Source of the DNA: Nitrosotalea devaniterrae
GTDB lineage: Archaea > Thermoproteota > Nitrososphaeria > Nitrososphaerales > Nitrosopumilaceae
Assembly (NCBI GenBank): GCA_900065925.1
Contig: LN890280.1
Coordinates: 984,451 to 1,048,450, forward strand
Length of the DNA stretch: 64,000 nucleotides
Reading direction: 5' to 3'
Notes under the pieces: model-generated
Database searches by the model: none
The model's input: the letters and a program-made list of their open reading frames with translations, nothing else
What the model was told of the DNA's origin: nothing
Made by a program: the position numbers and the translations under genes
In this document: positions 1 to 64,000 of the stretch, one piece after another
How positions within the stretch are numbered: position 1 is the first letter of the stretch
How the letters are laid out: every line of letters begins with the position of its first letter

Positions 1-956
<956 letters not shown>

Positions 957-1042
957 ATTAGCACATTTTAGATTTTCAAAATAAGATCAGAGGTTACTAC
1001 ACTCATGAATAATGATAAATATTTGATAATGAAAATACAATC

Positions 1043-1207
1043 ATGGGATTTTTAGACAAAGTTAAGGACATGGCCCAGAAAGGTGCAGAAAAAGGTGTTG
1101 ACCTTGGAAAAAAAGGCATTGAAAAAGGTACAGAGTTAGGAGTCAAGGGATATCAAGGTGCCAAGGAATCTGCAAAAAAGGGGTACGACAAAGCAAAGAA
1201 AGAATAA
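1043..1207 (+). CDS. Small Lys/Gly-rich protein (54 aa)
   Basis: An ATG frame starting MGFLDKVKDMAQKGAEKG encodes 54 residues with a loose 10-12 residue periodicity (KGAEKGVDLGKKGIEKG, then GVKGYQGAKESAKKG). It is highly charged, has no cysteine and no membrane segment, and looks like an amphipathic or disordered LEA-like peptide. An AT-rich promoter-like stretch (gataaatatttgataatg) lies just upstream. The strict repeat pattern and a stop placed before the rlmN promoter argue that it is real. The function is unknown. Confidence 0.6.
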   Translation: MGFLDKVKDMAQKGAEKGVDLGKKGIEKGTELGVKGYQGAKESAKKGYDKAKKE

Positions 1208-1246
1208 TTTTTCATTTGAAAAATACACTAGGCTTGCCACTACAAA

Positions 1247-2392
1247 GTGAGCGTAAATATTCTAAAAACTGCAGAAGAGTCATATTTTCATGAAAGTATA
1301 ACTAGAGAATATCCAAAGATGATTGACCTTTATCGAGTTTTGCCAGAGGAGATGGATGATCTTGTAGTCAAGATTGGTCAGCCACGATATAGAGCAGAGC
1401 AGCTTCTCCGTGCACTATATCATGAATCGCCAAAGCAAATGTCAGATTTACACCAGATTCCATCAGCTATGCGAGATGCACTTGTTGCTGCAGGATATAC
1501 AATAGGTTCTGAAGATGAAGTCCACCGAGTGGTCAGTGAAGACGGTCGTACCACAAAATTACTTCTCAAATTTGATGATCAAACCCTTATCGAAACAGTC
1601 CTCATGCAGTATAATCCATCCCAGGATAAAACACATCCGCGGTCAACAGTTTGTGTTTCCACCCAAGTTGGTTGTCCAATGGGTTGTGTATTTTGTGCCA
1701 CCGGTCAGATGGGTTTTGAAAAAAATCTAAAAGCTGAAGAAATTATTTCCCAAGTACTACACTTTGCACGACTTTTGCGCCAGAGAGGAGAGCATGTTAC
1801 AAACTTGGTGTTCATGGGCATGGGAGAACCTCTTGCAAATTATGATGAAATGGTAAGAGCTGTAAGATTGTTAACACATCCTCGTGCATTTGGACTTGGG
1901 CAGCGAAGTATTACAATTTCAACAGTTGGAGTAATTGCAGGAATAGACCGTCTTGCAGACGAAGATCTTCAAGTCAAGCTTGCAATCTCACTTCATGCAC
2001 CAAATGATGAATTACGTAAACGACTTGTACCAACAGCAGGGCCACACTCAGTAGAAGATCTGATTATTGCAGCAAAACGTTATTTCAAAAAAACTGGAAG
2101 ACGTGTCACTTTTGAATATGCATTAATTGACGGCATCAATGATTCCACAAAAGTTGCATCTGAACTAGCACATATTCTAAAGGGTAACGGCGCACATGTG
2201 AATTTGATTCCAATGAATCCTACTGCCGGAGGATTTAATCGTCCAGCCCGAAAAAAAGTACTGGCATTCCAACAAATTCTTCGTAATGGAGATGTAAATT
2301 GTACAGTGCGTGTTGAAAAGGGAGTAGAGATTTCAGCAGCATGTGGCCAGTTACGAACTGACATGGTAGAAAAGATCCACAGTAAACCATAA
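1247..2392 (+). CDS. rlmN: Dual-specificity 23S rRNA/tRNA adenine-C2 methyltransferase RlmN
   Basis: This radical-SAM enzyme of the RlmN/Cfr family methylates C2 of adenosine in 23S rRNA (A2503 in E. coli) and in some tRNAs. The CxxxCxxC cluster motif is seen in VGCPMGCVFCATG at about residue 143. Both methyl-transfer cysteines are present: one in STVCVSTQVG before the cluster motif and one in the C-terminal ISAACGQLR. The GFEKNLKAEEI and FMGMGEPL motifs are typical. The length of 381 is normal for a GTG start at 1247, but the conserved N-terminus begins close to an in-frame ATG at 1319 (MIDLYRVLP), which is a credible alternative start. The family is mainly bacterial, so transfer is plausible. 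Confidence 0.93.
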   Translation: MSVNILKTAEESYFHESITREYPKMIDLYRVLPEEMDDLVVKIGQPRYRAEQLLRALYHESPKQMSDLHQIPSAMRDALVAAGYTIGSEDEVHRVVSEDGRTTKLLLKFDDQTLIETVLMQYNPSQDKTHPRSTVCVSTQVGCPMGCVFCATGQMGFEKNLKAEEIISQVLHFARLLRQRGEHVTNLVFMGMGEPLANYDEMVRAVRLLTHPRAFGLGQRSITISTVGVIAGIDRLADEDLQVKLAISLHAPNDELRKRLVPTAGPHSVEDLIIAAKRYFKKTGRRVTFEYALIDGINDSTKVASELAHILKGNGAHVNLIPMNPTAGGFNRPARKKVLAFQQILRNGDVNCTVRVEKGVEISAACGQLRTDMVEKIHSKP

Positions 2393-2476
2393 TTTTATCC
2401 AGCCAGAGATCAGGTAGAAAACATTTGGAGAAATATACTGGAAACCTCTAAATTAAAATAGGCTCAAGCCATACAC

Positions 2477-2692
2477 ATGACTCTTTCAAGTCGTGAAAAG
2501 ACAATAATAATTACGTCTCATCTAGTCTCACTTTATTCAGAAATGATTGAGGAAGGAAAAATACCTCAAAATCAATCAGTCATAGATTTTCTGATGAAGA
2601 ACATTCCTCAAGAATACAAGTCAGATCTTTCCATAGACTTGATCGATGACGTGTTTACTTTTATTGCAAGTAGACCCATGGAACTTTCATAA
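2477..2692 (+). CDS. Conserved-looking small protein (71 aa)
   Basis: This 71-residue acidic protein begins MTLSSREKTIIITSHLVSLY and appears all-helical; the motif KNIPQEYKSDLSIDLIDDVFTFI suggests a small helical bundle. I do not recognise the family. A TATA-like stretch (taaattaaaata) about 20-28 bases before the ATG suggests its own leaderless transcript. It lies 24 bases before purP in the same direction and may be co-transcribed with it. Confidence 0.6.
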   Translation: MTLSSREKTIIITSHLVSLYSEMIEEGKIPQNQSVIDFLMKNIPQEYKSDLSIDLIDDVFTFIASRPMELS

Positions 2693-2716
2693 ACCCCTGA
2701 AAAGAGATTACATGAT

Positions 2717-3742
2717 ATGACCTCAATTGCTACCCTTGGTTCACACTGTGCCCTTCAGGTACTCAAAGGGGCAAAAGATGAAGGTTTCAAGACCATACTA
2801 GTATGTGAGAAAAAACGCGAAAAACTTTATCGGCGATTTAAATTCATAGACGAGTTTGTACTGGTTGATTCATTCAAGGAAATAATGGACCAAAGATGTG
2901 CAAATATCCTCAAAGAAAATAATGCTGTCATAATACCACATGGTACACTCATAGCTCAGATGAGTTCAGAAGAAATTGAATCCATCAAGACACCAATTTT
3001 TGGGAACAAATGGATTCTCAGATGGGAGTCAGATAGAAACATGAAAGAAAAACTCATGGTTGAATCAAAATTAAAGATCCCAAGATCTATACGAGGTCCA
3101 AGTGATATCCAGGGATTAACAATTGCAAAAAGACACGGAGCTGCAGGAGGTAAGGGATACTTTCTTGCAACTAATGAAGAAGATTATATCAAAAAAAGAG
3201 ACAAACTTGTAAGAGAAGGAATAATCAAGGGCGACCAAGACTTGTACTTGCAAGAATATGCTCTGGGGGTTTCTGCATATTTACAATATTTCTACTCGGA
3301 GCTAAGCGGAGAGTTGGAATTTTTTGGTGTTGATAGAAGATACGAGTCAGACATTGACGGCCTTGGAAGAATTCCGGCACAGGAGCAAATCGATGTGGAT
3401 TTAATTCCATCATTTAATGTCGTAGGTAACAGTCCATTGGTTTTGCGTGAATCTTTACTTGAAGACGTATATGCCATGGGAGAAAGATTTGTAGAGGCCG
3501 CAAAAAGGCTTGTTGCCCCCGGCATGACAGGGCCTTTCTGTCTTGAAGGCGTATATGATGAAAATGCCAAATTTACTACGTTTGAGTTCTCTGCAAGAAT
3601 AGTGGCAGGTACAAACCTCTACGTAGACGGTTCACCATACTCGTCACTTATCTATGATGAACCCATGAGTATGGGACGAAGAATTGCCCGTGAGATAAAA
3701 AATGCAGACAGTAAGAATAGTCTATCAAAGATAGTTACGTAA
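2717..3742 (+). CDS. purP: FAICAR synthetase PurP (ATP-grasp, de novo purine synthesis)
   Basis: PurP converts AICAR and formate to FAICAR with ATP, the archaeal replacement for the formyl-THF-dependent step of IMP synthesis. The N-terminus MTSIATLGSHCALQVLKGAK, followed by LVCEKKREKLY, is the typical PurP start. Later blocks typical of the family are KRHGAAGGKGYF (ATP-grasp), LQEYALGVSAYLQYF, FGVDRRYESDIDGLGRIP and FEFSARIVAGTN. The length of 341 residues is normal. The enzyme is cytosolic, and no other purine gene is nearby. Confidence 0.93.
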   Translation: MTSIATLGSHCALQVLKGAKDEGFKTILVCEKKREKLYRRFKFIDEFVLVDSFKEIMDQRCANILKENNAVIIPHGTLIAQMSSEEIESIKTPIFGNKWILRWESDRNMKEKLMVESKLKIPRSIRGPSDIQGLTIAKRHGAAGGKGYFLATNEEDYIKKRDKLVREGIIKGDQDLYLQEYALGVSAYLQYFYSELSGELEFFGVDRRYESDIDGLGRIPAQEQIDVDLIPSFNVVGNSPLVLRESLLEDVYAMGERFVEAAKRLVAPGMTGPFCLEGVYDENAKFTTFEFSARIVAGTNLYVDGSPYSSLIYDEPMSMGRRIAREIKNADSKNSLSKIVT

Positions 3743-3774
3743 TGTTTTATTTTTGAATAAAATTCTAGAAGAAT

Positions 3775-4623
3775 TTATGCGCCGCCAAGTGTTACAATGA
3801 GATCAGTGATAAATCCCGCACACAGACCTACAAAAATTCCGACCATCAAGATATCATTCGTAGTTTGTCGTCTCCCAGTGTTGTACATGAGCATTGATAC
3901 ATAGATCAGTGCTCCTCCAGCCATGGATAGAAACAAAATGTACGCAACATCCGATACCCATAAGCTGCCAAGCATTGTACCAACAAATGTAGGGCCACCT
4001 CCAATCAATCCAACTTTAGCCAAGAATTTTGCATTTGGTTTTTTCAATATTCCAGTAAGAGGACCAGCAATGCCAAACCCTTCAGTTGTATTGTGTGCCC
4101 CAAATCCAATTATCAATATAATTGCAAGACCTATTTCTCCTGCAACATAAGACTGACCAATTGCAAGACCTTCACTAAAGTTGTGTGCTCCAATTCCTAT
4201 TGCAATCATCATGGCAAGCTTGTATGCATTTGCTTCATGGAATAATTTGTGGAGATGATCATCGCCTTCCTTTAGATTGTCAAGTGAGAGTATCTGTGGG
4301 AAACTTTTTGTCATGAGTTTTGTTTCATAGAGTACCAATCCAAGCAAGCCAATGGCAATTCCACCAAACAAGGCAACAAGATCAATTACTGCATTTTCAA
4401 TCGAACCCTTTCCAGCAGCTGCATCTGTTGCTGCAGTTGAGGCAGTCTCCCAACCATGACTGAATACATCAATTATTAGAAATACCAAGATTCCAAGTGC
4501 AAATGCGTTGAGAAATCCCTTCTTCTTTGGACTAAGGTTTTGTAATACTGCAACAGGAAGACCGAGAAATATAGTAAAACCAGCTATTGCACCAAGCAAC
4601 AAAAGCTGCCAATAGTCAATCAT
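3775..4623 (-). CDS. ZIP family divalent metal transporter
   Basis: This 282-residue membrane protein has about eight hydrophobic segments. Two histidine motifs characteristic of ZIP transmembrane helices 4 and 5 are present, GAHNFSEGLAIG and GAHNTTEGFGIAGP, which form the binuclear metal site. It should import a divalent metal (Zn, Fe or Mn; specificity not readable). Its promoter has a TATA-like TTTAAATA about 30 bases before the ATG, followed by a TTAG..CTAA palindrome, so metal-dependent repression is likely. It is divergent from a winged-helix gene that has the same promoter architecture. Confidence 0.9.
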   Translation of the reverse strand: MIDYWQLLLLGAIAGFTIFLGLPVAVLQNLSPKKKGFLNAFALGILVFLIIDVFSHGWETASTAATDAAAGKGSIENAVIDLVALFGGIAIGLLGLVLYETKLMTKSFPQILSLDNLKEGDDHLHKLFHEANAYKLAMMIAIGIGAHNFSEGLAIGQSYVAGEIGLAIILIIGFGAHNTTEGFGIAGPLTGILKKPNAKFLAKVGLIGGGPTFVGTMLGSLWVSDVAYILFLSMAGGALIYVSMLMYNTGRRQTTNDILMVGIFVGLCAGFITDLIVTLGGA

Positions 4624-4631
4624 TGATCAAA

Positions 4632-4645
4632 TTAGGACTAGCTAA
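4632..4645 (-). promoter_or_regulatory. DtxR-type operator-like palindrome at ZIP promoter
   Basis: TTAGGACTAGCTAA is an imperfect palindrome of TTAG/CTAA arms. On the minus strand it lies immediately downstream of the TATA-like box TTTAAATA (4648-4655) and before the ATG of the ZIP gene, over the expected transcription start. It resembles the TTAGG..CCTAA boxes bound by DtxR/IdeR/MntR metalloregulators. Binding is inferred. Confidence 0.6.
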
Positions 4646-4703
4646 CTTATTTAAACGACGGACTGGTTCCAAAATTTTAGAATGGCTCGTCTCGTTTAAA
4701 TAG

Positions 4704-4717
4704 TTAGGCTTGCCTAA
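4704..4717 (+). promoter_or_regulatory. DtxR-type operator-like perfect palindrome
   Basis: TTAGGCTTGCCTAA is a perfect 14-base palindrome with 6-base arms. It sits between a TATA-like TTTAAATA (4695-4702) and the TTG start of the winged-helix gene. The arrangement mirrors the ZIP promoter, which also reads CGTTTAAATA followed by GTTAG and CCTAA. Occlusion of the start site by a metal-responsive repressor is the simplest reading. Confidence 0.65.
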
Positions 4718-4728
4718 TTCAAAAAATA

Positions 4729-5058
4729 TTGAAAAAAAAAGTTCCACTGTCGCAACTCAAAAAATATGATGTAAATCAAAAAATTCTGGAAGCATTGGCC
4801 GATGCACAATCAAGATCAATATTATTTTCAATCATCAAAGAAGGAATGACTGCATTAGAATTATCAGAAAAATACAGGATTCCACTAAGTTCAGTTTACA
4901 AAAAGATTTCAGACCTGGAAGAGCTGACCTTGGTAAAAGTTGACAAGTGGGTTTTGTCAGACAGTGGAAAAAAATTCAAGGTGTACAAGAGCAGGATAAG
5001 CAGGGCTGAAATAAGCATAAAAAAACCAGAGCCCATAATCACATTGAGTCCAAACTAG
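4729..5058 (+). CDS. Winged-helix DNA-binding protein (109 aa)
   Basis: The protein has an ArsR/MarR-like helix-turn-helix: MTALELSEKYRIPLSSVYKK followed by a wing (LVKVDKWVLSDSGKKFKVYKS). The start is TTG; there is no upstream ATG, and the TATA box and palindrome place transcription initiation only a few bases before it, implying a leaderless message. No cysteine is present, so metal sensing through cysteines is unlikely. It could be a regulator controlled by, rather than recognising, the TTAGGC palindrome. The target is unknown. It lies about 50 bases before a DsbA-like gene on the same strand. Confidence 0.75.
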   Translation: MKKKVPLSQLKKYDVNQKILEALADAQSRSILFSIIKEGMTALELSEKYRIPLSSVYKKISDLEELTLVKVDKWVLSDSGKKFKVYKSRISRAEISIKKPEPIITLSPN

Positions 5059-5106
5059 AATCCCGGTTCAAATAGTTAATATTCAAAGAAAAACCATTGA
5101 AAAAAA

Positions 5107-5754
5107 GTGAAAAGATACTATTTTGCAATTATTCCAATAGTAATTACCATAGTTGCAGTATACTACATGGCAACACCTCATGAAAACAAGTCTAATGATC
5201 TAACGCCACAGATGATTATGCAAAATGGTTCTCCGATACTTGGAGATCCAAACGCAAAGGTAACCATTGTAGAATTTGGAGATTATCAGTGTACATACTG
5301 TCACCTATTTCATGAAAATACAAAAGATGCATTATTACAACAATATGTTGACACTGGCAAGGCCAACTTTGTATTTCGAGACTTTCCACTAAATGGACCT
5401 GACTCAGTCTTGGCTGCAGAGGCAGCATACTGTGCAGGCGACCAAGACAAGTATTGGCAATACCATGATGAGCTGTACAAGAACTGGGCTGGAGAAAAAA
5501 CAGGATGGGTAACTCAAAAGTCACTAGACAAGTTTGCTACAACCGTTGGCCTTGATTTGGACAAGTTTGATAAATGCATGTACAGTAACAAATATGAGCA
5601 AAAAGTGCTAGACAATCAAAAATTTGGTGAAAATATAGGTATAGATGGAACGCCATCGTTTATCATATTCAGTGGTAAAGATATTACAAAAGTAGTTGGC
5701 GCACAGCCAATATCTGTATTCCAACAAGTCATAAACAAATTTTCTAATAGTTAG
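5107..5754 (+). CDS. DsbA-family thiol-disulfide oxidoreductase, membrane-anchored
   Basis: An N-terminal hydrophobic stretch (FAIIPIVITIVAVYYMA) acts as signal anchor. It is followed by a thioredoxin fold with the motif GDYQCTYCHLFHE at about residues 58-70, a CxxC active site typical of DsbA/BdbD-like proteins, and GIDGTPSFIIF, which contains the cis-proline loop. The inserted helical region holds two further cysteines (AYCAGDQ and DKCMYS). It probably oxidises or isomerises disulfides of secreted proteins outside the membrane. GTG is the only sensible start. It lies 11 bases before prf1. Confidence 0.87.
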   Translation: MKRYYFAIIPIVITIVAVYYMATPHENKSNDLTPQMIMQNGSPILGDPNAKVTIVEFGDYQCTYCHLFHENTKDALLQQYVDTGKANFVFRDFPLNGPDSVLAAEAAYCAGDQDKYWQYHDELYKNWAGEKTGWVTQKSLDKFATTVGLDLDKFDKCMYSNKYEQKVLDNQKFGENIGIDGTPSFIIFSGKDITKVVGAQPISVFQQVINKFSNS

Positions 5755-5764
5755 GTAATAGCCC

Positions 5765-7039
5765 ATGGTCAAGCCCAAGATAGAAAAACAAGATTCTGTA
5801 AAATTATACAAGCTACGAAAGATGCTAGAGGAATTGGGGGACCATTCTGGACGTGGAACAGAATTAATTTCACTCTATGTCCCCCCGAAAAAAGCATTAC
5901 ACGAAGTCATAAACAATCTTCGTGAAGAACAAGGGACTGCAGATAACATCAAGTCAGATCTTACAAGAACACACGTAGTAGATGCATTATCAAGAGTAAT
6001 TCAGAGGTTGAAATTATACAAGTCATCGCCTGATAAGGGGCTGGTCATGTTCTGTGGTGCACTTCCACCAGCTGGTGGAGGACCAATTGGAAGTGAGGTG
6101 GTAAAATTGTTTGAGATTGAACCTCCAAAGGAACTGCAGACGTTTCTTTACCGGTGTGATGATCATTTCCATGTAGATATTCTCAAAGACATGCTAAAAG
6201 ACGACAACATGATTGGTTTTTTGGCACTCGATGCAAAAGATGCAGGATGGGGATTATTACGTGGTGACAAGCTAGATGTATTATCAGAGACATCGTCTGG
6301 TGTTGCAGGAAAACACAGACAGGGAGGACAATCAGCCCGAAGATTTGAAAGACTGCGAGAGATGGAGCTCAATGAATACTATAACAGAGTTGCACATACC
6401 ACAAGAGAATATTTTATCGACATCTATCCTGTGAAAGGTCTGATAGTTTCAGGTCCAGGACCGACAAAGGAGAATTTCCTAAGAGAAAGTTATCTAGAAT
6501 ATAGACTTCAAAATAATATACTTGCAACACTTGATTGCTCATATGCAGGCTCAGAAGGAGTACGTGAAGCATTTGCCAAGGCACAGGATGTTCTCACAGA
6601 TTATCGAATGGTAGAAGAAAAGAAACTGGTGGACAAGCTATTCAACGACATAAATTTTTCAAGAGGGCTTGCGACATACGGTCTCAATGAAATCATTGAT
6701 TTACTCAAGAGAAATGTCGTATCAATAATACTGATTACAGATGATACCAACTTGAGAAAACTTGACATCACATGCAGAAGATGCCAGCATGTACAAAGCG
6801 AGATAATAGACCGTGTCAAAGTAATTTCAAGAACACAGGAGCTTCTCAGTCAGCCATGCCCAAGCTGTAAAAGCATGGACATGGAATCAAATGATAAAGA
6901 CATTGTCGATTATTTGGATTTGGTTGCAGGTCAGACAGGTGCAAAAGTCGAAGTCATCACAGGTTCAACAGAATATGGGGCAATGCTTTCAAGCATAGGC
7001 AAAGTTGGAGCATTTTTGAGATACAACCCCAATCAATAA
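5765..7039 (+). CDS. prf1: Peptide chain release factor aRF1
   Basis: This factor recognises all three stop codons and triggers peptide release. The stop-codon motif NIKS is in GTADNIKSDLTR at about residue 60. The catalytic GGQ loop is in KHRQGGQSARRFERLR at about residue 187. The C-terminal domain contains a CRRC..CPSC zinc-binding mini-domain, as in many archaeal aRF1 proteins. The length of 424 residues is normal. The ATG start is clear, and MVKPKIEKQDSVKLYKLRKM is a typical N-terminus. Confidence 0.96.
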   Translation: MVKPKIEKQDSVKLYKLRKMLEELGDHSGRGTELISLYVPPKKALHEVINNLREEQGTADNIKSDLTRTHVVDALSRVIQRLKLYKSSPDKGLVMFCGALPPAGGGPIGSEVVKLFEIEPPKELQTFLYRCDDHFHVDILKDMLKDDNMIGFLALDAKDAGWGLLRGDKLDVLSETSSGVAGKHRQGGQSARRFERLREMELNEYYNRVAHTTREYFIDIYPVKGLIVSGPGPTKENFLRESYLEYRLQNNILATLDCSYAGSEGVREAFAKAQDVLTDYRMVEEKKLVDKLFNDINFSRGLATYGLNEIIDLLKRNVVSIILITDDTNLRKLDITCRRCQHVQSEIIDRVKVISRTQELLSQPCPSCKSMDMESNDKDIVDYLDLVAGQTGAKVEVITGSTEYGAMLSSIGKVGAFLRYNPNQ

Positions 7040-7083
7040 TGCCAAAACATATCTCTAAATAATTTAAAATCATATTCAGGTTT

Positions 7084-7404
7084 ATGGAACATGTAACACC
7101 AGAAGAGTTTGATTCAAAGGTACTAGGAACTGGCAAAAAGACAGTGGTTTTGTTTTATGCAACATGGTGCCCCTATTGTTCTAATTTCAAACCAACATTT
7201 GAGTCTGCAAAAATTCAAACTGCAAACAAGATTGCATCAATCATAGACGAAGATGAGAACCCACTTTGGGATAGATTCAACATTCAATCAGTGCCAACAA
7301 TGATTGTATTTCAAGACGGGAAAATAGTTTCAAGAAGAGATGCCAAAAAGCACGTCGGTCTGATAAAATCAGACATGGATTCAATTGTAACAGAGTTAGC
7401 TTGA
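7084..7404 (+). CDS. Thioredoxin-like protein with CPYC active site
   Basis: The 106-residue thioredoxin fold has the active site YATWCPYCSNFKPTFE at about residue 30 and the cis-proline loop SVPTMIVFQDGKIVSRR. The CPYC dipeptide is glutaredoxin-like rather than CGPC, but the surrounding TWC and the length are thioredoxin-like. It has no signal peptide, so it is a cytosolic disulfide reductase. Its 3' end overlaps the convergent HIT gene by 9 bases. Confidence 0.88.
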   Translation: MEHVTPEEFDSKVLGTGKKTVVLFYATWCPYCSNFKPTFESAKIQTANKIASIIDEDENPLWDRFNIQSVPTMIVFQDGKIVSRRDAKKHVGLIKSDMDSIVTELA

Positions 7405-7809
7405 TTTTATATTATCTCTAATCTTTTTTGCCAACTCTTTTAGGTCACCATCAGTTGCAATCATCCTTCGAGCCCAGGGATTGCCTACCTTTTGATATCT
7501 AGGAATGATATGTACATGCACATGTGGAATTATCTGGTTTGCGGATCTTCCATTATTTTGGCCAAGGTTAAACCCATCAGCCCCAGTTGCTGCAATGATA
7601 CCCCGCGCTACATCAGGTACTTTGGAAAATAATGCACCAACTTCTTCATTTGTCATATCAATGATCTTTTCATGGTGAATTTTTGGAATTACTAACGAGT
7701 GACCCTTCTGTATAGGATACTTGTCCATTATAACAATATGAGAATCATCTTCGAAAATAACATGTGCGTCATGCTTTTTGTTTATGATATTACAAAAAAG
7801 ACAGTCCAT
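7396..7809 (-). CDS. HIT family hydrolase (histidine triad)
   Basis: The HIT motif HVHVHIIPRY near the C-terminal third and the N-terminal CLFCNIINKKHDAHVIFED are typical of HINT/HIT nucleotide hydrolases, which cleave AMP-lysine or related phosphoramidates. The length of 137 residues is normal. A TATA-like stretch (taaaatacatc region) lies upstream. It converges on, and overlaps slightly, the thioredoxin gene. The substrate cannot be assigned. Confidence 0.92.
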   Translation of the reverse strand: MDCLFCNIINKKHDAHVIFEDDSHIVIMDKYPIQKGHSLVIPKIHHEKIIDMTNEEVGALFSKVPDVARGIIAATGADGFNLGQNNGRSANQIIPHVHVHIIPRYQKVGNPWARRMIATDGDLKELAKKIRDNIKSS

Positions 7810-7919
7810 ATCTTTTGCAGTGATGTATTTTATTTATACTCACCTTCAATTGTATGTAAAATACATCCATTTATTTCAGATACTGTTATTTAGGGTAAAA
7901 TTTTGACTTGTATCGTCAA

Positions 7920-8522
7920 ATGGGAAAAAAAGATAGAGAAGAGCGAGTGCAAGAACGAGAGACTTTTTACCAAAAACGACAAAGAACCCAATTTAAGAAT
8001 AAAGCAATAGCCATAGGCATTCTTGCCGGAATTGTAGCAGTACTTGGAATCTCAAGTTATAATTTTTACATATTATCATCACAGGTTACACCAAAAGGAG
8101 AACCACCTGGTTCAGGCCCTCTTGACGGAATTCACATCCATGCAGGATTACTGACAATGATTTACGGTCAACAGTTTGATTATTCGTCTACAGCATATCA
8201 GATAAAGAGCCCATACATTGGATTCCAGAAAGGAAATGGTGAGACAGTACATGCACTGGCAACAAATGTCACCATGGGATTTCTCTTCAATTCATTGCGT
8301 ATTGGATTAGATGACAAGTGTTTCACATTCCCAGACAGCCGAGCATTTTGTACAAATGCAAACTATACACTAAAGTTCTATGTCAACCACCACCAGGTGC
8401 CAGACTTGAAGAACTATGTGTTCAAGGATCAAGACAGAATGCTCATATCATATGGCAATGAAAACGAGACTCAAATCAATGAGCAGCTAGCCAGACTAGA
8501 CGGATTCAAGTTAATCACTTAG
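7920..8522 (+). CDS. Single-pass membrane protein with extracytoplasmic domain
   Basis: A charged cytoplasmic N-terminus (KKDREERVQERETFYQKRQR) is followed by one transmembrane helix (AIAIGILAGIVAVLGI) and an extracytoplasmic domain of about 140 residues. The domain contains DGIHIHAGLL, KCFTFPDSRAFC and YVNHHQVPDL. The HIHAG and NHHQ histidines and two cysteines could bind metal, but this is unproven. I place the start at the ATG because a TATA-like element around 7885-7892 predicts initiation near 7914; a TTG 12 bases upstream is in frame. No characterised function is recognised. It converges with the next gene, with a 4-base overlap. Confidence 0.75.
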   Translation: MGKKDREERVQERETFYQKRQRTQFKNKAIAIGILAGIVAVLGISSYNFYILSSQVTPKGEPPGSGPLDGIHIHAGLLTMIYGQQFDYSSTAYQIKSPYIGFQKGNGETVHALATNVTMGFLFNSLRIGLDDKCFTFPDSRAFCTNANYTLKFYVNHHQVPDLKNYVFKDQDRMLISYGNENETQINEQLARLDGFKLIT

Positions 8523-9727
8523 AGTTCTGAGAGTTCGTCTCTTAATGCCTTGAATTCATCAATTGTGATTTCTCCCTTTGCCAATCTATTTTTGAGAATC
8601 ATCATTGCATAGTCATCATTTTTTGGTTCAGGGGTAGTCTCTACAGGTATCACATCTTCTTTCTTTTGTGTCACAAGATTACCGAATAGTTTTCTTTTCT
8701 TTTTCAAATAAAGTATAGTGACAACAATTGCAACTCCTACAAGAGAGATTACAGGATAAATTATGTTTGCAATACTGCCAGGTATTGGATTTGTTCCAGA
8801 CATATTATCAGACTTTTGTGCTCCCAAATTTCCAGCCACATCATCAAGCACCATGTTTTCATTTAGTTTGATAGTCTGTTGTGTACCAGAAGATGTACTT
8901 GTGGACGGAGGAGTTGTACTTGTTGGAGGAGGATTTTGTCCATTAAGTAATTGCTGCAATCTTTGTGCATCCGCTAATCTTTGTTTTAACAATTCATCCA
9001 AAGAAGGAGACGATGGTTGATCCGTTGTAGAGCCAGGAGTTTGTGTAGTTGTAGCAGGTGGAGATAAAGTGACTGAAGTTGCAACATTAGAAGGATTACT
9101 GGTACCAGCTTGGTTTACAGAAGACACCCTATAGGAATATAGCTTGTTTGAAGTAAGTCCAGTATCCTGATATGATGTGGTCTGAGTATTTTGAACTGGA
9201 TTAAAACCGCTTCCATCGTCTCTCTCAATTTTATATCCATAAAGTGGTGCACCGCCAGTATTTGTTGGAGCAGTCCAGCTAAGATCAATTTCAGTTGATG
9301 AAATAGTAGCAGTAGTCAGAGAGGTTGGCGGAAATGGTGCCACTGGCGAACCATCAGGAGAATAAATAAAGTTCACAGTCTTGCCATTTTCCTTTGTTGC
9401 AATAAATGCAGTTGCGTTATACACACCTTTGATTGAGAATTTTTGTTGGTTGTCAGAAGTAGAAGTATCAACCACTATCTGAAATTGGTGATTGCTGTCT
9501 GCGGCACCAGATGAAAGTAAAATAAACTTGTTAGTAGGATCAAATAGCAATATTGTAACATTGGGTGGATCAGTATCTAAGATGGTACCTGAAAAATAGA
9601 TCTTGCTTCCTCCCTTGTAAAATGACGTATTAGTTTTAAGCGAAGTTACTTCAGCATAAGCAGGAATTACAGTGAACGCAACAATTACAGTCAATATCAC
9701 AGCAAAATATAGTCCGTACCTATTCAT
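8519..9727 (-). CDS. Secreted/anchored fibronectin III protein with SHOCT tail
   Basis: Domain order is: signal peptide (FAVILTVIVAFTVIPAYA), a beta-rich N-terminal domain of about 100 residues, one fibronectin type III domain (LSWTAPTNTGGAPLYGYKIE to YRVSSVNQAGTSNPSN), a Pro/Thr/Ser-rich linker, a transmembrane helix (VISLVGVAIVVTILYL), and a short cytosolic SHOCT-like tail (MILKNRLAKGEITIDEFKAL). It is probably a cell-surface protein. Its fn3 module closely resembles those in the accessory island further along. Confidence 0.85.
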   Translation of the reverse strand: MNRYGLYFAVILTVIVAFTVIPAYAEVTSLKTNTSFYKGGSKIYFSGTILDTDPPNVTILLFDPTNKFILLSSGAADSNHQFQIVVDTSTSDNQQKFSIKGVYNATAFIATKENGKTVNFIYSPDGSPVAPFPPTSLTTATISSTEIDLSWTAPTNTGGAPLYGYKIERDDGSGFNPVQNTQTTSYQDTGLTSNKLYSYRVSSVNQAGTSNPSNVATSVTLSPPATTTQTPGSTTDQPSSPSLDELLKQRLADAQRLQQLLNGQNPPPTSTTPPSTSTSSGTQQTIKLNENMVLDDVAGNLGAQKSDNMSGTNPIPGSIANIIYPVISLVGVAIVVTILYLKKKRKLFGNLVTQKKEDVIPVETTPEPKNDDYAMMILKNRLAKGEITIDEFKALRDELSEL

Positions 9728-9922
9728 ACGAAGAATTTAGCATTCCAATTATTAAAAACTCAGTAGAATTCATACTTCTCAACTCTTGGGTTCAATTTAT
9801 TCGTAAATTATCAAAAAAGAGTTCAGGCATCTGATCGAATAAAGGCCTTTCAACTTGGAGTTAATTTCATACATGAGATTATCTAGTATGTATAAAATAG
9901 GGTGTGAACCATAACGACAATA

Positions 9923-11599
9923 ATGGAAATATCAAGCAGAAATGTAGTTGATGGTCCGGCAAGGGCACCCCATAGAGCCATGTACAAAGCCATGGGTTTA
10001 GACGATAATGATTTAGGAAAACCTTTCATCGGTGTATCTCACAGCGGAAATGAGGCAACTCCATGCAACATCCATCTTGGAAGATTGGCAACTCATGCAA
10101 AAGCCGGAGTAGAAAATGCAGGAGGAACTCCCAGAGAATTTTCAACAATTGCAGTAAGTGACGGTATTGCAATGGGACATGAGGGCATGAAGTCATCCCT
10201 TGTCAGCAGAGAAATTATTGCAGATTCTATTGAACTAATGGTGCGAGCACACCAGTATGACGGAATAGTTGGAATTGCAGGTTGTGACAAGAGCTTGCCC
10301 GGTACAATGATGGGAATGGCACGTCTTAACTTGCCATCAGTTTTTGTTTACGGTGGTACAATCATGCCAGGAGTTTACGAAGGAAAACAAGTTACAGTAC
10401 AAGATGTCTACGAAGCAGTCGGAGCATATGATGCAGGCAATTTGACATTAGAGGCTCTAAAGAATTTAGAAAACGTAGCATGTCCAAACTCAGGTTCTTG
10501 TGGAGGAATGTATACTGCAAACACCATGGCCTCAATTAGTGAAGCAATAGGAATTGCACTTCCAGGAAATGCATCTCCACCTGCAGAGGATCCAAGACGA
10601 GAAAAAATGGTATATGAAAGTGGAAAAGCTGTAATGAATTTGCTTGAAATCGGAGTGAGGCCAAAAGACGTTTTAACATATGAGGCATTTGAAAATGCTA
10701 TCGTAGTGGCTAATGCCATAGGCGGCTCTACAAATGCAGTATTACACTTGCTTGCACTATCTCGTGAGATAGGAGTAAAACTAACACTAGATGATTTTGA
10801 GAGAATCAGAAGAAAGACACCTCACATAGCAGACATGAGACCTGGTGGGACATACGTTATGCTAGACCTTGATAAAATAGGCGGAATTCCATTACTAATG
10901 AAAAGTTTGCAAAAGAAAAACCTCATCCATGAAAATGCCATGACTGTAACAGGAAAAACAGTCAAGCAAAATTTGGATGCAATGCAAATACCATTTGATG
11001 CACATCAAAAAGTGTTAAAATCAATCGAATCTCCGATTCATGAAGTTGGAACTCTGACAATACTTCGAGGGTCACTTGCCCCAGAAGGTGCAGTGGTCAA
11101 AGTTGCAGGAGTCCACACAACAGAATTCAGAGGTAAAGCTAGAGTGTTTGATAGAGAAGAAGATGCATTTGATGCAATATCAAAACGACAAATAAAAGAA
11201 AATGATGTTGTGATAATTAGATACGAGGGTCCAAAGGGTGGGCCTGGTATGAGAGAAATGCTCGGTGTCACCGCAGCACTTGTTGGTCAAAACTTGGGTG
11301 AAAAAGTTGCACTAATAACAGATGGAAGATTCTCTGGTGCAACTAGAGGATTCATGATAGGCCATGTTGCCCCAGAAGCAGCAGTGGGAGGAAATATTGC
11401 ACTAGTACATGAAGGAGACGAGATTGTCATCAACCTTGAAAAAAATACCATTGATATCATGGTTTCAGAAAATGATCTTGCACAAAGACGAAAAGAATGG
11501 AAACCAAGAAAGCCAAATTATGAAACAGGTGCTCTTGCAAAATTTGCGTCACTTGTGTCATCTGCAGCCGAGGGTGCAATCACAAGACCAATCTGGTAA
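9923..11599 (+). CDS. ilvD: Dihydroxy-acid dehydratase
   Basis: IlvD dehydrates 2,3-dihydroxy-isovalerate and 2,3-dihydroxy-3-methylvalerate to the keto acids of valine and isoleucine, using an Fe-S cluster. The cluster cysteines are seen in [18 protein letters not shown] and [15 protein letters not shown]. The C-terminal [20 protein letters not shown] is diagnostic. The length of 558 residues is normal. A TATA-like GTATAAAATA at 9891-9900 is about 25-30 bases before the ATG, giving a nearly leaderless message. The gene is separate from the ilvBN-leuAB operon at 50.7-55.5 kb. Confidence 0.96.
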
Positions 11600-11609
11600 A
11601 ACTACAAAC

Positions 11610-11825
11610 CTATTCTTGCGGAATATGATATTGGCAGAATAGTCTCAAGTTCAAGCCAACTCTTTTTGCCGTAATGGAAAGCCCATCATCTAGACCCTTT
11701 TGACACACCACACATGCAGCCTCTGTTACAGTCGTCTTTACCATTGGCTTTTTTCTTGCATAGTATAGATCCTGGAACAGTAGTGATTTGCTCCTGTCAA
11801 AATCAGGAATTAGGATCTGAGACAT
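11610..11825 (-). CDS. Small Cys/His protein (71 aa), putative zinc-binding
   Basis: This 71-residue protein has two paired metal-ligand motifs, ACVVCQKG at about residue 38 and FCQYH at the C-terminus, giving a CxxC..CxxH set suitable for one zinc ion. On the minus strand a TATA-like element (cctttatatg) lies about 25 bases before its ATG, divergent from the trpE promoter. I do not recognise a named family. It resembles other short Cys/His proteins in this window in having a terminal CxxH. Confidence 0.65.
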   Translation of the reverse strand: MSQILIPDFDRSKSLLFQDLYYARKKPMVKTTVTEAACVVCQKGLDDGLSITAKRVGLNLRLFCQYHIPQE

Positions 11826-11927
11826 GGTCTATTATACACGAAGATCGCATATAAAGGTACCGTACCATACCGTAATTAGTACAGCCCATGAGGCGGCTTA
11901 ATTTTAAATAGAGAGTAAGAGTGTGCT
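11826..11927. promoter_or_regulatory. Divergent promoter region of trpE and the small Cys/His gene
   Basis: A plus-strand TATA-like TTTTAAATA lies at about 11902-11910, and a minus-strand tttatatg at about 11848-11855. Between them is a repeated GGTACC/GTACC/ATACC stretch (11855-11872), including the perfect palindrome GGTACC, which could be an operator for the trp operon. No leader reading frame or tandem Trp codons were found. Confidence 0.45.
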
Positions 11928-13292
11928 TTGGCATGGGTGGCCACATTTGGGCATTCAAGCCTTAAGATAATACCTCTAGACTATACTGGTTCCCAATTTG
12001 ATCTATACAACAAGATATCACGTGAGTTTGAACATTCTTTCTTCTTTGAATCTCTTACAGGTCCAGAGGAACTATCAGAAACATCATTGATTGGTTTTGA
12101 CCCCTCCATAATCATCAAGGGATATTTTGACAAAGTGGTTCTCCATTACAAGAGCGGGGGGTCCATTACAATTCAGACAAGTGACCCACTTGCTGAAATC
12201 AAAAAACTGGTCTACCAGATACCTGATCAAAAATACAGGTATGTCGGAGGTGCAGTAGGAATTATCAATTATGATGCAATCAGATTGTGGGAAAATATTC
12301 CAGATTCCCACAAGGATTCAGACGAGCCTTTGATGGAATTTGGAATATACACCGATGGAATTCTTTACGACAACAAGAAGAAAAAATCATTTTATTTTTA
12401 TTATGATAAAAATAGAATAGACAAAATATCATACACCGACATAGAGTGTGGCAAGTTTTCTGTTTCAGAAATTTCAGAGAACTTGAACCAAGAAAGATTT
12501 ACAGAAATGATAACACGTGCAAAAAAATACATCCACGATGGAGACATCTTCCAAGTTGTATTATCACGAAAATTCAATTTTGATGCAGACGGAGACCACC
12601 TGAAGGTGTACAAGATTTTGCGTCAGATAAATCCCTCACCATATCTATATCACATGAAACTAGGAAAAAGAACCATAATTGGTTCCAGTCCAGAGATGTT
12701 ATTGAGGATTACCGGAAGTCAGGTAGAAACATTTCCAATTGCAGGTACAAGACCAATCACAAACGATGAGAGAAAAAATGAGGAGCTAAAAGAGGAGATG
12801 CTCCATGATGAAAAAGAGATTGCAGAGCATACAATGCTTGTAGACCTTGGTAGAAATGATATTGGTCGAGTATGCAAGTATGGAACAGTGCATGTCAAAG
12901 AACTAATGGCAGTAAAAAAATTCAGCCATGTCCAGCACATTGTAACACATGTAGTTGGAACATTGGATAAAAAATATGACATGTATGATGCAATGAAGGC
13001 AGTATTTCCAGCAGGAACAGTATCAGGGGCTCCAAAGATTCGTGCAATGGAGATAATTGATGAACTCGAGCCTGATGCAAGAGGACCTTATGCGGGAGCT
13101 GTAGGATATTTTTCATTCAATGGTTGTTGTGATTTTGCAATTGGAATAAGAAGTATATTCATGAACGGATCAAAAGGTTTCATCCAAGCGGGTGCAGGAA
13201 TTGTCACAGATTCAGTTGCCCAAAACGAATGGATGGAAACAGAGCACAAGGCAAATGCAATGATAACTGCACTAAAGGAGGCAACAAAATGA
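11928..13292 (+). CDS. trpE: Anthranilate synthase component I
   Basis: TrpE converts chorismate and ammonia (from TrpG) to anthranilate. Family blocks are IAGTRPITNDERKNEELKEE, HTMLVDLGRNDIGRVC, PAGTVSGAPKIRAMEIIDE and the C-terminal QAGAGIVTDSVAQNEWMETE. The length of 454 residues is typical of archaeal TrpE. The start is uncertain: TTG at 11928 or GTG at 11937 fit the TATA position equally well, and the nearby ATG at 11933 is out of frame. It is the first gene of a tightly overlapping trp operon (ATGA junction with trpG). Confidence 0.95.
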   Translation: MAWVATFGHSSLKIIPLDYTGSQFDLYNKISREFEHSFFFESLTGPEELSETSLIGFDPSIIIKGYFDKVVLHYKSGGSITIQTSDPLAEIKKLVYQIPDQKYRYVGGAVGIINYDAIRLWENIPDSHKDSDEPLMEFGIYTDGILYDNKKKKSFYFYYDKNRIDKISYTDIECGKFSVSEISENLNQERFTEMITRAKKYIHDGDIFQVVLSRKFNFDADGDHLKVYKILRQINPSPYLYHMKLGKRTIIGSSPEMLLRITGSQVETFPIAGTRPITNDERKNEELKEEMLHDEKEIAEHTMLVDLGRNDIGRVCKYGTVHVKELMAVKKFSHVQHIVTHVVGTLDKKYDMYDAMKAVFPAGTVSGAPKIRAMEIIDELEPDARGPYAGAVGYFSFNGCCDFAIGIRSIFMNGSKGFIQAGAGIVTDSVAQNEWMETEHKANAMITALKEATK

Positions 13293-13876
13293 AATTTTTG
13301 ATTATCGATAATTATGATTCATTTGTGTATAACATTGCCCAGTTGTTAGGAGAACTAGATGTAGAGTCAGATGTCATTAGAAATGATAAGGTGACAATAG
13401 AAGACATCAAGAAAGGAAACTATGACGCAATAATAATTTCACCAGGACCTGGAACACCAGAAGATGAAAAATATTTTGGAATATGCACCAAGGTGATAAA
13501 AGAACTAGGACCCACAAAACCAATACTTGGAGTGTGTCTTGGCCACCAGGGCATCATACATGCATTTGGAGGAAAAGTGGTCAATGCTGGAAATGTAAGG
13601 CATGGTAAGACAAGCCCTGTGGAATACACCGCATCGCCATTATTTGAGGGCGTACAGAATCCCTTCAGAGCCACAAGATATCATTCCCTAGTAGGAGACA
13701 AGACCATAATTCCAGATGACCTTCAAGTTACGGCTGTTGCTCAAGATGACAAGGAAATAATGGCAATACGCCACAAAAAATACCTAATAGAAGGAGTCCA
13801 GTTCCATCCAGAATCAATAATGACTACAGAAGGCAAAAAGATTTTGAGTAATTTCATAAAGTTGGTGCAAAAATGA
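13289..13876 (+). CDS. trpG: Anthranilate synthase glutamine amidotransferase
   Basis: This class I glutamine amidotransferase supplies ammonia to TrpE. The nucleophile is in GVCLGHQGI and the catalytic His/Glu pair in GVQFHPESI. The start ATG overlaps the trpE stop (ATGA) and is preceded by AAGGAGG-like GGAGG at about 13276; the in-frame extension further upstream lies wholly inside trpE and is rejected. It has 195 residues, the normal size. Confidence 0.96.
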   Translation: MKFLIIDNYDSFVYNIAQLLGELDVESDVIRNDKVTIEDIKKGNYDAIIISPGPGTPEDEKYFGICTKVIKELGPTKPILGVCLGHQGIIHAFGGKVVNAGNVRHGKTSPVEYTASPLFEGVQNPFRATRYHSLVGDKTIIPDDLQVTAVAQDDKEIMAIRHKKYLIEGVQFHPESIMTTEGKKILSNFIKLVQK

Positions 13877-14919
13877 TCTCAGAGTATATCACAAAAATTT
13901 CCTCAAATGGGAATCTTAGTTATGATGATATGACTAGAGCGATGGACGAGATTTTATCTGGAAAAGTTTCTGCTGACGAGACCACAAGTTTTCTTGGAAA
14001 TCTGACAGAAAAGGGAGAGACGGATCAAGAACTTCTTGCAATGCTAGATAAAATGCAACAAAATGCAGTACACATACACCCAAAGATAAATCAAAAAATC
14101 ATTGATGTTTGCGGAACGGGAGGAGACAAGATGAACACATTTAACATTTCTACTACCGCGTCATTTGTGATTGCAGCATCAGGTGTAGTGGTGGCAAAAC
14201 ATGGAAATAAATCAGTATCCAGCACAAGTGGAAGCTCGGACATTTTTGAATATTTTGGATATGACCTTAACATGGAACCACAACGAGTTCAAGAAATAAT
14301 TGAAAAGTTTGGAATAGGATTCATGTTTGCCCCCAAGTTTCATCCTGCCATGAAAAATGTTTCAGAGGCAAGAAAACGTCTTGGCAAGAGAACCGCGTTT
14401 AATCTATTGGGTCCATTGTGCAATCCTGCAGAAGTAAAGAATCAACTAGTTGGAGTGTACTCTAAAGAATATCTCAGTAGAATAATATCACTTTTAGAAT
14501 CAAGAGGATCTGAGAATGTGATGACCGTGATTTCAGAAGATGGTCTTGATGAATTATCCACTACATCCAAAAATTACATTTACCACCTAAACAAGGGCGA
14601 GGTGACAAGCTCAGTACTTGACCCGGCAGAACTTGGCCTAGGCAAGGCAAAACTTGCAGATTTCCAAATCTCAACAAAAGATGAGGCGATAAACGCATTT
14701 GCTGGAGTTTTGAGGGGAACTGCCAAAAAACCAATGCTTGAGATTACGGCCCTTAATGCAGCTGCAGGGCTGATTGTAGGTGGGTTTTCAGAGAAATTTG
14801 ACGAGGCCTTAGAGGTATCTCTCCAGTCAATAAAGAATGGGAAGGCATATGATCTTTTTAGAAGTTTCATAAAATACTGTGGAGATGTGACAAAAGTGGA
14901 GGAGTTTGAGAAAAAATGA
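13873..14919 (+). CDS. trpD: Anthranilate phosphoribosyltransferase
   Basis: TrpD joins anthranilate to PRPP. The glycine-rich PRPP loop is DVCGTGGDKMNTFNIST. KHGNKSVSSTSGSSD and RKRLGKRTAFNLLGPLCNPA are further family blocks. The length of 348 residues is normal. The start overlaps the trpG stop by four bases, implying translational coupling. Confidence 0.96.
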   Translation: MISEYITKISSNGNLSYDDMTRAMDEILSGKVSADETTSFLGNLTEKGETDQELLAMLDKMQQNAVHIHPKINQKIIDVCGTGGDKMNTFNISTTASFVIAASGVVVAKHGNKSVSSTSGSSDIFEYFGYDLNMEPQRVQEIIEKFGIGFMFAPKFHPAMKNVSEARKRLGKRTAFNLLGPLCNPAEVKNQLVGVYSKEYLSRIISLLESRGSENVMTVISEDGLDELSTTSKNYIYHLNKGEVTSSVLDPAELGLGKAKLADFQISTKDEAINAFAGVLRGTAKKPMLEITALNAAAGLIVGGFSEKFDEALEVSLQSIKNGKAYDLFRSFIKYCGDVTKVEEFEKK

Positions 14920-15689
14920 AAAACATGCTTGAGAAACTTGCCAAAAATTCACAGCAGGCAATTAGTGACGGTACATACGAGATCAATTACAAGAATCAGA
15001 AATCAGAAAAAAATCTAGTGGAGCAAATAAAAAACAACAAGCATGCATCATTGATAACAGAGGTCAAGTTTTCATCCCCATCACTTGGAAACATACGACA
15101 AATTTCCGATCCTGTCTTGATTGCAAAACAGATGGTTGACGGAGGCGCAGTTGGCTTGTCAGTTCTCACCCAGCCATATTTGTTCAACGGTTCACCTGAT
15201 TATTTTACAAAGATTAGAAAAGAGATCAAGGTTCCATTACTTATGAAAGATATTGTAGTTGATAAAGTGCAAATTGACGCTGCTGAAAAATTGGGAGCAG
15301 ACGTAGTTCTTTTGATACAGGCAATATTTGATATGAAGTTTGCACAGGACATAGATGAGTTTGTGTCATATGCACACACAAAAAATCTCCTAGTACTATT
15401 AGAATCACATACGCAAAAAGAATTTGCAGATTCTACAAAAACAAAAGCAGACATACTTGGAATAAACAATCGCAATCTAGATACTCTTGAGATCTCACTT
15501 GATACTACAAAATCAATTTTAGAAAACAGAAATGAAAAACGAATTATAATCTCAGAGAGCGGTGTCGAGTCACCAAAAGATATCCAGTTTTTGAACAAAT
15601 GCGGTGCCGATGCTTTCTTGGTAGGCAGCAGTATAATGAAGAGTAAAGATATCAAGGGACTAGTATCAGAGTTGGTGTCAGCAATATGA
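14916..15689 (+). CDS. trpC: Indole-3-glycerol-phosphate synthase
   Basis: This TIM-barrel enzyme closes the indole ring. Diagnostic blocks are [49 protein letters not shown] and [13 protein letters not shown]. At 257 residues it is a stand-alone enzyme; it carries no phosphoribosylanthranilate isomerase (TrpF) domain. It overlaps trpD and trpB by four bases on each side. Confidence 0.95.
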
Positions 15690-16888
15690 AATTAGGATAC
15701 CCAAAAGATGGCAAGTTTGGAGAATTCGGTGGAAGATACATCCCAGAAACCCTAGTTCCCGCAGTAGAGGAGCTCGAGCAGGCATACCTCAAGTACAAAA
15801 ATGATGCAGAATTCAAGAAAGAATTACACTATTACCTTACACAATATGCTGGGAGACCCACTCCATTATACCTGGCAAAGAACTTGACAAAGTTTGCAGG
15901 AGGTGCCAAGATCTATCTTAAAAGGGAAGATTTGCTCCACGGTGGGGCTCACAAGATAAACAATACACTGGGTCAAGCGCTACTTGCAAAAAGAATGAAG
16001 AAAAAAAGAATCATTGCAGAGACAGGAGCTGGACAGCACGGAGTTGCAACTGCAATGGCATGCTCTGCACTTGGACTAAACGGTGAAGTGTATATGGGTT
16101 ACAAAGATACCCAGAGGCAAAAGCTAAATGTATTTAGAATGAATTTACTTGGCTCCAAGGTGCATCCAGTCAAAGAAGGAACGCAGACCCTGAAAGATGC
16201 AATCAATGAAGCAATACGCGATTGGATTACAAATGTAAAATCAACATACTATCTTTTAGGATCAGCAGTAGGCCCACACCCATACCCTGTCATGGTAAGA
16301 GACTTTCAATCAGTGATAGGAGATGAAATTCTAGTACAAATGAAAAAACTAGAAAAAAAATCTCCAGACTCTGTTGTCGCATGTGTTGGCGGAGGCTCTA
16401 ATGCAATTGGAACATTTTATCCATTAATTGATGAAGATACCAAAATGTTTGGAGTAGAAGCCGGAGGAGAAGGAATCAAGAGTGGTCACCACTCTGCGAC
16501 ACTTGTAGGAGGATCAAAAGGAGTCCTCCATGGAATGCTAACATATTTGCTTCAAGACAAGGAGGGACAAATCAGTGAAACACATAGTGTATCAGCAGGA
16601 CTTGATTATCCAGGAGTTGGGCCAGAACATTCGTATCTAAAAGATGCCAAGAGAGTAAAGTATGATGCAGTAAATGATAAGGAAGCAGTAGAAGCATTTC
16701 TCTTGCTTTCAAAACACGAGGGAATCATACCAGCATTAGAATCAGCTCATGCGATTGCATATGCAGTAAAGATGGCAAAAAACATGCCAAAAAGTGAGAG
16801 TATTGTAGTTACACTATCAGGTAGAGGAGACAAGGACGTAGAAGAAGTTGGGAGATATTTGAGTAAAAATGTCAAGAATAAAAGATAA
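15686..16888 (+). CDS. trpB: Tryptophan synthase beta chain
   Basis: TrpB condenses indole with serine using PLP. The PLP lysine is in [17 protein letters not shown], the phosphate loop is [10 protein letters not shown], and [13 protein letters not shown] is conserved. The N-terminal [16 protein letters not shown] and the length of 400 identify the canonical TrpB1 type that pairs with TrpA. It overlaps the next gene, trpA, by 20 bases. Confidence 0.96.
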
Positions 16889-17675
16889 GTTCAAAGACCT
16901 AAGGTCAAAAAACCAAAAGGCCTTGATAGCATATGTCATGGCAGGTTTTCCTAGTGAACGAGATACTATTTCTGCAGTAAGAGGACTTGTAAAAGGTGGT
17001 GCAGATATCATTGAACTTGGAATGCCGTTTTCAGATCCTCTGGCAGACGGTCCTGTAATTCAAAACGCTGGATTTCAAGCATTACAAAAGGGCATGAATC
17101 TTGCCAAGTTTCTTGTAATGGTAAAAAAAATTCGCAAAGAGACTGACATTCCACTAGTCCTGATGACGTATACCAACATACTGTATAGTCATGGTTATGC
17201 AAAATTCATTTCGACTGTAAAAAATGCAGGAATTGATGGACTGATACTGCCTGACATGTCAATTAATGAATCAAAAGATTTTCTGCAAGCAGCAAAGAAA
17301 AATAAAATGGATGTGATATTTTTGATATCTCCAAATACTGCACCAGACAGAATCAAGAAAATTTCAAACTTATCATCAGGCTTTTTGTATCTAGTTTCAG
17401 TCTTTGGAACAACTGGTGGCCAGCAACAGTTCCAGAATTATACAACTCATGCAATTAAAAATGCCAAAAAAATACTTGGCGGAAAAATTCCACTAGGGGT
17501 AGGATTTGGAGTAAGCAATCCAGAGCAGGCAAGATTCATAATAAAATCAGGAGCAGACGCAATAATTGTAGGAAGTGCATTTTTGAGATTAATAGAGAGT
17601 ACATCTCCTGAAAAGATCGAAAGTAAAATTGGATCGTTTGCATCCAGTCTAAAGAAAGCCACAATCACAGAATAA
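16869..17675 (+). CDS. trpA: Tryptophan synthase alpha chain
   Basis: TrpA releases indole from indole-glycerol phosphate and channels it to TrpB. The catalytic Glu is in [20 protein letters not shown] and the catalytic Asp in [21 protein letters not shown] binds phosphate. The 268-residue length is normal. It is the last gene of the trp operon; pyrG follows after 25 bases and could share the transcript. Confidence 0.96.
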
Positions 17676-17700
17676 GAAATAAAAGGATCTCAAATCCATC

Positions 17701-19317
17701 ATGGATATGCAGACAGAATCTACGAAATACATTTTTGTGACAGGAGGAGTCATGTCTGGCCTTGGAAAAGGGGTTGTTTCATCATCGGTTGCAAAGTTAC
17801 TTCAGCTTTCTAATCAAAAAGTCTCTTGCGTAAAATTTGATCCATATCTGAACTATGATGCAGGTACAATGAACCCAATTGCCCATGGCGAAGTCTACGT
17901 CACTGAAGATGGAGGAGAGTGCGACATGGACATTGGAAACTATGAGAGATTCCTAAACCAAAACATGCTAAAGACTCACAATATCACTACAGCCCAGATT
18001 TATTCAAGTGTAATAGAAGCAGAAAGACGAGGAGAGTACCTAGGAGCATGTGTGCAAATAATTCCGCATGTCACAGATGCCATCAAGGAGAGAATCAGAA
18101 AGATAGTCAAAAACGAGAACCTTGACATGTTGGTAATAGAGTGTGGTGGAACGGTTGGAGACATTGAGAGTCTGCCGTTTCTTGAAGCCCTAAGACAGAT
18201 GAGACTTGAAGAAGGTCCTGAAAATGTAATTTTCATTCATGTCACACTTGCCCCATCACTTGATGTTGTAGGAGAACAAAAGACAAAGCCTACACAGCAC
18301 AGCGTCCAGGAACTACGAAGAATCGGTATCCAACCAGACTTGCTAGCAGTAAGATGTACAAGACCACTAGAGATTGCAACACGAAAAAAGATTTCATTAT
18401 TCTCAAACGTCTCAGAGCGAGATGTATTTTCATGTCATGATGCAACATCAATACTTTTGGTGCCACAGATGTTATACGACCAAGGTATCGTTGATGTGAT
18501 ATTCAAAAAGTTTGGCAAGGTTGGAATGGTAAACACTTCGGCAAACTGGGACAAGTGGAATGCAATCATAAATTCATTTCAAAATGTGCAAGAATCTGTC
18601 AGAATTGCAATGATTGGAAAATATGTAAAACTTGCAGATAGTTATGTCAGTGTAAACCATGCACTAAAACATGCAGGCGCCAAGATTGGCAAAAATGTGA
18701 TGATTGACTGGATTGATTCTGAAGAACTCAACGGTGATGTGAGCAAACTTGCATCATACGACGGAATAATTGTTCCAGGAGGATTTGGAGACAGAGGAGC
18801 AGAAGGAATAATCAGTACTGCAAACTATGCACGAGAGAAAAATATTCCATATCTTGGAATATGTTTTGGTTTCCAGTTGGCAGCAGTAGCATTTGGAAGA
18901 CATGTTTGTGGACTGACAAATGCCAACTCTACAGAGATTGCACCAAATACAGAAAACCCAGTGATTGACCTATTGCCAGAGCAAAAAACAGTTGAGAACC
19001 TCGGAGGCTCGTTGCGTTTAGGGGCACATGAGATTACAGTTGAAGAAAATACAATGGCATTCAAGTTGTACAAATCCACCAAGATTCACAAAAGACATAG
19101 GCACAGGTTTGAGTTCAACCAGAAATATTTAGACATGTTCGCTTCAAAGGGCATGAAGTTTTCAGGGTATAGTGATAACAAAAAACGCATGGAGGTACTA
19201 GAGATTCCAAATCACAAATTCTACCTAGGTGTACAATACCATCCAGAGTTTAGCAGTAGGCCAGGATATCCTGAAGAATCATTTGAGGCATTCATCAGGG
19301 CATCGGCCAATGCCTAG
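17701..19317 (+). CDS. pyrG: CTP synthase
   Basis: PyrG aminates UTP to CTP. The N-terminal synthase domain starts [19 protein letters not shown] and contains the MDIGNYERF block. The C-terminal glutaminase has GICFGFQLA with the nucleophile and the [11 protein letters not shown] His/Glu block. The length of 538 residues is normal. The ATG at 17701 is chosen; an ATG two codons later is equally possible. Confidence 0.97.
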
Positions 19318-19318
19318 T

Positions 19319-20311
19319 CTATTTTGGAATTTCGTAAATTCGTTGTCTAGTATCACGCAGTGAGACTCTTCTTTTTACATATCCTTTTTCAAGCAAGTGA
19401 CTCAATGCAAGTCTGACAGTTCTATCGGGGAGCAGTGTTTTTTCAGCCAACTCTTTTTGCGTAAGCGAGCCCTCATATTCCAAAGTTTTAAGCAACAGCT
19501 TTGAGCTTGGTGGCATGTTCAAGAGTTCGTCTGCAAGTTTTACTTTTTTAGCAAGTGCAGAAACTGTAGTAGAGTCTTTTTTCATTCGAATTACATTTGC
19601 AGGCTGGGAAAATTTTGTAAAGACCACAGTCTTGTCAACCTTGAATCTGTCCTTTCCATCAATTACAACTTCACAACGCAGGCTAGATGAGATGTCATCT
19701 ATTTCGATCAAGGCATCTTCTGGAACTATCAACGGACGCCTCGTAATATCAAGTGAGTTTACAGACACAATGCAAAAGACTTTGGAGTTTTGATATATTG
19801 CAGGACCGCCTGCAGACATGGAATATGCTGATGAACCAATTGGTGTAGACACTATGAGTCCATCGCTGCTATCATGCCACAATTCCTCCCCATTTACTCG
19901 CAATACATGTTCTAGCAATGTAGCACTCTTTGAGGAAAATATTGCAACATCATTTAGTGCAGGATAGATTTGCTTTCCGTCAATTTTTACACCAACTCGT
20001 GGCAAGGCCTCAATTGAAAAATCACCTTTTTTTAGTCTGTTAAGATATATCGGAAATTGTTTTAGATCAGTCTGTGCCAAAAAACCGCTAGATTCGTATT
20101 CATTGATTCCAAGCACTGGAATTGCAGAATCTGTGACATGGTGGAAATATTTTCGTACTCCACGGTCTCCACCTGTTACTATTACATAGTCAACATCTTT
20201 TCCAAGCGATTTTTTTCCAAGGTTTACAGACTCGATTCCATGGCTTTCAAGTGTGAGTTTTATTGATTTTACAGTCTGTTCCTGGTCTTGACTATAGATT
20301 GCAACTTTCAC
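19319..20311 (-). CDS. nadK: NAD kinase fused to C-terminal winged helix
   Basis: Residues 1 to about 255 form an ATP-NAD kinase: TGGDRGVRKYF (variant of GGDGT), PALNDVAIFS, and DGLIVSTPIGSSAYSMSAGGP. It makes NADP from NAD. Residues of about 265-330 form an added winged helix-turn-helix (LLLKTLEYEGSLTQKELAEK, then RTVRLALSHLLEKGYVKRR). The fusion implies either DNA binding by the kinase or use of the fold for oligomerisation. The NAD kinase part is of the usual archaeal size. The gene ends two bases after the convergent pyrG stop. Confidence 0.9.
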   Translation of the reverse strand: MKVAIYSQDQEQTVKSIKLTLESHGIESVNLGKKSLGKDVDYVIVTGGDRGVRKYFHHVTDSAIPVLGINEYESSGFLAQTDLKQFPIYLNRLKKGDFSIEALPRVGVKIDGKQIYPALNDVAIFSSKSATLLEHVLRVNGEELWHDSSDGLIVSTPIGSSAYSMSAGGPAIYQNSKVFCIVSVNSLDITRRPLIVPEDALIEIDDISSSLRCEVVIDGKDRFKVDKTVVFTKFSQPANVIRMKKDSTTVSALAKKVKLADELLNMPPSSKLLLKTLEYEGSLTQKELAEKTLLPDRTVRLALSHLLEKGYVKRRVSLRDTRQRIYEIPK

Positions 20312-20342
20312 GAGTTAGATTCATCTCTCACACAATAAAAGC

Positions 20343-21218
20343 TTAGACACTTGAAAACTGCATCAAATTATACAAATATGCCGCATTTCTCTCAGTGTCA
20401 CCACCCGGTGGAACTTTATCAAGACCTGTGGCACCAGTTTCAAGTGCAGCTTGTGCAGCGCCTACTGCAAAACAAATTGCCCAGATAGGATCTTTTTCTT
20501 TAAGATATGAACAAGTAAATGCGGCACAAAAGATATCGCCGACTCCTGTAGTATCACTTATTTTCATATTAGGAATTTTTAGGTGATACATCCTGTCTTT
20601 TACAAGCATTGTAATGTTTTGTTTGTCAGTATACAATACATGTTTGACACCTTTTTTTTGTAATGCAAGCATTGCCTCTTTTTCTCTCAGCCCTGTAAGA
20701 TAAAACGCCTCATCAGGATCTGACTTGATTGCAGTTATCTTGGATAGATCCAAAATAGTTTTTTCAAGAAAAACTTTGTTGTCACTTGAAGTACGGCGCA
20801 GATATCCTTGAGGGTCAAGCAATGTAAAATCAAAGTTTTCTTTTATTTGGTCTAGAGTATCTTCAGATATTTCATCAAAGACAGGACTTACAATTGCACC
20901 ATCTGCATCAGATTTTATCGATTCAATTGGGTCACATCTTGTCTTAAGATATAGTTCACGCTCTGTTCCAAATATGTTTAATGCAAATCTAGTAGTTGGT
21001 TTTTCAGATATTGAACCCTGTGATAGAAAAATTCCTTTATTTTCAAGTTCAGATTTGAACGTAAAATCAGAACCTGCTTTGGTATGAAGATCAATTTCAA
21101 ACTTCATGTTTTTTGCAGTCAATCCACAATAACATGCTGGACCCCCAGCAGTTTCAACTACTGCACCATTTTGTGATATCTCATCTATTGTACAATGAGA
21201 AAATATTGCAACCTTCAT
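20343..21218 (-). CDS. PfkB-family carbohydrate/nucleoside kinase
   Basis: This ribokinase-fold enzyme has an N-terminal glycine motif (VVETAGGPACYCGLTA) and the C-terminal anion-hole/catalytic motif DTTGVGDIFCAAF, in which the aspartate is the base. The sugar or nucleoside acceptor cannot be assigned. I choose the ATG (MKVAIFSHCTID); a TTG five codons upstream is in frame. A tiny zinc-ribbon gene ends 26 bases before it on the same strand. Confidence 0.85.
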   Translation of the reverse strand: MKVAIFSHCTIDEISQNGAVVETAGGPACYCGLTAKNMKFEIDLHTKAGSDFTFKSELENKGIFLSQGSISEKPTTRFALNIFGTERELYLKTRCDPIESIKSDADGAIVSPVFDEISEDTLDQIKENFDFTLLDPQGYLRRTSSDNKVFLEKTILDLSKITAIKSDPDEAFYLTGLREKEAMLALQKKGVKHVLYTDKQNITMLVKDRMYHLKIPNMKISDTTGVGDIFCAAFTCSYLKEKDPIWAICFAVGAAQAALETGATGLDKVPPGGDTERNAAYLYNLMQFSSV

Positions 21219-21244
21219 TGGATTTGATGCCAATAGCTTTCCAT

Positions 21245-21349
21245 TTAGGCCTTTTTCTGACTATTCAGGCAGGTTTGGCATATTGTTTTGCCTTTTTCTA
21301 TTATAATCTCAACATTTGAGCTAAGACAAACATTACAGAGACCGCGCAT
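21245..21349 (-). CDS. Tiny zinc-ribbon protein (34 aa)
   Basis: The sequence MRGLCNVCLSSNVEIIIEKG continues to ICQTCLNSQKKA, giving two CxxC knuckles 16 residues apart, the classical spacing of a one-zinc ribbon. It is followed closely by the PfkB kinase gene on the same strand, suggesting co-transcription. An AT-rich TATA-like region (aatttaaatttaatatta) lies upstream on the minus strand. Such mini zinc ribbons are commonly missed by gene callers. The partner is unknown. Confidence 0.65.
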   Translation of the reverse strand: MRGLCNVCLSSNVEIIIEKGKTICQTCLNSQKKA

Positions 21350-21555
21350 AACTCATTTTACAATAATATTAAATTTAAATTTTAATGAATATCAATTGGG
21401 TCAAACCATAGATCATAGCCAACATGGAATGACATACCATATTTTGATCTGACAAGATCACGTATTGATAACCAAAATTGGCTCCATTAGAACACGGATT
21501 TGGCAAAACATGGCCGGTCAAATATCGTTATAAAGAGGCTCCATACAGGTAAAAC

Positions 21556-21843
21556 ATGCCACTAAAGCGTGCTAGTCGTGGACGTAAGAAAGGAGGAAAG
21601 GGTTCCTCTGACCGTATCCAGTGTACAAACTGTGGTGCTACCGTTCCACGAGACAAGGCAAAGAAAGTCACATCAAGACTAAACCTAGTAGAACACACTT
21701 TGGCAAAAGAGCTAAGAGCTCAAGGAGCATACATTGCAGCACCTACCGTACTCAAGTGGTACTGTATTTCATGTGCAATCCACTTTGGAATTCTAAAAAT
21801 TAGATCAGCTGACTCTAGACGTCAGACTGGTAGACTACGATAA
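21556..21843 (+). CDS. rps26e: Ribosomal protein S26e
   Basis: This is the eukaryote-type small-subunit protein eS26, absent from bacteria and from euryarchaea but found in Thermoproteota and Nitrososphaerota. The family zinc-ribbon is IQCTNCGATVPRDKA with KWYCISCAIHFGI, giving four cysteines. The Arg/Lys-rich N-terminus (PLKRASRGRKKGGKG) and basic tail are typical. The length of 95 residues is normal. It ends just where the convergent phosphatidyltransferase gene ends. Confidence 0.94.
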   Translation: MPLKRASRGRKKGGKGSSDRIQCTNCGATVPRDKAKKVTSRLNLVEHTLAKELRAQGAYIAAPTVLKWYCISCAIHFGILKIRSADSRRQTGRLR

Positions 21844-22416
21844 TCAGTCCTTTATTCCGTGAGATGTAGTTATTATTCTCTGAACAAATGTTATTCCAGC
21901 AATTATTGCAACAATAACTACGGCATAATTTAGAAAACCAATCATTCCAATGATTGCAATCACGAGCAGTCTTTCTGCACGTTCCCCTATTCCAATTCCC
22001 TGTAGTTGGACACCAAGAGATTCAGCCCTTGCCCTTGTGTAACTTACAAGCAAAGAAAGTCCTATTGCCAAAAGTATTAGATAACCCTGTGAGTATCCAC
22101 CGATTAAGATTCCAAGAAATATTGCAACTTCGGCAATTTTGTCAAAAACAGAATCAAGGAATGCGCCTTTCTTGGATGACTTGCCCGTAATGCGTGCAAC
22201 TTGGCCGTCAACGATATCAAAGAACCCAGAAATAAGAAGCAAAATTCCTCCAAGTACAAAAGAATATTCAAGATGAATTGCATATACAATGGCTGACGCA
22301 AATGCAAAACCCAGTCCAACTGCGGTCCAGAAATTTGCAGACAGGCCTGTAGCAGCAAAAACTTTACCAATGTTTTGCAGGGCAGGTTTTAACCCTTCTC
22401 TAAAGTTATTTAGCAT
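21844..22416 (-). CDS. CDP-alcohol phosphatidyltransferase (archaeal lipid head-group synthesis)
   Basis: The family signature DGxxARxxxxxxxxGxxxDxxxD is present in DIVDGQVARITGKSSKKGAFLDSVFDK, with all four aspartates. The remainder has about five to six hydrophobic helices. It transfers a polar head group to a CDP-activated lipid. Archaetidylinositol-phosphate synthase is a likely role, but serine or glycerol acceptors are possible. The 190-residue length fits this family. Confidence 0.88.
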   Translation of the reverse strand: MLNNFREGLKPALQNIGKVFAATGLSANFWTAVGLGFAFASAIVYAIHLEYSFVLGGILLLISGFFDIVDGQVARITGKSSKKGAFLDSVFDKIAEVAIFLGILIGGYSQGYLILLAIGLSLLVSYTRARAESLGVQLQGIGIGERAERLLVIAIIGMIGFLNYAVVIVAIIAGITFVQRIITTSHGIKD

Positions 22417-22537
22417 CTGATACCAGCCACATATCTGACAATAATTTATACCATATATCTAAGAGTGTGCTTGGCAATATTTCCAATCGCTGAAAATCAT
22501 CAAAAAATCTGATATAATAGTGCGTTTTAGAACTCTC

Positions 22538-22750
22538 ATGGGCCTAATATCAAAAGGTGCAAAATGCAGTGTCACAGGCTGTGACAATGATGGTGTTCGT
22601 TCTCTTACCGCCTCAAAAGTAGATGGAACTGGAGTGGGCATACCACACGGTTTGAAAAAGGCAATACTGTGTAAAGAGCATTACAAAGAATGGAAAAAGG
22701 CAACAAAAGGCGATAGAGACACAGAAAAAGCAAGATTCAGTAGATTCTAG
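22538..22750 (+). CDS. Small Cys/His protein (70 aa), putative zinc-binding
   Basis: The protein contains KCSVTGCDNDGVRS near the N-terminus and AILCKEHYKEWKK near the C-terminus, giving C-x4-C and CxxH ligand pairs. The ATG is chosen because a TATA-like gatataata at 22511-22519 lies about 25 bases before it; a GTG 18 bases upstream is in frame. The layout (Cx4C, hydrophobic strand, CxxHy) is shared with the 58-residue protein at 45.0 kb. Function unknown. Confidence 0.7.
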   Translation: MGLISKGAKCSVTGCDNDGVRSLTASKVDGTGVGIPHGLKKAILCKEHYKEWKKATKGDRDTEKARFSRF

Positions 22751-22818
22751 ACTGGTAACTATCACATCTAATTGGTTTTATTTTATGCAATTAATTTATA
22801 GAAAAATTATTTTTTTCT

Positions 22819-23883
22819 CTAACGCTTTTTGTTAAAGTATGCCTTGGACAGGTCTTCATAGTACTTTGGCAACTTTTTGTACAGCCTCTTTGGTTTTCTT
22901 GGCTTTTCATTGCTTAGTGCATACAGGCAAAGTATTGGAAATGCAATTGTTGCATCAGTGTATACCATTATCACATCTTCGTGGGCATCCTTTACTTTTC
23001 CCCAGCTCTTTCCTTCCTGCAGTGTTGCGCCAGAGAGACCTCCAGTATCTGGTCGCGCATCAGTGATTTGGATAATGTAATTTTGTCCCCCATGTCCTAG
23101 TCCAAGTATTTGATCTAGCAGTGGACCTGTTTGCTGGGCAGTATTCTTTGGTACACCACCACCCAACTCCAAGATTCCAGATTTTTTGGAATTGTACAAA
23201 ATTGCGGCTTGTTCTATTATTTCTCTAACAAAGTCAAGACTGTGTATCTTGTTTTCAAGTCGTAGCGGAGCCAAGTCTAGTGCAAGTGACGAGTCCTTTA
23301 GAGTGGAGATATAGACAGGAACATCATAGTCATATGCAGTTACAACAAAGCTTCGTTCTGGATTCTTGGAATGTTGCTTTGAATATTTTCCCATTTCATT
23401 GCAAAACTCGGCTGTAGTAAACGGTTTGTCAAGCAAACTTTTTGTAAACATTTTCTGCACAATTTTATCTTCAGCCTTGAGTGTTTCATCTCCTTTGATG
23501 TATACATCTCTGATTCGAACAATGTCTTTTTCATAAAGTACCATGTCATCGACCTCAAAGTGTCCTTGTTTCACAGGCAAATTCCATGCAAAATGGTCTT
23601 CATGGTATACATTTGCACCAGTTGATACAATCCAGTCAACAAAACCACGCTCTATCAGAGTCTTGAACAGACCTCCAAAACCAACTGGAGTCATTGCACC
23701 TGCTATTGTAAGACATATGGTTGCATCATCTTCAATCATTTTACAGTATAATTTGGCAGCATCACCGAGTTGTCGTGCATTATAACCAGTACTTGAGAAA
23801 ATCTCTACCAGATCATCAATTCCCATGTTGGGTTTTATCTTCAGGTGAGGAATGTCTTTACCCTTGAAATTGTGATGATCCAC
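22819..23883 (-). CDS. dys: Deoxyhypusine synthase family protein
   Basis: The enzyme transfers the aminobutyl group of spermidine to a lysine of initiation factor aIF5A. Family blocks include LTIAGAMTPVGFGGLFKTLI, VSTGANVYHEDHFA and the catalytic-lysine loop ELGGGVPKNTAQQTGP. It has 354 residues and a GTG start (MDHHNFKGKDIPHL). Some family members act as homospermidine-type synthases, so the substrate is not certain. Arginine decarboxylase PdaD, which starts archaeal polyamine synthesis, is at 46.4 kb. Confidence 0.88.
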   Translation of the reverse strand: MDHHNFKGKDIPHLKIKPNMGIDDLVEIFSSTGYNARQLGDAAKLYCKMIEDDATICLTIAGAMTPVGFGGLFKTLIERGFVDWIVSTGANVYHEDHFAWNLPVKQGHFEVDDMVLYEKDIVRIRDVYIKGDETLKAEDKIVQKMFTKSLLDKPFTTAEFCNEMGKYSKQHSKNPERSFVVTAYDYDVPVYISTLKDSSLALDLAPLRLENKIHSLDFVREIIEQAAILYNSKKSGILELGGGVPKNTAQQTGPLLDQILGLGHGGQNYIIQITDARPDTGGLSGATLQEGKSWGKVKDAHEDVIMVYTDATIAFPILCLYALSNEKPRKPKRLYKKLPKYYEDLSKAYFNKKR

Positions 23884-23965
23884 GAACGACTAACTTATTT
23901 TTGGGTTAAATAAATACTTGCAAGGTTTTGTCATAACCAACAGTGTTACAAAAAAATGTAGAAAT

Positions 23966-24136
23966 CTATTGTGCGATTTCTACTTGTCTTGCATCGTGTC
24001 GTGCAATTTCTTTATGCATGTCAACATGTGTCTTGTCTTTGAAAGTCAGATTACATCTGTAACAATGCCATGCTGTCATGCTCATGGCATCTAATACGTA
24101 TTTTTCATATTTAAGACGTGTGCACAATTTGTTCAT
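23966..24136 (-). CDS. C2H2 zinc-finger mini-protein (56 aa)
   Basis: Read on the minus strand, an ATG frame gives MNKLCTRLKYEKYVLDAMSM followed by WHCYRCNLTFKDKTHVDMHK and EIARHDARQVEIAQ. It contains one classical zinc-finger pattern, C-x2-C-x12-H-x5-H, with the Phe and hydrophobic positions of a C2H2 finger. An inner ATG (MSMTAWHC) is an alternative start. It fills most of the otherwise empty 370 bases between deoxyhypusine synthase and the M3 peptidase. Nucleic-acid or protein binding is likely, but the target is unknown. Confidence 0.65.
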   Translation of the reverse strand: MNKLCTRLKYEKYVLDAMSMTAWHCYRCNLTFKDKTHVDMHKEIARHDARQVEIAQ

Positions 24137-24254
24137 ATGATTGATACTGGATAATTTTTCTGAAAAATCATACTGTTACAATATCGTCCAAAATTGTAAA
24201 ACCAAAGTTGTTTTCCACATAGTATTTTAAGAAGAAACCAAAAGTTAGAGTCAG

Positions 24255-26027
24255 ATGCAAGTTTTCAAAGAAGGAAAGTGGGATTTGAGCGAACTTGTAA
24301 AGGATCCAGAGTCACCGCATTTTGAAAGACGCCTAAAAACAATCCAAAATGACGTCAAAAACTTTGAAAAGAACAAAAAAATACTCAAGCCCACCATATC
24401 TGAGAAAAAATTCATGTCAATGCTTCATACTTTGGAAGATATCACAGATGAATTTGGTAGGGTTTCAGGCTATGCATCGCTAGAATATTCATCAGATACC
24501 CAGTCAGACAAGGCTACTTCTCTAGTTTCAAGGATGAGAAAGCTTGGGGCCCAGTTAGAAAACCAGACTTTGTTCTTTGACCAGTGGTGGAAAAAACAGA
24601 TTGACGAGAAAAACGCCCAGAGATTGATGAAGTCATCAGGAGAGTTGCACGAATTTTTACGATACAAGAGGTTACTTGCAAAATATTCCCTCACAGAGCC
24701 AGAAGAGAGAATAATCAATACACTAGATGTTACAGGACACTCGGCACTTGTGAAAATCTATGACAAGATAACAAACGCGTTTACTTTTGAGGTAAAAATT
24801 GACGGCAAGACCAAAAGGTACAATCGAGAGGAATTGTCAGTTTTAATTCGAAGTCCCAAGCCTAGTACAAGAGAGATTGCATACAAGGCACTGCTATCAG
24901 AGTTTGACAAAAACAAGGGCGTACTAGGAGAGATTTATCAAAACATTGTCTCAAACTGGAAAGACGAATGTATCCAAATACGAGGATATTCTTCTCCAAT
25001 ATCGGTTCGAAATATCGGAAACGATACAGATGACAAGACAGTAGACGCACTTCTTGCAGTCTGCAAGAAAAATGCAGATGTGTTTCGCAAGTTCTTTTTG
25101 TTAAAGGCAAGAATCCTGAAAATGAAAAAATTACGTAGGTATGACATTTATGCACCAATTCAAAAAAGAGAAGAAAAAAAATACAACTATGACAAGGCTG
25201 TAAAACTTGTTTTGAACACATTAAATGATTTCAGCCCACAGTTAGGAGAATATGCAAATAGAGTATTTGCCCAGAAACATGTGGATTCAACCATCAGGCC
25301 GGGAAAAAGAAGTGGGGCTTTTTGCAGTACAATAACTCCCAAGATAACACCATATGTTTTGGTAAATTTCAAGGGCAGGACAAATGACGTGTTCACCTTG
25401 GCCCATGAGCTTGGCCATGCAATACATAGTATAGCAGCATCAGGAAAATCAATATTCATAGCTGAAGCGCCCCTGCCACTTGCAGAAACAGCTTCTACAT
25501 TTTCTGAAATGTTACTTTTCAATAAAATTTTAGACCAAGTCTCAGACGAGGAACAGCAATCAATACTGACAGAACACCTAGATGACATGTATGCAACAGT
25601 AGGGCGACAGGCATACTTTACACTCTTTGAGATAGCAGCTCATGAAAAGATTGGCAATGGAGCCATGGTACAGGATATCACATCAGAGTACATGAAGACA
25701 CTAAAGGATCAATTCGGAAACTCTGTAGATGTAACACCAGACTTTGGAACAGAGTGGACATGCATCCCGCACTTTTACCACTCGCCGTTTTACTGTTATT
25801 CTTACTCTTTTGGCAATTTACTATCATTGTCACTATACCAGAGATACAGAAAAGAAGGAAGATCATTTGCCTCCACCTATGTTGACATACTAGCAGCAGG
25901 AGGCTCAAAAAAACCAGAAGACCTGCTCAAAGAACATGGAATCGACATATCAACAGAGAGTTTCTGGCAAGAAGGTTTTGAGTATATCAAAAACCAGACG
26001 GCAAGACTACAAAAGGTAATTAATTAA
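24255..26027 (+). CDS. M3-family oligoendopeptidase (PepF-like)
   Basis: This zinc metallopeptidase has the motif LAHELGHAIHS at about residue 376 (HExxH) with the third ligand in EAPLPLAETASTFSEM, as in PepF/thimet-type enzymes. The C-terminal FYHSPFYCYSYSFGNLLSLSLY supplies the substrate-binding His/Tyr residues. It has 590 residues, normal for PepF, and no signal peptide, so it should degrade peptides in the cytosol. It is the last core gene before the accessory island, and a GC-rich hairpin follows its stop codon. Confidence 0.92.
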   Translation: MQVFKEGKWDLSELVKDPESPHFERRLKTIQNDVKNFEKNKKILKPTISEKKFMSMLHTLEDITDEFGRVSGYASLEYSSDTQSDKATSLVSRMRKLGAQLENQTLFFDQWWKKQIDEKNAQRLMKSSGELHEFLRYKRLLAKYSLTEPEERIINTLDVTGHSALVKIYDKITNAFTFEVKIDGKTKRYNREELSVLIRSPKPSTREIAYKALLSEFDKNKGVLGEIYQNIVSNWKDECIQIRGYSSPISVRNIGNDTDDKTVDALLAVCKKNADVFRKFFLLKARILKMKKLRRYDIYAPIQKREEKKYNYDKAVKLVLNTLNDFSPQLGEYANRVFAQKHVDSTIRPGKRSGAFCSTITPKITPYVLVNFKGRTNDVFTLAHELGHAIHSIAASGKSIFIAEAPLPLAETASTFSEMLLFNKILDQVSDEEQQSILTEHLDDMYATVGRQAYFTLFEIAAHEKIGNGAMVQDITSEYMKTLKDQFGNSVDVTPDFGTEWTCIPHFYHSPFYCYSYSFGNLLSLSLYQRYRKEGRSFASTYVDILAAGGSKKPEDLLKEHGIDISTESFWQEGFEYIKNQTARLQKVIN

Positions 26028-26031
26028 AAGC

Positions 26032-26063
26032 GCCTGGCAGTCAAGCGCCCCCAACTGCCAGGC
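26032..26063 (+). terminator. GC-rich hairpin after the M3 peptidase gene
   Basis: GCCTGGCAG and CTGCCAGGC form a perfect 9-base-pair stem with a 14-base loop, starting four bases after the stop codon. No T-run follows directly. A second small palindrome (CGGTTTGAACCG) lies at 26076-26087. It may be a terminator, a 3'-end stabiliser, or the core of a small structured RNA; the GC content is striking in this AT-rich region. Confidence 0.5.
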
Positions 26064-26255
26064 AATGTTCCCCTACGGTTTGAACCGATGTCAAAGACGT
26101 TATACGTACATTATAATTTAAACCTAGAGTTTAGATCGAGAACTATTTCATTGAATGTATTTTACCTTACTTTTTTGTATGACTAGATTACAAGTACTGA
26201 TATCGCAGATATTATTATTGAAAGATGTAGAGTTTTCATTTCCTAATCTCTGTTT

Positions 26256-26501
26256 CTATTTTATCAGCCCATTTTGATAATCTAGAGTAAATTCATCCCT
26301 TGTTATTCCACAATCATCCAGAATTTGTTTAGTTAAACCAGTTCCCAATTCGTCATTTTTGGATGGCACCGAGGTAAATCTGTTCACATCGTCATTACGT
26401 AATGAAACATGACTTTCCTTTTGATGTGATTTCCTGAATCCTTTCTTGTTGACAAGATATTTTATCATGGCATTACCAGAAACTCGAGGAAGTTTACTCA
26501 C
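26256..26501 (-). CDS. hicA: HicA-type mRNA interferase toxin
   Basis: The double-stranded-RNA-binding-like fold of HicA is recognised from KLPRVSGNAMIKYLVNKKGF and the catalytic histidine in QKESHVSLR, followed by SVPSKNDELGTGLTKQILDD. The 81 residues are normal. It cleaves mRNA when freed from HicB. It overlaps the 3' end of the antitoxin gene by eight bases. The order (hicB first) differs from the common hicA-hicB order. Confidence 0.85.
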   Translation of the reverse strand: MSKLPRVSGNAMIKYLVNKKGFRKSHQKESHVSLRNDDVNRFTSVPSKNDELGTGLTKQILDDCGITRDEFTLDYQNGLIK

Positions 26502-26721
26502 TATATTTGCGAATAAATTTAAGACTATAACCTTTGTCTTTGCTTAGATCCTCGACCATCAATTCGATTGCTTCTTTGATGCCGTTTTTTGCTTCGGCTT
26601 CTGTCTTTCCCTCTGCATTAGCATGAAGTTCATTGCATCGTGCAAATATCATACCATCTTCATCTTTATCTAAAATTACTTGATATGTCTTTTTAGATAC
26701 TGTGGAGGTTGAATGTTGCAT
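26494..26721 (-). CDS. hicB: HicB-type antitoxin
   Basis: The partial RNase H-like fold of HicB is seen in YQVILDKDEDGMIFARCNEL and the helix NAEGKTEAEAKNGIKEAIEL. The 75 residues carry no obvious C-terminal DNA-binding domain, so autoregulation would need another part. It should neutralise the HicA toxin encoded directly downstream. Confidence 0.82.
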   Translation of the reverse strand: MQHSTSTVSKKTYQVILDKDEDGMIFARCNELHANAEGKTEAEAKNGIKEAIELMVEDLSKDKGYSLKFIRKYSE

Positions 26722-26824
26722 ACATTGTATAATGTTAATACGATCTATAAAAAGAATAAGACATTAAAATACGATAAACTACGCATTACAAACTTAAGAA
26801 ACTGTGGTAGGATTCTTCTAATTT

Positions 26825-26864
26825 AAAAACATGGATCGGGCCGGAAATGGCCTGTTTTGCGTTC
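26825..26864. repeat. 40-base repeat C, copy 1
   Basis: The 40 bases from AAAAACATGGATCGGGCCGG to the end are identical to 29995-30034. The centre GGCC-GGAAAT-GGCC can form a short stem. A TTTAAAA stretch precedes both copies. This copy is about 100 bases upstream of hicB. Confidence 0.8.
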
Positions 26865-26913
26865 TAATTTGAGATCCGTTTGTGCGTAAAATTGTTAAAA
26901 TGTCAGCCATCAA

Positions 26914-26936
26914 GCATTGAACTAACATTGTAATGC
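26914..26936. repeat. Hairpin repeat A, copy 1
   Basis: GCATT..AATGC stem enclosing GAACTAACATTGT, followed by CCCATCAAAG. The stem differs from copies 2 and 3 (GTATT..AATAC) by a T-to-C change matched by an A-to-G change in the opposite arm, which keeps pairing. It lies about 47 bases beyond the stop codon of the Fic gene. Confidence 0.7.
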
Positions 26937-26982
26937 CCATCAAAGTATGTCAATTACAAATACTGGCAATTAGACTCCCACT

Positions 26983-27870
26983 TTACTTGAGATATCTCCT
27001 GTGTTCCTTGATATATCTCCTGGTAAACCATTGGAGAAATATCCTGTCTTCCTTCTTCACTTGTGACCTTTCAAGTGCATTGTAATAGCTATTTCTTCCC
27101 TCGTATGAAATATCAAACATCGGATACTTTTTCCTGCCTAGTATGAAATTCATGATCAATCTTGAGATTCTTCCGTTTCCATCTCCAAAAGGGTGTATCG
27201 TAACAAACTTCAGATGAGCCAGTGCCGCAATCTCAACTGGGTGTTGTTTGTTCTTGTTTTTATTATACCACCTGAAGAACTCTGTCAACATCGGGTAGAC
27301 CTCTACCGGTGATGGTGGCATGAATTTGCTACTTCCTATCCCTACCTGATATGTTCTTAACTTGCCTGCAATGTCTGGTTTAGTTTTGTCAAAGAGTTTC
27401 CAGTGCCATTCCATTATTTCATGTAAAGACAGATCCTTTTTTGATTTTAAAATCTCTAAGAAGAGGTCCTTGTGAGCCTGTGCTTCATGCACGTCCCTCA
27501 TCGGTTTGTTTTTTGGTGTGATTCCTCTTTCCAAAAGGTCTGCGGTTTCTCTGCGGGTAAGTGTAGAACCTTCTATCCTCTGAGTGTCATATGTGAAGAT
27601 TGTGGCAAAACTTTCAAGTTCCTTTTCTCGTATGGATTTTGGAACGTTTCTTTGATTGTTGGAATAATTCTTTCTTATCTTATCAACATCAGAATACCAT
27701 TTTTTACTGTAGATATCTTCAAGCATGGCCTTTTTGATTTCTTCTATGTCGGATGGAATCTTTCTCCCTAGATAGATCTCCTTCTTCTGAACTTTCTTTC
27801 CATCTCGTATACTATGCTCTAGATAGTAGTAGGTTTGCCCCTTTATCCTCTTCTTCTTGATTGTAACCAT
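26983..27870 (-). CDS. Fic-domain protein (AMP-transferase family)
   Basis: The Fic core motif HPFGDGNGRISRLIMNFIL lies at about residue 218; the histidine is catalytic and the following Asp/Gly/Asn/Gly/Arg bind the nucleotide. An inhibitory motif TQRIEG, matching (S/T)xxxE(G/N), lies N-terminal at about residue 97, which makes this a class II, self-inhibited Fic protein. The N-terminal 60 residues (IKGQTYYYLEHSIRDGKK) are a small beta domain common to archaeal Fic proteins. It should transfer AMP to hydroxyl groups of a target protein. Its position by HicAB in the island suggests a toxin or defence role. Confidence 0.9.
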   Translation of the reverse strand: MVTIKKKRIKGQTYYYLEHSIRDGKKVQKKEIYLGRKIPSDIEEIKKAMLEDIYSKKWYSDVDKIRKNYSNNQRNVPKSIREKELESFATIFTYDTQRIEGSTLTRRETADLLERGITPKNKPMRDVHEAQAHKDLFLEILKSKKDLSLHEIMEWHWKLFDKTKPDIAGKLRTYQVGIGSSKFMPPSPVEVYPMLTEFFRWYNKNKNKQHPVEIAALAHLKFVTIHPFGDGNGRISRLIMNFILGRKKYPMFDISYEGRNSYYNALERSQVKKEDRIFLQWFTRRYIKEHRRYLK

Positions 27871-28187
27871 GAAAGTAGTTACCCCTACATATTTATATAA
27901 TTATCATTTTTCATGAAAATGTGGGGGTAACCAGAAAACATGAATATGTGAAAAAACATCATGTTAAGACAAGTTTTTTCCAATTTATTAGAAATAGATT
28001 ACCATCATAATGTCAAAACGCTATCGATTTTGTCCAGTTTGAAAAGGATAGGCCGGACACGCTACTGTACAGTTCATTTTTGCGTTCCAATGTGCCTAAT
28101 TTACTGTTGAAATCACATTTTCATCATCTAAATTTCAAACTTATTCAATCTGATCTATACGTCTTTGTATGGAAAATGATTTTGATT
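27871..28187. other. Non-coding stretch with degenerate copy of repeat C flank
   Basis: No convincing gene is present. The segment around 28070-28140 (TTTTGCGTTCCA, CCTAATTT, then TTTTCATcaTCTAAAT) is a diverged relative of the sequence that follows repeat C copy 2 at 30024-30085. It also contains GGCCGGACACG near 28050. It is therefore a decayed copy of the same element rather than unique sequence. Confidence 0.45.
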
Positions 28188-29909
28188 TTATGGAAATGTC
28201 GGCTTGCTTGCTATTGATGCAGATGCAGTATTGGACGGGTTACTAGTTCCAACATCATTAATTGCAGATACTTTGTACGTGTATGTTTTTAGCGGTAGCA
28301 CATGTGTGTCAGAGTAAGTCGTTCCAGTACTGCCAGTGTTTGCAACTATGGTAGACCACGTGTTGCCGTTGTCAGTTGATCTCTCTATCATGTAGCCGGT
28401 AATTGGCGTTCCACCGGTATAATTTGGCGTTATCCAGCTTAGAGTTATCTTGAGAAGCTGAGCAGTAACTGTTAGCCCAGTTGGTGATGATGGTATCATA
28501 CTAGTATATGCCAGTGTTGTTTTGCCAGCTAGCTCACCAGTAGGATAAGTTAGAACAATTGCATAGTTACCCGATGTAGGAAATGCAGTATTTGTAAATG
28601 GTCCTGGACATAATGAGGAGTCTCCTCTGTCAGCAACACAAGCTTGCTGTGTAGTGTATATCTCAAGTTGTAGTTGTCCTTGTAATCCAGTTCCTATTGT
28701 ATAAGTTGCGGTGGCGGAATTGCTAGGATCAAATATGGTCACTGAGTCTTGTTCTCCAAAAATACCAGCATATGCTCTACCCCCAATACTGGCACTTCCA
28801 TCGGACAACTCACCTGCTGAAAAGTACACGGAATTATTGTTAATCCATGAGGGGATTTCTTTTGTTACAATCAACTCATTGTCGTATGTAACAACTAGAG
28901 TATAGTTTCCTTTACCATCGCTCCGTGATATGTCATGCTCATCATGGAAAGATGTTGATTCGGTTTTATTGTATACCAAACTGCCATTTGGCGCATATAC
29001 TTGGAACGGTACTTGATTTATTCCAGGTACTGGATTTTTTACACCACCTTCTGTTTTCAGATCACCATAGCAACAAGTTAAGAAACCCGCATAAATCGAG
29101 ATGTTACTAGTGGTCACAGATGCAGTATTTGATGGAGAGCTTGTTCCAACTGAATTTATTGCAGATATTCGATAAGTGTAGGTCGTTCCAGATTCAAGTC
29201 CAGGATCTGCATACGTGGTATTACTATTGCCAGTATTTGCAACTATTGTAGACCATGTGTTTTCACTGTCAGTTGATCTTTCAATCATGTAGCCAGTAAC
29301 CAGTGCGTCACCATTGTTTGTTGGGGCAGACCAGCTAAGACTTATCCCAAGTGGTGAAACTAGAGTTGCAGTAAGATTAGTGGGAGGTTGTGATATAGTT
29401 GGAGGAGCAGATAACCAGTTAACATTGAATGTAACCCCGCCATACGTGAATGTGTTGAATTGTACTTGTTGTATTCCTTCGTTGCCAAAGTTTCCTGGAT
29501 GTATCTGGGATCTACTTACTGTTACATTTTGATTTGGATCTGTGCCGCCAACACATTGCCCCAAGAAATATCCGGGAGCACTGGTGTCGTACCAAGTAGT
29601 GCCTGATAGAGAATTATTTTGGGAACTTGTACTTGGAATCTGGATTACAAATGTTACATTATAACTTGAGTATCTATTCACGTTGAATGTAACACCTGGA
29701 TTTGCTATTGGATCAAATGTTTGAGTACCATTGTTTATTAAAAAAGAGACAATCGGTCCATCATATCTATTGGAGCAGGTTGAGGGGGCATCTCCCATAG
29801 CAAATGCGTTGCTTGTCGATAGCACAAGAATTGTAAACAATATTGAAGCGGATGCTATGGTGAGTAATTTGACATGTTGGTTTTTTTCTCGTCTAATCAA
29901 GACTTTCAA
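28188..29909 (-). CDS. Large secreted protein with two fibronectin III modules
   Basis: The signal peptide (LLTIASASILFTILVLSTSNAFA) is followed by an N-terminal beta-rich domain (about residues 40-170), an fn3 module (about 175-270, GYMIERSTDSENTWSTIVAN), a middle beta-rich domain (about 275-470) and a second fn3 module (about 475-565). It has no membrane anchor or sorting signal at its C-terminus (ends SKPTFP), so it is probably released or bound non-covalently. The start codon is TTG. The fn3 modules are nearly the same as those of the two other large proteins in the island. The function is unknown; adhesion or surface matrix is plausible. Confidence 0.8.
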   Translation of the reverse strand: MKVLIRREKNQHVKLLTIASASILFTILVLSTSNAFAMGDAPSTCSNRYDGPIVSFLINNGTQTFDPIANPGVTFNVNRYSSYNVTFVIQIPSTSSQNNSLSGTTWYDTSAPGYFLGQCVGGTDPNQNVTVSRSQIHPGNFGNEGIQQVQFNTFTYGGVTFNVNWLSAPPTISQPPTNLTATLVSPLGISLSWSAPTNNGDALVTGYMIERSTDSENTWSTIVANTGNSNTTYADPGLESGTTYTYRISAINSVGTSSPSNTASVTTSNISIYAGFLTCCYGDLKTEGGVKNPVPGINQVPFQVYAPNGSLVYNKTESTSFHDEHDISRSDGKGNYTLVVTYDNELIVTKEIPSWINNNSVYFSAGELSDGSASIGGRAYAGIFGEQDSVTIFDPSNSATATYTIGTGLQGQLQLEIYTTQQACVADRGDSSLCPGPFTNTAFPTSGNYAIVLTYPTGELAGKTTLAYTSMIPSSPTGLTVTAQLLKITLSWITPNYTGGTPITGYMIERSTDNGNTWSTIVANTGSTGTTYSDTHVLPLKTYTYKVSAINDVGTSNPSNTASASIASKPTFP

Positions 29910-29942
29910 ACTATTCTATTTTTCAATACATATTCAGATATG

Positions 29943-30186
29943 CTAAAAATATTCTATAAGATCAATACAGATGAAATGTAACATTGTTAGTTTAAAAAAC
30001 ATGGATCGGGCCGGAAATGGCCTGTTTTGCGTTCCATCATACCTAATTTTCCATCGAAGTGATGAGTTTTCATTTTCTAAATCTAGTCCTATAAATGCCA
30101 TCACTGAAATAATACCAATTAGCAAAACGGGAACTGCAAATGAAAATTCAGGTATTGTTATAGTATCTTGTTCAGCAAGAGTCTAG
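29943..30186 (-). pseudogene. Remnant of a PEFG-type sorted surface protein (C-terminus)
   Basis: On the minus strand, after an in-frame TAG, the frame reads TLAEQDTITIPEFSFAVPVL, then LIGIISVMAFIGLDLE. This matches the thaumarchaeal PEFG C-terminal sorting signal: a PEF motif, a hydrophobic helix and then a tail. The rest of the protein is missing upstream and the normal short basic tail is replaced by unrelated sequence running into repeat C. It is the broken end of a surface-protein gene. Confidence 0.5.
29995..30034. repeat. 40-base repeat C, copy 2
   Basis: Identical over 40 bases to the copy at 26825-26864. It lies about 86 bases upstream of the TTG start of the large fn3 protein gene and inside the broken surface-protein remnant. 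Confidence 0.8.
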
Positions 30187-30298
30187 GCTCCATCTACTGC
30201 CTCCCTATTATAAAAAAGGAATGGAATTTAGTAAAAAACTTCTATTTCCATAAATTTTTTATAATTACAGAAGATCATAATACAGATCTATTACTTAC

Positions 30299-30458
30299 TC
30301 TGGGAGTGAGTGCGCCTTATTTACTAATGTTGTGTTGTCCAGTACATGCTTTACCATAACCGCGATATGTCATGTGATTCACATGACATGGCTTATCCAT
30401 CGTGCGGTATGAAGATTAGGCCACTTTATACACACAAAAAGCACAAAGGAGAATAAAA
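30299..30458 (+). promoter_or_regulatory. Shared upstream control region E, copy 1
   Basis: About 160 bases align with the region upstream of the secreted-protein gene whose start is at 42385 (minus strand), including TGCTTTACCATAACC, a TGTCATGTGA-centred palindrome (30368-30388), CGTGCGGTATGAAGA, a TATA-like CACTTTATA (30422-30430) and AAAGGAG (30445-30451) seven bases before the ATG. The palindrome TGTCATGTGA-T-TCACATGACA has perfect 10-base arms and lies about 50 bases before the TATA box. Confidence 0.7.
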
Positions 30459-31112
30459 ATGAAAATACAGAACAACAAAATAAAATCTGTAACAACTATT
30501 GTCGCAATAGTTGCTATCGCATCAGTCATCCTAGGACAATCTACACTTCCTGCATACGCAACAATGATACGAGATTTTGGACCTTGGAGTCTCACTTATT
30601 CAACACCGAGTGGTTGCAATAATACTCAAACATGCGCAAGTGCTGCCACCTCCGGAGTTAATAAGATCATAGCATATGCAACATTTGAAACTGATGATGA
30701 AGTAGCTAATGCTGTTAACAACGATAATAATGTCAACGTTGGTTCATCGCCATCATTGACTACCTCTGCTAGCAGCGTTTACTTTGAGGTAGGTGCTACA
30801 TATTCAGGAGACTTTTTACCAGCAACTAATGGGGAAACAGCATATTGGATTACGAATACCATATTCGAAAATGGGAGTAACCCAGTAAATCAATGTTCGT
30901 TACCTACTGTGACAGGTTCTGGTGTAGTGTCAGATACAGTGGCAGTTAGTTGTCGCATGTCAAATAGCGGTACAAACACGTACTATGAAGCACCATATCA
31001 TGGTGTTGAAGCATTTAATCTACAAAATTCAGTTGGAACCTCAAAGGCTGACTTTTGGAATTCTCCCTACAACGCACAAACCAATTATTTGGAGATTTGT
31101 GATTCTTGCTAG
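30459..31112 (+). CDS. Secreted protein (217 aa), unknown function
   Basis: A signal peptide (SVTTIVAIVAIASVILGQSTLPAYA) precedes a mature part of about 185 residues with cysteines in GCNNTQTCA, QCSLPTV, VSCRMS and the terminal CDSC. The mature part looks beta-rich and could hold disulfides. A Shine-Dalgarno-like AAAGGAG precedes the ATG, unusual here, where many genes look leaderless. The promoter region is shared with the 346-residue secreted protein at 42 kb, so the two are probably co-regulated. I do not recognise a family. Confidence 0.75.
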   Translation: MKIQNNKIKSVTTIVAIVAIASVILGQSTLPAYATMIRDFGPWSLTYSTPSGCNNTQTCASAATSGVNKIIAYATFETDDEVANAVNNDNNVNVGSSPSLTTSASSVYFEVGATYSGDFLPATNGETAYWITNTIFENGSNPVNQCSLPTVTGSGVVSDTVAVSCRMSNSGTNTYYEAPYHGVEAFNLQNSVGTSKADFWNSPYNAQTNYLEICDSC

Positions 31113-31118
31113 GTGAAT

Positions 31119-31616
31119 ATGATGAATAAGATCAGAAAAGTAGTATATGTTACAACTGCATTGCTAGCTGTAATTGCCATTTCTAGCATAATGGGTATTA
31201 ATGCTCCAACCACTGTAGCACAAAATCTTCATCTGTACGATATCACATATTATGTATCGCTACCTACGTCTGACATAGTTATGAAACCAGGTGATGTCAA
31301 AATCATCCCAGTAACCATATTTTCCCAGCAAGATGTTCCATTGAATGTTAAAGCTGGTATTACACTACATGGAAGTGAACATTCTTTCGTTAGTACTGGA
31401 ATGAACAAGTTGCCAAATGGCATATCTGCCACATTGGACAAGAATGTTTTTGATTTGTCACCTACCACGTTGAAAGGTTATGCTCCAAGAGATACAACGA
31501 ATTTGACTATTGTTGCATCTCAAAATGTTCAACCTGGAAAGTATAGTGTTTCAGTAGGCCTGTTTAAGGACAATGGCGAATCCAACTTCAGAATAATAAC
31601 CCTAGAGATTCAATAA
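31119..31616 (+). CDS. Secreted beta-sandwich protein (about 165 aa)
   Basis: It starts six bases after the previous stop codon, so the two genes form an operon. The choice among GTG 31113, ATG 31119 and ATG 31122 is open. A signal peptide (YVTTALLAVIAISSIMGINA) precedes one immunoglobulin-like beta-sandwich (PGDVKIIPVTIFSQQDVPLN to PGKYSVSVGLFKDNGESNFR), resembling the bacterial and archaeal surface-protein 'additional' domains. No anchor is visible. It probably acts with the upstream secreted protein. Confidence 0.7.
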   Translation: MMNKIRKVVYVTTALLAVIAISSIMGINAPTTVAQNLHLYDITYYVSLPTSDIVMKPGDVKIIPVTIFSQQDVPLNVKAGITLHGSEHSFVSTGMNKLPNGISATLDKNVFDLSPTTLKGYAPRDTTNLTIVASQNVQPGKYSVSVGLFKDNGESNFRIITLEIQ

Positions 31617-31712
31617 CTATCTCAAATCCCTTTTTTATTATTTAGAAATCTTCTGTAGTTGAAATACTAATTCATTTTAAACTATCATTTGAGTCTATAG
31701 GTTGATGAAATA

Positions 31713-32348
31713 ATGGAGATTATTCCTGTCTTCGTATTGATACACGTATTTCTGTCACATGTTTTTTTTCTAGGTTTAGGATCTCCACTAGGAAGTGCAA
31801 ACCCGATAGTAAAGGGAATGATTGCATCTGCCTTTGGCATCATGGGCATTTCTGTAGGCCTCAACCTGCTTAATGCATTGATAAAACGAAAGATGGTAGA
31901 CCAAGAGAAACTCAAAAGACTCCTAAAAGAAACAAGGGCTTGGCAAAAGGAAAGAATGGCTGCATTCAAATCAAAAGATCTGGCAAAGACAGATGAGCTC
32001 AACAAAAAATCTGCATACATGAACAAGATGAACATGGAAGTGATGCAGATGAACATGAGACCAATGATGATTACATTTCTTCCATTGATTCTTGTATTCT
32101 ATTTTGTGCTTCCTCCATTATTTGCTTATACTGTTGCCGTCTCACCTATATCGCTAAACTTTATCCCTGGGGGATTTTTCGAATTGACCTGTACTGCAGC
32201 CAAAGTGGCAGAATCTCAACTTGCTGGTCATCCAAGTGTGTGTCATCATGTAAATGAATTGTATTTCTGGGCATGGTACTTCTTTTCATCTGCTGCCTTT
32301 AGTGGTATCATAATGAGAGTTACAAAAACTACAATGGATACAAGCTAG
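31713..32348 (+). CDS. DUF106/EMC3-TMCO1-like membrane protein (YidC/Oxa1 superfamily)
   Basis: Domain order: an N-terminal membrane helix, a second helix (ASAFGIMGISVGLNLLNALI), a charged coiled-coil hairpin (QEKLKRLLKETRAWQKERMA) and Met-rich segment (MNKMNMEVMQMNMRPMM), then two more membrane helices. This is the layout of archaeal DUF106 proteins, which are related to YidC, Oxa1 and EMC3 insertases. The usual archaeal copy lies near secY, whereas this one is inside an island among secreted-protein genes. It may assist insertion or folding of those proteins (inference). Confidence 0.82.
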   Translation: MEIIPVFVLIHVFLSHVFFLGLGSPLGSANPIVKGMIASAFGIMGISVGLNLLNALIKRKMVDQEKLKRLLKETRAWQKERMAAFKSKDLAKTDELNKKSAYMNKMNMEVMQMNMRPMMITFLPLILVFYFVLPPLFAYTVAVSPISLNFIPGGFFELTCTAAKVAESQLAGHPSVCHHVNELYFWAWYFFSSAAFSGIIMRVTKTTMDTS

Positions 32349-32401
32349 TTACACAATGAAGGAAGAAAATCTCTTAAAGGTAATGAGTTTTCATTTTCCA
32401 A

Positions 32402-32815
32402 TTATTTGTAACCTGTGCCATATACTATGTTGAAAATTGTATTCTTACCTGAAAACACTGAAATAAAATGAGTTTGTTTATGAGGATAATCCGGAACATA
32501 AACTGTGTAATTTCCAGCGAGAAGTTGTATTGAATAATGTGCATTAACATCAGAGAAAGTTTTTCCTACAACGGTAGTTCCATCTGCGGTATACACATCT
32601 ACCTCATAGTTTGATTTTGGACCTGACAGATTGGCAGGGCCTCCAGCTAAAACCACAATGCCAGAAAGCGTTCCATATCTTTCATTTGATTGAGGATCAA
32701 GTTTTGCTGTAGTTGTAACTATCTCACAGCCTACCTCAGTATAGTTGTGTACAATTTCGACTGGTTTTAGATTGATTACTACAAGTCCATATGAACCATG
32801 GAAGTGTAATAACAT
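32402..32815 (-). CDS. Carboxypeptidase-regulatory-like beta-domain protein (137 aa), possibly truncated
   Basis: The central GTLSGIVVLAGGPANLSGPK to LLAGNYTVYVPDYPH region is a carboxypeptidase-regulatory/transthyretin-like beta-sandwich, a fold common in surface proteins. The N-terminus (MLLHFHGSYGLVVIN) has no signal peptide, so either the protein is cytosolic or its 5' end has been replaced. The first nine codons and the upstream 160 bases are duplicated at 38.36-38.55 kb, in front of unrelated sequence, which supports a recombination event at this start. Confidence 0.65.
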   Translation of the reverse strand: MLLHFHGSYGLVVINLKPVEIVHNYTEVGCEIVTTTAKLDPQSNERYGTLSGIVVLAGGPANLSGPKSNYEVDVYTADGTTVVGKTFSDVNAHYSIQLLAGNYTVYVPDYPHKQTHFISVFSGKNTIFNIVYGTGYK

Positions 32816-32976
32816 TCTAAGATTTAACTTTGTCTTATGAAATTTATTTTAGAATATTTTGTACAAAACGGGATCTACAAAAAATACTGGTGTTAGTGAC
32901 AATTTTGGACTCCGTAAAATCACCAAAAGTAGCATGATGTGGGTATTGAACTAATATTGTAATACCCATCAAAGGT
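32789..32976. repeat. 190-base direct repeat D, copy 1
   Basis: From ATATGAACCATGGAAG to ATACCCATCAA the sequence matches 38361-38550 with only scattered substitutions and one-base indels. It includes the first codons of the 137-residue gene and hairpin repeat A copy 2. The two copies are in the same orientation and bracket 5.4 kb. Confidence 0.85.
32941..32967. repeat. Hairpin repeat A, copy 2
   Basis: GGGTATT and AATACCC form a 7-base-pair stem (8 with the flanking T/A) around GAACTAATATTGT, followed by CATCAAAGG. It lies about 100 bases beyond the stop of the propeller protein gene. Confidence 0.75.
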
Positions 32977-33069
32977 TGTATCATAGACCTGAATTCATTA
33001 TGAAATAGTAACTAGGTCCTACAGACTCGGATCTTACTGGATCAAGTTATCAAAAATTTTGTTACTACT

Positions 33070-34605
33070 TTATGGTGTATATGTTGCAGTCAAAGTTTCA
33101 TTTCCAGTAGGTGTTATGTTCTTATAATTATTCATGCTTCCACCATCCCAATGTAAAAATACATAGTTTAGATAATTTGCAGCATAGACTGTGTACTGTG
33201 TATTTTGAACCACATCGAACTTTACTGGTGTGTATCCAGTAGCAATTGTATCTCCATTTACAGAATGTAATTCCACCCATATTCCTGTAATTGGATTGCC
33301 TAACACATCTTTTGCAATTACAGTAAGTATAGCCATAGTAGTTGCAGATGACATATTGGATGGATTGCTTGTTCCGACGGAATTGATTGCAGATACTCTG
33401 TATGTATAAGTTGTATTTGGAGAAAGTCCTGTGTCAGAATACGTGGTAGCTGTGGAACCGGTGTTGGATTGTAAAGTGGACCAAGTATAACCGCTGTTAG
33501 TTGATCTCTCTATCACATATCCAGTAATCGCAGGGCCACCATTGTTTGCTGGAGCAGACCAAGATAGATTGATTTGTGATGACGATGTAGAAGTTGCCAT
33601 AAAATTCTGTGGGGCAGATGGAATAGTAGTACTGCCATCAATTACAGAAATGGTTTTGCTGTTAAAATTATCTACATAGATCTTGTTTGTGTTGGGATTA
33701 ACACCAACATCATGAGGATTATTTCCAACTAGTATTGTACTTACTACATTATTGGTTGAACCATCTATTACAGAGACTGTATTATCATATGCATTTGCCA
33801 CATAGATCTTATTTGTAGTTGGATTCACACCTATGCTGTTTGGATGACTTCCAACAGGTATTGTACTTACTACATTATTGGTTGAACCATCTATTACGGA
33901 GATTGTATTACTGCCTATGTTAGATACATAGATCTTATTTGTAGTTGGATTCACACCTACAGCCCATGGATTGCTTACCGTTATGGTATCCATTACACTA
34001 TCAGTTGTCCCGTTTATGACAGAGATCGTATTGTCAAGAGCGTTAGTTGCATAGATCTTATTTGTAGTTGGATTCACACCTATGCTGTTTGGATTCATGC
34101 CAGATATTTTTGTCACGCTATCAGTTGTTCCATCGATCACGTATACTCCGTTTTGTGGGGCAGCTACATAGATCTTATTTGTAGTTGGATTCACACCTAC
34201 AGCCCATGGATTGCTTACCGTTATGGTATCCATTACACTATCAGTTGTCCCGTTAATTACGGAGACAGTATTATTATTTTGATTAGCTACATAGATCTTA
34301 TTTGTAGTTGGATTCACACCAACACCGTGTGGAAAATTTTCAACTGTTATTGCACCTGTAACAGTATCAGTTGCACCATTAATTACAGAGACTGCGCTAC
34401 TGTCCACAAGAGATGCGTAGATCTTATTCGTAGCAGGATTTACACCAAGGTATTCTGACTTGCCTCCTAAGGTAATGGTAGACATAACATTATCAGCAAA
34501 TGCGTTATGTACTATTCCGAATGATGTAAGCAATATTAAAACAAAACCAATTGTGAGAAGGCATGCAACATGATGGTTTTCTCTTTCATTTTTAATCTTG
34601 AACAA
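33070..34605 (-). CDS. Secreted YVTN beta-propeller with fibronectin III module
   Basis: A signal peptide (LLTIGFVLILLTSFGIVHNAFA) precedes about seven 40-residue repeats of the type GVNPTTNKIYVAN followed by TVSVIDGSTNNVVSTI (about residues 38-330), forming a YVTN/NHL-like beta-propeller. An fn3 module (about 335-425) and a terminal beta domain ending YFLHWDGG-type sequence then TATYTP follow. There is no membrane anchor. The blades are very similar at DNA level, so recent repeat expansion or homogenisation is likely. A surface or matrix binding role is plausible. Confidence 0.88.
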   Translation of the reverse strand: MFKIKNERENHHVACLLTIGFVLILLTSFGIVHNAFADNVMSTITLGGKSEYLGVNPATNKIYASLVDSSAVSVINGATDTVTGAITVENFPHGVGVNPTTNKIYVANQNNNTVSVINGTTDSVMDTITVSNPWAVGVNPTTNKIYVAAPQNGVYVIDGTTDSVTKISGMNPNSIGVNPTTNKIYATNALDNTISVINGTTDSVMDTITVSNPWAVGVNPTTNKIYVSNIGSNTISVIDGSTNNVVSTIPVGSHPNSIGVNPTTNKIYVANAYDNTVSVIDGSTNNVVSTILVGNNPHDVGVNPNTNKIYVDNFNSKTISVIDGSTTIPSAPQNFMATSTSSSQINLSWSAPANNGGPAITGYVIERSTNSGYTWSTLQSNTGSTATTYSDTGLSPNTTYTYRVSAINSVGTSNPSNMSSATTMAILTVIAKDVLGNPITGIWVELHSVNGDTIATGYTPVKFDVVQNTQYTVYAANYLNYVFLHWDGGSMNNYKNITPTGNETLTATYTP

Positions 34606-34830
34606 TTGTTTCTATCTTAACATCATTACATATCTGAATATGCATATAATATGATAGAAAATAAAAACAGAAGATTCTACCAGTTGAAACTAGATGTGTA
34701 AGAGTAAGATTATCAACAGATCATCCACTATTGAAAGACTGGTTACAGCCCAATAACACCGCATAATACCCACTGATTTCATGCTTAACATAATGGACAA
34801 AGTTTGCATCCGGAATAGGCGTCAAAAAGG

Positions 34831-37362
34831 TTAACAGCCGGCATTTGTTGCTCGGTAGTAAACGTTTAGAGTGGCCGTACCTGAAGGAGTAGTGATTGTA
34901 ACTGGATTTGAATATTTGATATTGTTATAAACCCAGTAATCAGGAACCATACAATTGCCCGCATGCACTGCTAGCTTTGTTGCGTTTATTGTATATGGCC
35001 ATCCCTGAGTAGCGTTGTATGTAACAGGAGTGAATGCTTGGCTTCTTGTGAGAGTATAGTTGCTCACACTAGGACCTTGGTAGATGAGCTGATCAAAGCC
35101 AGTAATAGTTGCATTATTGTTTGAATCGTTGAGTGATTGAATATGTAATGATGCTGACGTATTATTGAGATAACTTGTCAAACTGGCAAGATATGATGGT
35201 ATGTCAGTCCAAACAGTTGAAGGTGTATCACTAGTAATAAATAAGAGACTAACCCAAGGTGCTGTTTTTTGAACTTCGTTTTTGGTTATAGATGGTTGAT
35301 TATATTCGAGATAACTAAAATTACTCTTGTCATATTGCGTGTGCCAAGAGTCTATAGGAAAGCCAGTATTGTCAGATCCTGAGTTACAATTGTTTGAAGT
35401 AATGTTGAAGCCCTGAAGAGTTGCGTTATCTAATTTGTTTATATTTCCACACGCATTAGAAGAATTTGTGTTCTCATAAATTACCATTTTATCTACAGTT
35501 CCAATAAAACTTGGAGACGTCTCATCACCAGGATTTCCTATACTATATACAAATTTACTGTGGATATAATTTGTCAGATTTTGGTAGTAAGTCAAAATTC
35601 CACTAGTAGGATTGTTTGACATCTCATCAAGAAATATTCCTTTTACCCCACTTTGTTTATAGCATTTTGCCCATTGGTCTACCCAGGATGTTGCAGTGGC
35701 ATAAGGTACGCCTCCCAAATCCCAATCTGTACGTACATATCCTAATACAATGACACCTGCCTTTGTCAGATTGCCTATTCCATTCTGGTAATCCATTGTT
35801 CTATTTTGAAATGAGGAATAGTTTGGAGAACAATTTCCACCCGTCCCATTTCCAGGTCCATTATCTGGATTGACAATCACAAAGAAAGGCACATGAGGAT
35901 ATGTAGTAGCAGAATCGTTGACAGATTGCCACTTAAACGCACTAATGTTAGTGCATGTAGATGAAACATCAGAATAACTATAAGGGTCGCAATACAGTGG
36001 TTCTAAAATTCCCGTACTAGAATGCCAACTAGATAAAGTACCAGAAGTAGTTGCAGAGGCCGTACTGGATGGAGAGCTTGCTCCCCCACTGTTAAGGGCA
36101 GATACACGGTATGTGTAAGTGGTACCAGATGCAAGTCCAGTGTTAGAATATGTTGTTCCAGTATTGGTTGTGTTTGCCACAATAGTAGACCAAGTACTGC
36201 CTCCATTAGTTGACCTCTCGATCTTGTAACCGTTCAAGGTACCATTACCGCCAGTCGGTGCTGTCCAACTGAGATCTATCTCACTAGATGAAATCGTGGT
36301 GGCCGTGAGACCAGTAGGAGAATTAGGCAGTGTGGTTCCCGTCACATTTGACGAGTATGTACCAAGTCCAACATCATTCCACGCAGCAATGTGAAACTTG
36401 TAAACACTGTTTGCCGCAAGGGAAGTTACATTATAGTTAGTAGTGGTACTTCCAGTATTGTTGACTACATCAACCCAAGCAGTACTTGCCCTTTGAATTT
36501 TGTATCCTATAATAGATGATCCACCGTTGTCAGACGGTGCAGTCCAACTTAGTTTTAATTGAGTGGTAGAAGTTGCAGTTGAAGTAGGATTTGTTGGTGC
36601 ACCGGAGACAGTAGATGCTTTCACCTCAATTGCAACATCATCCCAAAGTTCACCAGGAGTTGCAGTCCAACTACAAGTTACAGAGCCTGCTGATGCTTTA
36701 ATTGTTGAACTTGATGCCCCAGTGATTCCACCATTAAGCGCATTTGGTACATTAATATTCCATCTTTGCGTACAAGTGGGGCTACTTAGTGTTGCAGCTC
36801 CGTTGATTGCAGTAGAGTCAAGAACCCAGCTGTTCGAATATGCAGTTGTTATAGATATCGTAGGACTATTAGCAATTGTATTATGATTTGTTGCCGTAGT
36901 AGGGACGGGGTTTGTCTGACTCACTCCAAAGAAAGAGTATGCACCAACTACAACCTGAGCAGGAGCACTCAATGTAACAACAATATTTGCAGGTGTACTA
37001 CTGGGATTCTTCAGGTACCACAATTCAGCATCATTGTTAGTAAATGAGGATACCGCTTTTGTCAGTGATACTCCACCAAATGTGATTGAGCTTACCGATG
37101 CAGTGTTTGCCTCTACACCAACTACCAGCACACGGTCACTTCCAGTACCGACATTAAAGTTAGAAAGTGTGATTTGGAATAATGGCAATACTACTGAGCC
37201 GGATGTTGTCTTGGTACCATTCAAGACGATTCCACCTGTTGCACTTGCAGTTTGCGATTGCATGAAATTTATTGGAATTATTTGTGAAACTGGAGCAAGA
37301 AATAATATCAGGATAACACCAGTATAGAAAAATGGTCTGGTATATTTTTCTGACATTTGCAA
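34831..37362 (-). CDS. Secreted fn3 protein with Spherulin-4/GH135-like glycosidase domain
   Basis: Domain order: signal peptide; a beta-sandwich N-terminal domain (about residues 40-250); two fn3 modules (about 255-345 and 350-440); a domain of about 280 residues resembling Spherulin-4 (GH135); and a terminal beta domain with YYRATNAGC. The GH135-like region contains VPFFVIVNPDNGPG, AGVIVLGYVRTDWD and GVKGIFLDEMSNNP; the LDE carries the acidic pair expected at the active site. Known members cleave alpha-1,4-galactosaminogalactan. The protein probably hydrolyses an extracellular amino-sugar polymer (inference). The promoter carries a long inverted repeat shared with a divergent winged-helix gene. 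Confidence 0.78.
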   Translation of the reverse strand: MQMSEKYTRPFFYTGVILILFLAPVSQIIPINFMQSQTASATGGIVLNGTKTTSGSVVLPLFQITLSNFNVGTGSDRVLVVGVEANTASVSSITFGGVSLTKAVSSFTNNDAELWYLKNPSSTPANIVVTLSAPAQVVVGAYSFFGVSQTNPVPTTATNHNTIANSPTISITTAYSNSWVLDSTAINGAATLSSPTCTQRWNINVPNALNGGITGASSSTIKASAGSVTCSWTATPGELWDDVAIEVKASTVSGAPTNPTSTATSTTQLKLSWTAPSDNGGSSIIGYKIQRASTAWVDVVNNTGSTTTNYNVTSLAANSVYKFHIAAWNDVGLGTYSSNVTGTTLPNSPTGLTATTISSSEIDLSWTAPTGGNGTLNGYKIERSTNGGSTWSTIVANTTNTGTTYSNTGLASGTTYTYRVSALNSGGASSPSSTASATTSGTLSSWHSSTGILEPLYCDPYSYSDVSSTCTNISAFKWQSVNDSATTYPHVPFFVIVNPDNGPGNGTGGNCSPNYSSFQNRTMDYQNGIGNLTKAGVIVLGYVRTDWDLGGVPYATATSWVDQWAKCYKQSGVKGIFLDEMSNNPTSGILTYYQNLTNYIHSKFVYSIGNPGDETSPSFIGTVDKMVIYENTNSSNACGNINKLDNATLQGFNITSNNCNSGSDNTGFPIDSWHTQYDKSNFSYLEYNQPSITKNEVQKTAPWVSLLFITSDTPSTVWTDIPSYLASLTSYLNNTSASLHIQSLNDSNNNATITGFDQLIYQGPSVSNYTLTRSQAFTPVTYNATQGWPYTINATKLAVHAGNCMVPDYWVYNNIKYSNPVTITTPSGTATLNVYYRATNAGC

Positions 37363-37397
37363 CTGTATGAATTTTATAGATAAAAGACTATGGAAGA

Positions 37398-37426
37398 AAT
37401 TCTATAGTACTTTCTTCTATAGAATT
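37398..37426. promoter_or_regulatory. Inverted repeat between the glycosidase and regulator genes
   Basis: AATTCTATAG and CTATAGAATT are perfect 10-base arms separated by nine bases, centred 19 bases apart. The site lies between the start of the GH135-like gene (minus) and the winged-helix gene (plus). It is a good operator candidate for that regulator, or a hairpin in the 5' leader. Confidence 0.6.
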
Positions 37427-37495
37427 ATTATCAAAGAATTTAACAGTTAATTTTTACATATGCTTTTTAGGCTAGAAACGTTTTGAATATGGATC

Positions 37496-37801
37496 ATGAA
37501 ATACAGAGGCAGGACAGAAATTATTGCTGAACTTTTACAATCTGCTAGGAGCGGAGCTACAAGATCAAAATTAATGTTTGAGACATATCTTTCCTTTCCA
37601 CAAGTAAAAGAGTACCTAACATTACTCAATGAGAAGAAGATGGTAACGTATAATGAAAAGACATTGTTCTATACTACAACTGAGATCGGAATGAGATTCT
37701 TGCACATGTGTGAAGAGATGAATGAATTACTTTTACTTTCTCAAAAGAGACATATTCAGAACAAAGGATCTCAAGTTATATCGCTTTTCATTAAGATGTA
37801 A
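37496..37801 (+). CDS. Winged-helix regulator (HTH_45-like, 101 aa)
   Basis: It starts MKYRGRTEIIAELLQSARSG with the recognition segment GATRSKLMFETYLSFPQVKE, then a wing (KKMVTYNEKTLFYTTTEIG). This is the archaeal HTH_45 type (ArnR-like), often a single-domain DNA-binding protein. It is divergent from the GH135-like gene and shares an inverted-repeat promoter with it, so it probably controls that gene or itself. Confidence 0.8.
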   Translation: MKYRGRTEIIAELLQSARSGATRSKLMFETYLSFPQVKEYLTLLNEKKMVTYNEKTLFYTTTEIGMRFLHMCEEMNELLLLSQKRHIQNKGSQVISLFIKM

Positions 37802-37914
37802 CAGTTTGTCTAGTAATTAGTCAGTTTAAAATTCGTTAGTCATTTTACAAAATGTAAATTCTTGTGCATCAAGTCAAAGTTTAATCTTATGCAAAGGGCG
37901 TGTATTTATTGACC

Positions 37915-38133
37915 CTAATTTGCGCCTGCTATCAATGTATAATTCTCTATCTTTCGTGTGTTGATGTCTATTCGTATCTTTTCTATCATTACATTGTTAA
38001 ATATCACAATCCGTGCTGTAACTACCCACACTTTATCTATTAAAGCGGCGTCAATGTCTTGAACAGAAAAGTGTTGTCTAAGAAATTGTATTGCTATCTC
38101 AATCACTGTTTGTTTATCAGTGTGTAGAGTCAT
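37915..38133 (-). CDS. Small alpha/beta protein (72 aa), unknown
   Basis: The pattern IAIQFLRQHFSVQDIDAALI then VWVVTARIVIFNNVMIEKIR and DINTRKIENY looks like one helix followed by a three-stranded sheet, similar to PepSY-type folds. It has no signal peptide or membrane helix. It has no recognised function. Confidence 0.55.
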   Translation of the reverse strand: MTLHTDKQTVIEIAIQFLRQHFSVQDIDAALIDKVWVVTARIVIFNNVMIEKIRIDINTRKIENYTLIAGAN

Positions 38134-38360
38134 TTGATATGACGCAAATATAGATTAAGATAGCAAATAAAGAATATGTAAGATTTATTGGTAAAAATCT
38201 TCCATAAGATACATCTAAGCCTTCAGTAGGATATTCAACCTGGCGGAATTAATCAATCAGTTTAGTTCCCCGCTTTAAAATACGAATGAATTGACTTTGG
38301 TTCAAGTCCACAGGGAGATTGTTGTCCTCAACCATGATGTGAAGACTGTTGTTTGAAATT
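38134..38360. other. Non-coding stretch before direct repeat D copy 2
   Basis: No gene is supported here. Immediately upstream (in minus-strand sense) of the duplicated start codon in repeat D, the frame reads MLLRFHGSYNFKQQSSHHG then stops, so a gene fragment has been joined to unrelated sequence. Confidence 0.4.
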
Positions 38361-38550
38361 ATATGAACCATGGAAGCGTAATAACATTCTAAGATTTAAC
38401 TTTGTCTTATGAAAATTTATTTTGGAATATTTTGTACAAAACTGGATCTACAAAAAATACCAGCGTTAGTGATAATTTTGGACTCCGTAAAATCACCAAA
38501 AAGAGCATGATGTGGGTATTGAACTAATATTGCAATACCCATCAATGGTT
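38361..38550. repeat. 190-base direct repeat D, copy 2
   Basis: Matches 32789-32976 in the same orientation. Contains the first nine codons of a second copy of the 137-residue gene (now broken) and hairpin repeat A copy 3. It lies just beyond the stop codon of the 84-residue membrane protein gene. Confidence 0.85.
38514..38540. repeat. Hairpin repeat A, copy 3
   Basis: GGGTATT..AATACCC stem with loop GAACTAATATTGC, followed by CATCAATGG. It lies about 22 bases beyond the stop codon of the gene at 38562. Confidence 0.75.
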
Positions 38551-38561
38551 TTAATCAAATT

Positions 38562-38816
38562 TTAAATTGGTATATTTCTTTTACATCTCATAATGATGAC
38601 TATACCAATGATCGATAAAATTACTCCAATTATTGTATAAAATTCAAAACCTTGAACATCTGGCAAAGGACAACTGCTGGCAGGATTCTTACATGCATTT
38701 CCATTTTTTTGTTCTTCTACAGTATGAATGGCCATTATTGTAAAACCACCAAATAATACCGAAATAAATAATCCCGCCGCCAGAACTAATCTTCCAATAA
38801 TTTTATTGTTTTTCAT
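38562..38816 (-). CDS. Small membrane protein, two helices (84 aa)
   Basis: Two hydrophobic helices (LVLAAGLFISVLFGGFTIMA and FYTIIGVILSIIGIVIIMRC) flank a short loop with two cysteines (NACKNPASSCPLPD). The loop probably faces outside with a disulfide or metal site. The family is unknown. A similar two-helix protein lies at 40994-41248. Confidence 0.65.
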   Translation of the reverse strand: MKNNKIIGRLVLAAGLFISVLFGGFTIMAIHTVEEQKNGNACKNPASSCPLPDVQGFEFYTIIGVILSIIGIVIIMRCKRNIPI

Positions 38817-38927
38817 TTTGATCTATATTGATTCGCATTGTTCTTAAGTATAAAGTATGATAATTTCTTCAAAAATTATAACATATATTTTAGAACACAT
38901 TGCATATAAAAAAAAATAAAGAAAGAG

Positions 38928-39998
38928 TTATGGACAATATGGGGCATTGAAGTAGCATGTGTATGTCATACTAGAGGGAGTTCCAGGTGTTGCAGATGGT
39001 GAAACATTTCCACCAAATCCACCTTTACCGTTGTATGAATATACATACGAATTTGCACTGCTTGTTGATGTGTCATAGAAACTGTAGTTGTACGTTAATG
39101 TTCCATAATAATATATGGCAGTGTTAGTACTTGCAGTTTCTTCTACCTCTGATCCACTAGGATATTGACAACCTCCACCAGTAGTATAACCTACATCGAT
39201 GTTATGTCCGGTATCTCCAGATATGGTGAATGTTGTAGATGCCCCAGAACCTCCTGAGGTGACACCCATGTAATACTTGCCTGCTGTGGTGGAATCTGCC
39301 CTGATGTATCCTGTAGCTGTACTACCAGTGGTAAATGCATGAGTGGTAGTAAATGGAAATCCTGCTGGTTCAGTACATGAACCAGTATTCCATAAATCAA
39401 AAGCTACAGACCAAGTTTGACCAAAGCCAAAGAAATTAGCATAGTCATACACTGCTGAGACTTGAGGCCAATACCCCGTAGTAGAAGTTTTTGCATCTAA
39501 CCAGTGGAAAAGATCAACACCAGATACATTTGACGTAGTCAAAGTATACGAGTCGGTTATTTCGTAGATCGAGTTTCCTCCTAGGTTGTAATGCCAGTAT
39601 ATAGAATCATACACTTTGACCGGTCTGTAAGTTCCTCCAACTAGAGGTGAAACCGACGCTTGTTTTCCATTGGATACAGTGGTTTGTCTTGTTTCATTAA
39701 CAAGTATTGGTGTGTGATGCCATTTACTAGGATCTACCTTAAATGGATTAGATTTTGCTGGACCCAAGTACTTAATTTCAGCTCCTGTTGAATTCCAATC
39801 AAGTATTCCTATCCAATCTGGGTGAATATCTGTTTGTTCATCAATTTTTTGCTGTAATGCAAGTGCATTTGATGGCAGCTCAGGATGTGAATGTTGTACA
39901 GTTGCTGCATTAGATTGCAATATCATTGTGTTGGGCAATATCAAGATGATTGATATTGCAGATGCAAGTAGGATTTTTCTATAGGTTTGTCCATTCAT
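38928..39998 (-). CDS. Secreted protein, paralogue of the 346-residue protein (about 356 aa)
   Basis: A signal peptide (ILLASAISIILILPNTMILQ) precedes a proregion-like segment ending HPDWIGILDWNSTGAEIKYL and a C-terminal beta-rich domain with cysteines (CQYPSGSEVEE and YTCYFNAPYC). The same order, with HPGWIGQLSWNKTSAQIDYL and CYYGNGAQIEEW, occurs in the protein at 41345-42385, so the two are paralogues. I start at the ATG giving MNGQTYRKILLA; ATG at 40040 and TTG at 40061 extend it and cannot be excluded. The function is unknown; a secreted, possibly proprotein-like, family is suggested. Confidence 0.72.
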   Translation of the reverse strand: MNGQTYRKILLASAISIILILPNTMILQSNAATVQHSHPELPSNALALQQKIDEQTDIHPDWIGILDWNSTGAEIKYLGPAKSNPFKVDPSKWHHTPILVNETRQTTVSNGKQASVSPLVGGTYRPVKVYDSIYWHYNLGGNSIYEITDSYTLTTSNVSGVDLFHWLDAKTSTTGYWPQVSAVYDYANFFGFGQTWSVAFDLWNTGSCTEPAGFPFTTTHAFTTGSTATGYIRADSTTAGKYYMGVTSGGSGASTTFTISGDTGHNIDVGYTTGGGCQYPSGSEVEETASTNTAIYYYGTLTYNYSFYDTSTSSANSYVYSYNGKGGFGGNVSPSATPGTPSSMTYTCYFNAPYCP

Positions 39999-40146
39999 TT
40001 GTTTCTTTTCTGTTTCTTTCTGAGAGGACTTTATTGTCATTGTCCAGTACAATACAAACAAAGTAATTAAGCCGCGCTTACTAGTGCAGTAGTATCACAG
40101 AAACAAGTAAGATTGTTCTAATACATTTTTCTGAAAATTTAAACTA

Positions 40147-40428
40147 TTATTTTGAAAACTTTAGAACTAATTCAATTCCACATTCGTTTACGCTTATCAA
40201 ATGTGAACCATCCTTGCCTATGTCTTTTCTGATAAGATTCATAATTTCAAGCCAATTAAGATACTGAACACATCTTTTGTAGCCAAGATTACACGTCATA
40301 GAGATGTGAGTTTTCTTTGATTTACTATTATGGCGTAAAAAACCAAGTATGCGTAGAACCGTCTTCCATTCTATTCTTTGAGGTATCGCTTCATAGCTTG
40401 AATCCAGAACTTGATTCGTCCGGGACAT
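40147..40428 (-). CDS. Winged-helix regulator (HTH_45-like)
   Basis: The protein has a winged-helix layout: helix (TVLRILGFLRHNSKSKKTHI), recognition part (SMTCNLGYKRCVQYLNWLEI), and a wing (NLIRKDIGKDGSHLISVNEC). It resembles HTH_45 proteins and the 101-residue regulator at 37.5 kb. It begins at the ATG (MSRTNQVL); a TTG 12 bases upstream is in frame. Its gene is directly upstream (same strand) of nothing but non-coding DNA and downstream of a structured region. Confidence 0.65.
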   Translation of the reverse strand: MSRTNQVLDSSYEAIPQRIEWKTVLRILGFLRHNSKSKKTHISMTCNLGYKRCVQYLNWLEIMNLIRKDIGKDGSHLISVNECGIELVLKFSK

Positions 40429-40583
40429 GACATAGTACAAGTCATTTTCTATTTAAGATATGCGCATATTTCACATCATTACATCATATAGAACCATATG
40501 ACTACTGCCATTCCAGATATTGTTAGTAAAGTACAAACTATTTTAAACCACAAAAATCATGCTTTAAAAAGTCTTTATCGTTC
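40429..40583. other. Non-coding stretch upstream of the regulator gene
   Basis: No open frame of note. A TATA-like CTTTAAAAA at 40563-40571 lies about 20 bases before repeat B copy 1 and could be a promoter for a small transcript starting near the repeat. Confidence 0.35.
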
Positions 40584-40625
40584 GGGTATTGAACAAATTT
40601 GACCAAACCCACCCCCGGTATACCC
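40584..40625. repeat. Repeat B, copy 1
   Basis: The 35 bases GGTATTGAACAAATTTGACC continuing to CCCCCGGT (40585-40619) are identical to 42650-42684. Here GGGTAT and ATACCC (40584-40589, 40620-40625) close a hairpin around the core. It starts with the same GGTATTGAAC as hairpin repeat A. Confidence 0.78.
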
Positions 40626-40681
40626 TATCTAATTCGAGACCCAATTCATGAATTGAAATAAGCAATATAGAATCCGTTCAT

Positions 40682-40731
40682 TGGGTTTCGAAATACAGGT
40701 GCGAAACCCACCCGAAACTTGGAAGGTTTCG
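40682..40731. repeat. Tandem hairpins built from GTTTCG/CGAAAC arms
   Basis: TGGGTTTCG..CGAAACCCA forms a 9-base-pair stem with an 11-base loop (40682-40710). It is followed at once by CGAAACTT-GGA-AGGTTTCG (40713-40731). As all arms share GTTTCG/CGAAAC, alternative pairings are possible. It lies in a long gene-free stretch and may be a structured RNA or a recombination site. Confidence 0.55.
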
Positions 40732-40902
40732 AATCAGCAAAATATAGTAAAACTAAATACTAATTTATAACGAAAAAACATTACAGTATAAGATAACCGA
40801 AAACAGAAAAGTTCTAGTGCACATCAACAAATGTACGAGTTGTTTCCTAAGTTTGCTGAGAACTGGACAATTCTACAAGTGAGCATTACAGGATCCAATC
40901 TT

Positions 40903-40937
40903 ATGGGTAGGTTTTGAACTAATGGTACAATACCCAT
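40903..40937. repeat. Hairpin repeat A, copy 4 (diverged)
   Basis: ATGGGTA..TACCCAT stem enclosing GGTTTTGAACTAATGGTACAA, followed by CAAAGG. The TTGAACTAAT and CCCATCAAAGG blocks match the other copies while the loop has changed. It lies about 57 bases beyond the stop codon of the gene at 40994. Confidence 0.65.
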
Positions 40938-40993
40938 CAAAGGTATGTTCATCATTTAAAAAATAACTATTCATAATTAATTCGCATTGGTTA

Positions 40994-41248
40994 CTAATTC
41001 ATTATTGTATGTTTCTCATTCCATTTTTTAAAATGAATAGTTAACAGTGTAACTCCTATTGATGAAAAAATAATAGAAAACACAGTATAAAATTTCATAA
41101 GATTTGGTGAAGGATCGTATGCAAAAAATGATTTACTAATAGCGAGCCATTTAACATAGTATACGTAAGTGTTGACATCTAGAGTTAGAAGCACTATTGC
41201 AAATATACAGGATATCAGACCTGCAAGAGGGTAAGTTTTCATAAGCAT
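40994..41248 (-). CDS. Small membrane protein, two helices (84 aa)
   Basis: The helices are PLAGLISCIFAIVLLTLDVN and KFYTVFSIIFSSIGVTLLTI with a loop containing VKWLAISKSFFAYDPSP. It begins with a cytoplasmic Lys and ends in a charged tail (HFKKWNEKHTIMN). It resembles the 84-residue protein at 38562 in size and layout. Function unknown. It starts about 95 bases after the stop of the 346-residue protein gene in transcription sense. Confidence 0.65.
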   Translation of the reverse strand: MLMKTYPLAGLISCIFAIVLLTLDVNTYVYYVKWLAISKSFFAYDPSPNLMKFYTVFSIIFSSIGVTLLTIHFKKWNEKHTIMN

Positions 41249-41344
41249 ATTACCACTCTGTTAAAAATAAAGTTTAGGGAATTCAGTTCCATGTTTCCAC
41301 AGACACCGAATATATTCACCATGCATCATTTGTAGATGTCATTA

Positions 41345-42385
41345 TCAACACGTACTAGAGGATCCACAATCGTATGTAATCGATGACGGATTGTCTGTTG
41401 GTGAAACTGTAACTCCTGAGCCGACTTGCTGAACTAAACCATCGAATCCAGTATCAATTGTTGTTGTTGATCCGGATGGTAAAGTATATTGGAAGTCATA
41501 TGAATCAGATACGAAGTTATACGGCGTAGTCCCAGTAGACCATTCTTCGATCTGTGCTCCGTTCCCATAATAACAAGTAACTCCTGGTGTACCACTCTGT
41601 CCCAAGTTTATTGTGTTTTTTCCCATATCTCCAGAAATACTAATTGTCGTGGAACTTCCAAGAAGTGCAAGTGTATCAAGTGCACTCAAAGAATATTGGC
41701 CCGCAGTAGATGTACCAGAAATGAATGATTGGATTGGATCATGATTACTCCATGTACCCATAAGCGAAGAAGGCGTATTGACAAATGGTGTACCGCAGTT
41801 GGTGCCGACGGTCCAAGCTTGAAATACTACTTTCCAACCAATACCAGTAGAGAATTGGCCTAAGTTATCATACACAGTTCCAACTTGAAGCCAGTCATTA
41901 CTATTGGAATTGAAGGCATTCAGGAGCTGTATGTAATTAACAGCACTAGGAGCTTGGATTAGATTGTAGTTACTCTGTATCTCTTGCATAGTTTGTCCAT
42001 TTGTTCCTCCTCCCCCACTTGCTCCTTTTATCGCGTCAACATCATTTACAAGTTGAGGATCGGATTTGTGATGACCTGGGTTCTGACTCAAGTCAAAGTT
42101 TGGACTCACTTTAGGCGGTCCTAGATAATCTATTTGTGCACTAGTTTTATTCCACGATAGCTGTCCTATCCATCCTGGATGAGATTTCAGATCTTCTGAT
42201 ATTTGACTCTCTAACACACTTGCCTGCAAAGGTACTCTCGGATCATTAAAAGGCGCAAATGGTAAACGTGTGGGTAGACCATTTACATTAGGTAACACGG
42301 TGGTTGGAGACAATATCATCATGAAAACTACTATCGATGCAGTGATTACGAATACAGTTTTTGTGTTATTGTTTTGTCTTTTCAT
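41345..42385 (-). CDS. Secreted protein (346 aa), paralogue of the 38.9 kb protein
   Basis: A signal peptide (VFVITASIVVFMMILSPTTV) precedes a charged propeptide-like segment (SQISEDLKSHPGWIGQLSWN then SAQIDYLGP), a flexible Gly/Asn-rich linker, and a beta-rich domain (residues of about 150-345) with cysteines in TNCGTPF, VTCYYGNGAQIEEW and the terminal CGSSSTC. The order and motifs are the same as in the protein at 38928. Two similar copies and a shared promoter with the 30.5 kb gene imply a co-expressed secreted set. A protease with an inhibitory proregion is one speculative reading; no catalytic motif was recognised. Confidence 0.72.
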   Translation of the reverse strand: MKRQNNNTKTVFVITASIVVFMMILSPTTVLPNVNGLPTRLPFAPFNDPRVPLQASVLESQISEDLKSHPGWIGQLSWNKTSAQIDYLGPPKVSPNFDLSQNPGHHKSDPQLVNDVDAIKGASGGGGTNGQTMQEIQSNYNLIQAPSAVNYIQLLNAFNSNSNDWLQVGTVYDNLGQFSTGIGWKVVFQAWTVGTNCGTPFVNTPSSLMGTWSNHDPIQSFISGTSTAGQYSLSALDTLALLGSSTTISISGDMGKNTINLGQSGTPGVTCYYGNGAQIEEWSTGTTPYNFVSDSYDFQYTLPSGSTTTIDTGFDGLVQQVGSGVTVSPTDNPSSITYDCGSSSTC

Positions 42386-42545
42386 TTTTTATTCTCCTTT
42401 TGCTTTTTGTGTACATAAAGTGGACTAGTCTTCATACCGCACGATCTGTTGTCCATGTCATGTATCTCACACGACATACCGTGGTTATGGTAAAGCATAT
42501 CCAGTACAACGCACCAAAGTAGTTAAGCCACGCTTACTCTGGGAG
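42386..42545 (-). promoter_or_regulatory. Shared upstream control region E, copy 2
   Basis: Reverse complement of the region before the 30459 gene. It contains AAAAGGAG before the ATG, CACTTTATGTACAC (TATA-like), CGTGCGGTATGAAGA, the near-palindrome at 42456-42476 (TGTCGTGTGA-G-ATACATGACA with one mismatch) and TGCTTTACCATAACC. A shorter third relative (40045-40112, AGTAAGCGCGGCTTAATTACTTTG) precedes the 38.9 kb gene. Confidence 0.68.
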
Positions 42546-42649
42546 CAAGTAACATTCTTAGCTTGCATGTATTCACAACATGATTTCGTAAATCAACTAC
42601 ATATTGAAATTATTTCAAACTATAGAGAACCAGAATATCAAAATGAGGC

Positions 42650-42684
42650 GGTATTGAACAAATTTGACCAAACCCACCCCCGGT
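42650..42684. repeat. Repeat B, copy 2
   Basis: Identical over 35 bases to 40585-40619. The rest of 42546-42975 holds no supported gene. Just after it, ATCCTGGGGGATTTC at about 42696-42710 can form a small hairpin. Confidence 0.78.
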
Positions 42685-42975
42685 CTTATACAAAATCCTG
42701 GGGGATTTCTTCATTCTCAGGATTGTTTTAGAGACTTTGATTATGTATAGAATTCATTTTGTTTTCTTGAATAATTATTGCCGACCTGGAACCTTTTGGA
42801 AATTTATTCACATATAGCCAACAAACTAAGCGTTGGATGTGTAAAATGAATCTCAAGAATGTCAGGATTACAATCTAACAAAATTGTAGTTTCTGCTTGA
42901 ATTTGTTGTTTGACATCTTATTTTAAAGTCCTAAAATAGGCAGCACATGATTTAATCTACGTTTAGCATCACTAA

Positions 42976-43194
42976 TCAATACCCGAGTTTATTTGATATC
43001 ACTTGAAATTTTCTGAGTAATTCATCTGCTTTCTTCTTCAATTTAGGATCCATCGTTTTATTGGCTTCATTTTCAGCCTTTTCAAGCAGTTTTTGTGCCT
43101 GTTTTATCTTCTTTACAGCTTCAGGATCCCTTGTTTTTTCTGCCTTCAATCTTGCCTTAACATATTCTCGTTGAGTATTTGCAATCTCATCCAT
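42976..43194 (-). CDS. Small Lys/Glu-rich coiled-coil protein (72 aa)
   Basis: The ATG frame (MDEIANTQREYVKARLKAEK) is entirely helical and charged, with KIKQAQKLLEKAENEANKTM and KLKKKADELLRKFQ. A TTG 36 bases upstream is in frame, but a TATA-like gattatatt around 43231-43240 places transcription initiation downstream of it, so the ATG is preferred. It is 3' of the integrase gene on the same strand. It could be an accessory of the element. Confidence 0.55.
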   Translation of the reverse strand: MDEIANTQREYVKARLKAEKTRDPEAVKKIKQAQKLLEKAENEANKTMDPKLKKKADELLRKFQVISNKLGY

Positions 43195-43442
43195 TAAATC
43201 AATATCCACACATTTAGTTTTGGAATTCAATATAATCGAGCCAACATTTGGAAAAGTAGACTATCTTGATCGTAATTGCATCATTATATCATAATAGAAA
43301 ATTTATCACATGTAGAAGAAAATTTGCAGTTTCAAGTTTAGAAATTTACAAATAATTCATATAAACGTAGAAACAAGTCTAGAAACCTTGGGATGCGCAC
43401 GTAAATGCAAAAGTCAGTCTAAAAGTCTTTTCAAGTAATTAC

Positions 43443-43590
43443 TTCAATTCAACTAACAGAAAAAAATCGCTCAAAACCGTGCCTATTTTTGAACCCGCTT
43501 GTTCAATTCAACTAAGTGTTACTTCTATTGTAGTAAGTTACAAGTACGTTCTAGCGAGTTACAAGTACCTTTCAAATAAGTCACAAACAT
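43443..43590. repeat. Two sets of direct repeats downstream of the integrase gene
   Basis: TTCAATTCAACTAA occurs at 43443-43456 and 43502-43515. AGTTACAAGTAC occurs at 43536-43547 and 43557-43568 with a diverged third copy AGTCACAAACAT at 43579-43590; spacing is 21 and 22 bases, about two helical turns. They lie between the integrase gene end and a small gene. They look like protein-binding sites, such as arm-type integrase sites or iterons. The ten bases TTACAAGTAC also occur at 26188-26197. The rest of 43231-43725 shows no gene. Confidence 0.55.
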
Positions 43591-43725
43591 GTTCGAATAA
43601 CACAATTTTTCTACTATAAACAGTTTTTCGAACAGGTCAAGTAACTATAAACAACAAGAATCAATTATAATTAATTTGAATTATTTATAATTAATTCATA
43701 TCAAAATAATCCAGTAGACTCGTGA

Positions 43726-44946
43726 TCAGACATGGCTTGTAGAGACTAGTACTTTGTTATTCGGTTGAATAGTGCATTGAAAAGTTACCTGATTTTGATG
43801 ATCTTTGTAATTTGTTACAGGATCTTCCCAATTTACTTTCACACGTTCCTGCAATCCTTTTCTAATCTCTGCCACTTCATTTTCAAGATGAGCTATTTTT
43901 GCATCCTTTTCAGATTCCATTTCGTGTATTTTTTGGTCCTTGAGCTTGTTTTCAATCAATAGTCTTTCTGCATCATCAATAGTCAGATCAGGTATTGCCT
44001 TTCTGAATTCTGTAAAGCACTCTTCTCTTGTTGGTTGAAGATAAGTACCATCAAGACCATTTCTGTGTGCCATTAATTTTTCTGCAATGTTAGAATTAAC
44101 TTGATTATTTATCTTAAGAATTGTATTGAATCGCTTTCTAAAGCCATAATTTCCTGCCTTGTTATATCTCTCGCCACTCTTGATTCTAGCTATTCCAGCA
44201 GATTTTAAAAGATTTGAAGTGATCACTTTGAAACTATTGTATCCAAAATGGTCGTTTTTCGCATGCGCTCGTTCATTTGCAAAGATTGGAGACTCATCAG
44301 TAAGAACTTCACCGTTTAATTTCCTTGAATCAAAATAATTATACAATGCGCGTCTAGCCTCAGGTGTTAAAAATGCCCAATATCCCTCCTTTGAATTATC
44401 ATACACTTTTACTGCCAAGCACCCGTCAGGCATTTCTGCAATATGCTTTCGTCTCAAAATTGGATCAGTTATTGCACCCGGTCTTATTCCCGTGGATGCC
44501 AAAAAATGAACAAATGCCTTCGTTCGTAATTTTTTTGTGCTCTCCAACATACGCTGGATTTCCACGGTTGTAAAAGGTTCACTTCCGCCAAGTACACCCT
44601 CATCTCTTGGAATTATCTTGTGCAGTATTCTTTTGAAATATGTAACCCTATTCATATCCAAGAATAGTTCAACAGGTGCAAGTTTGACACGGATGGTAGC
44701 CCCTTTGATGCCTTTTGTAGATAAATCCATAATCCAGTTTTCCAGAATCCCTTGAAGCCTATTTGGTTCCACCACAGTAATTTCATCAAAACTTGAAAGG
44801 TTGGAATATTTCAAAAACTCTCTTAATGCATATCTGTATGAATAAAACGTCTTGTCAGATTTTACCGCTTGTCTGAACATCCTAAAAGATCTACTTTTTT
44901 CAAGTTCTGCAAAATCAATTTCCTTAGCGGTTTCCATGTCTTGCAT
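43726..44946 (-). CDS. Tyrosine recombinase/integrase
   Basis: Residues of about 20-115 form a SAM-like DNA-binding domain (YSYRYALREFLKYSNL). The catalytic domain has the first arginine in LASTGIRPGAI, a conserved lysine in VYDNSKEGYW, RII in GNYGFRKRFNT, the histidine in KLMAHRNG and the tyrosine in GTYLQPTRE. At box II the usual HxxR is YGFR, with tyrosine in place of histidine. A C-terminal coiled coil follows (KLKDQKIHEMESEKDAKIAH). The full length and intact core suggest it is active. It sits at the right end of the accessory island and probably mediates its integration or excision. Confidence 0.88.
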   Translation of the reverse strand: MQDMETAKEIDFAELEKSRSFRMFRQAVKSDKTFYSYRYALREFLKYSNLSSFDEITVVEPNRLQGILENWIMDLSTKGIKGATIRVKLAPVELFLDMNRVTYFKRILHKIIPRDEGVLGGSEPFTTVEIQRMLESTKKLRTKAFVHFLASTGIRPGAITDPILRRKHIAEMPDGCLAVKVYDNSKEGYWAFLTPEARRALYNYFDSRKLNGEVLTDESPIFANERAHAKNDHFGYNSFKVITSNLLKSAGIARIKSGERYNKAGNYGFRKRFNTILKINNQVNSNIAEKLMAHRNGLDGTYLQPTREECFTEFRKAIPDLTIDDAERLLIENKLKDQKIHEMESEKDAKIAHLENEVAEIRKGLQERVKVNWEDPVTNYKDHQNQVTFQCTIQPNNKVLVSTSHV

Positions 44947-44967
44947 ATATAAGCAGGATCGGATTTG

Positions 44968-44978
44968 TAGTATAAAAA
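44968..44978. promoter_or_regulatory. Bidirectional TATA-like element beside the integrase
   Basis: AGTATAAAAAAGG on the plus strand suits initiation near 45000 for the 45014 gene. Its complement (TTTTTTATACT) suits a leaderless start for the integrase at 44946. The spacing is about 25 bases in each direction. Confidence 0.45.
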
Positions 44979-45013
44979 AGGATGGTGTAATACGTTGAAT
45001 ACTATTTTATTTT

Positions 45014-45190
45014 ATGACAACCATTACTTGCCAAGTGAAATATCCAAGATGCTGTAACAAAGAACCCGCGTACTTGGTCACTTATGACTGTGGACCAGAT
45101 CCACAACAAACCATGCTTGTATGCAAGAGCCATTTCAAGGAAGAGCCATTTCAAAGATTTGCAATAAAGATAGAAAAATTGAGAGAATAA
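45014..45190 (+). CDS. Small Cys/His protein (58 aa), putative zinc-binding
   Basis: The ATG frame gives MTTITCQVKYPRCCNKEPAY, a beta segment LVTYDCGPDPQQTMLVCKSH, and FKEEPFQRFAIKIEKLRE. The C..CC and CKSHF arrangement resembles that of the 70-residue protein at 22.5 kb (KCSVTGC .. LCKEHY). A TATA-like element is about 35 bases upstream. It is too short for most gene callers, so it is easily missed. It lies directly beyond the island, beside the integrase. Function unknown. Confidence 0.65.
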   Translation: MTTITCQVKYPRCCNKEPAYLVTYDCGPDPQQTMLVCKSHFKEEPFQRFAIKIEKLRE

Positions 45191-45221
45191 CTTAATAGTT
45201 CGATTTCAAAAAATGCAGTAA

Positions 45222-46403
45222 ATGAAAAACATTCTTGCTTTATCAATTATTTTCTCATTACTGATGACATCATCATTTGTTGCAGTCTATGCACAACAAC
45301 CACAACTTGCATCATACCGTGAAACAGCACACATTCTAGTTGATGAAAAAGTACAGAACAAGACTACGGCATTTATCACATTGGCATCAACAAGCCCAGT
45401 TGAAATGCGAGTCCCAGCAGATCTTAGCCAAAGAATTAGCAATACAGCAAATGTAACATCAGTTGTAATAACAAATGCACAAAACTGTATCACTGGAGTT
45501 CAGGATCAGGGATGTATCTTGGTAAACATTGTATCACCAGCACTTGTTGAAAGCTACAATATCACAACAATTCAAACTGCCGCTAGACAAATTGGAGATA
45601 ATCTAATTGATAGTATGAACAAGGCATTTGCAACAAACGCCCAGTTTAACAGTGTCTATATCAATCCAAAAGGAGACCTGAGTGGTGCACTTGGCACATC
45701 TGGAATAGTATCAGGAAATAGAACTATATCTGTAATATACACAATGTCAAGACCTGATTCCTCATATCTTTTTGACGGATTAACTGCAATTTTAATACCA
45801 AAACAAATTCGTGACGATGGTGGATTTTTCAATGCTGCACAAAAGATGGCTCAAGATTCCAATTCCACAGTTACATTTGCAATTACTCCAGGACAAGGTG
45901 CACAACTTTATCAACTCCAAGTCTCAAAACAAATCCCAATCAAGAGTCAGGTGACATCAGTCAAGCCGCTAGAACTGTTAGGAGTAGACAAGCTTGAAAA
46001 GTCAAGCTACTTTGATGTTGGATTCTTTCCTTTGAATTCCATCTTGGATGTAACTGTAATATCAAATCAAAACGTTGCAATAACAAGCCATGGTGGAAAC
46101 TTGGCACCAACTACAATCAAGGATGGTCAAAAGTTACCAGCAGACTTAACCAAATCAGGATGGATAATGGACCCAGAGTATGGACAGAGAATTTCTGCAA
46201 TATACCTATTTGGAAAAGATACATCAGTATCAACTGACCAGGCCTCACTTACTCTAGGCAATACAATTCCGTCAGACAATCAAAATAACACAACTATATC
46301 GACACCAACTCCAAGCGCACAAAATAACTATTCCATGTACGCATTAATCGGCATAGTTGCAGCAGGTGGAGCCGCAATCTACTTGTTTTTGAAAAGAAGA
46401 TAA
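45222..46403 (+). CDS. Membrane-anchored extracytoplasmic protein (393 aa)
   Basis: A signal peptide (LALSIIFSLLMTSSFVAVYA) and a C-terminal helix (MYALIGIVAAGGAAIYLFLK) ending in Lys/Arg place a domain of about 340 residues outside the cell. A Ser/Thr/Pro-rich linker precedes the anchor. The body has repeated beta-strand patterns (VSSVVITNAQNC, ISVIYTMSRPD, VTVISNQNVAITSH). It resembles a conserved thaumarchaeal surface protein, but I recognise no named family. Confidence 0.72.
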   Translation: MKNILALSIIFSLLMTSSFVAVYAQQPQLASYRETAHILVDEKVQNKTTAFITLASTSPVEMRVPADLSQRISNTANVTSVVITNAQNCITGVQDQGCILVNIVSPALVESYNITTIQTAARQIGDNLIDSMNKAFATNAQFNSVYINPKGDLSGALGTSGIVSGNRTISVIYTMSRPDSSYLFDGLTAILIPKQIRDDGGFFNAAQKMAQDSNSTVTFAITPGQGAQLYQLQVSKQIPIKSQVTSVKPLELLGVDKLEKSSYFDVGFFPLNSILDVTVISNQNVAITSHGGNLAPTTIKDGQKLPADLTKSGWIMDPEYGQRISAIYLFGKDTSVSTDQASLTLGNTIPSDNQNNTTISTPTPSAQNNYSMYALIGIVAAGGAAIYLFLKRR

Positions 46404-46406
46404 AAT

Positions 46407-46958
46407 TTAGAGAATCAATACTGCTGCTGTAAATACCGTAGTCCACTGACCTTTTGCATCACCAACAGCACTTTGTGTTATGTTTCTAGTCTTGTAAATT
46501 TGTCCAGATATCTTCCACTGTTGTCTTTTTACATCCCAGCTCTTGTTTACATCAAAGGATATTCCAAGTGAGGATGCAAGCATTTGTGCTGCAATGTCTT
46601 CTGCATAGTCGCCTGCCTCTTTTTCAGTCTCCCCAAATGAGACATATTCTGAAAGATAGCCATACTTTGTCTTGTCTTTTGGCTCTGCAATTCCGACAGA
46701 TGCGGCCATTAGTCTGTGTGGCTCATTGCTTTCTTGTCTAGAGTAGATTGCAAAAGTTACGCTGCCCGGTCGTATCAATTTGAGGCCTTCGGCTTTTGGA
46801 ATCACCTTGCAGCCAGGTGGAAATATACTTGAGATTAAAACCAAATTTGTTCCGGCAATTCCTGCATCTCGGAGTGCATACTCAAAACTTGTCAGCCTGT
46901 CAGTATGCACACCCTTACCTTTTGTAAGGAAAATTTTCTTGGCTACTAAATCTAGCAC
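46407..46958 (-). CDS. pdaD: Pyruvoyl-dependent arginine decarboxylase
   Basis: PdaD makes agmatine, the first step of archaeal polyamine synthesis. Self-cleavage occurs at the Ser-Ser bond in NLVLISSIFPPGC, forming the pyruvoyl group, and other family blocks are GVHTDRLTSFEYALRDAGI and YGYLSEYVSFGETEKEAGDY. The 183 residues are normal. It ends four bases from the convergent surface-protein gene. Confidence 0.94.
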   Translation of the reverse strand: MLDLVAKKIFLTKGKGVHTDRLTSFEYALRDAGIAGTNLVLISSIFPPGCKVIPKAEGLKLIRPGSVTFAIYSRQESNEPHRLMAASVGIAEPKDKTKYGYLSEYVSFGETEKEAGDYAEDIAAQMLASSLGISFDVNKSWDVKRQQWKISGQIYKTRNITQSAVGDAKGQWTTVFTAAVLIL

Positions 46959-47011
46959 AAGTCAAGTCTTAACTAACATCTTTAAAAATATATTGAATTG
47001 GTAAAAATGGA

Positions 47012-47470
47012 TTACTTCAAGTTCTGCAACGACAAAATTATTTCTTGACCATGTTTTTCAGGACTGATATCTCTGAAAATTTTTGAAATCTTGCCATCTT
47101 TGTTTATGATAAAAGTTGACCTCTTTGCAAGCCCTGCAATGTTCAGGCCAGCATATGCCTTGCACGTAGTCTTTGCAGTATCACTTAGATGAAGATATGG
47201 TACGCCATACTCCTCAACAAACTTCTTTTGATCTTGTACGGTGTCAACAGATATTGCAAAAAGTTCAGCATTTTGCTCCTTTATCTGCGGATAGGCTTCA
47301 ATTGTTGCCTGTGCCATCTGGAATATTTTCTTTGACGGGCATCCAAATAGATGATTTTTAGGATAAAAGCACAGTACGACATTTTTCTTTCCGTGAAAAG
47401 AGCCCAGTTTTACTAGACTACCATCATTTGCAGCAAGTTCAAAGTCTGGTGCAATATCGCCTTCATTCAT
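47012..47470 (-). CDS. bcp: Peroxiredoxin, Bcp/PrxQ type with variant active site
   Basis: The 152-residue thioredoxin fold belongs to the AhpC/TSA family. The peroxidatic cysteine is in FYPKNHLFGCPSKKIFQ. In the family consensus PxxxTxxC the threonine is replaced here by leucine (PKNHLFGC). A possible resolving cysteine is in KTTCKAYAGL. GVPYLHLSDTAKTTCKAYAG and FRDISPEKHGQEI are typical of the Bcp group. It should reduce peroxides, but the loss of the threonine hydroxyl may alter activity. Confidence 0.88.
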   Translation of the reverse strand: MNEGDIAPDFELAANDGSLVKLGSFHGKKNVVLCFYPKNHLFGCPSKKIFQMAQATIEAYPQIKEQNAELFAISVDTVQDQKKFVEEYGVPYLHLSDTAKTTCKAYAGLNIAGLAKRSTFIINKDGKISKIFRDISPEKHGQEIILSLQNLK

Positions 47471-47541
47471 AATGACTAGTCCGTGATACGGGTTAATACT
47501 ATTTTTGTTTGAATTTTTTTATCAGGAAATTAAACCAGAGT

Positions 47542-48072
47542 TTACTTTTTGAAGGTCTTTTGGTATAGTTTTATTCCAGCAGATATTGCCTTTTTGGCAC
47601 TTGCCGCATTTTTCCACCCAAGTATCTCAACTTTCTTTCCTTCAAGCTGCTTGTAGGTTGCAAAAAAGTGAGCAATTTCCTTTGTTACGTGTTTTTCCAA
47701 GTCAGAGAGATCATTGATATCTTCAAATCTGACATCATCTTTTGCAACACATAAAATCTTGTCATCCATCTCTCCACCATCTTTCATCTGGAGCATTCCT
47801 ATTGGACGTGATTCGATTAGTACGCCAGGATATGTTGGATTTGTGACAAGCACTAACGCATCCATTGGGTCACCGTCTTCTGCAAATGTCTGTGGAATTA
47901 TTCCATATTCTCCAGGATAGAAAAACGGTGAAAACAAAACTCGGTCAAGTTTTATGACACCGTGCTTTTTGTCATATTCATATTTGTTCTGAGAACCTTT
48001 TGGAATTTCAACGATAACATTAATCACAGAAGGCACTTTTGGGCCAGTCTCAATATCACGCCACAAGTCCAT
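47542..48072 (-). CDS. ppa: Inorganic pyrophosphatase (family I)
   Basis: The soluble type I enzyme hydrolyses pyrophosphate with Mg2+. Family blocks are EIPKGSQNKYEYDKKHG, FYPGEYGIIPQTFAEDGDPM with the metal-binding aspartates, and GGEMDDKILCVAKDD. The 176 residues are normal for archaea. Confidence 0.96.
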   Translation of the reverse strand: MDLWRDIETGPKVPSVINVIVEIPKGSQNKYEYDKKHGVIKLDRVLFSPFFYPGEYGIIPQTFAEDGDPMDALVLVTNPTYPGVLIESRPIGMLQMKDGGEMDDKILCVAKDDVRFEDINDLSDLEKHVTKEIAHFFATYKQLEGKKVEILGWKNAASAKKAISAGIKLYQKTFKK

Positions 48073-48204
48073 GATAAATTGTTCAGAAATAGGGCCTTAT
48101 TTAATTGACATCATAAGAAAATAATTTCTTTATATTGCATTTCTTGTTTTCCAGATGCCAGACTTTCGGAAAAGATAAAACGTCAATGCGTCCAGTTGGA
48201 AACC

Positions 48205-49248
48205 ATGAAGGCAGCCTATGTTTCAGGACCATCAGATGTCCAGATTAAAAATGTAGAAAAACCTCAAGTAGGTCCTGGCGAGGTTCTGGTTGTAATGAAA
48301 GCATGTGGAGTGTGTGGCTCGGACTTGGAAAAAATATACGGCAAGTACAGTCAGCCTTCAATGAGACTAGGTCACGAGCCATCAGGAATAGTTTCTGCAG
48401 TAGGAGAAGGTGTTTCCGATTTTAAAAAAGGTGACAGGGTCTTTACACATCACCATGTCCCGTGTTATACTTGTCATTATTGTACACATGGAAATGAGAC
48501 CATGTGCCAAAAATATTCAGAGACAAACTTGTCCCCATGTGGCTTGGCTGAAGAGTTTATCGTTCCCCAGTGGAATGCATCCCATGGCGGAATCATAAAG
48601 CTACCAGACCATGTCAGTTTTGAAGAGGCATCAATGATAGAGCCACTGGCATGTTGCATACGGGCATGGAATAAAATAAAATTCAAGAAAGGCGATTCCA
48701 TTGCAATCCTAGGGGCAGGACCAACTGGACTGATGCACCTTATGCTAAGCAAGGCATACGGGATACAAGACATATTTTGTTTAGACATTAATGATTTCAG
48801 ATTGGGCTTTGCAAAAAAATTGGGCATAACAGAATCAATAAGATCAGACGACCCAGAAGCATATCAAAAAATTCTTGCCAAGACACAAAACCGTGGAGTA
48901 GACATTGCAATGGTTTCAACAGGCAGCATCAATGCAATAGCTCAAGCAATTGACTTTGTAAGAAAAGGAGGAACCATAGTTCTATTTGGCGTTCCAACAA
49001 AAGATGTCACCATGTCACTTGCAATGAGCAAAGTATATTCTAAAGAAATCACAATCACGCCAAGTTATGCAGCTTCTGAAAAAGATACCAATGAAGCATT
49101 TGAGATGATACAAAAGGGAGCAGTAAATGTAAAAGATTTGATAACACATACATTTTCTCTTGAAGAATCTGCCAAGGCATTAGATTATGCCCACCAAGGA
49201 AACGATTCCATGAAAATAATAATTACAAATTCAGAAACGCTTAACTAA
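48205..49248 (+). CDS. Zinc-dependent medium-chain alcohol/polyol dehydrogenase
   Basis: An N-terminal GroES-like domain contains the catalytic zinc ligands (CGVCGSDLEK, GHEPSGIVSA) and a four-cysteine structural-zinc lobe (PCYTCHYCTHGNETMCQK). The Rossmann part has GAGPTGLMHLML, and the second-domain glycine motif is followed by an acidic residue (CLDIND), suggesting NAD rather than NADP. The family includes sorbitol and threonine dehydrogenases; the substrate cannot be set. The ATG is chosen; a TTG nine bases upstream is in frame. An aldolase gene follows after 22 bases, probably in an operon. Confidence 0.88.
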   Translation: MKAAYVSGPSDVQIKNVEKPQVGPGEVLVVMKACGVCGSDLEKIYGKYSQPSMRLGHEPSGIVSAVGEGVSDFKKGDRVFTHHHVPCYTCHYCTHGNETMCQKYSETNLSPCGLAEEFIVPQWNASHGGIIKLPDHVSFEEASMIEPLACCIRAWNKIKFKKGDSIAILGAGPTGLMHLMLSKAYGIQDIFCLDINDFRLGFAKKLGITESIRSDDPEAYQKILAKTQNRGVDIAMVSTGSINAIAQAIDFVRKGGTIVLFGVPTKDVTMSLAMSKVYSKEITITPSYAASEKDTNEAFEMIQKGAVNVKDLITHTFSLEESAKALDYAHQGNDSMKIIITNSETLN

Positions 49249-49270
49249 GGCAAATTTTTTCGATGATGAT

Positions 49271-50107
49271 ATGGACTGGGGACTCAAAAACAGACTAGCA
49301 AAAATAATCAAGCCACAAAATAGGCGAGGTGTGATGCTTGCTGTAGACCACGGTTACTTTTTAGGACCAACAGAAAGACTCGAAGTCCCAAGAAAAACAA
49401 TTGCTCCACTATTACCTTTTGCAGATTCTCTCATGCTAACACGGGGTGTCCTAAGGACATCTGTTGATGCAAACTTTCCAGTACCAGTAGTACTTCGAGT
49501 GTCAGGTGGTGCAAGCATCATTGGAAAAGACCTCTCAAATGAAAAAATTACCACATCAGTAAAAGAAGCAGTCAGACTTAACGTATCTGCCATGGCAATG
49601 TCAATATTTGTAGGAGCAGCACATGAACACGAGTCACTGGTCAGTTTAGGTAATCTAGTCAATGAAGGTGAAGAATATGGAATTCCAGTACTTGCAGTTA
49701 CAGCAGTAGGAAAAGAACTTGAAAAACGTGATGCAAGATATCTTAGCCTTGCATGCAGAATGGCTGCAGAATTTGGCGCACATTTGGTAAAAACATACTA
49801 TTGTGAAAACTTTGAAAAAGTTGTAACATCCTGTCCAGTTCCAGTTATAATTGCAGGCGGTCCAAAGCTTGCAACAGAGCTTGACGTGTTTAATTTAACC
49901 CACGATGCTTTGCATGCAGGTGCATCAGGTGTTGACATGGGACGAAACATTTGGCAAAACGACCACCCAGTTGCAATGATAAAGGCAGTAAGGGCAATCG
50001 TTCACCAAAAGGCCACAGTAAAAGAGGCTCATGAAATTTTCAAAAAGATCAAAGACGAGTCACCAAAACAAAATAAACCAGCTCAAAAGAGCAAGCCAAA
50101 AAAGTAG
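49271..50107 (+). CDS. LsrF/DhnA-type class I aldolase
   Basis: The TIM-barrel enzyme has the N-terminal RRGVMLAVDHGYFLGPTE and the Schiff-base lysine in AHLVKTYYCENF, followed by PVIIAGGPKLATELDVF. This group holds fructose-bisphosphate aldolase DhnA, 2-amino-3,7-dideoxy-threo-heptulosonate synthase, and LsrF (AI-2 breakdown thiolase/aldolase). The present sequence most resembles LsrF. A short Lys/Pro/Gln-rich tail ends the protein. It may form an operon with the preceding dehydrogenase; the pathway is not known. Confidence 0.82.
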   Translation: MDWGLKNRLAKIIKPQNRRGVMLAVDHGYFLGPTERLEVPRKTIAPLLPFADSLMLTRGVLRTSVDANFPVPVVLRVSGGASIIGKDLSNEKITTSVKEAVRLNVSAMAMSIFVGAAHEHESLVSLGNLVNEGEEYGIPVLAVTAVGKELEKRDARYLSLACRMAAEFGAHLVKTYYCENFEKVVTSCPVPVIIAGGPKLATELDVFNLTHDALHAGASGVDMGRNIWQNDHPVAMIKAVRAIVHQKATVKEAHEIFKKIKDESPKQNKPAQKSKPKK

Positions 50108-50111
50108 ATTT

Positions 50112-50570
50112 CTAATCTGAAAGTTTTGTCAGGTGCAAGTGTACAATCTTCCACTTTGGGTTTTTCCCCAAGACAAATGTTGCCCTACTGTTCATTGTCA
50201 TGTGTTGCCCACGAAAACTGTAATTGTCAACAATCATGCCAGACTGGAATACGGTAAAAGTTGCAACTGCAAACGTATCAAACAGGTCAACTCGTAGATT
50301 TTTTAATTCATAGTCATAGTCTGATATGCTAACAAATCGTAGTTGTTCAAGTGCAGTTGTAGTTGCAAAGTCCTTGAGGTCAAACGGAGGAACATCACTG
50401 TACGCAGAAAACCTAGGATCTTCTAGTTGTATAACACTTAGCGGTGCAACATTTTTTGTTTTTCCTGCATTGAAAAATGTCGTTATGATATCAAGAATCT
50501 CTTCTTTGTCGCTCAAAATCGGTATTGCTTGAGGCAAATCTAGTTTAAGTCTTCTGACAGGACACATCAT
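50112..50570 (-). CDS. NTF2-like/SnoaL-fold protein (152 aa)
   Basis: The fold is recognised from the N-terminal helix (DIITTFFNAGKTKNV), the segment LRVDLFDTFAVATFTVFQSG and the terminal strands (RATFVLGKNPKWKIVHLHLT), as in NTF2-like families such as calcium/calmodulin kinase association or SnoaL domains. It has no signal peptide or known catalytic residues. It might bind a small molecule or act as a dimerisation module. It lies convergent to the LsrF-type gene. Confidence 0.75.
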   Translation of the reverse strand: MMCPVRRLKLDLPQAIPILSDKEEILDIITTFFNAGKTKNVAPLSVIQLEDPRFSAYSDVPPFDLKDFATTTALEQLRFVSISDYDYELKNLRVDLFDTFAVATFTVFQSGMIVDNYSFRGQHMTMNSRATFVLGKNPKWKIVHLHLTKLSD

Positions 50571-50618
50571 GCCTAGCCAGGCAAGTTTTTGACAGATTCA
50601 GGCACCCAAGGCCAACAA

Positions 50619-50628
50619 TATATTTATT
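50619..50628 (+). promoter_or_regulatory. TATA-like element for the ilvB operon
   Basis: TATATTTATT is the best AT-rich box before ilvB and predicts transcription initiation near 50650, seven bases before the leader frame. This places about 100 transcribed bases before ilvB, unusual among the near-leaderless genes here. Confidence 0.5.
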
Positions 50629-50656
50629 AACAATTTTAGAGGGAAAAATCATAAGT

Positions 50657-50719
50657 ATGACAAAAGTAGACTCGACAAGCATTTCAAGTATTTTGTTGCA
50701 AGTCGAGCTTGTGCTGTAA
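50657..50719 (+). CDS. Putative branched-chain leader peptide before ilvB (20 aa)
   Basis: The ATG frame encodes MTKVDSTSISSILLQVELVL. Nine of 20 residues are Ile, Leu or Val, eight of them in the last 12 positions, ending LVL before TAA. It lies between a TATA-like element (50619-50628) and ilvB (start 50749). It resembles bacterial ilv and leu leader peptides, whose ribosome stalls when branched-chain tRNAs are scarce. No comparable frame was found before ilvD or trpE. The sequence alone does not prove translation; a chance short frame is the main alternative. Confidence 0.5.
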   Translation: MTKVDSTSISSILLQVELVL

Positions 50720-50727
50720 GATACAGC
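50671..50727 (+). promoter_or_regulatory. Competing short hairpins in ilvB leader
   Basis: Pairings available within and just after the leader frame are CTCGAC (50671-50676) with GTCGAG (50702-50707), ACAAGC (50675-50680) with GCTTGT (50707-50712), and GCTGTA-AGA-TACAGC (50713-50727). The first two overlap at both arms and exclude each other. The last spans the leader stop codon and is followed by AGTTTTC. This layout could let ribosome position choose the structure. Confidence 0.45.
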
Positions 50728-50748
50728 AGTTTTCGGAGATAGAAAATT

Positions 50749-52437
50749 ATGGAAAAAATATCTGGTGCTAGGTCTTTGATGATCGCTTTGGAAAAAGAAG
50801 GCGTAGAGATTGCCTTCGGGTTACCGGGAGGTGCAAACTTGCCAATATACGACGAGCTCTACAAGAGCAACATTAGACATGTACTGGTAAGACATGAACA
50901 ATCTGCATCACACATGGCAGACGGCTTTGGGCGAGTTAGCAGAAGACCAGGAGTCTGTTTTGCAACATCAGGACCCGGTGCCACAAATATTGTTACAGGA
51001 ATTGCAACTGCACAAGCAGATTCTGCACCAATGGTTGCAATTACAGGACAGGTACCATCAAAAATGATTGGCCGTGACGCATTTCAAGAAAGTGATATTA
51101 TCGGAATTACAAATCCTATTGTAAAATATGCATTCCAACCAATGAGTCCAAATGAAGTTCCAGAGGTTGTAAAAAAGGCATTTTACATTGCATCAACTGG
51201 AAGACCAGGTCCAGTATTAATTGACATTCCAAAAGATGTACAACAAAATGAAGCAGAGGTGCACTTTCCATCCGAAGTAAAAATCAGAGGATACCATCCA
51301 TGGGTAGACCCAGATATAACACAGATTGAAAGGGCAACAGAGATGTTACTATCAGCAGAAAGGCCAATCATTCTAGCAGGGGGTGGAGTCATAATCTCAA
51401 GCGCATTTGCAGAATTACAATCAATTGCTGAACTACTCATGATACCAGTTGTAACAACTTTCAAAGGAAAAGGATCATTTCCAGAAAATCACCCGCTCTC
51501 ACTTGGACCAATAGGAATGCACGGTCATGCAGAAGCAAACAAGATGATGACAGAAGCAGACTGTGTGCTAGCATGCGGTTCAAGATTTTCAGACAGGTCA
51601 GTTGGAACATTTGAAGAGTTTGAGAGAAACTTGAAAATAATACACATGGATGTAGACCCAGCAGAGATAGGAAAGAACCAGACAACAAACGTTGCAGTAG
51701 TCGGAGATGTCAAGACATCACTTAGGATAATGGTTAAGATGCTTATCCAAAAAGCAATCAAGCGAAACGGAGAAAGTGCATGGGCAAAAAGAGTAAAAGA
51801 AACAAAGGACTACTATAGAGAAAATCTCAAGATTCATCCCCATCCATTAGCAGCATCAAAGGTTCTCAAAAAATTAAGAGAAGTATTACCTACACAATCA
51901 ATTGTAACCACCGAAGTAGGACAGCACCAGATGTGGGCATCATTATTCTTTGATGTTATTCATCCTGGAACATTTTTCAGCTCTACAGGTCTTGGAACAA
52001 TGGGTTGGGGATTCCCAGCAGCAATTGGTGCCAAGGCAGCAAAACCAGATGTCCCAGTGCTAGACATAGCAGGAGAAGGAAGCTTCAACATGACAGAAAA
52101 CTCTCTTGCAGTATCAGTGCTTGAAGATTTACCGGTCATAGTATTCTTGCTAAATAATTTCACACTAGGAATGGTAGCCCAGTGGCAGAGAACATTTTAC
52201 GACAGGAGAATGATTGGAGTTGATCTCAAGAATTGTCCAGATTATGTCAAGGTAGCAGAAGCATATGGTGCACAAGGAATACGAGCCACCACATTAGATG
52301 AAATCGGCAAGGCAGTCCAGACTGCGATAAAGAGCAATGTTGCTACAGTAATTGATATTCCAATTGACCCACAAGAAGACGTATTGCCATTTGTTGCACC
52401 AGGTACATCTCTTAAGGACATGATACTACCATCCTAG
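50749..52437 (+). CDS. ilvB: Acetolactate synthase large subunit
   Basis: This ThDP enzyme condenses pyruvate with pyruvate or 2-oxobutyrate. It has the N-terminal GLPGGANLPIYDEL and RHEQSASHMADGFGRV (catalytic Glu region), and the C-terminal ThDP motif GEGSFNMTENSLAVSV followed by FLLNNFTLGMV. The length of 562 residues is normal. It is the first structural gene of ilvB-ilvN-leuA-leuB; a GGAG at about 50735 lies before the ATG. Confidence 0.96.
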   Translation: MEKISGARSLMIALEKEGVEIAFGLPGGANLPIYDELYKSNIRHVLVRHEQSASHMADGFGRVSRRPGVCFATSGPGATNIVTGIATAQADSAPMVAITGQVPSKMIGRDAFQESDIIGITNPIVKYAFQPMSPNEVPEVVKKAFYIASTGRPGPVLIDIPKDVQQNEAEVHFPSEVKIRGYHPWVDPDITQIERATEMLLSAERPIILAGGGVIISSAFAELQSIAELLMIPVVTTFKGKGSFPENHPLSLGPIGMHGHAEANKMMTEADCVLACGSRFSDRSVGTFEEFERNLKIIHMDVDPAEIGKNQTTNVAVVGDVKTSLRIMVKMLIQKAIKRNGESAWAKRVKETKDYYRENLKIHPHPLAASKVLKKLREVLPTQSIVTTEVGQHQMWASLFFDVIHPGTFFSSTGLGTMGWGFPAAIGAKAAKPDVPVLDIAGEGSFNMTENSLAVSVLEDLPVIVFLLNNFTLGMVAQWQRTFYDRRMIGVDLKNCPDYVKVAEAYGAQGIRATTLDEIGKAVQTAIKSNVATVIDIPIDPQEDVLPFVAPGTSLKDMILPS

Positions 52438-52446
52438 TGAGATACC

Positions 52447-52941
52447 ATGTGGTCAATAATTTCCGTCCTAGTAGAAAACAAGCCAGGTGTCTTGTTCAAG
52501 ATTACAAACTTGTTTAGATCAAGAAACTATAACATCGACAGCATATCAGTAGGGATAACTGAAAACCCCGAAGTGTCCAGAATGACAATCACTACAGAGG
52601 CAGACGAAAAACAACTCAACCAAATATTGAAGCAGTTAGACAAACTAATTGATACATTAGAAGTAAAACTATTAGACGAGAAAAAGAGCGTATACAGAGA
52701 ACTAGTCATGATGAAACTCAAAGTATCCAAGCCAACGGACATCAAGGAGATAACAGACCTTGCAAACGCATTCAAGTGCGATGTCCATGACGTCAGAAAA
52801 TCATCAATCATAATAGAAATCACTGCAACACCTGACAGGGTTAGTGCGTTAGTGGATCTTGTCAAGGGTTATGGAATTTTAGAAATGGCAAGAACTGGAA
52901 TATGTGCACTAGCAAGAGGAGGATACGAAAATGAAAGTTAG
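52447..52941 (+). CDS. ilvN: Acetolactate synthase regulatory subunit
   Basis: The N-terminal ACT domain (SVLVENKPGVLFKITNLFRS, then NIDSISVGITENPEVSRMTI) binds valine for feedback, and the C-terminal ACT-like half (VSKPTDIKEITDLANAFKCD, then GILEMARTGICALARG) stabilises the enzyme. The 164-residue length is typical. It starts nine bases after ilvB and overlaps leuA by 11 bases. Confidence 0.95.
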   Translation: MWSIISVLVENKPGVLFKITNLFRSRNYNIDSISVGITENPEVSRMTITTEADEKQLNQILKQLDKLIDTLEVKLLDEKKSVYRELVMMKLKVSKPTDIKEITDLANAFKCDVHDVRKSSIIIEITATPDRVSALVDLVKGYGILEMARTGICALARGGYENES

Positions 52942-54448
52942 AATTTTTGATACCACACTACGAGATGGCGAACAGACACCAGGTGTAGCACTCACTCCAG
53001 ACCAAAAACTTGCAATAGCACATAAACTCGACGAACTAGGAGTTGATGCAATAGAAGCAGGTTTTCCAATAATATCAGACGGAGAAAGACAGGCAATCAA
53101 GTCAATTACATCTGCTGGCATGAAAGCAGACATTTGTGGATTGGCAAGAACTGAAAAAAAAGATATCGACGCTGCAGTTGCAGTAGGATTGAATTACATC
53201 CATACATTCATTGCAACTTCTGACATACATCTCCAGTACAAGTTAAAACTAACAAGAGAGCAAGCACTAGCAAAAGCAGTAGATGCAGTACAATATGCAA
53301 AGTCGCTTGGTCTAAAAGTAGAATTTTCAGCAGAAGATGCAACAAGAACAGACAGAGAATTCCTAAAAACAGTATTCAAGGCAGTAACAGAAGCAGGTGC
53401 TGACAGACTAGACATTCCAGATACAGTAGGCTATTCTACTCCCCAGTATATTGCATCAATTACAAAAGATACAATCGATGCAACCCACTTGCCTGTCAGT
53501 GTCCACTGTCACAATGACTTTGGACTAGCAGTTGCAAATGCAATATCTGCAATACAAGCAGGAGCCCAGTGTGCACATGTTACAATAAATGGAATTGGTG
53601 AGCGAGCAGGCAATGCATCATTAGAAGAACTAGTGATGGGATTACAGTGTCTCCAATTTGATAAAAAATATGAAACTAACATCAATACCAAACTTCTCTA
53701 TGAGACCTCCAGATTTATCTCAAAAACAGTTGGAGTCCATGTCCAGCCAAACAAGGCAATCGTTGGAGAAAACGCATTTGGTCACGAGTCAGGAATTCAC
53801 ACACACGGTGTGCTAAGTAATCCATTGACATACGAGCCAATCAGCCCTGAGCTTGTTGGTAGAACAAGATGGTTCCAAGTGGGAAAACATGCAGGTGCAC
53901 ATGGAATATCTTCAATGCTTGAGGAATACGGCATCCAGCCCTCAAAGGAGCAGACTCATGAAATCTTGGACAGGGTCAAAAAACTCGGCGATCTAGGAAA
54001 ACATGTAACAGACGTTGAGCTTCTCAGTATCGCAGGCGAAGTCATGCAACAGCCAGGATTGAAAAGAATGGTTCACCTAATTGGCTTTTCAGTATCAACA
54101 GGAATTGGAAACATGCCATATGCATTTGTAAAATTAAACATTGACGGAAAAGACTTTACTGCTACAGATTATGGTGTAGGTCCAGTAGATGCATCAATTA
54201 ATGCAATACAAAAAATCACCGGGGAAATATCCAAAGTAAGAATCAAAGACTATAGACTAGATTCAATCTCTGGAGGATCAGAGGCATTGTGTGAAGTTAC
54301 AATAAAAGTAGAAGACCCATATGGTAACCAAGCATCTGCAAAATCAATAGGAGAAGATATCGTAATTACAAGTGTACAGGCAATGATAGACGGAATAAAC
54401 AGAATCATGCTCAAGAAAATTCTCAAACAAAAAAACTTGGGACAGTAA
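52931..54448 (+). CDS. leuA: 2-isopropylmalate synthase
   Basis: LeuA joins acetyl-CoA to 2-oxoisovalerate. The N-terminal DTTLRDGEQTPGVALTP and SVHCHNDFGLAVANA are the metal and substrate blocks, INGIGERAGNASLEEL is conserved, and a C-terminal allosteric domain (about residues 380-500) for leucine feedback is present. Homologues can be citramalate or homocitrate synthases, but the partner leuB gene and ilvBN favour leucine synthesis. The length of 505 fits. Confidence 0.9.
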   Translation: MKVRIFDTTLRDGEQTPGVALTPDQKLAIAHKLDELGVDAIEAGFPIISDGERQAIKSITSAGMKADICGLARTEKKDIDAAVAVGLNYIHTFIATSDIHLQYKLKLTREQALAKAVDAVQYAKSLGLKVEFSAEDATRTDREFLKTVFKAVTEAGADRLDIPDTVGYSTPQYIASITKDTIDATHLPVSVHCHNDFGLAVANAISAIQAGAQCAHVTINGIGERAGNASLEELVMGLQCLQFDKKYETNINTKLLYETSRFISKTVGVHVQPNKAIVGENAFGHESGIHTHGVLSNPLTYEPISPELVGRTRWFQVGKHAGAHGISSMLEEYGIQPSKEQTHEILDRVKKLGDLGKHVTDVELLSIAGEVMQQPGLKRMVHLIGFSVSTGIGNMPYAFVKLNIDGKDFTATDYGVGPVDASINAIQKITGEISKVRIKDYRLDSISGGSEALCEVTIKVEDPYGNQASAKSIGEDIVITSVQAMIDGINRIMLKKILKQKNLGQ

Positions 54449-55465
54449 ATGTATAAAATAGCACTCATCACGGGCGATGGCATAGGCCCGGAATTATCAG
54501 AATCTGTAATTTCAGTACTGGACACAGTAAATGACAAGCTTGGAGTCAAAGTCGAGATTACAAAGTTAGAGGCAGGAGATGCTGCACTACAAAAAACTGG
54601 CAAGGCATTACCAGATCAGACACTAGATACAATAAAAAAATCAGATGCATGCCTCAAAGCTCCAGTTGGGGAAAGTGCAGCAGATGTAATCGTAGTACTA
54701 CGAAGACTGTTAGACTTGTATGCAAACATCAGGCCTGCCAAGTCATACCCAAACATGCCAGCGTTAAAGGAAAATATCGATATGGTCATAGTCAGGGAGA
54801 ATACAGAGGACTTGTACACCGGCATGGAGTTTGATGTCGGAGATACTTGCATCGCATTACGTTCCATTTCAAAGAGTGCATCTGAGAGGATTGCAAAACA
54901 TGCATTTGAAACAGCAATACGCAGAGACCAAAAAAGAAAGGTCACATGTGTCCACAAGTCAAATGTAATGAGAAAGACAGACGGCCTATTTGCAAAGACA
55001 TGTGAAAACATATCAAAGAACTATCCACAGATTGCATTTGAGCACATGTATGTCGATGCATGTGCCATGAATCTAATCAGACAGCCAGAGGCTTTTGATG
55101 TTATAGTTACAACTAATTTATTTGGAGATATCTTATCTGATGAGGCATCACAGGTTGTTGGAGGACTAGGTATGGCCCCAGCTGCAAACATCGGAGATAG
55201 GTTTGCGTTATTTGAGCCAGTCCATGGTGCAGCTTTTGATATCGCCGGAAAAGACATTGCAAACCCGTCATCATTTATTTTATCTGCAAAGATGATGTTT
55301 GAATGGCTTGGTACAAAAAATAACGACAAGTCATGCCATGATGCAGCAAGAAAAATCGAGGATGCAGTTTATGGAATTGTCAAAGAAGGAATAAAGACTA
55401 AAGACATTGGCGGTAACAAGAGTACAAAAGAATTTACTCAAAATGTAATATCGCGCATCACTTGA
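54449..55465 (+). CDS. leuB: 3-isopropylmalate dehydrogenase family
   Basis: The beta-decarboxylating dehydrogenase fold is seen in ITGDGIGPEL, the substrate block RENTEDLYTGMEFD, HKSNVMRKTDGLF and the metal-binding DIVSDEASQ-like GDILSDEASQVVGGLGMAP. Coenzyme residues (GAAFDIAGKDIANP) favour NAD. It starts directly after the leuA stop codon. Isocitrate and homoisocitrate dehydrogenases are close relatives, but the operon favours leuB. Confidence 0.88.
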   Translation: MYKIALITGDGIGPELSESVISVLDTVNDKLGVKVEITKLEAGDAALQKTGKALPDQTLDTIKKSDACLKAPVGESAADVIVVLRRLLDLYANIRPAKSYPNMPALKENIDMVIVRENTEDLYTGMEFDVGDTCIALRSISKSASERIAKHAFETAIRRDQKRKVTCVHKSNVMRKTDGLFAKTCENISKNYPQIAFEHMYVDACAMNLIRQPEAFDVIVTTNLFGDILSDEASQVVGGLGMAPAANIGDRFALFEPVHGAAFDIAGKDIANPSSFILSAKMMFEWLGTKNNDKSCHDAARKIEDAVYGIVKEGIKTKDIGGNKSTKEFTQNVISRIT

Positions 55466-55799
55466 TATCAGACGCAGGCGGTTCTCTTGACCAGAAAAAC
55501 ATTGCAAGACTTATTGGAATCATAATCATTATTGCAACCCCCAGTGATATCCAGTAAAATGTCGGGTCAATTCCTTTTATGAACGGGACTGGGAATACCG
55601 TATATGCCCAGACAAATGCAATAAACCCAAGCAATACTTTATTTTTCTTGAAAATACGCCAACCAAGTTTTCTTTTTGCAATATAACACCGCTTGCACCG
55701 TGTACGGTCATCAGTCATGCATGAAGTGCAACAATGCTTGTCACAAAAGTAGCATGTCCTGTCCCCAAACTCAGAGCCGCAAAAATCACACTGTCGCAC
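55458..55799 (-). CDS. Zinc-finger membrane protein (113 aa)
   Basis: A cysteine-rich N-terminus (QCDFCGSEFGDRTCYFCDKH, then CCTSCMTDDRTRCKRC) contains at least ten Cys/His ligands, enough for two zinc ions in a B-box or double-ribbon arrangement. Two membrane helices follow (KVLLGFIAFVWAYTVFPVPF and FYWISLGVAIMIMIPISLAM). The zinc part should be cytosolic. It is convergent with leuB and overlaps it by eight bases. Function unknown. Confidence 0.8.
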   Translation of the reverse strand: MRQCDFCGSEFGDRTCYFCDKHCCTSCMTDDRTRCKRCYIAKRKLGWRIFKKNKVLLGFIAFVWAYTVFPVPFIKGIDPTFYWISLGVAIMIMIPISLAMFFWSREPPASDIK

Positions 55800-55831
55800 A
55801 AGTCATCTTGATTTGGTTAAAATTTATCTTT

Positions 55832-57121
55832 TTATGGAAATAGCCTTTCAGGGTCACGTGGGTATAGTACCACTTCACGTACATTGTCAATCTGTGTCAA
55901 GACTGCCATGAGCCTATCAAGCCCCAAGCCCCAGCCAGAGTGAGGTGGCATTCCCCAGTCAAATGCCTTCAAGTGGTCTTCAAACTGTGCCGAGTCGAGT
56001 CCTTGTTCTTCTAGTCTTGCCTTGATTTTAGCAGGATCGTGCAGTCTTCTGCCACCAGATGACAGTTCCAAATATCCATATTGCAAGTCAAATGACTTTG
56101 AGACCACTGGGTCGTCTTCTTTTTCGTGGATGTAAAAGGGCTTTAGCTTCAAAGGCCAGTCAGTCAAAAAGTAAAACCCAGGATGAATCTCTCCAAGTGT
56201 TCTCAGATGGGAATCAAGTAAATCATCTCCAAATGCAAGAGAAAGCCCTTGTTTTCCAAGTTCTTCAATTGCTTGCTTGTATGTCACCCTTTCAAAAGGT
56301 GCTTGTGGTTTTTTGATTTCAATTCCCAGATTTTTGATGTCTTCGGTACAGTTCTTTTCCACATGATCAAATACTGATACCACCAGTTGTTCTAAGATTT
56401 CCATGACATCAGTATAATCCATAAACGCAGATTCAATGTCAACACTTGTAAATTCAGTCAAGTGTCTTACAGTGTGGGATTTTTCTGCCCTGTAAAAAGA
56501 CGATATCTCAAATATTCTTTCTAGTCCCAGTGTAAGCTGCTCCTTGTAAAGTTGTGGGCTCTGTGCAAGGTATGCTTGCTTGTCAAAGTATTTCAGAGAA
56601 AAAAGATTTGCTCCACCTTCACTTGCACTACCAATAATTTTTGGAGTGTTTACTTCAAGAAAACCAGATTCTGAAAGCATTTTTCTTATGCAAAGCAGTA
56701 CATGATGTCTTATCTTGAATATTGATGCAGTCTTTTGGTTTCGAAGATCAAGTGCCCTTGCGTTTAGCCTGTTGTCAATTCCACTTTCCAGTCTGCCAAG
56801 GGGGTCAATTGGTAAAGGATGAACTGCTCTTGATAAGATTTCAATTTTTTCTGCTTTAATTTCAAATGAAAAATCACGTGCTTTAGATTCCTGCACTGCA
56901 CCAGTTACTAGTACCACACTTTGTTTTGTAAGGTCTTTTACCTGGGACAAGTTTTCAGAACCTGCAACCACAATTTGTGATACACCTGTAACATCACGTA
57001 AAGTGATAAACGAGAGTTTTCCTAGTTCCCTCAAGTCTTCCACCCAACCTCCAACCACAACTTTTTGTCCCTTCATGGCAGGTCCAAGTGTGCCTATGTT
57101 GTGGGTTTTTTTAATTTCCAT
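55832..57121 (-). CDS. aspS: Aspartyl-tRNA synthetase (archaeal type)
   Basis: An N-terminal OB fold (KVVVGGWVEDLRELGKLSFI) binds the anticodon. The class II catalytic core has motif 2 in SSFYRAEKSHTVRHLTEFTS and motif 3 in GWGLGLDRLMAVL, ending LYPRDPERLFP. The length of 429 is normal. Archaeal AspRS can be discriminating or non-discriminating; this cannot be judged here. Confidence 0.96.
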   Translation of the reverse strand: MEIKKTHNIGTLGPAMKGQKVVVGGWVEDLRELGKLSFITLRDVTGVSQIVVAGSENLSQVKDLTKQSVVLVTGAVQESKARDFSFEIKAEKIEILSRAVHPLPIDPLGRLESGIDNRLNARALDLRNQKTASIFKIRHHVLLCIRKMLSESGFLEVNTPKIIGSASEGGANLFSLKYFDKQAYLAQSPQLYKEQLTLGLERIFEISSFYRAEKSHTVRHLTEFTSVDIESAFMDYTDVMEILEQLVVSVFDHVEKNCTEDIKNLGIEIKKPQAPFERVTYKQAIEELGKQGLSLAFGDDLLDSHLRTLGEIHPGFYFLTDWPLKLKPFYIHEKEDDPVVSKSFDLQYGYLELSSGGRRLHDPAKIKARLEEQGLDSAQFEDHLKAFDWGMPPHSGWGLGLDRLMAVLTQIDNVREVVLYPRDPERLFP

Positions 57122-57126
57122 GTAGA

Positions 57127-57684
57127 TTATTCCTGCTTTCTTTCAAATTCTACTACTAGATCTATCTTTCGAAGATCGTGAGATATTGCAACTACCTTAT
57201 CCACATCTATTGGAAATCTCGGTGTTTTTTTGCCTGATACAATGACTTTGGTTTTTTGAAGACCGCCCGGAGCCCAGACCTGGTTTATCCCAAGTATTTT
57301 AATTGGAAAGAAAACATCTTCAATGAATTTTTTGTCATCAGAGCCCTGGTGTACAAGCCAAATCTTTCCATCAAATTCTCCTTGAAGTATACGGTAAAGT
57401 TCCCTGCTTTGTCTTACCGTCATGATATCGGGGCTGTTAAGGTACAGTACATAGTTTCCATTAGACCCGCGACAGGAATTTAGCGTAAATTTTTCTATCT
57501 GCGGTATCTTTTGAGAAAGTTTTACTAGTTTTATTGATGCGTCAACGTCTGCCTTGGTAAGTGTTCCTTGGTCTAACTTTGATTCACATTGTGGGCACAG
57601 TATGCCATTCATGGCGTCAAAGCTACAAATTGGTGTCCTCAAGGAAATCGATTTTTTGCTTGCAAAAACTAGAAGATAAATCAT
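57127..57684 (-). CDS. KH-domain NusA-like protein with zinc knuckle
   Basis: The first part, TPICSFDAMNGILCPQCESK with LDQGTLTKADVDASI, matches the start of archaeal NusA-related proteins (a Cys-containing segment and helix). The rest, with FFPIKILGINQVWAPGGLQK and TKVIVSGKK, resembles a KH-type RNA-binding region ending VVEFERKQ. It may act in transcription elongation or rRNA processing. The ATG at 57684 fits a TATA-like element around 57710-57718; a TTG at 57642 and ATG at 57612 are alternatives that would trim the non-conserved N-terminus. It follows aspS upstream by five bases. Confidence 0.6.
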   Translation of the reverse strand: MIYLLVFASKKSISLRTPICSFDAMNGILCPQCESKLDQGTLTKADVDASIKLVKLSQKIPQIEKFTLNSCRGSNGNYVLYLNSPDIMTVRQSRELYRILQGEFDGKIWLVHQGSDDKKFIEDVFFPIKILGINQVWAPGGLQKTKVIVSGKKTPRFPIDVDKVVAISHDLRKIDLVVEFERKQE

Positions 57685-57754
57685 GCGAAAATTGCAAACA
57701 GGTATTCTGAAATAATAGATCGCAGTTCAAAACTCAAATGTACTACTATTTCAT

Positions 57755-58699
57755 ATGAAATCCATGGTCACGCTATCTGTAAACGATCTATCTGTCCAAT
57801 ACCAAAGCCAAGGAAAAAAGGTCCAGGCCGTAGACCATGTGACGTTTTCGTTTGACAAAAACGAGTCCCTTGGAATAGCCGGAGAAAGTGGTTGTGGCAA
57901 GAGTACACTTGGCCTTGCAATCATGAAAACCCTTCAAGAAAATGCCAGTGTATCAGGCAAGATTCTTTTTGACGGTAAATCAATACTGGAGACATCAGAT
58001 TCCGAATTTACAAAAGATATCAGGTGGAAACAGATATCGATGATGTTCCAGGGAGCAATGAATTCACTTGATCCAGTGTTTACCATAAAAAAGCAATTCG
58101 AAGAGATCCTAAAAAAACACAATTTTCAAGGAGATAAAAAACAGGCAATTGAATTAGCCATATCCTCAGTTGGGTTATCACATCCAGTTTTAGACAAGTA
58201 CCCACATGAGATTAGTGGTGGAATGAAGCAGCGAGTCATCATTGCCATGGCGCTCATCATGACACCAAGACTTGTGATTGCAGACGAGCCGACCACTGCA
58301 CTTGATGTACTAGTACAAGCACAGATTATGATTTTATTGAAAAAACTCAAAAAAGAAGGATTGTCGATTATTTTAATCTCCCATGACTTGGGCATCATAT
58401 CAGAGATTGCAGAAAAAGTTGGAATCATGTATGCAGGACAAATCGTTGAGTTTGGCAATATGCAAGAAATTTACAAGAATCCAAAGCACCCGTATACTAT
58501 TGCATTACTAGAATCCATACCAAAACTGCAGGAAACAAAAAGAATCATCCCTTTGAAGGGAAATCCCCCAAGCCTTGTAAACCCACCAAGCGGTTGCAGA
58601 TTTTATGACAGATGTCCACAAGCAATGGAAAAATGCAAAAAGGATCCTCCAAAAATCAAGACAGAATCAGGTTTTGTAATGTGTTGGTTGCATGAATAA
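57755..58699 (+). CDS. Oligopeptide-type ABC transporter ATPase (DppD-like)
   Basis: This ATPase contains Walker A GESGCGKST, signature ISGGMKQRV, Walker B LVIADEPTTALD, and the C-terminal Opp/Dpp-specific region with four cysteines GCRFYDRCPQAMEKC. The length of 314 residues is normal. In bacterial and archaeal systems it works with a second ATPase, two permeases and a substrate-binding protein to import peptides or nickel. No permease or binding protein is in this window. Confidence 0.92.
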   Translation: MKSMVTLSVNDLSVQYQSQGKKVQAVDHVTFSFDKNESLGIAGESGCGKSTLGLAIMKTLQENASVSGKILFDGKSILETSDSEFTKDIRWKQISMMFQGAMNSLDPVFTIKKQFEEILKKHNFQGDKKQAIELAISSVGLSHPVLDKYPHEISGGMKQRVIIAMALIMTPRLVIADEPTTALDVLVQAQIMILLKKLKKEGLSIILISHDLGIISEIAEKVGIMYAGQIVEFGNMQEIYKNPKHPYTIALLESIPKLQETKRIIPLKGNPPSLVNPPSGCRFYDRCPQAMEKCKKDPPKIKTESGFVMCWLHE

Positions 58700-58734
58700 C
58701 TAGTTTTTAAAAATCTAAAATTTGTTGCAGTATT

Positions 58735-59664
58735 TTACTTGATGCCTACACCGTTATAGTACGAGTTGTACACTCGCAATGCATTGTCCATTGAGACTTG
58801 TTTTGCATTTGCAAGTAGGGTGTTTCTGTCTGCACCGTTTTCATCAGTTGTTACACTGCTCAAGCCGTAATAGTTTGATTGGAGCAATGCCAAGTGTCTT
58901 TCGTGAATCTGGTTGAAGATGATTACTGCTTTTTCTAGTGCATATGCTTCTTGTGGTGTCAAGTTTCTGCCGCCGTGAGTCTGTTCATTTGTAACAGAGT
59001 TTGGCTTGTATGCGAACTGTGCTGGGTCAACGTATTGACTCAAGTCTACATACACTTGATCAATCTTTGCAAGTTGGTTAACCAAGGCTGCTGCCTGGGC
59101 TTCACCATCATCCATATTCTTTGTAATCTGAGTTTGTCTATCATAAGTTGCAACAGAATCAGTTGTTGGTCCTGCTTCAAAGTTTGCATAATTTTGCTGG
59201 ATTTTCACTAGTTGGTTGACTATATCTTGGGCTTGTGCAACTGATGTGGTTCTTGCTTCGTCAATCATTGCATTTCTGTCTCTGCCTTGAGTATCAGTGC
59301 TAGTGCTGTTTAATCCAGTATAATCGGTTGATGCGATATCTGCTAATTGTCTAACGTGAATATTGTCAAATTGTGCGATTGCGTTTTGTAATGAAACTTG
59401 TGCTTGTGCATCAATGTTTCTTCCTCTGCTTGTTTCGTCAGTAGTGACACTTGTAAGTCCGTCCCAGTTTCTCTTGGATTGATCCAAGTTTGCAAATTGG
59501 TAGTAGCTCATGTATTTTGCCATGGCTTTTTGTTCTGCTGCTTGTTGTCTTGCAGTAATGTCTGACCAAGAGTCATCTGCAAATACTGCATGATTCAAGT
59601 AAACTGATCCTGCACTGAACAAAAGTCCTGTCATCATAACAATTGCAAGTAACTGGAATTTCAC
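58735..59664 (-). CDS. Secreted protein with about five 45-50-residue repeats
   Basis: A signal peptide (LLAIVMMTGLLFSAGSVYLN) precedes repeats of the form W/Y-x-GLTSVTTDE..GRNI..AQ.....NAI..F, seen as RNWDGLTSVTTDETSRGRN, YTGLNSTSTDTQGRDRN, AGPTTDSVATYDRQTQITKN, YKPNSVTNEQTHGGRNLTPQ and YYGLSSVTTDENGADRN. Each includes TTDE-like acidic turns and a long amphipathic helix. There is no C-terminal anchor. A possible calcium-binding or surface-associated helical array; the function is not known. It splits the two peptide-ABC ATPase genes. Confidence 0.78.
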   Translation of the reverse strand: MKFQLLAIVMMTGLLFSAGSVYLNHAVFADDSWSDITARQQAAEQKAMAKYMSYYQFANLDQSKRNWDGLTSVTTDETSRGRNIDAQAQVSLQNAIAQFDNIHVRQLADIASTDYTGLNSTSTDTQGRDRNAMIDEARTTSVAQAQDIVNQLVKIQQNYANFEAGPTTDSVATYDRQTQITKNMDDGEAQAAALVNQLAKIDQVYVDLSQYVDPAQFAYKPNSVTNEQTHGGRNLTPQEAYALEKAVIIFNQIHERHLALLQSNYYGLSSVTTDENGADRNTLLANAKQVSMDNALRVYNSYYNGVGIK

Positions 59665-59723
59665 GAATCTTTCTCATATCTTAGCCTTTTAAAACTTTGC
59701 GCTGATCAGATATTTGCCCGTTG

Positions 59724-59744
59724 ATCGCCTAACGGATTAGCGAT
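59724..59744. promoter_or_regulatory. Inverted repeat in divergent promoter region
   Basis: ATCGC-C-TAA and TTA-GCGAT form near-perfect 8-base arms, with one bulged C and a CGGA centre, between the secreted repeat protein gene and the second ABC ATPase gene. It may be an operator. Confidence 0.35.
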
Positions 59745-59901
59745 TATCCTTTATGGGGTACATCAAGTCAGATATTTCTCGATCATATTATGATCCAAAG
59801 GAATCACAAATTAGACAAGATTTTGCTCAAAATTGTTTTCCTGCCAGACAATCCAGTATATCGTAAAACGCTTGATATATTTGCAAACACACAATGAACC
59901 A

Positions 59902-60867
59902 ATGGATGATGTTCTTGCAGTCAATAATTTAAAAAAATACTTTGTAAAAAAGGGACTCGTAGGTACAGACAAGGAAATTACACGTGTAGCAGACGGTATT
60001 TCATTTTCAATCAAAAAGGCAGAGACATTTGTGCTTGCAGGGGAATCAGGGTCTGGCAAGACTACAATTGCACGTCTCATACTTCGAGCATTAGAGCCAG
60101 ATTCTGGCACCATAAGTTTTGAGGGACAAGAGATAACAAATCAAAATGACAACCTCAAAAAAATAAGGCTTGGTTGTCAAATGGTCCACCAGGACCCTTA
60201 TGCATCAATTAATCCAAGGATGACCATACTGGACATAGTAAAAGAGCCACTAGAGATTCACAATATTGGAACCAAGGAAGAAAGAAACAGTCTTGCATTG
60301 CAAGCACTCAACCAAGTAAAGCTAGAGCCAGTAGAAGATATCGCATCAAAATATCCCCACATGTTATCAGGTGGACAGAGACAACGAGTTGCAATAGCAC
60401 GCGCGATTGTAACAAATCCAAGACTTGTCATAGCAGACGAGCCTGTTTCCATGCTTGATGTGTCAGTAAGAATTGGAATACTGGAACTGATAAAAGAATT
60501 GCAAGAAAAACATGGAATCTCTTTTTTGTATATCACACATGACCTGTCCACTGCAAGATACATTGGTCACAGGATTGCAATTTTATATCTTGGAAAAATT
60601 GTAGAGACAGGACCAATCACCGAAGTCTTGTCCAGTCCACGACACCCATACACACAGGCGCTTATTGATTCCATTTCAGAGCCAGACCCAGATAACTTGT
60701 ACAAGGAAAAAAAGATACGAATCAACGAGCCTTCAGATGTGGATACATACCAAGGTTGCAGATTCAGGGCAAGATGTCCTTATGTCATTGACAAGTGTAT
60801 GCAAGAACCTGATCTTGAAAAAATTTCTGAAAAAAGACAAGTCGCATGCTTTGTCAAGATAAACTAG
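59902..60867 (+). CDS. Oligopeptide-type ABC transporter ATPase (DppF-like)
   Basis: This second ATPase of the Opp/Dpp type has Walker A GESGSGKTT, signature LSGGQRQRVAIARAI, Walker B LVIADEPVSMLD and C-terminal GCRFRARCPYVIDKC. The ATG (MDDVLAVNNLKKYF) is chosen because a TATA-like gatatattt at 59873-59881 lies about 25 bases upstream; an in-frame start 69 bases further upstream is unlikely. The length of 321 is normal. It overlaps the smc gene by four bases. Confidence 0.92.
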   Translation: MDDVLAVNNLKKYFVKKGLVGTDKEITRVADGISFSIKKAETFVLAGESGSGKTTIARLILRALEPDSGTISFEGQEITNQNDNLKKIRLGCQMVHQDPYASINPRMTILDIVKEPLEIHNIGTKEERNSLALQALNQVKLEPVEDIASKYPHMLSGGQRQRVAIARAIVTNPRLVIADEPVSMLDVSVRIGILELIKELQEKHGISFLYITHDLSTARYIGHRIAILYLGKIVETGPITEVLSSPRHPYTQALIDSISEPDPDNLYKEKKIRINEPSDVDTYQGCRFRARCPYVIDKCMQEPDLEKISEKRQVACFVKIN

Positions 60868-63800
60868 TTTGCAACTTCTGGCACATTAGAAATTCTATGT
60901 GACACAACATGTGAAACACCATTTCTTGGAAACACTCCGTAAATTAGTGTGGCCTTTTTGACTACAGAGTCCTTGAGTGATACCATTATCATCTGGCTTC
61001 CCTTGGCCCTGTCTTCAAGTATCGTAGAAAGTCTTTCAGTGTTTAATGCGTCAAGGTGTGCATCCACCTCATCGAGCAAGTAGAATGGTGATGGCTTTAG
61101 TTTTTGGAGCGCTAGCAAAAATGTAATTGCAGCAAGGGTCTTTTCACCACCACTGATTGATGTTGATTCTCTTTTTGGCTTGTTTGGAAATTGTACAAGA
61201 TATGATATTCCAGATGCAAATATGTCATCCTCGTTTTGAATCTCAAGCCATGCGTTTCCACCAGTCATTTTGCTAAAGATTTCACGAATGTCTTTATCCA
61301 CTTTATCGTATGATTCCAAGAAGGTCTGGCGCTTGCCCTTGTCAATTTCTTCAATGAATTTTACAATAGAGTTTCGTTCTGCTTCAAGTTCATTCTTCCT
61401 CGAAGACATGGAGCGATACCCATTTGAGATTTCAATATATGCATCAGGTGCCCTAGTATTAAGCGAGCCAGACAAGTTTTTCCTTTCAGATTCTAGTGCA
61501 ATTATAATCTGGTCAACATCAAATGATTCTAGAAGTGCTTGTTGATAACCATACGAATGTAGTGTTTTACGAATTCTCTCCTCATTTTCTACCAAGTCTC
61601 TAACATCACGTTCTATCGAATCAGACTGTCTTTCCATGCCGTTGACTTCTTTGCTTAGCACTCGCTCGGATTCATAAATCTCCTTTAGCTTGGAATCATA
61701 TTCTTTTAGTGTTGATACTGATGTTCCAGATGTAGAGATTAGCTGCTGTTCTTTTTCTCTTAATGTTACAAGCATTGCATCAGATGCTTCCTTTTCTTTT
61801 GCAAGAGCCCGTGACTGGACTTCAATGTCATATTTTTCATGGTTTAGTGAAGACTGTTCTTGGGATATCATTCTCACATTTGCTTTTAGTGAATTTTCTT
61901 CGTTGTCAAGGTTAGTCAGGTTTCCAGTTAGTTCTCTGAACTGGGTTGAAATGGTACTATGAGAACCAAGCAGACTGGCACGTTTTTCATTTAGAGCAGA
62001 GAGTTGGCTTGCCACCCTTGTTTGTCCCTCATCAGCATAATTTTCTCTAGTCAGTGAGATACGCTCGTCAAGTGACGACTCGTATGATTGTAATTTTGAT
62101 ATGTTGACCATGATGCTCTCTTCTCTTCTTCGTAATTGCGAGATTCTTGAAGTGAGTTGATCTTCAGACAGACCCAAGTTCTTGAGTTTTGCCTTGATGT
62201 CTGCAAGACCAAGGCCCACATTTGCAAAGCCAGTCTCAGATGAGTTGTACCTGTTTTCAAGGCTGTCAGTTATTCTTTCCAGTTTTTTTAGTTGCCCCTT
62301 TTTGTTTTGGATGAATCTTCGTAGCAGTTCAAGTGATTGGACAAGCCCATCTACTGAGGTACTCAACAAAATAATTTTTGTAAGGTGGGAAACTTTGGAG
62401 TTTACATCAACTATAACGGCATTTGCGTCTGCTTCAAAGAACTGTCCATCAACAGTTACTGCCTTGTAGCCTTTCTTTGATAATTCGTATGCCTTGTCCT
62501 TTGAATCAACCAATACAATATTTCCGAAAATGAAATTTTTAAGCGACGTGAATTTATCATCACACTTGACAAAGTCAGACAAGACTCCAAGTATTCCAGG
62601 CTCTTTGTTTACAGATATTTTTGAATCAGATATTGCATCAAGTGGAATTATCCTAATCTTTGGCAATTTTTTCTCTTGTGCAAATTCTGCCAGTCCAAGT
62701 AATGTTGCAAAATCATTTACAACCAATCCTTTGAGCCAGTCAGAGCCTGCTGCAAGCAGAGGTCGCTCGTATTGCTTGTCCCAGGTCAGTATTTCAAAGA
62801 CCAGGCCCTGTATTCCAAGCCTCTTTGAATCTTCTTTGAGTTTTGCAATAGAATAATCTTCGTGCATTACTTCTTTTACGACTTTTATCTTTGCTTCATA
62901 TTGTGCAGCAGCCTTGCTTGCCTTTTCAAAAATTATCGTAGTCTCTTCAATGTCTTTTTCTATCTTGACACGTTTTTCGCGCAGGTTTGAAAGCCTTGAC
63001 TTCAAATCATTGATTGCTGCCTCATGGCCTGCTCTTACGTGTCGAAGTTTTACTTCAAGACCCAAGAGATTTTCTTTTTCTTCAAGTATGGATTTTACTC
63101 TCAGCGAGTTTTGGTCAATCTTACTTTGGATATCCGCACGTTCTTGTTCAAATTTAGATAGTGATAGTTTTGTTTCGTTTAATTGATCAGTGAGTTTTCG
63201 TACAGTTTCATCAACTCGAAGTTTGTTTGTAGCAATTTGCGATTGTTGTTTTAGAACTTGGTTGATTTCAGTGTCAACAGATGCAAGTTCTGCATTTGCA
63301 GATTTTCTAGTTTCATTTATGGTACCAATAGAATTTTTCAGTTCTGTAATTTGATTTTCAAGTAACGCACGTCTTTCATTTAATGTAACAAGTTCAGATT
63401 GGATCTCAGGAAGTCTGGAATCAATTTGTGATAGCCTTCTTGCATTTGTTGCAAGTTTGCTGTTTGCAGATTCAAACTGGTGCATTGCAGATGCAAGTTC
63501 AGAGTCAATTGTCGCCTTGGCCTGGTTGTATACGTTTACCTCGTCCATGAATTTTTGTTTCTCTTCTTCAAGTTTTTTTATTTCATCACGGAGTGCACTT
63601 CGTTGCTCATCAAGTTTCTTGGCTTCAGATTTTATTGCATTGAGATTTCGCTCTTTTGATATTTTTGTAGTCTCGATATCTCGCAGCTTGTTTGAAGACT
63701 GGATTGCATACATTCTCTTGAGTTCCTTATCCAAGATATCATATCGAAGCTGATTGTTTCGTTCCAGTTCTAATTCATCAATGCGTTTTTTTATTTCATC

Positions 63801-64000
63801 CATTCTGGCAAGTGCAATCTCAAGTCGCCTGTCTGCCTCGTCTAGTTGTTTTAGTGATTCAATCTTTTTTTCGTCAAAGTATGCAAGACCGATGATATCC
63901 TCAATTATTTTTCGCCTCTCTTCTGCGTTAAACTCTGAAATTCTTGTAATAGTTCCCTGCTGGACAATGTTGAGTTTGTGAATTCCACAGTTTGCTACCT
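60864..64000 (-). CDS. smc: Chromosome segregation protein SMC, 5'-truncated by the window
   Basis: The frame continues past the window edge: upstream of the first visible Met it reads NIVQQGTITRISEFNAEERR and EDIIGLAYFDEKKIESLKQL, which is SMC N-terminal sequence. Thus only the first ATPase half is missing. Visible are the first coiled coil, the hinge (GIQGLVFEILTWDKQYERPL), the second coiled coil, the signature SISGGEKTLAA and Walker B LLDEVDAHLD. It condenses and segregates the chromosome. ScpA/B genes are not visible. Confidence 0.94.
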   Translation of the reverse strand, partial: VANCGIHKLNIVQQGTITRISEFNAEERRKIIEDIIGLAYFDEKKIESLKQLDEADRRLEIALARMDEIKKRIDELELERNNQLRYDILDKELKRMYAIQSSNKLRDIETTKISKERNLNAIKSEAKKLDEQRSALRDEIKKLEEEKQKFMDEVNVYNQAKATIDSELASAMHQFESANSKLATNARRLSQIDSRLPEIQSELVTLNERRALLENQITELKNSIGTINETRKSANAELASVDTEINQVLKQQSQIATNKLRVDETVRKLTDQLNETKLSLSKFEQERADIQSKIDQNSLRVKSILEEKENLLGLEVKLRHVRAGHEAAINDLKSRLSNLREKRVKIEKDIEETTIIFEKASKAAAQYEAKIKVVKEVMHEDYSIAKLKEDSKRLGIQGLVFEILTWDKQYERPLLAAGSDWLKGLVVNDFATLLGLAEFAQEKKLPKIRIIPLDAISDSKISVNKEPGILGVLSDFVKCDDKFTSLKNFIFGNIVLVDSKDKAYELSKKGYKAVTVDGQFFEADANAVIVDVNSKVSHLTKIILLSTSVDGLVQSLELLRRFIQNKKGQLKKLERITDSLENRYNSSETGFANVGLGLADIKAKLKNLGLSEDQLTSRISQLRRREESIMVNISKLQSYESSLDERISLTRENYADEGQTRVASQLSALNEKRASLLGSHSTISTQFRELTGNLTNLDNEENSLKANVRMISQEQSSLNHEKYDIEVQSRALAKEKEASDAMLVTLREKEQQLISTSGTSVSTLKEYDSKLKEIYESERVLSKEVNGMERQSDSIERDVRDLVENEERIRKTLHSYGYQQALLESFDVDQIIIALESERKNLSGSLNTRAPDAYIEISNGYRSMSSRKNELEAERNSIVKFIEEIDKGKRQTFLESYDKVDKDIREIFSKMTGGNAWLEIQNEDDIFASGISYLVQFPNKPKRESTSISGGEKTLAAITFLLALQKLKPSPFYLLDEVDAHLDALNTERLSTILEDRAKGSQMIMVSLKDSVVKKATLIYGVFPRNGVSHVVSHRISNVPEVAN

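Follow-up and report, generated by a model that had tools for sequence, protein, structure and literature searches.

The locus lies in a stretch of 64,000 nucleotides (the window) from the genome of Nitrosotalea devaniterrae, which is assembled as a single contig of 1,805,304 bases. Two genes for secreted proteins on opposite strands, starting at 30459 and 42385, are preceded by closely similar blocks of DNA (79% identity over 200 bp, E = 8e-42), and both blocks were found where the initial annotation had placed them. The palindrome described there, TGTCATGTGA-T-TCACATGACA, is exact at 30368-30388, comprises 21 bases and is perfect in copy 1, while its partner at 42456-42476 carries three differences. 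The CGTGCGGTATGAAGA block is identical at 30401-30415 and 42429-42443, and a GGAG stands ahead of the ATG at both genes. The proteins downstream of the two blocks are indeed unrelated and fall into separate similarity clusters. The gene at 38.9 kb, which had been credited with a shorter relative of the block, has the promoter AGTAAGCGCGGCTTAATTACTTTGTTTGTATTGTACTGGACA (about 40081-40041) in common with the other two, but the structured block is absent and the ATG at 40040 follows at once; its reading frame opens where the leader would open. A third full copy of the block is found in the same genome at 1614376-1614554 (genome coordinates).

Table 1. Annotated and predicted features at the two leader copies and at the 38.9 kb gene (window coordinates).
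Feature	Position	Strand	Remarks
TATA box, copy 1, CTTATTTAC	30316-30324	+	~30 bases before upstream-ORF start, equal to the genome-wide TATA-like peak distance (-31 to -28 from start codons)
Structured leader RNA, copy 1, predicted 5´ end to Shine-Dalgarno (SD)	30344-30451	+	model positions 1-108; covariance model (CM) 119 bits, E 2.7e-24 in own genome
P0 5´ arm, UGCUUU	30347-30352	+	overlaps 5´ AUG; pairs with 30438-30443
P0 3´ arm, AAAGCA	30438-30443	+	just 5´ of SD; pairs with 30347-30352
P1 5´ arm	30360-30366	+	pairs with 30399-30406; C-G to U-A in L024
P1 3´ arm	30399-30406	+	within CGTGCGGTATGAAGA block; pairs with 30360-30366
P2 hairpin (palindrome)	30367-30389	+	arms 30367-30376 and 30380-30389; both-sided changes in 7/10 pairs
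Pseudoknot 5´ strand	30390-30393	+	pairs with 30419-30422; both-sided changes in 3/4 pairs; top covarying column pair
Pseudoknot 3´ strand, in P3 loop	30419-30422	+	pairs with 30390-30393
P3 hairpin	30407-30431	+	arms 30407-30414 and 30424-30431; 3 pairs changed on both sides (22-copy alignment)
Upstream ORF, copy 1 (predicted)	30346-30456	+	36 codons + stop; begins at predicted 5´ AUG; stop 2 bases before main start
SD of 30459 gene, GGAG	30448-30451	+	
Secreted protein, 217 aa	30459-31112	+	clusters with L013, L030, L031, L057; no Pfam match
Second gene, 167 aa	31113-31616	+	similar gene after 30459-type genes (see text)
TATA box, copy 2, CTTAACTAC	42519-42527	-	
Structured leader RNA, copy 2	42393-42500	-	model positions 1-108; CM 116 bits, E 1.4e-23 in own genome
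P2 hairpin (palindrome), copy 2	42455-42477	-	
P3 hairpin, copy 2	42413-42437	-	loop strand 42422-42425 pairs with 42451-42454
Upstream ORF, copy 2 (predicted)	42382-42498	-	38 codons; stop overlaps main start (ATGA)
Secreted protein, 346 aa	41345-42385	-	clusters with L014, L026; no Pfam match
Related secreted protein, same promoter, no leader	38928-40040	-	ATG 40040; TATA 40063-40071
HTH_45 winged-helix gene	40147-40440	-	directly upstream of 38.9 kb gene; relatives directly upstream of six leaders in other genomes

DNA and covariance-model searches returned 21 clear copies of the leader in 14 of the 37 genomes of the genus, and one more (L057) was found in a named groundwater MAG, giving 22 copies in 15 Nitrosotalea genomes or MAGs. 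All 22 sit before an ORF. Two of the copies (L013 and L015) are near-identical, so that 21 copies are counted as distinct in most tallies below; one more hit, L067, scored weakly (E 0.0084). Outside the genus no matching genome was found among samples of 400 genomes (order) and 398 genomes (phylum), searched with stricter filters that weak relatives could escape. Likewise, no match was obtained in the viral contigs and plasmids searched, and no family of Rfam 15 matched above its score threshold. A literature search of open-licence papers found neither such an element nor any structured regulatory RNA described for Nitrosotalea.

Identity among the copies amounts to 54% in the DNA before the promoter, 64% in the promoter, 85% in the leader, 58% at the gene start and 53% in the gene body, against 50% in shuffled sequence. 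The initial annotation had proposed a single control module on unrelated secreted-protein genes, and a leader of 85% identity between flanks near the random level bears this out. Nine protein clusters are preceded by the leader, and the regions upstream of it are of several different kinds; comparison of the copies strongly supports both where the leader lies and its use as a module on unrelated genes. For the promoter the genome itself provides a yardstick. Among 287 ATG genes (464 kb of genome), TATA-like hexamers are most frequent at -31 to -28 relative to the start codon; an SD-like motif is present in 20 of the 287 versus 7 at a control offset. Because of this TATA peak and the rarity of SD motifs, leaderless messages look usual in this genome. 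In the leader copies a TATA box (consensus CTTATTAA) lies ~30 bases before an AUG at model position 3. Since this distance matches the genome-wide grammar, transcription is predicted to start at, or a few bases before, the 5´ AUG (predicted start at 30344 on the + strand and 42500 on the - strand), and the same genome statistics support a folded element that occupies the whole leader, from the predicted start to the SD. The idea that the copies share an operator 5´ of the TATA box was rejected; the upstream regions are of several unrelated types and have no palindrome in common.

The copies share one fold, a three-way junction (P0, P1/P2 and P3) with a pseudoknot that joins the P1/P2 internal loop (the strand after P2) to the loop of P3. 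The CGTGCGGTATGAAGA block contains the P1 3´ arm together with the P3 5´ arm, a joining strand in the junction (ACCAUAAC) is near-invariant, and the SD itself stays outside any helix. The structure was written after reading the sequences and was scored on a plain MAFFT alignment of 19 copies. In this alignment 93.0% of the pair cells are canonical, as compared to 29-53% when the partner strand is slid; both-sided changes affect 12 pairs and 39 cells, whereas sliding yields no more than 4 such pairs and 8 such cells; and the covariation score reaches 0.263, with maxima of 0.078 for slid and 0.177 for shuffled controls. Such controls favour a structure that was derived from the very sequences on which it is scored, and a mutual-information ranking that makes no use of the structure was therefore added. 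Among 1188 column pairs the best is a pseudoknot pair (49-77) and the second a P3 pair (67-85), and P2 29-41, pseudoknot 50-76 and P1 20-59 are within the first sixteen. A CM-guided alignment of 22 copies gave 11 pairs with both-sided changes, a level that none of 500 shuffles attained; in P3 these changes take forms such as GUAUGAAG/CUUUAUAC, GUACAAAG/CUUUGUAC and GUGUGAAG/CUUCACAC. By inspection, five diverged copies (L019, L020, L021, L031 and L048) keep the P2 hairpin with quite different letters, and in the same five the pseudoknot is weak or absent. As judged from these compensating changes, a conserved secondary structure is strongly supported.

Not all parts of the fold are backed in the same way. 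The P0 pairs hardly vary, so the case for P0 is one of energy and conservation rather than covariation. An RNAalifold consensus of the MAFFT alignment recovered P0, P2 and P3 and placed P1 differently. The alternative register of P1 (C17-G64 etc.) was ruled out, as L024 covaries in the other register, where C20-G59 has become U-A. P1 and an extension of P3 can compete for positions 59-61, and that alternative carries no covariation. Single sequences fold mildly better than their shuffles (z -2.8 for copy 1 and -1.1 for copy 2), and in copy 2 the conserved fold is not the one of lowest energy.

These data bear directly on the scenario of the initial annotation, in which the palindrome is a protein-binding DNA site, i.e. 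an operator for a dedicated transcription factor such as an HTH_45 winged-helix protein. The perfect 21-base palindrome of copy 1 speaks for an operator, and so does the recurrence of HTH_45 genes, of which the genome holds only 16, directly upstream of 6 of the 21 leaders. But the letters of the arms vary freely among the copies (GCCGTGTG, GCAGTGTG, GTGTCAT, TGATC) while self-complementarity is retained, which argues against a protein operator. The site would moreover lie downstream of the predicted transcription start and of the TATA box, and the covariation in P1, P3 and the pseudoknot would be left without explanation. Nor is the palindrome scattered across the genome: a search allowing up to 3 mismatches found, besides the two sites in the window, nothing but two weak single-strand matches. 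Covariation and genome-wide scan together led us to reject the DNA-operator reading, which we regard as very improbable. The supposed TATA-like box between palindrome and gene shares this fate as a promoter. It is the 3´ arm of P3, stands 34-40 bases ahead of the main ATG and varies, reading CTTTATAC, CTTCATAC or CTTTGTAC with the partner arm always changed to match. As to the winged-helix regulator, the six linked leaders leave the idea some room, but no HTH_45 gene stands directly upstream of either window leader; the linkage makes a transcription factor acting at the promoter, separate from the RNA, possible. A scenario without any RNA function, in which 5´ regions were recently duplicated (gene conversion involving the promoter, the leader and the signal peptide), could draw on the signal-peptide starts (MKIQNNKTKT) common to otherwise unrelated genes. 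Recent copying yields identity and not covariation, however, and the compensating double changes exceed the shuffled and slid controls by far; also, the five diverged copies retain hairpins in different letters. Duplication is therefore strongly disfavoured, and its probability is close to negligible.

A more serious competitor arises from the frame of 36-39 codons that the 5´ AUG opens through the fold and whose end usually coincides with the secreted gene's start. In a leader-peptide attenuator the peptide or the codons of this upstream ORF would sense a condition and the hairpins would be secondary. The frame begins where a leaderless start is predicted. In 13 of 22 copies its stop codon and the main start share bases (ATGA/TTGA), and in 17 of 22 the distances from start to start are equal modulo 3. 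On the tree, 5 of 12 length changes alter the frame where 8 are expected (binomial 0.07), which renders frame conservation only suggestive. Of the 21 distinct copies, 19 retain an open frame, yet even without selection few stops would be expected (1.8 in the core copies, against 1 observed), and the two broken copies, L010 and L024, comprise one nonsense codon and one frameshift. Neither the codon-position nor the dN/dS test pointed to selection on the amino acids of the upstream ORF, third positions being no more variable than the others, and several of the covarying changes replace amino acids (Met/Tyr by Thr/Cys in P3). The attenuator scenario is possible but unlikely. For the same lack of support in both tests the notion of a conserved small protein was abandoned, and the upstream ORF was kept only as a possible coupling device; we consider it likely that the ORF would serve coupling, with the RNA fold as the main constraint. 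One may also think of a constitutive folded 5´ end that senses nothing and stabilises the mRNA or boosts the translation of abundant secreted proteins. Such a role would fit a leader that precedes genes for many secreted proteins which are unrelated and have no pathway in common, and no obvious alternative fold that hides the SD was seen. A pseudoknotted junction with a near-invariant joining strand nevertheless exceeds the needs of a stabilising hairpin, and related genes with the same promoter do without the leader. We consider a purely constitutive element quite unlikely. The rival readings are not all mutually exclusive.

The reading we prefer, and hold to be probable with good confidence, is that the shared block is the 5´ leader of an mRNA: a folded, riboswitch-like cis-regulatory RNA of ~105 nt that would control the translation of secreted-protein genes. 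The leader RNA is probably a switch which decides whether the secreted protein gets made. That the fold acts on translation we infer from where its closing stem lies. Within the 5´ AUG, the U and the G would be buried in P0, whose 3´ arm would come to lie 4-5 bases from the SD (GGAG), so that stabilising the fold should bar ribosomes from both starts. Once the fold opens, ribosomes could load at the leaderless AUG and read the upstream ORF; they would finish where the ORF overlaps the secreted gene's start, and the SD there would permit initiation. Candidate signals are a small molecule, an ion or pH, or a protein. A more specific version, a new riboswitch class of acidophilic ammonia-oxidizing archaea whose aptamer includes the first codon of a leaderless upstream ORF and in which a ligand or pH gates 5´ loading and the stop-start hand-over to the secreted gene, is put forward as a tentative idea of low probability.

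Several known systems resemble the Nitrosotalea leader in part. Few classes of structured leaders have been reported from archaea. Translation-initiation riboswitches likewise are compact folded 5´ leaders that end at the SD and possess a junction, a pseudoknot and a conserved unpaired joining strand. In contrast to these, the Nitrosotalea leader lacks an Rfam match, stands before diverse secreted proteins instead of one pathway, spans a probable leaderless upstream ORF and was confined to a single archaeal genus in the present searches. The crcB (fluoride) motif RNA is a structured mRNA leader that occurs in archaea as well as bacteria (PMC2864571). The crcB model was present in the Rfam library searched, and the Nitrosotalea leader shows no sequence match to it. 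Attenuators of the trp type also hold a short ORF within a structured leader, ending near the main gene, but in the Nitrosotalea leader there is no regulatory codon run, no detected peptide selection and no visible terminator. The ribosomal-protein leaders of bacteria and archaea, too, are structured and act in cis; with secreted proteins as the downstream genes, self-regulation by an RNA-binding product is unlikely. A structured mRNA leader as such is of a known kind; what appears new is the family, the host that carries it and the way it is laid out around a leaderless start. The family offers a strong covariation signal, a pseudoknot and a clear gene set, and the 38.9 kb gene provides a natural no-leader control 2 kb away in the same genome. 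A regulatory leader would tie secreted proteins of acid-soil nitrifiers to a decision at the RNA level, and would be a defined case of how leaderless and SD-led starts cooperate on one archaeal mRNA.

None of the proteins downstream of the leaders matched a Pfam or NCBIfam family. A glutamic-peptidase-like fold, suspected for L012, L017 and L004 from a motif, was dropped after a profile search of solved structures returned nothing, and an AlphaFold2 model of the 346-aa protein, built from a two-sequence alignment, was uninformative (pLDDT 28.5). In another genome, the gene at L014 encodes a protein 64% identical to the product of the 38.9 kb gene and does carry the leader. As the 38.9 kb gene is without one, leaders are gained or lost between promoter and gene. 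The arrangement at 30459 and 31113, i.e. leader, cluster-A gene and second small gene, recurs in L064 and L065, and inspection shows it in L057 as well.

The block AGCTATTTTGAGCTAAAATAAT is common to the leader copies L010, L014, L016 and L048, which come from several genomes, and lies 5' of the TATA box, 60 to 38 bases before the start of the upstream ORF; it is a possible operator or activator site. The leaders L019, L024, L026, L030, L031 and L057 are each preceded directly, on the same strand, by an HTH_45 winged-helix gene, and the window holds a gene of this family in the corresponding place (see table). Secreted-protein promoters of the kind that precedes the leaders may be regulated by these adjoining winged-helix proteins. 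A weak match to the leader, L067 (G026:C122:7966-8065; E 0.0084), retains the start of the element, shows no conserved hairpin P3 and is probably a decayed copy.

Features of the window at and around the secreted-protein genes
Feature	Position	Strand	Remark
HicA-type toxin gene	26256-26501	-	Pfam
Fic/DOC family protein	26983-27870	-	
Secreted-protein run	28188-37362		series of large proteins with fibronectin type III domains; includes a beta-propeller protein as well as one with a Spherulin-4 domain
EMC3/TMCO1-like membrane protein	31713-32348	+	adjoins secreted-protein genes
HTH_45 winged-helix gene	40147-40440	-	immediately precedes, in the same orientation, a secreted-protein promoter of the kind found at the leaders
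Tyrosine integrase gene	43726-44946		near the secreted-protein run
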